Shown here: positions 1-28,120 of the stretch, piece after piece
Position numbering within the stretch: the first letter of the stretch is position 1
How the letters are laid out: each line of letters begins with the position of its first letter
Source: a virus
IMG/VR virus record: IMGVR_UViG_3300032093_000659
Location: 1 to 28,120 of that record
Reading direction: 5' to 3' (one strand)
Length of the DNA stretch: 28,120 nucleotides
Made by a program: the position numbers and the translations under genes
Notes under the pieces: model-generated
Database searches by the model: none
Seen by the model: the letters and a program-made list of their open reading frames with translations, nothing else
Told to the model about the DNA's origin: nothing

Positions 1-1
1 G

Positions 2-1684
2 AAGAAGATGGGTAACCTTCTGGGGACTCAGACTTATGTCATGCAAGAGATACAGAAAGGTTTGGATGAAGATGTTCACTTCTTTGTCATCCTCAAAGGT
101 AGGCAACTGGGTATCACAACTATTTCCTTGGCACTTGACCTTTATTGGCAGTTCACACACCCTGGCTGGCAAGGAACACTCGTTGCGGATACTGAAGAAA
201 ACAGAGACATGTTCCGCTCTACTCTCGCTATGTATATTGAGGGTCTGCCCAAGGAATACAAAATTCCGCTGGTTGCCCACAACAGAAACCAGATGGTTCT
301 TAAAAACAGAAGCAGACTGTTCTATCAAATTGCGGGGAATAAGTCTCGTCTGGGGCAGGGTAAAGCTATCACTTACCTACACGGTACAGAAACCGCTTCT
401 TGGGGTAACGAAGAAGGTTTAGCCTCGTTGATAGCTTCTCTTGCTGAAAAGAATGCAGAGAGGCTGTACATGTTTGAGAGTACCGCCCAAGGCTTCAACA
501 TGTTCCACGACATGTACAAGACTGCCAAACGAGCAAAGACACAACGTGCCATCTTCTGCGGTTGGTGGAGGAATGAGTACTACACCGTCCCCGCTGACTC
601 CAACATCTACAAGGTGTACTGGGATGGCAAGCTGACAGGCGAAGAGAAGGAATGGCACAAAGACATTAAGAAGCTCTACGGCTTTGAGATTAACAGCAGA
701 CAAATGGCTTGGTGGCGTTGGAAGATGGCCGAAGGCATCAAAGATGATGCTCTTATGTACCAAGAGTTTCCACCCACTGAGGACTATGCCTTTGTGATGA
801 CGGGTACATCCTTCTTCTCGCACACACGTTGCACAGAAGCCGCTAAGAAGAGCAAGACCACAGAGTGTGACTACTACAGGTATTCGTTTGGTCAACTCTT
901 CCAAGACACTGAAGTTCTCAAGTCCACAGAAAGACTAGGTACTCTCAAGATATGGGAAGAACCTATAGACAGTGCTTACTACGTGATAGGTGCTGACCCC
1001 GCCTATGGCAGCAGTGACTGGGCAGACAGATTCTGTATTCAGGTCTACCGCTGTTATGCAGATGGTCTAGACCAAGTAGCAGAGTTTGCAACCTCTGAAC
1101 TCAACACCTACCAGTTTGCGTGGGTGATAGCGCACCTTGCAGGTGCATACAAGAACTCTACCCTGAACTTGGAAGTCAATGGCCCAGGTCAAGCTGTCAT
1201 CAATGAACTCAGGAACTTGAAACGCTTGGCAACCTCTATGGGCGGGGCTACAGGGCGTGACTTGATGGATGTGTTGGGTAGCATGACAAACTACATCTGG
1301 AGGCGTAATGACACCCTTGGTGGCCTCTCCAACAGTATTGGATACCTCACCACTGCCAACAGCAAAGAACGCATGTTGCAGTACATGAAAGACTATTTTG
1401 AGCGGGGCATGATGGGCATTCTTAGCATGGATACCCTAGAAGAGATGAAAGGTATCGTGCGAGAAGGAGGCTTCTTAGGCGCACCTGGTCGTGGTAAAGA
1501 TGACCGTGTGATTGCCTCTGCCCTTGCCGCCGTTGCCTACGCAGAACAGATTCAACCTAGATTGATAGCCCACAAGTTGTCTCGCAATGTGAGCGCAGCA
1601 CAAGAGTCTTACAGCCCTGAGCAAATCGCTGTAGGCAGAAATGTCAGCGACTACTTAAAAAGAATAGGAATGTACGGTGCATGA
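2..1684 (+). CDS. terL: Terminase large subunit (TerL), probably 5'-partial
   Basis: DNA-packaging motor: an ATPase that drives genome translocation into the prohead plus a nuclease that cuts the concatemer. Numbering from the first ATG (position 8): a Walker A-like loop KGRQLGITT at residues 30-38, a hydrophobic Walker B strand ending in an acidic residue (ITYLHGTE, about 120-127), a coupling motif FESTAQG at 155-161, and RNase H-fold nuclease acidic positions IGADPAYG (D329), LEVNGPG (E388) and GKDDR (D497/498). The frame is open to the window edge and the Walker A lies unusually close to the first ATG, so the true start is probably upstream. The P-loop has Ile where Lys/Ser is usual, a known terminase variation. 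The gene overlaps the next by 8 bases. Confidence 0.93.
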   Translation, partial: KKMGNLLGTQTYVMQEIQKGLDEDVHFFVILKGRQLGITTISLALDLYWQFTHPGWQGTLVADTEENRDMFRSTLAMYIEGLPKEYKIPLVAHNRNQMVLKNRSRLFYQIAGNKSRLGQGKAITYLHGTETASWGNEEGLASLIASLAEKNAERLYMFESTAQGFNMFHDMYKTAKRAKTQRAIFCGWWRNEYYTVPADSNIYKVYWDGKLTGEEKEWHKDIKKLYGFEINSRQMAWWRWKMAEGIKDDALMYQEFPPTEDYAFVMTGTSFFSHTRCTEAAKKSKTTECDYYRYSFGQLFQDTEVLKSTERLGTLKIWEEPIDSAYYVIGADPAYGSSDWADRFCIQVYRCYADGLDQVAEFATSELNTYQFAWVIAHLAGAYKNSTLNLEVNGPGQAVINELRNLKRLATSMGGATGRDLMDVLGSMTNYIWRRNDTLGGLSNSIGYLTTANSKERMLQYMKDYFERGMMGILSMDTLEEMKGIVREGGFLGAPGRGKDDRVIASALAAVAYAEQIQPRLIAHKLSRNVSAAQESYSPEQIAVGRNVSDYLKRIGMYGA

Positions 1685-2480
1685 CCAATTAACAATTGTC
1701 TCCGTCTACGGTCACAATAACGGAGCATCTGCCATACCCTCCATCTCCCGCTCTATGCGTGAGTTGCCAGGCAGTCAAGGCTTACTCATCTCTATAGAAG
1801 AACCCCCAAACTTGCCAAGCAATGTAGTCTGGAAGCGTTGCCACAACATAGACTACTTAGGGTATTCCCTGTTTATGATGCACAGCCTGTATTCCTACAT
1901 AGAAACAGACTACTGCCTGATTGTGCAAGACGATGGGTGGGTGCTTAACGGCAAGAACTTCAAACCTGAATACTATGACTACGATTACATAGGCGCACCC
2001 TCACACTGCGCTTTTGGTAACGGTACTCTGTACCTAAACTTTAACTGGACACAGGCAGCAGAGCCTATAAGCGTTGTACAGAATGGCGGGTTTTCCCTAA
2101 GAAGCAAGCGTTTCCTAGAAGCCTGTAACAAGCACGGCATCGTGCACTTGAACAGCAATGAGATACACGGGTGGAACGAAGATGCACAGTTGTCTGTCAT
2201 CCTAAAGCCTGTGCTAGAGAGCTACGGCTACAAGTATTGCCCTATCGACATTGCCAAACACTTCAGCATGGAGTATGTAGGGTACGGTTTTCACGAAGAT
2301 GGGTTTGATTTCTCAAGTTTGCTAGGCCACCATGCCCAAACAAGGAAACTTGCAACAGATAACCACATCGTTGTTCCCGCTGACCCTACCAAATCGTATG
2401 GGGAAGTTAAGTTTATGTTGTGGTTACAGACCCAAGGTTACACAGTGGAGTACAGATATGCCCCCGTTAAGCAAGCGTGA
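1677..2480 (+). CDS. DUF5672 family glycosyltransferase-like protein
   Basis: 267-residue protein that I recognise as DUF5672, a family related to GT-A glycosyltransferases. Visible hallmarks are QDDG at residues 84-87 (acidic metal/nucleotide-sugar position), YDYIGAP at 102-108, QNGGFSLRS at 135-143 and WNEDAQLS at 166-173. There is no signal peptide or membrane segment, so it should act in the cytoplasm. It starts inside the end of terL and is itself overlapped by the next gene, so it is translated as part of the packaging operon, an odd site for a sugar-transfer gene. Substrate is unknown: capsid, host surface sugar or DNA are all possible. Function is inferred from the family. Confidence 0.8.
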   Translation: MHDQLTIVSVYGHNNGASAIPSISRSMRELPGSQGLLISIEEPPNLPSNVVWKRCHNIDYLGYSLFMMHSLYSYIETDYCLIVQDDGWVLNGKNFKPEYYDYDYIGAPSHCAFGNGTLYLNFNWTQAAEPISVVQNGGFSLRSKRFLEACNKHGIVHLNSNEIHGWNEDAQLSVILKPVLESYGYKYCPIDIAKHFSMEYVGYGFHEDGFDFSSLLGHHAQTRKLATDNHIVVPADPTKSYGEVKFMLWLQTQGYTVEYRYAPVKQA

Positions 2481-2847
2481 ACTCACAAAACACATGCAAC
2501 GCTTCTATGCAGACAAGGATAGAGGCATCTCTATAGCCCTTTTTGCCGAACTTGCAGGGATAAGTCATGGTCATTTCCATGATGTATTCATCTACAACGA
2601 AGAGCCACTGACAGAAAACGTGCAAAAACGGGTCAGTAAAGCCTACCAACAGTGGAAAGCGGGTAACGTGAAGATTATGAAACGCATAGATAACACCCGC
2701 TATGTGGACTACAGAAAAGAATCTCAACCCGTTTTTAAGCCAAAAATGGGTCTGCAAGTGACCTCAGATGGCATAAAAATCAAAGTTGGGATGGCAAACA
2801 GGCACGATTACAGCGAAATTTCACTTGACGAAGCACTTAGGGGGTAA
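2458..2847 (+). CDS. Small HTH-like DNA-binding protein (possible TerS or regulator)
   Basis: 129 residues from ATG 2458, chosen because GGAG (2447-2450) lies 7 bases upstream; the frame stays open further upstream inside the DUF5672 gene, but that part is shadow. The N-terminal half contains ISIALFAELAGISHGHFHDV followed by LTENVQKRVSKAYQQW, the pattern of a Cro/XRE-like helix-turn-helix that recognises DNA. The C-terminal half is basic and unplaced. It sits between packaging genes directly behind terL, so a small terminase role is possible, although TerS usually precedes TerL. A transcription regulator is the alternative. No family was recognised with certainty. Confidence 0.65.
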   Translation: MPPLSKRELTKHMQRFYADKDRGISIALFAELAGISHGHFHDVFIYNEEPLTENVQKRVSKAYQQWKAGNVKIMKRIDNTRYVDYRKESQPVFKPKMGLQVTSDGIKIKVGMANRHDYSEISLDEALRG

Positions 2848-2849
2848 AA

Positions 2850-3347
2850 ATGGGTATTTTGAGAGACTATTACTGCACAAACCACGGTATTTTTGAAGCA
2901 TGGGAGCCTACATGCCCTATGAAACACTGCAAAGGTGAGCTATCTGTCGTTCACTTGAAGCCTGTAGGCACAAGGTCGGCAAAAACCTCTGCAACCGACA
3001 ATAATTTGAAGCAACTTGCCATTGAGTACGACATGACGGACATTAAGTCCACAAAAGAGGGCGAACACCAGACTGGCTACATGAAACGCAAGAATAAGCT
3101 CACTGACAAGCAGTTTGCCGAGGCTACAGACGCAATTCAAGCAAATAATCAAAGACAAACCCGCCCTGGTGACTCCGTTATCTGGGGTGGAGGCGGCAAT
3201 ATCAACATGAAATCTGTCATGGGTGGACAATTTAAGTCTGTTGCTGGAGAATCCGTGGGAATTAACCCCAAAGCAGCGGGTGACTTGCAAGGCCCCCGTG
3301 CGAGTGTGGTAATGAATGACCACGAAAACTTACAGGTGAGAAAATGA
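2850..3347 (+). CDS. Zinc-ribbon-like phage protein, unknown function
   Basis: 165 residues, with a strong GGGGG-containing ribosome-binding site overlapping the end of the previous gene. Near the N-terminus it has C9-x2-H12-x9-C22-x4-C27, a likely zinc knuckle (YYCTNHGIFEAWEPTCP). The middle is polar and charged and the C-terminal third is Gly-rich (IWGGGGN). It overlaps the portal start by ATGA, so it is probably made together with the portal. A head-assembly accessory or DNA/RNA-binding role is possible; I do not recognise a named family. Confidence 0.75.
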   Translation: MGILRDYYCTNHGIFEAWEPTCPMKHCKGELSVVHLKPVGTRSAKTSATDNNLKQLAIEYDMTDIKSTKEGEHQTGYMKRKNKLTDKQFAEATDAIQANNQRQTRPGDSVIWGGGGNINMKSVMGGQFKSVAGESVGINPKAAGDLQGPRASVVMNDHENLQVRK

Positions 3348-4990
3348 GAATCCCTAAAGAACCCGTAGCCAGAGAACAGTTTTATTTAGACCTCATTGAA
3401 AAGTGCCTTGTCAGTCGTGAGCAACGCAAGGTTGACTACTCTTCTTTGCGTTCTTACTACCTGTTTGGCAATGCGCCTGATGACGTTCCCGCCATCTACA
3501 ACAAAATCTACCCGCACATTGACCAACTGACCTCGTTCCTGTACTCAGCAGAAACCACCAAGTTCTCTATCCACACAGGTGCGTCTGTTGCAGATGAGGA
3601 ACAAATCAAAGTTCCTACATTGAGCAAAGCACTCAACGATGAGTGGCTTAACAGCAATGCCGACCAAGTGTTTTCAACCGCAGTTACTTGGTCACTTTGC
3701 TATAACTCCACCTTTGTCAAACTGGTCATCAACAACGGCATCCACCCCTACATGGTAGAACCCGCCTGTATAGGCGTGTTGCGTGAAGACAGTGCCTACA
3801 CTGACAGACAAGAAGCCTTAGTCCACTCCTACTACATCACCAAGTCGGAGTTATTTGACAGGCTCTACAGTCACCCCCAAAGAGACAGCATTGTCAAGCG
3901 AGTCATGTCTACTGAGCATGAGCGCACAGAGATTGCCAACGGCATCCAACGCATCATCCTCTCTCAAACCAACCCGTCCATGTACGGTAACGTCAACTTA
4001 GACCTGTCTGGCAACCCAACCTATAAAGCCCAAGTCTCTGAAGGCACAATTGAAATGATTGAGCTTTGGGTGTGGAATGATGAGACTAAAGACTATCAGG
4101 TGGTTACAAAGGCTGACCCCAACGTCATCATCTATGACCGTACAGGCGAGTCCATGTTCTTGAAAGGCGAGTTGCCTTTTATTCAAATCTGCCCCAACCC
4201 GCTGTATGACTACTATTGGGGAGGCTCAGAAGTTCAACGCTTGGTCTATCTCCAGCAGTTACGCAACAAGCGCATGACTGAGATTCTTGACTTGCTCTCT
4301 AAACAAGTCAGCCCACCTACCGCCCTGATTGGCTTTACAGGCATTTTGGATGAGAAGAACTTTGCTCTCAACCGTGCGGGTGGTTTGTTGGCAACCGATA
4401 TGCCAAACGCCAAAGTAGAGAAGTTAGCACCCACTATCCCACCTGATTTATTCCGAGAAATTGGTGAAGTTGACCTGATGTTTGAAGAGGCATCTGGCAT
4501 CGTTTCTGTCTTGCAAGGCCGTGGTGAAGCGGGTGTGCGCTCTTCAGGACATGCCTCACAACTTGCCCGTCTAGGTTCAAGCAGAGCCAAGAAACGTGCG
4601 CTTGTCATTGAGGACAGCTTAGAGAAGATGGCAACCTTGTATCTCAAGTGTATGCAGGTCTACGACAACACCCACTACACAGACGCACAAGGACGCAAGT
4701 TCATTGCCGAACAGTTCACAAAAGACTTTGTGGTGAAAGTAGACGCTCACTCTAATTCACCCATCTTCATGGAAGACAGCCGCAAGATGGCGTTTGAGTT
4801 GTTCCAAGCTGGCGTGATTGACAAAGAGTCCTTGCTTGACATGATTGAACCTCCAATGAAACAATTGTTGCTAGAAAGACTCAGAAAAGCAGAGGAAAAG
4901 CAAGCTGCTCAACAAGCTATGGAGCAACAAGCGCAGCAAATGCAACCTCCAAAGGCAGAAGGTAAACCAGACTTAAAAAAGGTGGGATGA
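3344..4990 (+). CDS. Portal protein
   Basis: 548-residue protein in the portal position, between terminase and scaffold/capsid genes. Portal proteins form the dodecameric ring at one capsid vertex through which DNA enters and leaves. Features that fit: length typical of podovirus portals, an N-terminal alpha/beta region, a conserved stretch QICPNPLYDYYWGGSEVQRL leading into a long helical part (LVYLQQLRNKRMTEILDLLS), a loop with GGLLATDMPNAKVEKL, and a Gln/Ala/Met-rich C-terminal tail. AGGTGAG precedes the start. It is coupled at both ends: ATGA overlap with the previous gene and overlap with the following small gene. Confidence 0.88.
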   Translation: MRIPKEPVAREQFYLDLIEKCLVSREQRKVDYSSLRSYYLFGNAPDDVPAIYNKIYPHIDQLTSFLYSAETTKFSIHTGASVADEEQIKVPTLSKALNDEWLNSNADQVFSTAVTWSLCYNSTFVKLVINNGIHPYMVEPACIGVLREDSAYTDRQEALVHSYYITKSELFDRLYSHPQRDSIVKRVMSTEHERTEIANGIQRIILSQTNPSMYGNVNLDLSGNPTYKAQVSEGTIEMIELWVWNDETKDYQVVTKADPNVIIYDRTGESMFLKGELPFIQICPNPLYDYYWGGSEVQRLVYLQQLRNKRMTEILDLLSKQVSPPTALIGFTGILDEKNFALNRAGGLLATDMPNAKVEKLAPTIPPDLFREIGEVDLMFEEASGIVSVLQGRGEAGVRSSGHASQLARLGSSRAKKRALVIEDSLEKMATLYLKCMQVYDNTHYTDAQGRKFIAEQFTKDFVVKVDAHSNSPIFMEDSRKMAFELFQAGVIDKESLLDMIEPPMKQLLLERLRKAEEKQAAQQAMEQQAQQMQPPKAEGKPDLKKVG

Positions 4991-5169
4991 TGGCTCCAAA
5001 CAATACTGGCATGACACAACCTACGGCAGACCAACCAAGGGTTGACACCGCTTCTTTGAAAAGAAACGAAGCGAGTCCTAACTTGACTTTGCGTCAAACT
5101 GGGTATAAAACCTCATACGGAAGGAGTCAAAGGGATTCCAACCGCAAACAATATGGGAGTTCAAGATGA
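4987..5169 (+). CDS. Small polar basic protein, unknown
   Basis: 60 residues starting with tandem ATGs (4987 and 4990) that overlap the portal stop; an AGGTGGG-like site lies just before. The protein is Thr/Ser/Asn/Arg-rich, has no hydrophobic core and ends GRSQRDSNRKQYGSSR, so it looks unstructured or nucleic-acid/virion associated. It ends with an ATGA overlap onto a 13-codon frame. Its place in a chain of coupled frames supports it as a real gene, but no family is recognised. Confidence 0.55.
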   Translation: MMAPNNTGMTQPTADQPRVDTASLKRNEASPNLTLRQTGYKTSYGRSQRDSNRKQYGSSR

Positions 5170-5207
5170 ATATGAAACCAAAAAGCGGTCGTAAGTGCCG
5201 TCGTTAA
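5166..5207 (+). CDS. Tiny basic peptide (13 aa)
   Basis: Frame MNMKPKSGRKCRR, with GGGAG at 5155-5159 six bases upstream and an ATGA overlap with the preceding stop. Six of 13 residues are Lys/Arg. It could be an expressed micropeptide, or only a reinitiation/leader element that keeps ribosomes on the transcript. Ribosome-binding site and overlap are seen directly; expression is inferred. Confidence 0.35.
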   Translation: MNMKPKSGRKCRR

Positions 5208-5275
5208 TCAGGATTCCGTGAGGAATGGGTATGGCTGCCTCCCCTTTGTAGGTGGCCTTGTAAAAAGGAAATGTC

Positions 5276-5350
5276 ATGATGTACGGAAAAGCAAAAATGG
5301 CTCCCAAAATGGCTCGTATGGGACGCAAAGCCCGTAAAGGTCGCAAGTAA
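5276..5350 (+). CDS. Tiny Lys/Arg/Met-rich peptide (24 aa)
   Basis: 24-codon frame beginning MMYGKAKMAPKMARMG and ending in a run of Arg/Lys/Gly. AAGGA at 5265-5269 is six bases upstream of ATG 5276. Ten of 24 residues are Lys or Arg and five are Met. Such short basic proteins beside head genes may bind packaged DNA or the capsid interior, but that is conjecture. A hairpin and a promoter-like site follow it directly. Confidence 0.45.
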   Translation: MMYGKAKMAPKMARMGRKARKGRK

Positions 5351-5357
5351 TGTCTAC

Positions 5358-5382
5358 AGAGGGCTGACAAAAAATGCCCTCT
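5358..5382 (+). terminator. Stem-loop after the 24-aa frame; possible weak terminator or processing site
   Basis: AGAGGGC (5358-5364) and GCCCTCT (5376-5382) form a 7-bp GC-rich stem with an 11-base A-rich loop, eight bases after a stop codon. No U-run follows, so an intrinsic terminator is doubtful. An RNA processing or stability element is equally possible. Confidence 0.35.
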
Positions 5383-5387
5383 ACCTA

Positions 5388-5416
5388 TTGACAAGATGTT
5401 TGTAAGTGGTTACAAA
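5388..5416 (+). promoter_or_regulatory. Candidate sigma70 promoter
   Basis: TTGACA at 5388-5393 is a perfect -35 consensus. Seventeen bases later lies TACAAA (5411-5416), which matches the -10 consensus at 4 of 6 positions. It lies just before the ribosome-binding site of the gene at 5434 and just after a stem-loop, a sensible place to restart transcription of the head genes. The match is by eye only. Confidence 0.4.
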
Positions 5417-5418
5417 CA
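5397..5418. promoter_or_regulatory. Perfect 9-bp palindrome overlapping the -10 box (operator or hairpin)
   Basis: TGTTTGTAA (5397-5405) and TTACAAACA (5410-5418) are exact reverse complements separated by GTGG. The right arm covers the candidate -10 element. As DNA it has the form of an operator for a dimeric repressor or activator. As RNA it would be a hairpin with a 4-base loop, ending four bases before the AAGGAG ribosome-binding site at 5423-5428. Confidence 0.45.
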
Positions 5419-5433
5419 CGGCAAGGAGTGATT

Positions 5434-5901
5434 ATGAGTGTTCCACCAGATAAGTTGATGGAGTTAATGCGAGGTAGCCAAGCGGCTGCGGGCACACCCA
5501 CCCCTAATGAAAAAGAAGAACCAGAAGAAGCAGAAGGTATGGAGGAGCAAGAAGCCCCTCCGATGGCTTCTCCAATGTCTACTCCAGAACCCAAGATGGG
5601 AAACAAAGAAGCCGCACTTATTAACATAAGTATGGCTATTGACTTGCTTGAGCAATCTCTTCCCGCTTTTGGCTCAGTTTCTGAGGAGGGGAAGAAAACC
5701 CTCAACGCTATTCGTGCACTCAGTGGGTTGATTGGTCAGAAAAAAGGCAAAACTGACGAATTACAGCAATCTGAGATTCTTCAGTTAATGCAAACCTTGC
5801 CACAGGCGGGTGGTGCTACCCCTGAAGGCAGAGCAATGGCTCAAGCACCTATCCCTGGTATGCCTCCCGCTGGCGGTATGCCTCCCCCCCCACCCATGTA
5901 A
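5434..5901 (+). CDS. Acidic, Pro/Met-rich head-region protein
   Basis: 155 residues. ATG 5434 is preferred over the upstream GTG 5428 because AAGGAG (5423-5428) is spaced five bases from it. The N-terminal third is Glu/Pro-rich and probably disordered. The middle (about 55-110) looks helical (SMAIDLLEQSLPAF, LNAIRALSGLIGQKK). The tail is a Pro/Gly/Met-rich repeat (PGMPPAGGMPPPPPM). Its place between portal and capsid suggests a head-assembly or capsid-associated protein; no named family is recognised. Confidence 0.72.
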   Translation: MSVPPDKLMELMRGSQAAAGTPTPNEKEEPEEAEGMEEQEAPPMASPMSTPEPKMGNKEAALINISMAIDLLEQSLPAFGSVSEEGKKTLNAIRALSGLIGQKKGKTDELQQSEILQLMQTLPQAGGATPEGRAMAQAPIPGMPPAGGMPPPPPM

Positions 5902-5911
5902 GGAGAAAATT

Positions 5912-6094
5912 TTGGAACTATTCAAACCCCGTGCGGCAGCAGCACCTCGTAAACCAACAGACAACAACCAACAAAATGGCGTTGTCACCAACACTCCACG
6001 TTTCTCTCAGTTCGGTGGCTTGAGTGGCCCCAACAAAGTGAACAAGTCCAGCATGGCTGTCCAAAAGCCAGGTGACGGTAAGCGTGTCATTTAA
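5912..6094 (+). CDS. Small Asn/Gln-rich structural-region protein, TTG start
   Basis: 60 residues beginning at TTG 5912. No ATG is available near the previous gene's stop, while AAGGAG (5900-5905) sits six bases upstream of the TTG, so this start is well supported. The protein (ELFKPRAAAAPRKP near the N-terminus, ending PGDGKRVI) is basic, low in hydrophobics and probably flexible. It lies in the head operon between the Pro-rich protein and the scaffold candidate. Function unknown. Confidence 0.65.
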   Translation: MELFKPRAAAAPRKPTDNNQQNGVVTNTPRFSQFGGLSGPNKVNKSSMAVQKPGDGKRVI

Positions 6095-6115
6095 TCGTAT
6101 AAAGAGGGTAACTTT

Positions 6116-6646
6116 ATGTCACTAGAAAATCTTTCCTTAGAAGCCCGTGATGAGTTGGCTGCACTTGCTCAAACTCTTGCGGAAAACCCTGATACTCGCA
6201 AAGACTTCTTGCGTATGACCAAGAAGGTCAAACCAGACCTTCCTATTCCTGAACTTGACATTGAAGATTACACACACAGAGCGGTCAGCCGTTCCGAAGA
6301 CCGTGTGCAAGCCTTGGAAGCCAAGTTGCGTGAGAAAGAAGCGATTGAAGAACTTAACAATCGCAGACAGAGCTTGATGAAAAAGGGTTTGATTTCTAAC
6401 GAATCAGAAGTTGGTGACGTAGAAAAAATCATGTTGGAGCGTGGTATCACAAATCACGAAACAGCAGCCGAATACCATCAGTGGATGAAGCAAGCCGCAG
6501 TGCCGACTTCATCTGGATACAACCCAAGTGCTGTCAAGCAATTTGACTTGAACAAGTATTGGAAGAATCCAGCAGCCGCTGCTCGTAATGAGGCAATGAA
6601 TGCGCTCAATGACTTGCGTAAACCGCATCGTCCTATTGGGTTGTAA
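6116..6646 (+). CDS. Probable capsid scaffolding protein
   Basis: 176 residues, preceded by GAGGG. It is highly charged and mostly helical: N-terminal helices (LSLEARDELAALAQTLAE), a coiled-coil-like stretch at about 58-88 (SRSEDRVQALEAKLREKEAI), and a C-terminal region with KQFDLNKYWKNPAAAARNEA. A small, charged, helical protein immediately before the major capsid gene is the classical position and composition of a scaffold, which guides prohead assembly and then leaves. The assignment rests on position and composition, not on a recognised motif. Confidence 0.65.
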   Translation: MSLENLSLEARDELAALAQTLAENPDTRKDFLRMTKKVKPDLPIPELDIEDYTHRAVSRSEDRVQALEAKLREKEAIEELNNRRQSLMKKGLISNESEVGDVEKIMLERGITNHETAAEYHQWMKQAAVPTSSGYNPSAVKQFDLNKYWKNPAAAARNEAMNALNDLRKPHRPIGL

Positions 6647-6675
6647 GAGGGTAGTTTTTTTTCATAGGAGGCCTT

Positions 6676-7677
6676 ATGGCTATTGGCGGCGGCATCCTAC
6701 CAGCAACAGGGTCAGCACAGTTCAACGAACTGACTTACGTTACTCGTAGAGCCTTCATCCCCAAGCTGGTTGTCCAGCTTTATAACTCGACACCCCTCAT
6801 GGCGGCTCTGATTGCCAACAGTCAGTCAGCCTCTGGTGGTGTGTCTTCCGTAACCGTTCCTGTCCAAGGCGCACAGTTTGTGAACGCTCAATGGTCTGAC
6901 TACAGTGGCTCTTTTGCCCAACCGTCAGTCCAACAAGGTGCTTACAACGCTGAATTCGACCTGAAACTGATGATTTCTCCTGTACCGTTCCTCGGTATGG
7001 AAGGCGCAGTTCAGCAAGATGCTGCCATTATTCCGTTGATTGAAGCTCGTATGAACGATGCAACCAACGTGATGATGGATGCAATGGCAACCGCTTTGTA
7101 CACCAACACTTCCAACACACAACAGTTCATTGGTTTACCCGCTGCTGTTGCTAACTCAGGCACTTACGGCAATATTGACCGTGGTACTTACACTTGGTGG
7201 AAGTCCTCGCAGTATGCCGCTGGCTCTGTGAACCCAACCCGTCAAAACATTCTGCAATACATTTCTGGCACAGTGAAAGCTGGTGCTGAAATGCCTAGCT
7301 TTGGTGTTTGCGGTTTTGGCACTTGGACACTGTTGGCTCAAGACTTTGTTGGTCAAGAGCAATACGTTATCACCCCAGGCGCAGGTTTTGATGGCGAAAC
7401 CAATGGCCCTCAAGCTGCCTTCCGTGCCTTGATGGTTGCTGGCGTACCTATCTATCCAGACCCTTACTGCCCTGAAGGTACTGTGTACTTCCTGAACACC
7501 AACTACTTGTCTCTGTACATCCATGAGCAAGGTTCGTTTGTGTTTACAGGCTTTGAGTCCACACTCCCGAACTGGCAAATTGGTTATGTTGGCGCAGTTT
7601 TGATGATTGCCGAATTGGTGAACGTCAAACCTAAGTCAATGACCAAGGTGACGGGTTACAACTACCTTTCACTGTAA
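6676..7677 (+). CDS. Major capsid protein (HK97-fold type)
   Basis: 333 residues with a strong AGGAGG site. Position right after the scaffold candidate, length and composition fit an HK97-fold major capsid protein. Typical traits are an N-terminal arm with ELTYVTRRAFIPKLVVQLYN, a central helix rich in small residues (IEARMNDATNVMMDAMATAL, the spine-helix-like segment), and a C-terminal GVPIYPDPYCPEGTVYFLN and YLSLYIH strand region as in P-domain sheets. The family of single-gene capsid proteins seen in many environmental phages has this layout. It would form the icosahedral shell. Confidence 0.88.
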   Translation: MAIGGGILPATGSAQFNELTYVTRRAFIPKLVVQLYNSTPLMAALIANSQSASGGVSSVTVPVQGAQFVNAQWSDYSGSFAQPSVQQGAYNAEFDLKLMISPVPFLGMEGAVQQDAAIIPLIEARMNDATNVMMDAMATALYTNTSNTQQFIGLPAAVANSGTYGNIDRGTYTWWKSSQYAAGSVNPTRQNILQYISGTVKAGAEMPSFGVCGFGTWTLLAQDFVGQEQYVITPGAGFDGETNGPQAAFRALMVAGVPIYPDPYCPEGTVYFLNTNYLSLYIHEQGSFVFTGFESTLPNWQIGYVGAVLMIAELVNVKPKSMTKVTGYNYLSL

Positions 7678-7689
7678 GGAGAAAAAGTC

Positions 7690-8013
7690 ATGGCTTTAGC
7701 AATGAACAAAATCATTCTGGCGAATGCAACGACCAACACTGCTGGTGCGTACTTTGCCAATGTCACACTAACTGCCGCTAACGCAGGTACAGTGATTCCC
7801 GCAGGTACTTACATGGTGTTTCCCGCTGCCAACGTAATTGTGACTGCAAACAATGGCTCATCCATCACAACCTTGCTTGCCAATAACACTGGCGGCATGA
7901 TTTTGTCTGATGGCGTGAACGTGTTTGCACAGTCAACTATTGCTGGCGCAGGTTCTGCAACCGCTTTGACCATCAATGGTGGCATCTCAGCCAACAGCAC
8001 CTACACAAGTTAA
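7690..8013 (+). CDS. Small Ala/Thr/Asn-rich structural protein (capsid decoration candidate)
   Basis: 107 residues, AAGGAG ribosome-binding site directly after the capsid stop. It is almost free of charged residues and full of Ala, Thr, Asn, Gly and Val in alternating beta-like patterns (VTLTAANAGTVIPAGTYMVF). That is typical of small beta proteins decorating heads or tails. Position after the major capsid gene favours a capsid decoration or head-fibre base protein. No named family recognised. Confidence 0.7.
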   Translation: MALAMNKIILANATTNTAGAYFANVTLTAANAGTVIPAGTYMVFPAANVIVTANNGSSITTLLANNTGGMILSDGVNVFAQSTIAGAGSATALTINGGISANSTYTS

Positions 8014-8022
8014 GGAGACAGT

Positions 8023-8433
8023 ATGAACGCAAACCATGTAGGCGCACTGTACCCAGACGGTTTTGGCAATTTTGCTGTTGGCTCTACCAATCCTCCCGTT
8101 GCGATGGGAACCACTGGTAATGCCATAGCAACAATTGCTACTGTCGGTACTGGCTACATTGTTCGCCGTATTACTGCTTTTAATGCCAACGGAAGTGTTG
8201 CGCTTGCCAACGTCACTATCTTTACAAGTAATGATGGTAATTTGGCAAACGCAGTTTCTAATGCAACTGTTCTTTCAAACATTTCTGGCACAGGTTTGTA
8301 TCAAGACCTTGCGTTGACAGCAAATACGTCAACCAAAATCTATACAACACCTCTGTTTGTGTGTGTGAATACAGCGGCAGCAGCAAACAACACTGTTGAT
8401 ATTACTGTGTACGGTGACGTTGTAACACTATGA
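8023..8433 (+). CDS. Small beta-rich virion protein
   Basis: 136 residues with AAGGAG seven bases upstream. Charged residues are rare and the sequence alternates small hydrophobic and polar residues (YIVRRITAFNANGSVALANV, DITVYGDVVTL), which predicts a beta-sandwich. It follows another such protein and is coupled by ATGA to the next gene. Probably a head-decoration or connector accessory protein; the exact role is unknown. Confidence 0.7.
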   Translation: MNANHVGALYPDGFGNFAVGSTNPPVAMGTTGNAIATIATVGTGYIVRRITAFNANGSVALANVTIFTSNDGNLANAVSNATVLSNISGTGLYQDLALTANTSTKIYTTPLFVCVNTAAAANNTVDITVYGDVVTL

Positions 8434-8771
8434 CAGAACTCGTTTATGTAACCAACCATACCGACAAAGACCTGTACGCTGAGTACAACTATGTCGGTTA
8501 TGACTTTCCTGTTGGCAAGACAGTTGAGTTGACTGTCCCCGCCGCTAGGCACATGCTTGGTTATGGAGATGAGGACAAGGAGAAGTATCTTGTCCAATTG
8601 GGCTTGATACGACTTCACAGCGAACTTGAAGAAGCAACGGAGAAATTCAGGAATATTCAAATTTCTGAAGAACCTCCAAAAAAGAACAGCTCGTTACCCT
8701 CGGCTGTTGGCGTAGTACCCTTACGGCTTGAGAAGGCCGTGGGGGGAAAGTCCAATCAGAGGGTTGCATAA
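8430..8771 (+). CDS. Conserved head-region hypothetical protein
   Basis: 113 residues starting in an ATGA overlap with the preceding gene. The N-terminal half (VYVTNHTDKDLYAEYNYVGY) looks like a small beta-domain; the middle contains PAARHMLGYGDEDKEKYLVQ and a helical LGLIRLHSELEEATEKF; the C-terminal 30 residues are low-complexity. Its place between head-decoration genes and the adaptor suggests a head or head-completion role. Function unknown. Confidence 0.72.
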   Translation: MTELVYVTNHTDKDLYAEYNYVGYDFPVGKTVELTVPAARHMLGYGDEDKEKYLVQLGLIRLHSELEEATEKFRNIQISEEPPKKNSSLPSAVGVVPLRLEKAVGGKSNQRVA

Positions 8772-8783
8772 CATGAAGGTAAC

Positions 8784-9623
8784 ATGGCAACTCTCTCTTC
8801 CTACATCACGGAAGTACAGCGGTTATTGCATGATGCAAACTCTGTTTTCTGGACAACCTCGGAGCTAACGGACTACATCAACGATGCCCGTGAGCGAGTA
8901 GCGAGAGATACTGGGTGTTTACGCACCCTTCAAATTACCGCCACCCCAATTTCAAGTACAGGTGTTCCCGCAACCGTATGGACTGCGGGTGCTACTGTGA
9001 CTGCTGGTCAGTTTATATTCAACAACATCTTCATTTACGAAGTAACTGTCAGTGGTGTACTTAGCACAACACCTCCACCTTACCCTGCTTCTGGCTACAC
9101 TTTCCCGCCTTCTGCACCCTTTACAGATGGCACTGCTACTTTGCAGTATTCTGGCCCTGCGGAAATCATCCCCTATGCCACTATTGCCACAGGCACGACA
9201 CTAGACATTCTGAACGTCAATGTTTACTGGGGTAACAGCCGCATTCCTTTGCGGTACTTACCCTGGTCAAACTTCAACGCACAGCTACGCTACTGGCAAA
9301 ACTATGTAGGTAGACCCGTGTGTTTCTCTGTTTACGGACAAAACACCATTTATGTCGGCCCTGTACCTGACCAAGCCTATGTGGTGGAGATAGACAGCAC
9401 TATCTTGCCTACGGCATTGAGCTTGAACACGCCCAATGTTGCTGACCAGATACAAGACCCCTACACCACTCCTGTAGCTTTCTATGCGGCTTACAAAGCC
9501 AAGTACAAGGAACAGAGCTACGGAGAGGCTGAGATATACAAACAAGAATATGCCAAGCAGGTTCAAGCAGTGCTGAACTCTGTGTATACCCGCAGAATCC
9601 CTGACCCCTATAGCACGTTCTAA
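8784..9623 (+). CDS. Head-tail adaptor/connector protein
   Basis: 279 residues; ATG 8784 with GAAGG six bases upstream. The N-terminal helices [20 protein letters not shown] and [20 protein letters not shown] have the pattern of podovirus head-tail adaptors that dock below the portal (gp4-like/DUF6682-type). The C-terminal helices ([20 protein letters not shown] and [20 protein letters not shown]) belong to the same fold. Between them lies a beta-rich Pro/Thr insertion (about residues 50-130). It is followed at once by the probable tail hub/stabilisation gene, as expected for a connector. Confidence 0.75.
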
Positions 9624-9625
9624 TC

Positions 9626-11620
9626 ATGGCAGCAGCAGAACAAAAGAAATCTTATGCTGTCTATAAGAATTTCAAAGGCTTGAACACCAAGTCCAATAGA
9701 ACAGCTATTGATGATGAAGAGTTTGCTTGGATAGAAAATGCCATGCCTATCGGGTTTGGCAACATCAAGATTGTTCCCGCTCAAGTAACTGTAAAAGATG
9801 GCGGTAATAACGCTATCTCGTTTGGAAACACGGTAACAACGCTTGTCAATACAAATTTAGAGTTGTCTGACTATTTGTTAGCTTTCCAACAAGACGGCAG
9901 AGCACAGTACGTCATCATAGACACAGGGACTGTAGGCAATGTTGGAGTGACAGGTACATTTTCTTCTGCAAATATATCTATCGCACAGTGGAAAAATGAA
10001 GAGGTATATATAGGTGACCCCAACAAAGGACTCTTTTCTTGGGATGGCACAAACCTACTTAATGTTGGTGGTGTAGGTCAGGTAGGGATTACAAACAGGG
10101 GTTCAGGTTACACATCTGCGCCAGCAGTTACCATCTCTGCTCCTAACCAAGCAAATGGCACACAGGCTACAGCAGAGGCAACAATCACTGCAAATGCCGT
10201 GTCATCCATCGCTATTACTGAAGGCGGTAGCGGGTATACCGCTGCACCTACCGTAACAATCACAGGTGGTGGCGGTAGCGGTGCTACTGCTATTGCTGAA
10301 ATCCTTACCTTTACAAAAGGTGCGCTGTTTGTTCAAGTTACAAACGGTGGTTCTGGTTATGACCCTGCTTCTCCTCCCGCTGTAACTATCACAGGTGGTG
10401 GTGGTGGTAATGCCACAGCTACTTCTATCGTATTTGGCAATGCGGTAACACAAGTCATCATGTCAAATGTGGGTGACAACTTCACAAGTGTGCCTACAGT
10501 CACTATAGCTGCTCCCCCTACCCCTTCAGGTAACGCAAATGCCACTGTAATAGGTGTGCCTAACCTAGAAGAGATAGCAAGCGTTTCTACCTTTTCTGGT
10601 CGGGTGTGGGTGGCTACAGGTCGTACAGTTACCTTCTCCTCTGCAACCAGTCCTACTGACTTCACTTCTCTTTCTGCGGGGTCAGAGACAATTACAGACT
10701 CTACCTTGCGTGGCAACATACAAAACATGGTGTCTGCCAACAACTTTCTGTACATTTTTGGTGAAGACAGCATTAACGTGTTCTCAGATGTGCGGATTAC
10801 AAACACGGGCGACACGCTGTTTACGAACACAAACGTGTCTGCGTCTGTAGGCAGTAAGCTCAAATACGCTGTTTACCCTTACTTTCGCTCTGTGTTGTTT
10901 ATGAATAACTACGGGGTGTATGCCCTAGTTGGCTCAACAACAAGCAAGATTTCTGACCAACTGGATGGCATCTTTCCCTATATTGACTTCACCAAGCCTG
11001 TCACTGCTGGTCAGGTCTTGCTAAACAACATCCTGTGTGCCGCATTTAACTTCTACCTGAACTCCAGTTTTCCTACCACCACGGGAGACAGGTTTGTACA
11101 GTGCGTGTTTTTTGAGAAGAAATGGTTTGTTACCAGCCAAGGTGCGTTGCGGTATGTGTCATCTGCCCCTGTAGGTGGTTTGATTAACTTGTATGGGGTG
11201 ACAGATACGGCTCTTTTCAAGCTGTACGGGGATGCAACTGCAAATATCTCTTCTGAGATACAGACATCTTTGTCCCCTATGAAAGACCCCATTCGCACCA
11301 AACAAGCATTAAAATTTGGTATAGAAGCAACGCTGACTACTGGTGGTTCATTTAACGTAACTGTTGACAGTGAGAGTGGTTCTAGTCCAGTCTATGTGTT
11401 GAATAACACAGTGACTTGGTTCAACAATCAAGGTGTCACGCTTACTTGGGTGAACAATTCTTCTACAACAATCGGGTGGTTGACAAGTTCAGGGTACGCC
11501 TTGTACAAATCAGACGCACAGCAGTACGGTAAGTATTTGGGGTTGACAATCACTAGCACAGACCCTGCGCTAACTGTCAACACAATTGAGTTTGAACATG
11601 AATTAAGAGTGAGGTTCTAA
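9626..11620 (+). CDS. Tail hub / packaged-DNA stabilisation protein with GSGY repeats
   Basis: 664 residues. The N-terminal part ([20 protein letters not shown]) is typical of the phage protein that sits under the adaptor and closes the head. The C-terminal two-thirds ([52 protein letters not shown]) reads as repeated beta-blades, as in P22 gp10-like stabilisation proteins or T7-type tubular proteins. Between residues about 150 and 311 lie four diverged 40-44-residue repeats with GSGYxxAPxVTI. No clear Shine-Dalgarno site precedes ATG 9626, so it may be coupled to the gene ending two bases before. The exact homologue is uncertain. Confidence 0.7.
10074..10559 (+). repeat. Four in-gene repeats encoding GSGY...PxVTI units
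   Basis: Four tandem units of roughly 120-130 bases begin near 10074, 10201, 10327 and 10444. They encode [56 protein letters not shown] and [17 protein letters not shown]. Each unit is a predicted beta-segment followed by a Gly/Ala-rich linker. They are conserved more as protein than as DNA, so this is a protein domain array and not a DNA-level repeat. Confidence 0.75.
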
Positions 11621-11621
11621 C

Positions 11622-12716
11622 ATGGCTGTTCCTAATATTTTCGGTTCTGCAACTTCTGCAATTCCGTTATCGCAACTAGACCAGAATTTTGCTACTGCGA
11701 TTACGCTTGGCAACACTGCTGTCTATCTTGGTAACACCACTACCAGTCTGGGTAATGTGACGCTTACCAACGTCACTATCAGCAGTGGCAATGTGAGTGT
11801 ATCTACTGCTACTGTTGGTGCGGGTAGCAATACTGCGCCTTCCATCACAACTACTGGCGACACCAACACAGGTATCTTCTTCCCTGCCGCTGACACCATT
11901 GCTTTTGCTGAAGGCGGTGCGGAGGCTATGCGTATCGACTCCAGCGGTAATGTGGGGATTGGTGTTACACCGTCTGTTGCCAGCGTAAAACTTACTACTG
12001 TTGGTGGCCCCGTTCAACTAAGCCCTGGGACTACATCTCAGGAAGGTATTCGTTTAACACGGGCATCTGGAATATGCCAGATTAACGGAATCAATAACGA
12101 CAACAACGCATACAACGCTCTTACTTTTGCTACTGGCGCAAGCGAGGCTATGCGTATCGACACCAGCGGTAACTTGCTGGTGGGGACTACTGCAAATGCA
12201 ATTACCGCATACTCCGCATCAAAATCTTTAGTTCAAAGTGCTGATTATTCTGGCTCAGTGGCGCAACTTATAAATTCGACAAGCACCACTGGAACTCAAT
12301 ACTTTCTTGCTTTTGGGCGAGGCGCTTCTGTTTGTGGACAGATTACTTCTGGGTCAACAAACTCCACAAGTTTTACAACATCTTCCGACTATCGCTTAAA
12401 GAAAGATGTACAGCCAATAACAGGTGCTTTGGCAAAAGTTCAAACCTTAAAGCCATGTACATATAAATGGGTTGAAGACAATACGATAAGCGAAGGATTT
12501 ATTGCTCACGAATTGGCTGAAACTTTTCCGCAAGCTGTTGTCGGAGAAAAAGATGCTGTGAATGCTGAAGGCAACCCCGTCTATCAAGGTGTTGACACCA
12601 GCTTCTTGGTTGCCACATTGACAGCCGCTATTCAAGAGCTTAAGGCATTGACAGACACACAAGCCAGCACCATCACAGCCCTGACAGCACGAATCGAAGC
12701 ACTGGAGAACAAATGA
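11622..12716 (+). CDS. Tail fibre with C-terminal S74 intramolecular chaperone
   Basis: 364 residues. The N-terminal part is Thr/Asn/Gly-rich fibre sequence (LGNTTTSLGNVTLTNVTISS). The middle has two copies of the common fibre motif (EGGAEAMRIDSSGNVGIGVT at about residue 100 and SEAMRIDTSGNLLVGTT at about 176). From about residue 254, SSDYRLKKDVQPITG is the hallmark of the peptidase S74/endosialidase chaperone domain, which helps trimerise the fibre and then cleaves itself off before the Ser-Asp site. The end (about 340-364) is a heptad coiled coil. It should be part of the host-recognition apparatus. It overlaps the next gene by ATGA. Confidence 0.87.
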   Translation: MAVPNIFGSATSAIPLSQLDQNFATAITLGNTAVYLGNTTTSLGNVTLTNVTISSGNVSVSTATVGAGSNTAPSITTTGDTNTGIFFPAADTIAFAEGGAEAMRIDSSGNVGIGVTPSVASVKLTTVGGPVQLSPGTTSQEGIRLTRASGICQINGINNDNNAYNALTFATGASEAMRIDTSGNLLVGTTANAITAYSASKSLVQSADYSGSVAQLINSTSTTGTQYFLAFGRGASVCGQITSGSTNSTSFTTSSDYRLKKDVQPITGALAKVQTLKPCTYKWVEDNTISEGFIAHELAETFPQAVVGEKDAVNAEGNPVYQGVDTSFLVATLTAAIQELKALTDTQASTITALTARIEALENK

Positions 12717-13000
12717 ACATCACATACACAATCGCACAACTTGACCGCCAAACCTCTGATGGCTTAGTCACCACTGCTCACTGGCGTGTAGACGCTGTTG
12801 ATGGTGAGCATTCTGCTGGCTCTTACGGCACAGTGGGCTTTGAGCGTGGAGCCACATTCACGGCATACGATTCTTTGACCGAGGCGCAAGTCATTGCTTG
12901 GGTTAAAGACAAGCTAGATGTTGCTGAGATTGAGGCAAGTCTGCAAGCGCAGATTAACGCACAGAAGAATCCAAAGACAGCAACAGGAGTGCCGTGGTAA
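12713..13000 (+). CDS. DUF7936-like phage protein
   Basis: 95 residues, GGAG ribosome-binding site within the end of the fibre gene. The sequence ITYTIAQLDRQTSDGLVTTA followed by HWRVDAVDGEHSAGSYGTVG, FTAYDSLTEAQVIAWVKDKL and a terminal GVPW is a conserved phage family found next to tail fibre genes; I believe it is DUF7936. Function unknown; location suggests a fibre or tail accessory protein. Confidence 0.72.
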   Translation: MNITYTIAQLDRQTSDGLVTTAHWRVDAVDGEHSAGSYGTVGFERGATFTAYDSLTEAQVIAWVKDKLDVAEIEASLQAQINAQKNPKTATGVPW

Positions 13001-13329
13001 TGGGAATTCAAGCCTTTACAAGGACAGGTAACACTGTCACCTTCCTAGCGGCTACAACAGCACCTACTGCTGTACAAGCCGTATCTTCTACGCTAGGTGG
13101 TAACCAGTACCGCATCATCAATGCAGGTTCGGTTACTGTCTTTCTAGGTTACGGTACTGATGGTGCTAGTGCAAACAGTAATGCTGCAATCATTACCACT
13201 ACAGGAACGTCTATACCTCTTTTGCCAGGTACAGATGAAATTCTCTCTTTCGTACCCAACGCTTACTTCACAGGCATTACCGCTAGTAGCAACGCTACTA
13301 TCTACGTGACACCTGGCGATGGTTCATGA
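13000..13329 (+). CDS. Small beta-rich virion protein (paralogue of the 21983 gene)
   Basis: 109 residues from ATG 13000, which overlaps the previous TAA; a GTG at 12994 is an alternative, and AGGAG at 12985-12989 could serve either. It is beta-rich with few charges and contains NQYRIINAGSVTVFLGYG and a C-terminal NATIYVTPGDG. The gene at 21983 shares the order NQY...VF..YG...NA.IY..PG.G. The two are probably related decoration-type proteins. Function is inferred from composition and neighbours. Confidence 0.7.
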   Translation: MGIQAFTRTGNTVTFLAATTAPTAVQAVSSTLGGNQYRIINAGSVTVFLGYGTDGASANSNAAIITTTGTSIPLLPGTDEILSFVPNAYFTGITASSNATIYVTPGDGS

Positions 13330-13337
13330 GGTAAACC

Positions 13338-13922
13338 ATGTTAAAAACAGTCAGTTCAGTTATCAATGCTATAGGCGCACTTAACTACAAAGGTACTTGG
13401 AATGCAAGTACAAATAATCCTGCGCTTACATCAGGCGTTGGGACTAAGGGTGACTACTATGTTGTGTCTGTAGCTGGCTCTACAAACCTAGATGGAACTA
13501 CCTTGTGGGGTGTTGGGGACTGGGCAGTATTTAATGGAAGTATTTGGGAAAAGGTTGACGGTGGTGATTCTGGTAACTTTGTCAACATTTCTGTATCTTC
13601 CCTTACAGGGTACATGTATGCTAACGGCACATCAAATGTCACAGCGTCTACAACCATACCTAACAGCGGTCTAGCTAACAGCACCATCACGCTTGGCAAC
13701 ACTACCTTAACATTAGGTGGAACTACCAGCAACGTAGGTAACCTGACTGTAGCTAATGTCACGATTCTTGGCGGTACTACCAATACTTCTGTGTTTAATT
13801 TCACAAGTAATACAACAGCTACAGCAACGTATGGCGATGCAAGTCTGCCTTTGCAACCTGCTGGATTCATGCAAGTTAATCTCAACGGGACAGTAGTAAA
13901 AGTCCCCTACTACGCTGTCTGA
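13338..13922 (+). CDS. Tail fibre-type protein
   Basis: 194 residues. The N-terminal domain (about 12-75, LNYKGTWNASTNNPALTSGV ... DWAVFNGSIWEKVDGGDSGN) is a domain I associate with phage tail fibre and baseplate proteins. The rest is Thr/Asn-rich fibre sequence, ending AGFMQVNLNGTVVKVPYYAV, a common fibre tail. The TLGNTTLTLGG...NVTI stretch resembles the S74 fibre at 11622, including an identical 15-base DNA stretch. Likely a second, short fibre or fibre-attachment protein. Confidence 0.72.
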   Translation: MLKTVSSVINAIGALNYKGTWNASTNNPALTSGVGTKGDYYVVSVAGSTNLDGTTLWGVGDWAVFNGSIWEKVDGGDSGNFVNISVSSLTGYMYANGTSNVTASTTIPNSGLANSTITLGNTTLTLGGTTSNVGNLTVANVTILGGTTNTSVFNFTSNTTATATYGDASLPLQPAGFMQVNLNGTVVKVPYYAV

Positions 13923-13923
13923 C

Positions 13924-14148
13924 ATGGACAACCAACAAATCTTCAACATCGTAGTCAGCATTGCTGGCTTTCTTGCTGTTTATGTTTTCAACAACACGAC
14001 AAGACAGATACAGAAACTGGAGGACAAGATAAATGAATTACCTAAAGAATATGTGGCAAAAGATGATTACCGCTCTGACATCTCTGAAATCAAAGATATT
14101 CTCAAGCAAATCTTCAACAAGCTAGACGCTAAAGCAGACAAACCATGA
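13924..14148 (+). CDS. Small membrane-anchored coiled-coil protein (possible lysis accessory)
   Basis: 74 residues: one transmembrane segment at about 6-24 (IFNIVVSIAGFLAVYVF), then a charged helix with heptad character (QIQKLEDKINELPKEYVAKD, SEIKDILKQIFNKLDAKADK). The layout resembles XhlA-like hemolysin/holin-associated proteins or an inner-membrane spanin-like anchor. It lies 8 kb from the holin/endolysin pair. Membrane topology is seen in the sequence; a lysis role is inference. It overlaps the next gene by ATGA. Confidence 0.65.
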   Translation: MDNQQIFNIVVSIAGFLAVYVFNNTTRQIQKLEDKINELPKEYVAKDDYRSDISEIKDILKQIFNKLDAKADKP

Positions 14149-14483
14149 ACATGGAAACTCTCTCATACGTCAAGTTCGGTGACAAAGACGGACTGGGAGA
14201 GTTTTTGTTTGAGAACGGAATGCAGCACCAGTTGTTCTACGACATCCTTGGCGACAACGGTATTGCTGTTCAGAAGTATCCGTTGTCAGAAGCTGACTAC
14301 GAAAACCTAGATGACTGGTTGTTTGTGCATAACCAAGAGCATCAGAGGTTGGCTAGTATTTTGGGATTGGACAATCCTTTTCAGTTGTTGGACAGTGATT
14401 GGAATGTGGAAGAGGATTTTTATGATTGGTTAGGTGTACACCTCACCATTCATCAACAGATAGCAACAGCTTTAGGAGTGTGA
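14145..14483 (+). CDS. Three-repeat His-rich helical phage protein
   Basis: 112 residues, start in ATGA overlap with the previous gene (a second ATG at 14151 is possible). Three related segments occur: EFLFENGMQHQLFYDILG, DWLFVHNQEHQRLASILG and DWLGVHLTIHQQIATALG. Each has an aromatic-Leu start, an invariant His-Gln and a terminal Leu-Gly, at about 40-residue spacing. The conserved histidines could bind metal or line a helical bundle. Acidic overall. Function unknown. Confidence 0.7.
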   Translation: MNMETLSYVKFGDKDGLGEFLFENGMQHQLFYDILGDNGIAVQKYPLSEADYENLDDWLFVHNQEHQRLASILGLDNPFQLLDSDWNVEEDFYDWLGVHLTIHQQIATALGV

Positions 14484-14484
14484 C

Positions 14485-14916
14485 ATGGCAGATGTGATGC
14501 AAACAATGAGGAAGCAGACTGTTGCTGAAGACATACCTATGCTTGATATTCTGAGGAATGAAGCAAAACAAAGAGGTGTTAACTTCAACAATTTGCATGG
14601 GATGCTCAAGAGTGACATCAAGAGTGGCAAGACAAGAATCATGCGTTCTGGCAACACTTTGTTGATATATGACATCTTGCAACCAAGCGTAGCTGAATTG
14701 CATATTGCCACTATGGATTCTCCAGAAAAACTTGTTGTTGCTGTCAAAGATTTGTATGAAGCCATGAAAAAGTCAGGGTATAAAACACTTGTTGCTGTAA
14801 CTGACAATTCACAAATTGCACGGGTTTTGAATGTGGCAAAAATTCCTGTTTCTGTCCAACAAATACCAGGCAAAGAAGGTAAGGCCGAGTATCAACTAAC
14901 CATACAGGTGCAATAA
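14485..14916 (+). CDS. Hypothetical protein with GNAT-like look, before the ejection proteins
   Basis: 143 residues with AGGAG upstream. The N-terminal part is helical. Residues about 50-140 alternate strands and a helix (GNTLLIYDILQPSVAELHIA, EKLVVAVKDLYEAMKKSGYK, TLVAVTDNSQIARVLNVAKI), a pattern like GNAT acetyltransferase folds that often occur at this place in podovirus genomes, before the internal virion genes. No acetyl-CoA loop (RGxGxG/A) is visible, so a structural or degenerate role is more likely than catalysis. Confidence 0.6.
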   Translation: MADVMQTMRKQTVAEDIPMLDILRNEAKQRGVNFNNLHGMLKSDIKSGKTRIMRSGNTLLIYDILQPSVAELHIATMDSPEKLVVAVKDLYEAMKKSGYKTLVAVTDNSQIARVLNVAKIPVSVQQIPGKEGKAEYQLTIQVQ

Positions 14917-15989
14917 TGGGTGAAAAAATTAACCAAGCAGCTAATTGGGTTGGCGGTGAAATCAGTCAAGCCGCAAATTTTGTTGGTGAAACAGTAGAGG
15001 CTATTGTTAATGACCCCCTACCATTTATTGCAACCGTTGCCCTGACATCAGTAGGTGTGCCTCCTTATCTTGCTTCTGCTGCCGTTACCGCAGCCAGAGG
15101 TGGAAGTATGGAAGACATTGCTATTGCAGCAGGGTCAGCCTATGTTGGAGGTAAAGTTGGCGCAGAAGCAGGTGCTGCTGCTTCAAGTGCGGGTGCATCT
15201 GCTTCATATGTAAACATTGCCACCGCTGCCGCTGGCGCATCTACTGCTACTGTAGCTGCCAACCTTGCTTATGGAAAGTCTTTTGAAGAGTCTATGCAAG
15301 CAGGTTTGACTGCTGGTGCTTTGTCTGGCGCAACCCAAGGCGTGATAGAGGTTGGACAATATGCGCTTGCACCCCCCGAAACAGGTCAAGGTATCAAAGC
15401 TGTACCAGGCAAATCATCTCAATTATCAAAAGACTCAGGTTTTGGAGAACCTGGAATAACAGAACCATCTTTGCTAGGTGACCAAACCAAAGTCAGTGGT
15501 ACTGGATTGACAGACAAAGTGCCTACAGGTGGTGGTCAAGGTTTGGTGGTAGACCCCGCTACTGTTTTGTACACCTCTCAATTTACACCAAGCACTGGCA
15601 GTAGAGTCAGAGGAACAGAAGAAGGTGGTTTGCAACCAGCATATACATCTGCCGCTGACTCTTCTGGAATAGCTCCATCTACGCCATACCAAGAACCAAG
15701 AACAGTCACAGATATTATTGAAAAGCCAATTTCACCAACAACAGAAGCTATTGCCAAACCAATTATTTCTGGTGCGTTGTCAGAGTTGTTTGGGCTTGGC
15801 CCTAGAGTCCCAGGCGCACCGTCTGCTGGTGGAGCGTCTACAGTTGCTCAAACTGCCACGACAGGCACTACCGTAGGCTTGACAGGAGCGGGTGGAGCGG
15901 GTGAAATTGAAAGTAAAGAGTCTGGCAAGAAGCGTTCAACCGTGTGGAATGAGGAGTCTTTACGACTCAAAGATGCACTAGGAGTGTGA
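14916..15989 (+). CDS. Ala/Gly-rich putative ejection (internal virion) protein
   Basis: 357 residues; start overlaps the previous stop, with AGGTG upstream. The first half is very rich in Ala and Gly with amphipathic or weakly hydrophobic helices (PLPFIATVALTSVGVPPYLA, AAGASTATVAANLAYG), able to enter membranes. The second half is Thr/Ser/Pro-rich and probably disordered. Podoviruses carry such proteins inside the head and eject them to form a channel across the cell envelope (P22 gp7/gp20/gp16 and T7 gp14-16 as functional analogues). The role is inferred from composition and from lying at the start of a block of four similar genes. Confidence 0.62.
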   Translation: MGEKINQAANWVGGEISQAANFVGETVEAIVNDPLPFIATVALTSVGVPPYLASAAVTAARGGSMEDIAIAAGSAYVGGKVGAEAGAAASSAGASASYVNIATAAAGASTATVAANLAYGKSFEESMQAGLTAGALSGATQGVIEVGQYALAPPETGQGIKAVPGKSSQLSKDSGFGEPGITEPSLLGDQTKVSGTGLTDKVPTGGGQGLVVDPATVLYTSQFTPSTGSRVRGTEEGGLQPAYTSAADSSGIAPSTPYQEPRTVTDIIEKPISPTTEAIAKPIISGALSELFGLGPRVPGAPSAGGASTVAQTATTGTTVGLTGAGGAGEIESKESGKKRSTVWNEESLRLKDALGV

Positions 15990-15990
15990 T

Positions 15991-17079
15991 ATGGCAACAT
16001 TAAGAAAGATGACCCGTGTAGGTGCAGATGTGCGCCAGATTGCTCGTTTGCTACAAGCAAAAGCACCTGAAAACCATTTGCTTGCCTACATCACCCCTGA
16101 AGAAGCAGAGTTGCTCAAGTCCAGAGGTGGTAGCGGTATGCCTGACCCACAGACAGGTATTCCTACCTACTATGTTCCTGACCCTGAATATGTTGACCCA
16201 GATGCTTTTGAATACATGCAACAGCCTTTTGGTAGCAATATTACAGACGTGCCAGATATTGCAACATCGGGAGCGACTACTGCTTCTAGCCCAACGACTA
16301 TTGATTTATTGCCTCAGGCTGACTTTTCTGAAGGTGGAAGTCAACAACAAACTTCATATTACACAGGTGGTTCACCTAGTGCGTATGGACAGCCTAGTGC
16401 TTTTTCTTCTTTTCAGCAAGAAACACAACCCTCATATTACATGGGTGGAACACCTGCGGCATACGCTCAATACCCAGCAGACTTAGGTGCAGTTCCTGTT
16501 GATATTAGAGATGAACTTGCCAAACCTATGGACACCACTCCAAGCAGAACTATTGGAGAAAGATATTCTGACCTAGCAAAGAGCTTAGGTGTTAAAGAAG
16601 ACACCTTGTCTCGTATAGGTTTGGCTGGTTTGCAAGTTGGTTTAGGTGCTAGACAAGCTAGATTAGCAAGAGAAGAGGCTAGAAAAGCAAAAGAAGAACA
16701 ACAAAGACTTGCCGCTCCTTACCAAGCAAAAGGTGCAGAATTACAGCGTCAAGCACAGGCTGGAGAGCTTACCCCTGCGGGAAGGCAACAATTGCAAACA
16801 GTGCAAGCACAAGCGGCACAAGCGGCTTCTTCCCGTGGCGGTGTAGGCGCACAGCAAACTGCGGCAAGGGTAGAAGCTATTCGCAACCAATTACTGCAAC
16901 AACAGTATGACTACGGATTGAAGCTGTCAGGTATTGGTGACCAAATACTCTTGGGTTCTATCAGGACAGGTTTGGAAGCTGACAGGTATGTCAATCAGTT
17001 ATCTAACACTTACTTCACAAACGTTGCAAGAACACTTGCAGGTTCACCCACAGTTATCCAATATGGAGTGCCAGCATAA
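15991..17079 (+). CDS. Putative virion/ejection protein with Tyr-Gly repeats and Gln-rich helix
   Basis: 362 residues, AGGAG six bases before ATG 15991. The N-terminal domain (LRKMTRVGADVRQIARLLQA, LLAYITPEEAELLKSRGGSG) is compact. Residues about 60-170 are Ser/Thr/Gln/Pro-rich, with two related motifs SYYTGGSPSAYGQ and SYYMGGTPAAYAQ. Residues about 215-300 form a long Ala/Gln/Arg helix (ARQARLAREEARKAKEEQQR). It is probably packaged or tail associated; the surrounding genes suggest the ejection complex. No catalytic motif is seen. Confidence 0.62.
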   Translation: MATLRKMTRVGADVRQIARLLQAKAPENHLLAYITPEEAELLKSRGGSGMPDPQTGIPTYYVPDPEYVDPDAFEYMQQPFGSNITDVPDIATSGATTASSPTTIDLLPQADFSEGGSQQQTSYYTGGSPSAYGQPSAFSSFQQETQPSYYMGGTPAAYAQYPADLGAVPVDIRDELAKPMDTTPSRTIGERYSDLAKSLGVKEDTLSRIGLAGLQVGLGARQARLAREEARKAKEEQQRLAAPYQAKGAELQRQAQAGELTPAGRQQLQTVQAQAAQAASSRGGVGAQQTAARVEAIRNQLLQQQYDYGLKLSGIGDQILLGSIRTGLEADRYVNQLSNTYFTNVARTLAGSPTVIQYGVPA

Positions 17080-18506
17080 TGGTTGATTCTGCACTTAAAG
17101 ACATAACAAAACTTTCGGTCATGCCAGCCTTGCCAAAAACAAGAGCGGTGATGCAACCTAAACCTACGCCAGAAGGAATGATTGGCCCGTCTGAACTTGG
17201 CCCTGCGTTAAGTGAATTAAGTGAGGCTGAAAGGCAAGCATCAATGAGAGTTGGTGAGGGTGACATTGCTATAGAAGAAGCAAAAAGACAGGAAAAAGGA
17301 CGAGAAGCAGAATTAAGAAGCGAGCTTGTTGGTCGTATGGCAACAGAAGCAAGAGAGTTGCCAGAACGTAAAGCATTGACTCAAGCAAGGACTGAGTTTG
17401 GCAATATGGCTTTTGTGCCTACGAAAGAGACTACGCAAGATTTGGCGGGAATCTTCTCTCTTATGAGCATTGTTGGTATGGTTGTTGGCAAAGGTAATGC
17501 ACAGCTTGCCATGTCTTCTATGAATGGCATGTTGGAAGGCTATCAAAAAGGCAGAGCAGACCTTTACAAAAAAGAACTGACACAGTTTGATAAGAACTTC
17601 AAAGCCATGCAAAGCAAGGTACTGACTCTTGAGAAAGAGCTTTCCGAAGCGATGGAGTTGAAGAAACTTGACAGGGAGAAAGGTGACCTTGCAATTACTA
17701 TGGCTCTAGCAAAAGGAGAGTCTCAATTGCTTGGTGCTATGCGTAACAGGTTAGGTGATGTTGCTGTTTTGAATGCCGTTAAGGATACTAAAAACACGTT
17801 AAATACTCTTGTCAGCCTAAACAATGACTTACAAGATAAGGCTAATGCTAGAGCAGATGCCGCAGAACGTGAAAGACGAGCAGATATAAGAGCAAAACTT
17901 GCTAGAGACCAAGCATTAGCACTAGCAGCCGCAAAAGGTCAACAAGGTGGAAAAGCACCAGCAAAAGAAATTGTTAATCAAAATCAACTTAGAAACACAT
18001 TAATTCCAAAATTGCAAGAAGTTATTCCTATCATGGATAGGTTACATAAAGAAGGTAAATGGAACACATTGACCGCATTGCTTGCGATAGACCCAAGAGC
18101 GGCAGAACTTGAATTTAAAAATGACGAAGAGGCATTAAAAGCTATTCGCACATTTGCTTATTTCCGCTCGAAAGAATTTGAAACCGCTGGCAAGGCACTT
18201 ACAAGGAAAGAAGATGCCATTCTTGCACCCATCTATAGAAGTGATTTCAGAGTTTATCAAGGTGCACGTGGAGCAATACTTGATGGTTTAAAAACCATGC
18301 AACAAGAACAAGCTGGTTTAGAAGGTATGTATCCGTACATCAAACAATACAACCAAATTTTACGAGGTGAAACCCCACAAGAAATAGACATAAACAAAGA
18401 ACGTGAACTTGCATATGAAGCAATACAACAAGGTGCAGATATAAATACTGTCAAAAAAATGTTTAAGCAAGAAACAGGTGAAAGTCTTGTTTACGGAGAA
18501 GATTAA
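17079..18506 (+). CDS. Putative ejection protein, helical
   Basis: 475 residues starting in a TAATG overlap. Nearly all helical and highly charged, with long coiled-coil-like stretches (about 180-205 LEKELSEAMELKKLDREKGD; about 255-285 ADAAERERRADIRAKLARDQ) and one hydrophobic segment near 121-140 (LAGIFSLMSIVGMVVGKGNA) that could span or enter a membrane. This fits internal virion proteins that unfold through the portal and refold in the envelope. No enzyme motif was found. Inference from composition and position. Confidence 0.62.
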   Translation: MVDSALKDITKLSVMPALPKTRAVMQPKPTPEGMIGPSELGPALSELSEAERQASMRVGEGDIAIEEAKRQEKGREAELRSELVGRMATEARELPERKALTQARTEFGNMAFVPTKETTQDLAGIFSLMSIVGMVVGKGNAQLAMSSMNGMLEGYQKGRADLYKKELTQFDKNFKAMQSKVLTLEKELSEAMELKKLDREKGDLAITMALAKGESQLLGAMRNRLGDVAVLNAVKDTKNTLNTLVSLNNDLQDKANARADAAERERRADIRAKLARDQALALAAAKGQQGGKAPAKEIVNQNQLRNTLIPKLQEVIPIMDRLHKEGKWNTLTALLAIDPRAAELEFKNDEEALKAIRTFAYFRSKEFETAGKALTRKEDAILAPIYRSDFRVYQGARGAILDGLKTMQQEQAGLEGMYPYIKQYNQILRGETPQEIDINKERELAYEAIQQGADINTVKKMFKQETGESLVYGED

Positions 18507-18509
18507 AAT

Positions 18510-21008
18510 ATGGAAAACAAATATAAAACTTCGCCTCCATCAACTGGTAGTACAGCTTCATCTAATAAGTATCTTAGTGCGCCAACACAAACACCAGTGC
18601 CCTCACCTGTTGATTTGACAGAAAAACCTGTAAAACCACCAAAAGAAGAAAAGTCTTTTTTGGGTCAAGCTGCTGATGTAGCTAAATCAGGAGGTATTGG
18701 CACAACATTAGGTTATTTCAGTCCTGAAATAATGACTGGGTTAGGATTAATACCATCACCTGCATCACCATTTTTATTGGCGGGTGGGCAAATACTACGT
18801 GGAGGCAGAGCGGCTGCTGCTTTGACTGGGGGTTTGTCTGCTGTTGGTGGTAGTGTTGCAGGTAAAGTCGTTCCTGAACCAGAAAAAGTAGCAATAGACA
18901 TTCCAGGAATACAAGTAACTAGAAAACAACTTGCAGAAGTTGGAGGAGAAATTGCTGGCCCAGGTGCATTAAAAGCTACAGAACTTGTAGCCCGTGGAAC
19001 TCCAGTTGTCGGTAGTGCCATACGAGCATTAGAAAGATATGCGGGTGCTGGTAAAGATGGATATGCTGATGCTGCTGCAAGAGAATTGGCATTGATTGCC
19101 AAGCCAGGTTTACGAGATAGGTTTTTTGGCTCTGATGTACCTGTAACTGAGATACAACCTTATCGTCAAATTTATAATGCTTTGGCTGGGTTGGACAATG
19201 CAAAACGTAGAGAAGGTGAAGCGTTGTTAGAAGGTGCAAAAGGAAGAGCGCAAAGAATTACTGCACACTACAACGAACAAGCACGTAGAGTGCAAAGATT
19301 CAATATTGAAGAAGCTCAAAGGCTCAAGCAAGAAGGTCAAAAGATGGCAGAAGGTGCTATCCAAGATGCTATAAGTCAAGTAGAAAAGAAATTTGGCATA
19401 GTACGAAGAGCAGAAGCTGCGGGGCAAAAAGCGGCAGTAGCATCTGAACAATCCGTTTCTGCCATAGGAAATACCAAACGTTCACGTACAGATATAGGTT
19501 TGTCACTACAACAAAAAGTAAAAAATACAGATGACTTGCAAGTTAAAGCAATGCAAGACGCATTTGATAATGACAAATCAGCAAGAGATGCTTTAGTTGC
19601 AAGGCAAGAAGAAGCAGGTATTTTTCCAGAAAACACCACCAAGTTTAAAGAAACTCTTGCTTTCTTAAATGACAAACTTGTAAAAGGCAGACAACCTGCT
19701 GAAAGAGTAAAAGTAGATGTTACTGAGCAAGGTGTTAGAAACGCTTATGAACGTGTAAGAGAAGCCATGCTTAATAAGCGTGTGATGATGGAAGGCTCAG
19801 AAACAGAGGTAGCACAACAAGTAGCAGACATACAAAAGGCTGGTGGTCAAGTTCAAAAAGGAACAAACCCCGCAACTGGAGAACCAGCTTTTTACCGTGT
19901 TTACAAAACATCTTTCGAGGCCTTAGACCCTGTTAGAAGAAAGCTAGGTGAGGCATTTGATGGCAAGGCTGTAGAGGGCTTTGAAGGTCTTCTTAAAGAA
20001 CAGGCAAAAGATTTGTATGGGCGCATACGTTCAATACAAGTTGAGTATGCTGGTGGCGTAGATGGCCCACAAGACTTACTGCTTAAAAATTACTCTGAGG
20101 GCAAAGACCTCTTGAATGCTTTACGCATTCCTGCGGGAAGAAAGATTATTGGCACAGACAGATTAAATCCAGAGTATTTGACGCAAGACCCAGCAGACAT
20201 ACCTTCAACATTTTTTAGAAGTAAAAAAACTGTACAAGATTTGTTGCAAATAACGAAAGACCCAGCATTGGTTGAAGGTGCTGCTTCAGATTATTTGGCC
20301 CGAACTTTGGTAGGAAAAGACAGCAAGGCCATAACCAACTATCTCAAAGACAATAAAGAATGGATAGACCTTTTCCCCAATTTGTCTAGAAGAGTAAACA
20401 GTGCCATGTCTGCAATTTCTAGAGCAGAAAGCGTAGTGCCAAAAACAACAAAACTTGCTACATCTTTGAGAACAGATATTAAGAATTTGCCTATACAGGC
20501 CGAACAAAAAGCAACTGAGATTAAAACATCTGCTGCAGCAGAAGCGGAAAGAAGATTGAAAGCAAGTATTGCAAAAGGTGAAAAGCTACGTGAGCAAGGT
20601 CAAAAATTAGCTGAGACTACAACAGGTCAAAATAAAGTAAAAGATATTCTTGGCTCTGGTGACCCAACTGTAGAGATTGAAAAGCTAATTACATCTGGAG
20701 AAACACAAAAGTTGCGAGAGGTTGCTCCTTTCATAAAATCTAATCCAGAACTTTCCAAGAGCTTTAACAGAGCACTAGACATAACCATTTCTCGAATGAA
20801 CCCCAAAAATGTTGGCGATGATTTTGAGCGAATACTTAAACCAGCCTTGCTAAATACTGGGTTGATAACGCCTAAAAAAGCAACAGAATTGACTCAAAGA
20901 ATCAGAACTGTACAAATGACGCTAGAGCCAAGTGCCGCTGCCGAAGCAATTCGCTACATCATCAGAACAGGAATTTCTGGTGAAGCTGGAACACAATTAA
21001 CAGAATAG
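18510..21008 (+). CDS. Large putative internal virion/ejection protein
   Basis: 832 residues, GGAGAAG upstream. A Pro-rich N-terminus (1-50) precedes a hydrophobic Gly/Ala stretch at about 55-125 (LGYFSPEIMTGLGLIPSPAS, AAALTGGLSAVGGSVAGKVV). The remaining 700 residues are charged and helical, with coiled-coil segments (about 240-300, 660-715). It is the largest gene in the window and the last of the ejection-type block, resembling the biggest ejection protein of other podoviruses in size and place. No lytic transglycosylase motif was seen, so a pore-forming or scaffold-like role is more likely than wall cutting. Use of AGA and A-rich codons is higher here than in the head genes. Confidence 0.65.
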   Translation: MENKYKTSPPSTGSTASSNKYLSAPTQTPVPSPVDLTEKPVKPPKEEKSFLGQAADVAKSGGIGTTLGYFSPEIMTGLGLIPSPASPFLLAGGQILRGGRAAAALTGGLSAVGGSVAGKVVPEPEKVAIDIPGIQVTRKQLAEVGGEIAGPGALKATELVARGTPVVGSAIRALERYAGAGKDGYADAAARELALIAKPGLRDRFFGSDVPVTEIQPYRQIYNALAGLDNAKRREGEALLEGAKGRAQRITAHYNEQARRVQRFNIEEAQRLKQEGQKMAEGAIQDAISQVEKKFGIVRRAEAAGQKAAVASEQSVSAIGNTKRSRTDIGLSLQQKVKNTDDLQVKAMQDAFDNDKSARDALVARQEEAGIFPENTTKFKETLAFLNDKLVKGRQPAERVKVDVTEQGVRNAYERVREAMLNKRVMMEGSETEVAQQVADIQKAGGQVQKGTNPATGEPAFYRVYKTSFEALDPVRRKLGEAFDGKAVEGFEGLLKEQAKDLYGRIRSIQVEYAGGVDGPQDLLLKNYSEGKDLLNALRIPAGRKIIGTDRLNPEYLTQDPADIPSTFFRSKKTVQDLLQITKDPALVEGAASDYLARTLVGKDSKAITNYLKDNKEWIDLFPNLSRRVNSAMSAISRAESVVPKTTKLATSLRTDIKNLPIQAEQKATEIKTSAAAEAERRLKASIAKGEKLREQGQKLAETTTGQNKVKDILGSGDPTVEIEKLITSGETQKLREVAPFIKSNPELSKSFNRALDITISRMNPKNVGDDFERILKPALLNTGLITPKKATELTQRIRTVQMTLEPSAAAEAIRYIIRTGISGEAGTQLTE

Positions 21009-21016
21009 GAGTAGTC

Positions 21017-21157
21017 ATGCCACTCAAACAAGGTAGTAGTCAGAAAACCATTTCTGCCAACATTCGCAGAGAAATGAAGGCGGGTAAACCGCAAAAGCAA
21101 GCAATTGCTATTGCACTCACAACGGCACGAAAAGTCAAAAGAAAGGCAAGAAAATGA
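21017..21157 (+). CDS. Small basic conserved phage protein (46 aa)
   Basis: 46 residues, AGGAG six bases upstream. The core TISANIRREMKAGKPQKQAI followed by AIALTTARKV and a Lys/Arg tail is a pattern I know from many phages, where it occurs as a short stand-alone protein near virion or lysis genes. It is strongly basic, so nucleic-acid binding is likely, but its function is unknown. It ends in an ATGA overlap with the next frame. Confidence 0.75.
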   Translation: MPLKQGSSQKTISANIRREMKAGKPQKQAIAIALTTARKVKRKARK

Positions 21158-21333
21158 TGAACAAAGAATACGGCAAACAATCTATGGGTAAGGCCACACA
21201 AGCTGATATTGACCGCATGGCTCGTCAAGGTGGTGAGAATGAGGTTCGTGCTTCTGAGGACTACAACCGTCTGATGATGAAGCAACAAGCCAAGCCAATG
21301 ACCCGCACTGCTCCACGCAAGATGAAGCGATGA
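21154..21333 (+). CDS. Small Met/Arg-rich protein (59 aa)
   Basis: 59 residues beginning with tandem ATGs in the ATGA overlap, and ending in another ATGA overlap. Contains QADIDRMARQGGENEVRASE, DYNRLMMKQQAKPMTR and a basic C-terminus PRKMKR. The start and end overlaps on both sides make it a convincing gene in a coupled trio. No family recognised. Confidence 0.65.
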   Translation: MMNKEYGKQSMGKATQADIDRMARQGGENEVRASEDYNRLMMKQQAKPMTRTAPRKMKR

Positions 21334-21542
21334 GTAGGAAAAAGGCTGAGAAGGGTATCAACCCTGCGCTAGAGAAAGCTATCAACGAGTTGATGGCTGT
21401 AGTAATGATTGACCCTACTGCGTCCATAACCGACAAGATGAAGGTTATAGACCGTGCCCTGAAGTTAGAAGCCTTGAAGATGAAGGATGCTGATGAAGGA
21501 TACGGAGCAGGGTTATTTGGTGACGATGACGAGGAGACATGA
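21330..21542 (+). CDS. Small conserved phage protein, basic head and acidic tail (70 aa)
   Basis: 70 residues. The N-terminus is basic (SRKKAEKG), the middle is INPALEKAINELMAVVMIDP and SITDKMKVIDRALKLEALKM, and the tail is acidic (DDDEET). This resembles a short family found near packaging or lysis genes in environmental podoviruses. The two-helix layout with an acidic end could suit a small terminase-like or DNA-mimic adaptor, but nothing in the sequence proves it. Confidence 0.68.
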   Translation: MSRKKAEKGINPALEKAINELMAVVMIDPTASITDKMKVIDRALKLEALKMKDADEGYGAGLFGDDDEET

Positions 21543-21577
21543 TAATATGGTTATTCCATTATTAGAGAAGGAAAATC

Positions 21578-21799
21578 ATGGAGCCAACCGCAATCATTCG
21601 CCTAGCGTTAAAGGTCATCTCAGACCGCTTAATTACCATTCTTGCTCTGCTCACCTCTTTTGGTCTGGGTTGTTGGGTAATGTGGGAGCCAAAGTGGGAG
21701 AGGGTGACAACTCTTGCAATTTATGTAATATTCAGCTATCTGCTGGTGAGGATAAAGGAGAAAAAACATGGACATGATTCCGAAGGTCAAGACAACTAA
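21578..21799 (+). CDS. Two-TM membrane protein (holin/antiholin candidate)
   Basis: 73 residues, AGAAGGA about six bases upstream. Two membrane segments: about 19-37 (ITILALLTSFGLGCWVMW) and about 44-60 (TTLAIYVIFSYLLVRIK), with a charged C-terminus (KEKKHGHDSEGQDN). Size and topology match class II holins or antiholins. It lies 0.5 kb before the three-TM holin and endolysin, so a pinholin/antiholin role is reasonable. Topology is visible; the role is inferred. Its end overlaps the next gene by 32 bases. Confidence 0.6.
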   Translation: MEPTAIIRLALKVISDRLITILALLTSFGLGCWVMWEPKWERVTTLAIYVIFSYLLVRIKEKKHGHDSEGQDN

Positions 21800-21983
21800 G
21801 TTACAGGCTCAAGTAGGCACTGGTATCACACAGAACAAGCTGTGTATGCCTGGTGAATTCACGCCTGGCAAACTCCCCGCAGGTGGCTTCCAAGCCGTGT
21901 GGAACTTCAAAAACAACCAACCTAACGATTACTTCACTCGCAAGGAATCGCCTACTTCTGGTGGTGGTGGAAAGGTCTACTGA
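21768..21983 (+). CDS. Small Gly-rich hypothetical protein (71 aa)
   Basis: 71 residues; AAGGAG (21755-21760) seven bases upstream of ATG 21768 supports the start inside the previous gene. Contains VKTTKLQAQVGTGITQNKLC, GEFTPGKLPAGGFQAVWNFK and a C-terminal SPTSGGGGKVY. Low in helix-formers, possibly a small virion protein since it precedes a decoration-like gene. No family recognised. Confidence 0.62.
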   Translation: MDMIPKVKTTKLQAQVGTGITQNKLCMPGEFTPGKLPAGGFQAVWNFKNNQPNDYFTRKESPTSGGGGKVY

Positions 21984-22333
21984 TGGCTAATAACATTGCT
22001 TTTCAGGCGATGGGCAACTGTGTAATTGCCACTGCCACTACTGCCAATGTGCAAGGTAATGTGGCATCAATTTCTTCTGTTAGCCCTTCCAATCAGTATT
22101 TGGTATTTAACATTGACAAAAATGACCCTGTGTTTGTGGCTTATGGTGAAACAGCAAACATAACCGCAACAATTCCCACAGAGGGAAACAGTGCGTCAGT
22201 CGTTGCAATTGCTCCCTACACGGAAAAAGTGTTTACTGGCCCACAGTGCAGTAGCACCAAAACTGTTTATGTGCGAATCATTGCTCCACATGCAAATGCC
22301 AAAATCTACATCATGCCTGGAGAGGGCTTGTAA
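21983..22333 (+). CDS. Small beta-rich virion protein (paralogue of the 13000 gene)
   Basis: 116 residues, start overlapping the preceding stop. It is beta-rich with few charges. NQYLVFNIDKNDPVFVAYGE in the middle and NAKIYIMPGEG at the C-terminus align with NQYRIINAGSVTVFLGYG and NATIYVTPGDG of the gene at 13000, in the same order and spacing. A decoration or tail accessory role is likely. Being next to the holin rather than in the tail module is unusual. Confidence 0.68.
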   Translation: MANNIAFQAMGNCVIATATTANVQGNVASISSVSPSNQYLVFNIDKNDPVFVAYGETANITATIPTEGNSASVVAIAPYTEKVFTGPQCSSTKTVYVRIIAPHANAKIYIMPGEGL

Positions 22334-22741
22334 ATGGCTCTAGACCCTGTATCCCTACTGTTAGAGGTGGGTAACAAGGTCATAGATAGGGTATGGCCTG
22401 ACCCCTCTCAAGCTGCCCAAGCCAAGTTGGAATTGATAAAACTTCAACAGTCTGGCGAGTTGGCAGTCATTACAGGACAGATGGAAATAAACAAAGCTGA
22501 AGCTGCCAACCCCTCAGTGTTTGTAGCTGGCTGGAGGCCGTTTATTGGTTGGGTCTGTGGAACGGCTTGTGCGTGGAATTGGATTGGTTTGCCAATGGCA
22601 AAAGCACTGGCGGTATACCATCAAGTATCTTTTGCGTTAAACCCCGCTGACTTGTCTGAGATGATGCCTGTGCTTATAGGCTTGCTTGGTCTGGGTGGTT
22701 TGCGTACTGTTGAGAAGATTCAAGGTGTTGCCAGAAAATGA
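22334..22741 (+). CDS. Holin, GTA_holin_3TM type
   Basis: 135 residues. The hallmark block ITGQMEINKAEAANPSVFVA GWRPFIGW is followed by a hydrophobic segment (residues about 64-82, CGTACAWNWIGLPMAKALA) and a second near 107-125 (MMPVLIGLLGLGGLRTVEK), matching the three-TM holin family found in gene transfer agents and many phages. Holins form holes in the inner membrane and time lysis. It is coupled by ATGA to the endolysin, the normal partner. Confidence 0.82.
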   Translation: MALDPVSLLLEVGNKVIDRVWPDPSQAAQAKLELIKLQQSGELAVITGQMEINKAEAANPSVFVAGWRPFIGWVCGTACAWNWIGLPMAKALAVYHQVSFALNPADLSEMMPVLIGLLGLGGLRTVEKIQGVARK

Positions 22742-23160
22742 ATTTCACACCTCATTTCACCTTTGAGGAACTGACCCGCACTTCTCACAGGGAGTTTGAC
22801 AATACCCCAAACACTGTTCAAATCAATAACTTACAAAGACTTGCAGAGTTTTTGGAAAAGGTCAGAGCGTTGCTTGGAAAGCCCATCATCATTGATAGTG
22901 GGTTTAGGTCACCAGAGGTTAACGCTGCGGTGGGAAGCACCTCTGTGAGTCAGCATTTGCGTGGGTGTGCCGCCGATTTTCGAGTTATGGGTATGAGTCC
23001 CGCAGATGCGGTAAAAGCCATCTACAAATCTGACATTGCTTATGACCAACTTATATTGGAATTAAGCTGGATACATATCAGCATACCCAACACAGAAGAT
23101 GTTGAAGCTCGTAAAATGGCTCTTATCATTGACAAGAAGGGCACAAGATACTATGCCTAG
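22738..23160 (+). CDS. Endolysin: M15-family peptidase
   Basis: 140 residues, a single peptidase M15_3-type domain that cuts peptide bonds in the cell-wall peptide. Zinc ligands and catalytic residues are visible: H73 and D80 in SQHLRGCAADF, then E108 and H113 in LILELSWIHIS. The front FTFEELTRTSHREFDN and PIIIDSGFRSPEVNAAVGST are family conserved. There is no signal peptide or wall-binding domain, so export through the holin is expected. ATGA overlap with the holin makes the lysis pair. Confidence 0.88.
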   Translation: MNFTPHFTFEELTRTSHREFDNTPNTVQINNLQRLAEFLEKVRALLGKPIIIDSGFRSPEVNAAVGSTSVSQHLRGCAADFRVMGMSPADAVKAIYKSDIAYDQLILELSWIHISIPNTEDVEARKMALIIDKKGTRYYA

Positions 23161-23389
23161 AAAGAAGTTTCCTAACTTATCTGTTGGCAGAGGAGAGAAG
23201 CTCTCTGTGAAGAAGGGTGCGGGACTGACAGCCAAGGGTCGGGCAAAGGCAAACAGAGCCACAGGTAGTAACCTCAAGGCTCCAACCAAAGATACATCTA
23301 ATCCTCGCCATAAATCTTTTTGTAGTAGGTCAAAAAGCTGGTCTGGGGAAAGAGGTCTAGCCGCTAGGAAACGTTGGGGTTGTCGTTGA
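23153..23389 (+). CDS. Basic DUF6321-type phage protein
   Basis: 78 residues from ATG 23153, overlapping the endolysin stop by eight bases; the same frame is open upstream but that is shadow of the endolysin. The sequence GAGLTAKGRAKANRATGSNL KAP and RHKSFCSRSKSW, with the SGERGLAARKRWGC end, is a conserved phage family that I believe is DUF6321. Strongly basic. Function unknown, probably DNA-binding or virion associated. Its 3' end overlaps the end of the opposing endonuclease gene by 33 bases. Confidence 0.75.
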   Translation: MPRKKFPNLSVGRGEKLSVKKGAGLTAKGRAKANRATGSNLKAPTKDTSNPRHKSFCSRSKSWSGERGLAARKRWGCR

Positions 23390-23839
23390 TTTTCTTCGGT
23401 TTCTCATATTGACAAGATGAGTTACCCAACGGCAGTTGTCTGGTTGATACCCTTCGTAATTGTCAATTCTGTCAAGCTCAAGCTCATCAGAATATCCATT
23501 TGATAATGCCCAAACAAAAAATGCTTCTCTGTTATGCCATTCTTTGCAAACCCGTATTCCTCTGTCTTCATAATACATAGCCCATTTGTGACGAGTTCCC
23601 ATGTGACCACATCTTTCCATCATGGTCTTATGAATTCGATACAAACGAGTGTTGTGCATTCCATGTTTCCGTGATGCGTTGCCAGAAGCCTCTGGGTTCA
23701 TCTTGTTATAATTTTTTAAAACATCACCACTTAACTTGCTTTGACAAGAACGGCATTTGTTTTGAAGCTGGTCAGACCTGACAAGTTCAACATTGCCGCA
23801 TGAGTGACAAATTCTTTGAAAGCGTTTACGATTGTTCAT
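23357..23839 (-). CDS. HNH-type homing endonuclease
   Basis: 160 residues from ATG 23839; an upstream ATG at 23899 would overlap the opposing 48-residue gene and is less likely. N-terminal zinc ribbon C11-x2-C14...C29-x2-C32. The nuclease part has YYEDRGIRVCKEWHNREAFF and LDRIDNYEGYQPDNCRWVTH, the signature of phage HNH/NUMOD-type free-standing homing enzymes (Asp/His-Arg-x-Asp-Asn ... Asn-Cys-Arg-Trp). These enzymes cut a cognate site lacking the insertion and spread by repair. It is on the opposite strand between plus-strand genes, as expected for a mobile gene. No strong ribosome-binding site. Confidence 0.82.
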   Translation of the reverse strand: MNNRKRFQRICHSCGNVELVRSDQLQNKCRSCQSKLSGDVLKNYNKMNPEASGNASRKHGMHNTRLYRIHKTMMERCGHMGTRHKWAMYYEDRGIRVCKEWHNREAFFVWALSNGYSDELELDRIDNYEGYQPDNCRWVTHLVNMRNRRKSTTTPTFPSG

Positions 23840-23883
23840 GGGTTTATTTTCACTAACCAAGAATTGGTTGTCAAGGAGTTTGT

Positions 23884-24030
23884 ATGGCATACACACCAAA
23901 AGCCAAGCGTGGCTTGTACTTCAACATTAACCAACGCAGAGCAGCAGGGTTGCCGCCCAAGCGTCCAGGCATGGCGGGTTACCCCACCAAGGCAGCATTT
24001 ATCAAAAGCGCACGTACCGCTAAACGCTAA
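23884..24030 (+). CDS. Small basic conserved phage protein (48 aa)
   Basis: 48 residues starting MAYTPKAKRGLYFNINQRRA, with AAGGAG (23873-23878) five bases upstream. Ends FIKSARTAKR. It contains 13 Lys/Arg and is a type I recognise as recurrent in environmental phages next to other small basic proteins. It is the last plus-strand gene and is cut off from the DUF6321 gene by the homing endonuclease. Its end overlaps the opposing methyltransferase gene by 11 bases. Function unknown. Confidence 0.75.
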   Translation: MAYTPKAKRGLYFNINQRRAAGLPPKRPGMAGYPTKAAFIKSARTAKR

Positions 24031-24484
24031 CCTTCTCTAGCTCTGCTATCAAGTGAGGGCCGTGGTAGCGCATGTTGTTGATGTGAAACTTGCCCTTAAA
24101 ACCATACATTTTTGCCCAAGTCTTCTCGTCATCAAAATACTCTGCAAAGGTCAGAGGGGTGATGATGTTGACATGGGTAGGGTCTTGGAATGCTGGCGCA
24201 TGTGGAAACGATGGTGTTGAGGACAAGAACTTGCCACCCACCTTCATCACCCTGTAAACCTCTGACATCAGTTCCACAAACGGGTATCTGCGTTGTGGGA
24301 CATACAAGAGGCGTGGGATGTGTTCTAGAAAGTCATAGGCAGTTACAAAGTCAAAATAGTCATCAGGATGAGGGATAGGCTCAATAGCCAGGTCAGCGTC
24401 CTGAATATCAAGTCCTATCACCTGATTGGCTTGGTAAGGGTTGCGGATGGTTTCTCCGCACCCAAGGTCAAGAGAAATGGTCAT
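24020..24484 (-). CDS. Class I SAM-dependent methyltransferase
   Basis: 154 residues. Motif I LDLGCGE at 5-11 binds S-adenosylmethionine; IGLDIQDADL at 23-32 is the ribose-binding acidic strand; FDFVTAYDFLEHIP at 44-57 and VYRVMKVGGKFLSSTPS at 76-92 complete the Methyltransf_11-type core. No DNA-target motif (DPPY/NPPF) is visible, so a small molecule, sugar or protein is a more likely substrate than DNA. It starts in an ATGA overlap with the glycosyltransferase, so the pair may act on the same molecule. Confidence 0.82.
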   Translation of the reverse strand: MTISLDLGCGETIRNPYQANQVIGLDIQDADLAIEPIPHPDDYFDFVTAYDFLEHIPRLLYVPQRRYPFVELMSEVYRVMKVGGKFLSSTPSFPHAPAFQDPTHVNIITPLTFAEYFDDEKTWAKMYGFKGKFHINNMRYHGPHLIAELEKVSV

Positions 24485-25227
24485 GGAGCGGGTAACAGAC
24501 CACCTTCAAACAAGTAGCTACCAAAATGGCCTAGAACCACCCACGGTGCAGCGTAAATCTTGTAGCCATGTCTACGTGCTTCCTGACAGAAATAGTAGTC
24601 CTCTGACAGCAGTCTGCCCACACCCTCTTCAATAGCACAGGCAAAGAACTCCACAATCTTGTCTTGCTTGATTTCGCCAGACAGGAAAGTAACGTCATTG
24701 ATATAACTAGGCATCTTAGTAGCAAGGTCTTCTAAACAACTACGCTTTATAAGCATGAAGCCTGTACCGCCATTCCATATTTCCACAGGCTCATGTGCTG
24801 GTACTGTGACTGTGCCCTGATAGTCTTTGAGGTTAACCACCAAGCTACCTGTACGGGTTTTCAGTTGGTCAACAGGCACACCCTCTTTAACTGCTTGCTC
24901 GACACCATGCCAGTTGATTTCCTTCTTAGGGTAAATACCACAGATGATGTCTTTGTCAGCCTCAATCATGGGCACAATATCAGCGGGATTCCACTTAATA
25001 TCTGCGTCAATGAACATCAGGTGGGTAGCTTCCTTCTTGTTGAGAAACCCATGTGCAAGAGCGTTTCTGCCCCGCTGAATGAGGGACTCGTTAAACATGC
25101 AGCTAAAGCTCATGTCTATATCGTTTCCCCGCATAACTGTTGTCATGTTGACCAGTGACTGACAGTAGTAGCCTGTGGTCATGCCACCATACATAGGTGT
25201 GCATACAAAAATATGAGCTTTAGACAT
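24481..25227 (-). CDS. GT-A fold glycosyltransferase
   Basis: 248 residues. FVCTPMYGGMTTGYYCQSLV at the start, then ALAHGFLNKKEATHLMFIDA with D74-A-D76 as the DxD metal/sugar-nucleotide site, GGTGFMLIKRSCLEDL at 153-168 and the SEDYYFCQEARRHGYKIYAA end (208-227), with H234 as a possible metal ligand. This is the pattern of phage-encoded GT2-like transferases. It transfers a sugar from a nucleotide donor; acceptor unknown. Cytoplasmic, no membrane segment. It shares an overlap with the methyltransferase downstream and with a 36-codon frame upstream. Confidence 0.82.
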   Translation of the reverse strand: MSKAHIFVCTPMYGGMTTGYYCQSLVNMTTVMRGNDIDMSFSCMFNESLIQRGRNALAHGFLNKKEATHLMFIDADIKWNPADIVPMIEADKDIICGIYPKKEINWHGVEQAVKEGVPVDQLKTRTGSLVVNLKDYQGTVTVPAHEPVEIWNGGTGFMLIKRSCLEDLATKMPSYINDVTFLSGEIKQDKIVEFFACAIEEGVGRLLSEDYYFCQEARRHGYKIYAAPWVVLGHFGSYLFEGGLLPAP

Positions 25228-25330
25228 TTATGTAACCCCAAAGTTTATTGTTTCTTATTCCATAAATTGTTGAGCGAGAGATATTGAATTGCATTGGCTC
25301 CTTTGTGATTGGTAGTGGTTGTTGACTCAT
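25220..25330 (-). CDS. Short frame with HTH-like peptide (36 aa)
   Basis: 36 codons starting in an ATGA overlap with the stop of the upstream gene and ending eight bases inside the glycosyltransferase. A second ATG at codon 13 is preceded by AAAGGAG, a strong ribosome-binding site. The peptide contains FNISRSTIYGIRNNKLWGYI, very like the recognition end of phage HTH or homing-endonuclease DNA-binding segments. It could be a genuine small regulator, the remnant of a lost larger gene, or a leader for the glycosyltransferase. Confidence 0.5.
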   Translation of the reverse strand: MSQQPLPITKEPMQFNISRSTIYGIRNNKLWGYINV

Positions 25331-25518
25331 TGTTGGTGACCCCTGTCTGTCTTCATAATTTCCTGTGCGTCTTCAAAGCCAGCAGCGTAGGCAATGTTCC
25401 ACAGTTGTTGCAAAGACATGTTGACCAAGTTGATGGTGTAGTTCATGCTGTTGTTGGCCTTGTTGAGCGAGTCTTGGCTCATCTGTAATTGTTGTGGTGA
25501 TGGTTTAGCGTCACTCAT
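25327..25518 (-). CDS. Small Gln/Asn-rich helical protein (63 aa)
   Basis: 63 residues with ATGA overlaps at both ends. Mostly one or two amphipathic helices (SQDSLNKANNSMNYTINLVN, SLQQLWNIAYAAGFEDAQEI). No membrane segment or catalytic motif. Coupling to the PD-(D/E)XK-like gene upstream suggests co-expression. Function unknown. Confidence 0.65.
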   Translation of the reverse strand: MSDAKPSPQQLQMSQDSLNKANNSMNYTINLVNMSLQQLWNIAYAAGFEDAQEIMKTDRGHQQ

Positions 25519-25835
25519 GAAATGTCCTCAATTCTTAAAACATATTTGTTGGTCTTTGCTGACTTGCGCCAGCCCCATACTTGAATCTTCCAGCCAGCTT
25601 CTCTAACTTTGGGTAAGAGTTCACTAGCCATAATCTTCTTGATTCGTTCTGAGACACCAGAAGCCGTGGCTTGCACAGCCAATGTCTCATCCCTCTTGAT
25701 TGCAAGGATGTCAATAAAACCAAATAGGTCTTGTCTAATCCTTGCGTGTGGATTCCACTTCTCAACAATAGCCACTGTGTAACCCTGCTCTCGCAAGACT
25801 TCCAGTGTTCTAGATGTTGGAGATTCTTTTGCCAT
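25515..25835 (-). CDS. PD-(D/E)XK nuclease-like protein, altered active site
   Basis: 106 residues. The order helix (RTLEVLREQGYTVAIVEKWN), strand FGFIDILAI (D42), then LAVQAT (Q55, T57), with a final helix-strand IMASELLPKVREAGWKIQVW, matches the alpha-beta core of Holliday-resolvase or VRR-like PD-(D/E)XK proteins. The Asp is in place, but the usual E/QxK reads QAT, lacking the catalytic lysine. It may use another lysine, or be a DNA-binding relic. It could process recombination intermediates with the RecT protein nearby. The fold is my inference. Confidence 0.6.
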   Translation of the reverse strand: MAKESPTSRTLEVLREQGYTVAIVEKWNPHARIRQDLFGFIDILAIKRDETLAVQATASGVSERIKKIMASELLPKVREAGWKIQVWGWRKSAKTNKYVLRIEDIS

Positions 25836-25838
25836 CAG

Positions 25839-26312
25839 TTACTCATAGATTGGTTCATTAGATTTATGCCACGCCCTATGACAAGCATTGCATAACCAAC
25901 GAACATCAAGAGGTTTTGTGTAGTCATCATGGTGCGCTTCAATCATTTTTTTAGCATTGCATACAGAACATTTGGTAGGTCTTTTGAGTTTTTTATCCCT
26001 AATAGCATTGCAAGTTATTACGTGCGCTGCATAAGTCATTGGATGTGTTTTTTTGTATTTCTCCAAACTCTTCTTTTTAGACTCTTTTCCTTGCTCTGTT
26101 TGCATGTACTCCTTTCTTGCTTGAACACGATGAGGAAGCATTGCCCTTTGACGGTCATACTCCCTTACTTTTTCAATGTTGTCTTCTCTATGTTTGTTTA
26201 CTCTTTCTTTGACGCAAGATTTGCACTTGTTAAGGTGTCCATCTCCCATCGCTTCGTGTTTGTAAAACTCAGATAGAGTTTGTTCAACATTGCACTCTCG
26301 GCATACTTTCAT
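25839..26312 (-). CDS. HNH endonuclease with N-terminal zinc finger
   Basis: 157 residues, AGGAG (26319-26323) six bases before the ATG. N-terminal zinc finger C4-x2-C7...C30-x2-C33 precedes a long basic helical linker (about 38-90), then a classic HNH domain: C115-x2-C118, AHHDDY (127-131), P134, LCNACHRAWHK (140-150). It is probably a free-standing homing endonuclease or a phage HNH nuclease that nicks DNA. It sits between the SSB-like and PD-(D/E)XK-like genes with no overlap to either, unlike most genes here, which suits an insertion. Confidence 0.85.
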   Translation of the reverse strand: MKVCRECNVEQTLSEFYKHEAMGDGHLNKCKSCVKERVNKHREDNIEKVREYDRQRAMLPHRVQARKEYMQTEQGKESKKKSLEKYKKTHPMTYAAHVITCNAIRDKKLKRPTKCSVCNAKKMIEAHHDDYTKPLDVRWLCNACHRAWHKSNEPIYE

Positions 26313-26338
26313 AGGAATCTCCTAAAAGGGAATTCCTA
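26312..26338 (-). promoter_or_regulatory. Inverted repeat around the HNH ribosome-binding site
   Basis: TAGGAAT (26312-26318) and ATTCCTA (26332-26338) are exact reverse complements, separated by 13 bases that contain the minus-strand AGGAG of the HNH gene. As RNA this is a stem with the ribosome-binding site in its loop. Translational control is known for several phage homing endonuclease genes; whether this hairpin acts so is unproven. Confidence 0.35.
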
Positions 26339-26350
26339 AAGTATACCATT

Positions 26351-26662
26351 CTAAAATGGCACATCTTGGTCGTCATTACGAGCGGGTCTGCGGTTGTAGG
26401 ATGGCACAACCTCTTTGTCTGCTCGTTCTTCCTCTCTCTTCTTCTTGCTCCAGTTATCTTCTTTCAAAGCAAGCAAGCTGTGCCCTCGGCTGGTTGGCTT
26501 TTGCCAAGCTGCTATTTTCAACTTCTCACCCGCTTTGTAGTCCATCTCTAGAACAATGAAGCCCTTAAAGTCTGGCCCTTTGGGAGACTTACGCATCTCC
26601 TCTTCTTCCCAGTACATCACGCCTGAACCAGGCATTTCTTTGTGTGCATTTCCTGTTGACAT
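26351..26662 (-). CDS. SSB-like protein with DQDVPF tail
   Basis: 103 residues from ATG 26662, which follows AAGGAAAG; the same frame opens further upstream but that part overlaps the HTH gene and is shadow. The core GVMYWEEEEMRKSPKGPDFK and GFIVLEMDYKAGEKLKIAAW reads like short OB-fold single-strand-binding proteins (DUF736-like). The last residues NDDQDVPF mimic the DDDIPF tail of bacterial SSB, which recruits repair and replication partners. Beside a RecT gene, a role in coating single-stranded DNA during annealing is likely. The fold assignment is inferred. Confidence 0.6.
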   Translation of the reverse strand: MSTGNAHKEMPGSGVMYWEEEEMRKSPKGPDFKGFIVLEMDYKAGEKLKIAAWQKPTSRGHSLLALKEDNWSKKKREEERADKEVVPSYNRRPARNDDQDVPF

Positions 26663-26672
26663 TTCTTTCCTT

Positions 26673-26840
26673 TCAGAGTGTGTACTTTGCGTACTTCTTG
26701 CCATTTTGGTTAACCATGTGCGTAAAGATTCTGTGTCCGTCTTTACGAAGACTTTCGATATGTGCTGCAAGCCTGAAACAACCGAATTCATTCAATGCCT
26801 CCATCGGTGTCAGGCTTCTCCCGCTTTGCAGACATATCAA
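26673..26840 (-). CDS. HTH_39-type helix-turn-helix protein, TTG start
   Basis: 55 residues, found by reading between RecT and the SSB-like gene. The sequence ICLQSGRSLTPMEALNEFGC, FRLAAHIESLRKDGHRIFTH and VNQNGKKYAKYTL is the full HTH_39 (PF14090) domain common in phages. Homology continues upstream of the internal ATG (26804), so the start is probably TTG 26840, which overlaps the RecT TGA as TTGA. Without this reading the domain would be cut. It should bind DNA; target unknown. Confidence 0.72.
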   Translation of the reverse strand: MICLQSGRSLTPMEALNEFGCFRLAAHIESLRKDGHRIFTHMVNQNGKKYAKYTL

Positions 26841-27706
26841 GATGTTTGCTCGCTGAGTCCCGAATCGGGAGGTTGTTGGGACTTGTCGGGCTTTGGGGAG
26901 ACTGTTCCTCCAGACTGGACGATTGAGCCTTTGAGTTTGACTTTATCCATTGTTGAGAAGTTTTCTGTAACAACCTTGTTGCACTCGGCAAGTGCGGTGA
27001 GCTTGTCTTCCTTTTGCGCCAGAGAGAACTTTTGACTTTGAATAATTCTGGAAACCATTTCGGCATAGCCATCTATCCATTCCTCAGTGGTTGCGTAGCG
27101 TTTGTAGGCTTGGTCGGAGTTGGGTACGAATAGCGCAAACGCACCGTCCTCAATAACTTCAACCTCATCAACTTGTGGTAAGTCCTCCACCCTCTCAACA
27201 TTACCCATGTGTTTAACTGATGGTGATGAGGGAGGCGTGAAATCTTGTACCTCTTCAGGGGTGTAGACACCCACCACACAGCCTGGGAAGACAGAGCGTA
27301 TTCCCTCGCTAATGACTCTCGCACGTAGCATCGCTCTTGGGTAGTTCTTCCAATTATCCTTGTTGGCAATACCAATCTCTTTCGCTTGGCGTAGAGTCCA
27401 GCTGAGTTCGAGAGTGCCGCCCTGCGGGTGCGAGAATATTCCCGTGACTTTTTCATCTGTGTAATCCTTCCATTGAACAGAACCGCCAGCCTGTTGGAAT
27501 CTGGCAAGCATGGCATCTGCTTTGAGAGCAGGTCGGTTTTGAATGACATGATAATCACGCAAAGCAATAGCTGGATGTAGGTTTTCTGCTTGGCACAACA
27601 GCATGATTGCCATTGCTTCTTGTGGGTTTTTGAACCCAAACATCTTGCTACCAGCAGCTACTTCTGCCATCGCTTGCATGTCGTTAAACGGAACAATATT
27701 ACTCAT
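26837..27706 (-). CDS. recT: RecT-family single-strand annealing protein
   Basis: 289 residues. The RecT-type core is clear: FGFKNPQEAMAIMLLCQAEN, LHPAIALRDYHVIQNRPALK, ADAMLARFQQAGGSVQWKDY, then WTLRQAKEIGIANKDNWKNY, PRAMLRARVISEGIRSVFPG and the GVYTPEEVQDF end (to about residue 155). The C-terminal half is acidic and Ser/Pro/Gln-rich, probably flexible. It anneals complementary single strands during phage recombination and genome repair. AAGGAAG lies upstream of the ATG. No large RecE/Exo-type exonuclease is visible in the window. Confidence 0.86.
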   Translation of the reverse strand: MSNIVPFNDMQAMAEVAAGSKMFGFKNPQEAMAIMLLCQAENLHPAIALRDYHVIQNRPALKADAMLARFQQAGGSVQWKDYTDEKVTGIFSHPQGGTLELSWTLRQAKEIGIANKDNWKNYPRAMLRARVISEGIRSVFPGCVVGVYTPEEVQDFTPPSSPSVKHMGNVERVEDLPQVDEVEVIEDGAFALFVPNSDQAYKRYATTEEWIDGYAEMVSRIIQSQKFSLAQKEDKLTALAECNKVVTENFSTMDKVKLKGSIVQSGGTVSPKPDKSQQPPDSGLSEQTS

Positions 27707-27935
27707 TGGGAACTTCCTTTCTTGCTTTCATCATTGCGTCTGCTATTTCGTAGGCTATGGCAGACCAAGTGTCAGCCAACTTGCCTTCAGGATAATTTGA
27801 TGGTGCTTCTTGAAATGCATCAGGCAAAATGCCTTGCAAAGCCTGACCAGCAAACCAGTCTCGTAAATCCATCCCATCTGACATGGTGGTGTTACCAGTG
27901 GTAGGGTGTTTGTGGAGGAAGGGATAGGCTTTCAT
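27699..27935 (-). CDS. Small conserved phage protein upstream of recT (78 aa)
   Basis: 78 residues with MSDGMDLRDWFAGQALQGIL and DTWSAIAYEIADAMMKARKE, motifs I recognise from a common short phage family of unknown function. The start ATG 27935 overlaps the preceding stop by ATGA; an internal ATG before SDGMDLRDW is an alternative. Its last eight bases overlap recT, so the two are translationally linked. Confidence 0.72.
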   Translation of the reverse strand: MKAYPFLHKHPTTGNTTMSDGMDLRDWFAGQALQGILPDAFQEAPSNYPEGKLADTWSAIAYEIADAMMKARKEVPNE

Positions 27936-28120
27936 AAATTGTCAAACTCCAAAGACTTGTTGTATTCTTCTGAAAGCTTTACAAATTCTTCTTTCTTTTC
28001 TCTTTGGTAGATATGTAAACCCCATTCAATAGCTTTAGTAATGTCTTCCATACTACTTCCGCAATTCAAGGCCAACGCAACCATGTAAGCAATACGAGCC
28101 TTTACGACCCGCTCAAACTT
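27932..28120 (-). CDS. Unknown protein, 5'-partial at window edge
   Basis: The frame is open from the window edge and gives 62 residues, ending in an ATGA overlap. Visible sequence: FERVVKARIAYMVALALNCG, SSMEDITKAIEWGLHIYQRE, KKEEFVKLSEEYNKSLEFDN. It is helical and charged, with no catalytic motif. The N-terminus lies outside the window. Confidence 0.55.
   Translation of the reverse strand, partial: KFERVVKARIAYMVALALNCGSSMEDITKAIEWGLHIYQREKKEEFVKLSEEYNKSLEFDNL

Follow-up and report, generated by a model that had tools for sequence, protein, structure and literature searches.

The stretch of freshwater phage DNA analysed here (28,120 nucleotides, hereafter the window) carries at 1677-2480 an open reading frame with a GTG start, which encodes a protein of 267 residues and lies between terL and a short gene, orf3. 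The features of the locus are as follows.

2-1684, plus strand: terL, large terminase subunit, with its 5' end cut by the window edge (phrog_2, E = 4e-13; Terminase_6C, E = 0.0015)
1666-1670, plus strand: AGGAA, a Shine-Dalgarno-like site 6 nt 5' of the GTG of the DUF5672 gene
1677-2480, plus strand: DUF5672 gene, predicted GT-A glycosyltransferase, the cargo of slot B defined below (PF18922, 1e-17; AF2 pLDDT 91.6; GT-A matches at Z of about 12)
1929-1937, plus strand: D85-D86-G87, candidate metal/nucleotide-sugar motif of GT-A enzymes (from alignments; D86 invariant)
2082-2102, plus strand: NGGFSLR, codons N136-R142, conserved motif (N136, G137 and R142 invariant in 25 sequences)
2175-2189, plus strand: NEDAQ, codons 167-171, with a candidate catalytic ED (D169 invariant and E168 nearly so in 25 sequences)
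2458-2847, plus strand: orf3, 129 residues, no family above cut-off; its start is the right edge of slot B, and the same start follows terL directly in empty-slot relatives
2850-3347, plus strand: orf4, 165 residues, with a C..H..C..C N-terminus (possible Zn ribbon, by eye)
3344-4990, plus strand: portal protein, SU10/P22-like (SU10_portal, 4e-6, below its cut-off; phrog_1216, 2e-8)
24481-25227, minus strand: second glycosyltransferase-like gene, core to the phage group and outside the slots (phrog_1574, E = 3e-47; weak Anp1)

The DUF5672 gene overlaps terL by exactly the 8 bases first noticed, at 1677-1684 (GTGCATGA). At its other end, orf3 starts at 2458 inside the gene and creates a 23-base overlap. 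The original prediction had described this next gene as a head gene; the overlap is real, but the label finds no support, as orf3 matches no family above cut-off. A longer orf3 starting at 2332 was rejected, given that this start is unconserved and that both the homologues in relatives and the empty-site junctions use the codon equivalent to 2458. Compared with a full-length homologue of 584 residues (L008), the terL of the window is short of about 24 codons. No promoter-like or terminator-like sites beyond chance were found in positions 1-7700.

Downstream of the portal gene lie a phrog_9953 major head protein and then an SU10-type adaptor. Given this adaptor and the SU10/P22-like portal, the phage resembles SU10 in its head genes. 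Its nearest annotated circular relatives are two genomes of 34-36 kb from Manatee Spring, whose terL genes are 73%-75% identical. A small plus-strand gene at 8023-8433, the second after the major head protein, varies unusually for its neighbourhood (38%-91% identity) and possibly encodes a decoration protein. Relatives differ much more in the tail/fibre-like region (11622-21008, plus strand; one Peptidase_S74 chaperone at 11622-12716) than in the head genes. The second glycosyltransferase-like gene belongs to a leftward module, bears a DxD-like motif (FIDADIKW) and, unlike the glycosyltransferase flanking terL, is present in 21/21 genomes compared. It overlaps by 4 bases a short methyltransferase-like ORF (24020-24484, minus strand; LDLGCGE motif, weak phrog_6636), which occurs in 8 of the 11 slot-B glycosyltransferase genomes compared; beyond these, only a single genome with a methyltransferase in the slot gives a match, at a weak 26%.

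Searches seeded with the glycosyltransferase, which are biased to carriers, recovered the gene from the corresponding position of about 80 further contigs, at 68%-94% identity. Its persistence next to terL in relatives was borne out by a survey of gene order. In the window's clade, the dN/dS of the gene is about 0.11, compared with 0.04 in terL and portal; dS is close to saturation. The sequences thus describe a gene that is constrained yet evolving faster than its neighbours, and its retention in these contigs at such a ratio argues that it is no chance ORF.

A predicted GT-A glycosyltransferase

An HMM check against PF18922, which had been suggested for this gene, matched DUF5672 at residues 63-201 of 267 (E = 1e-17; 64.7 bits against a cut-off of 24.4). 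This is the sole Pfam match of the protein; PHROGs gave no family for it and PADLOC no match. The AF2 model (pLDDT 91.6, pTM 0.90) adopts a Rossmann-like alpha/beta GT-A fold. In Foldseek and VIA comparisons the top PDB structures are GT-A proteins, namely glycogenin, LgtC, LARGE1, alpha3GalT, UGGT and domain 1 of PBCV-1 A064R, with VIA Z scores of 11.4-12.3 over 186-225 residues. In a viral structure library, DUF5672 proteins of phages and giant viruses rank near the top. A PDB sequence search with a profile of 25 diverse relatives found no chain at E<=1. Many GT-A enzymes tie at Z 11-12, and neither sequence nor structure picks among GT8, GT6 and GT34; because of these ties, neither the CAZy family nor an inverting or retaining mechanism can be read from the matches.

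We aligned 11 close and 25 diverse relatives. D86, YDYIGAP, N136-G137, R142-S143 and D169 are invariant in the 25 sequences, and E168 is nearly so; D86, YDYIGAP and the ED pair are kept out to 30%-35% identity. The 25-sequence alignment therefore contains a DxD-type acidic motif together with a candidate catalytic acid. D85 is replaced by N in L071, so the first acid of the DxD-type motif is not strictly required.

The nearest bacterial homologues are betaproteobacterial genes of Burkholderiales (47% identity in Polynucleobacter). In Polynucleobacter MWH-Jannik1A5 a DUF5672 gene stands beside GT11, GT17 and a second DUF5672 gene, and in cyanophage S-H68 it lies within a cluster of sugar-nucleotide and glycosyltransferase genes, away from terL. 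Both clusters support sugar transfer. The other phage members found, in S-B05, S-H68 and S-B43, are distant (33%-35% identical), and we found no DUF5672 member with experimentally tested activity. The proposed assignment to sugar transfer gains support from the PF18922 match, the GT-A model and the homologues in glycosyltransferase or nucleotide-sugar clusters. The product is likely a soluble GT-A glycosyltransferase, as predicted from model and alignments.

Two slots flanking terL

The terL/orf3 junction, termed slot B, was surveyed with terL-seeded searches, which are free of the bias towards carriers. Within the window's clade (terL at least 93% identical), the DUF5672 glycosyltransferase occupies all 30 terL-sampled loci with a readable junction. 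Outside this clade, the junction contains the glycosyltransferase in 39 loci, a methyltransferase in 7, a small ORF in 5 and nothing in 74. Where it is empty, the orf3 start follows immediately on the terL stop. Slot B, when filled, thus contains DUF5672, a methyltransferase (class I, including Methyltransf_11, or FkbM), a small ORF or an HNH endonuclease; L102 carries a glycosyltransferase plus a methyltransferase. The presence of the glycosyltransferase changed by gain or loss at least 13 times on the terL tree. A recent unrelated insertion was nevertheless rejected for the window, because the gene is fixed and under purifying selection in its clade.

Endonuclease-VII-like HNH genes sit exactly between terL and the glycosyltransferase gene in L022 (1360-1896), L041 (2450-2986), L046 (5522-5998), L077 and L100 (about 570-1090); those of L022 and L046 are Pfam-confirmed, the others were recognized by eye. 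They are possible agents of cassette exchange. In L143, L146, L147, L154 and L159, an ORF family of 50-60 residues occupies slot B about 150 bp past terL.

Slot A lies between terL and a small-terminase-like gene, so called by position and size only. Three genomes with an empty slot B match DUF5672 elsewhere, directly upstream of terL. In empty-slot-B phages slot A also holds a GT2 protein (PF00535 at 1.4e-12 in L161, 6e-7 in L212 and 5e-12 in L445). A slot A protein of 218 residues has no Pfam match; its AF2 model (pLDDT 88.1) resembles GT-A enzymes, among them TarP and LH3, and by this model the family looks like an unnamed glycosyltransferase family. Other slot A genes encode DUF5672 (1.6e-11) or match GT34 weakly (E = 0.00095, below cut-off). 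L161 carries adjacent GT2 and 218-residue GT-A genes at 4578-5926, with 4-base overlaps between the two and with terL. Relatives also have, on the upstream side of terL, genes for an RmlC-type epimerase (L051, 1168-1632), an NAD-dependent epimerase (L248, 2237-3214), a 2OG-Fe(II) oxygenase (L236, 1453-2049) and a radical-SAM protein assigned by eye (L445, 3010-3921).

Both slots were compared in 155 loci, a de-duplicated sample enlarged by two further terL scans, in which each locus has 1.2 kb or more of upstream sequence and a slot B that could be resolved. Cargo classes were derived from sequence clustering, and representatives were checked by Pfam or structure. Slot B contains DUF5672 in 56 loci, none of which has a glycosyltransferase in slot A. 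Slot B is empty in 88 loci; here slot A has a glycosyltransferase in 75 (71 excluding the weak GT34 group) and lacks one in 13. No slot A glycosyltransferase accompanies the 6 methyltransferases or the 5 small ORFs of slot B. A glycosyltransferase or methyltransferase thus stands beside terL in 137 of the 155 loci, neither flank has a glycosyltransferase in 24, and two-sided co-occurrence of glycosyltransferases is zero. Two or more adjacent glycosyltransferase genes are found in 23 slot A loci; what holds is therefore a single cassette on one or the other flank of terL, which may comprise more than one gene.

The Pagel test, run on a terL tree with 144 rows, preferred the dependent over the independent model (LRT 34.7, 4 df, p = 5e-7), and among 540 simulations under independence, with similar marginals, only one produced zero co-occurrence. 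A strict sign test on starred independent pairs points the same way, with 0 same and 3-5 opposite (p 0.06-0.25), but has too few pairs to reach significance. In the DUF5672 tree, the slot B genes of L187, L191, L192, L199 and L432 nest inside the slot A group, indicating that DUF5672 has switched sides of terL. The gene of the window belongs to a separate slot B group close to Polynucleobacter genes, in a tree where some long branches make the bacterial placements unsure. Judging by this tree, DUF5672 has probably passed repeatedly between phages and Burkholderiales.

It had been claimed that expression of the gene goes with packaging rather than accessory genes. It does sit in the overlapping string from terL to portal, which on gene order alone would suggest late expression. 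The contrast with accessory genes fails, as the terL/orf3 junction is an accessory slot in its own right, where the glycosyltransferase was gained or lost 13 times or more. The best reading of the gene is an exchangeable, one-per-genome glycosyltransferase cassette, presumably expressed late given its gene order.

Possible roles of the cassette

We propose that an exchangeable cassette site flanks terL, with a soluble GT-A glycosyltransferase as its present cargo. Translation of the enzyme would come late and be coupled, through overlapping start and stop codons, to that of terL and the head genes. Its sugar would come from a host-supplied nucleotide sugar, because no sugar-nucleotide pathway was seen beside the gene in the window. 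Each phage may need one surface-glycan-modifying enzyme, be it a GT2, the unnamed GT-A, DUF5672 or a methyltransferase. In the weakest step of this model, the acceptor is most likely a co-produced virion protein, and progeny would leave with a lineage-specific sugar decoration. We hold with about even confidence the whole reading of a late-made GT-A cassette flanking terL, one glycan modifier per phage, that most likely decorates virion proteins. Against it, methyltransferase-only and glycosyltransferase-free genomes (the 24 loci above) show that the glycosyltransferase is dispensable, and the bacterial homologues in glycan clusters suit host-glycan targets equally. By inspection of 21 genomes, no virion gene was found to track the slot state.

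The strongest alternative, which we regard as a serious possibility yet short of probable, is that the enzyme edits a host surface glycan (LPS, capsule or a lipid-linked precursor) late in infection, and thereby masks the receptor, sparing progeny loss on debris and infected cells, or blocks superinfection. GT2, DUF5672 and methyltransferase cassettes would then be alternative receptor masks. Methyltransferase-only slots fit the editing of an existing host glycan better than the building of a new one, the nearest bacterial homologues are the Burkholderiales genes that in Polynucleobacter lie within a glycosyltransferase cluster, and the model of the 218-residue slot A protein resembles TarP. 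This transferase, which acts on wall teichoic acid, is encoded by a prophage and influences sensitivity to phages. Quick cassette turnover would also suit an arms race with the host, and the tail genes of these phages vary strongly. However, no membrane or flippase partner stands beside the gene, unlike in gtrABC operons, and its place in the terL string suggests an expression that is late for exclusion. No integrase was seen in 16 related records (fragments cannot prove absence), which makes lysogenic conversion unlikely. A search of 398 genomes of the Polynucleobacter family, run without a positive control and hence showing little, found no prophages of this phage family. The evidence is not decisive; decoration of virion proteins is placed slightly ahead because the gene is part of the string of overlapping packaging and head genes and lacks a membrane partner.

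The remaining explanations fare worse. We consider it improbable that the glycosyltransferases are pure cargo, with no packaging or virion role, carried by homing-endonuclease-borne insertions that the terL flanks tolerate. The HNH/endonuclease VII genes exactly at the terL/glycosyltransferase junction and the patchy presence of the cassette, replaced by a 50-residue ORF or nothing in other relatives, would agree with this; but random cargo would be neither a glycosyltransferase or methyltransferase in 137/155 loci nor shun a second glycosyltransferase opposite, and strict purifying selection and fixation in the window's clade speak against it as well. Glycosylation of hypermodified bases of the phage DNA before packaging appears very improbable, even though the gene adjoins the packaging ATPase and alternates with methyltransferases. 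AGT and BGT of T4, the classic phage DNA glucosyltransferases, have the GT-B rather than the GT-A fold. In addition, homologues lie in surface-sugar clusters, and base-hydroxymethylation genes were not noticed, in an inspection that was not systematic.

An enzyme that transfers sugar or methyl groups flanks terL in nearly all relatives, to its left or to its right but in no case observed on both sides, a pattern that points to a putative conserved late role in decorating the virus or host surface. More tentatively, a whole family of small freshwater tailed phages may follow a rule of one glycan-modifying enzyme beside terL, in which unrelated glycosyltransferases and methyltransferases stand in for each other on either flank and never occupy both flanks of one genome, competing for a single conserved task of diversifying a virion or receptor glycan. 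If true, terL would be the hub of a lineage-swappable glycotype locus. Phage-encoded glycosyltransferases are already known, their targets mostly not, and we find the rule around terL more interesting than the single gene. That the terL-side position is kept while enzyme family and side swap, with no two-sided co-occurrence, amounts to a natural experiment, in which virion or host differences can be sought among DUF5672, GT2 and methyltransferase phages of the same family. The slot pattern thereby gives DUF5672 a testable function.

Comparison with known systems

The cassette shares with gtr cassettes and TarP the form of a single, exchangeable, phage-borne glycosyltransferase. In gtrABC serotype conversion, carried by temperate phages, a gtrA flippase and a gtrB bactoprenol glycosyltransferase accompany a membrane glycosyltransferase. 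The gene of the window instead has terL and two uncharacterised ORFs as neighbours, and the related records show the lack of integrase described above.

PF18922, a domain of unknown function, is found in phages, giant viruses and bacteria, and the protein of the window is a member above cut-off. With domain 1 of PBCV-1 A064R (2p72) it has the GT-A fold in common (Z 11.9, 3.8 Å over 186 residues), at a Z score tied with many GT-A proteins. Glycosyltransferase and class-I methyltransferase chemistries occur both in A064R and among the slot cargo, and both systems are viral. The window's protein differs in being single-domain and without detectable sequence homology to A064R, which comes from a eukaryotic virus. 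A064R is a glycosyltransferase-glycosyltransferase-methyltransferase protein that builds the chlorovirus capsid N-glycan (PMC9614988). In the mycobacteriophages Che8, Corndog and Myrna, phage glycosyltransferases are reported to glycosylate capsid and tail tube proteins (PMC12363180, citing Freeman 2023). These are phage-encoded, as here, in different phages; exclusivity of one glycosyltransferase per genome is not among the features reported in the part of that article drawn on here. For the virion-protein acceptor that we favour, A064R and the mycobacteriophage enzymes provide precedents.
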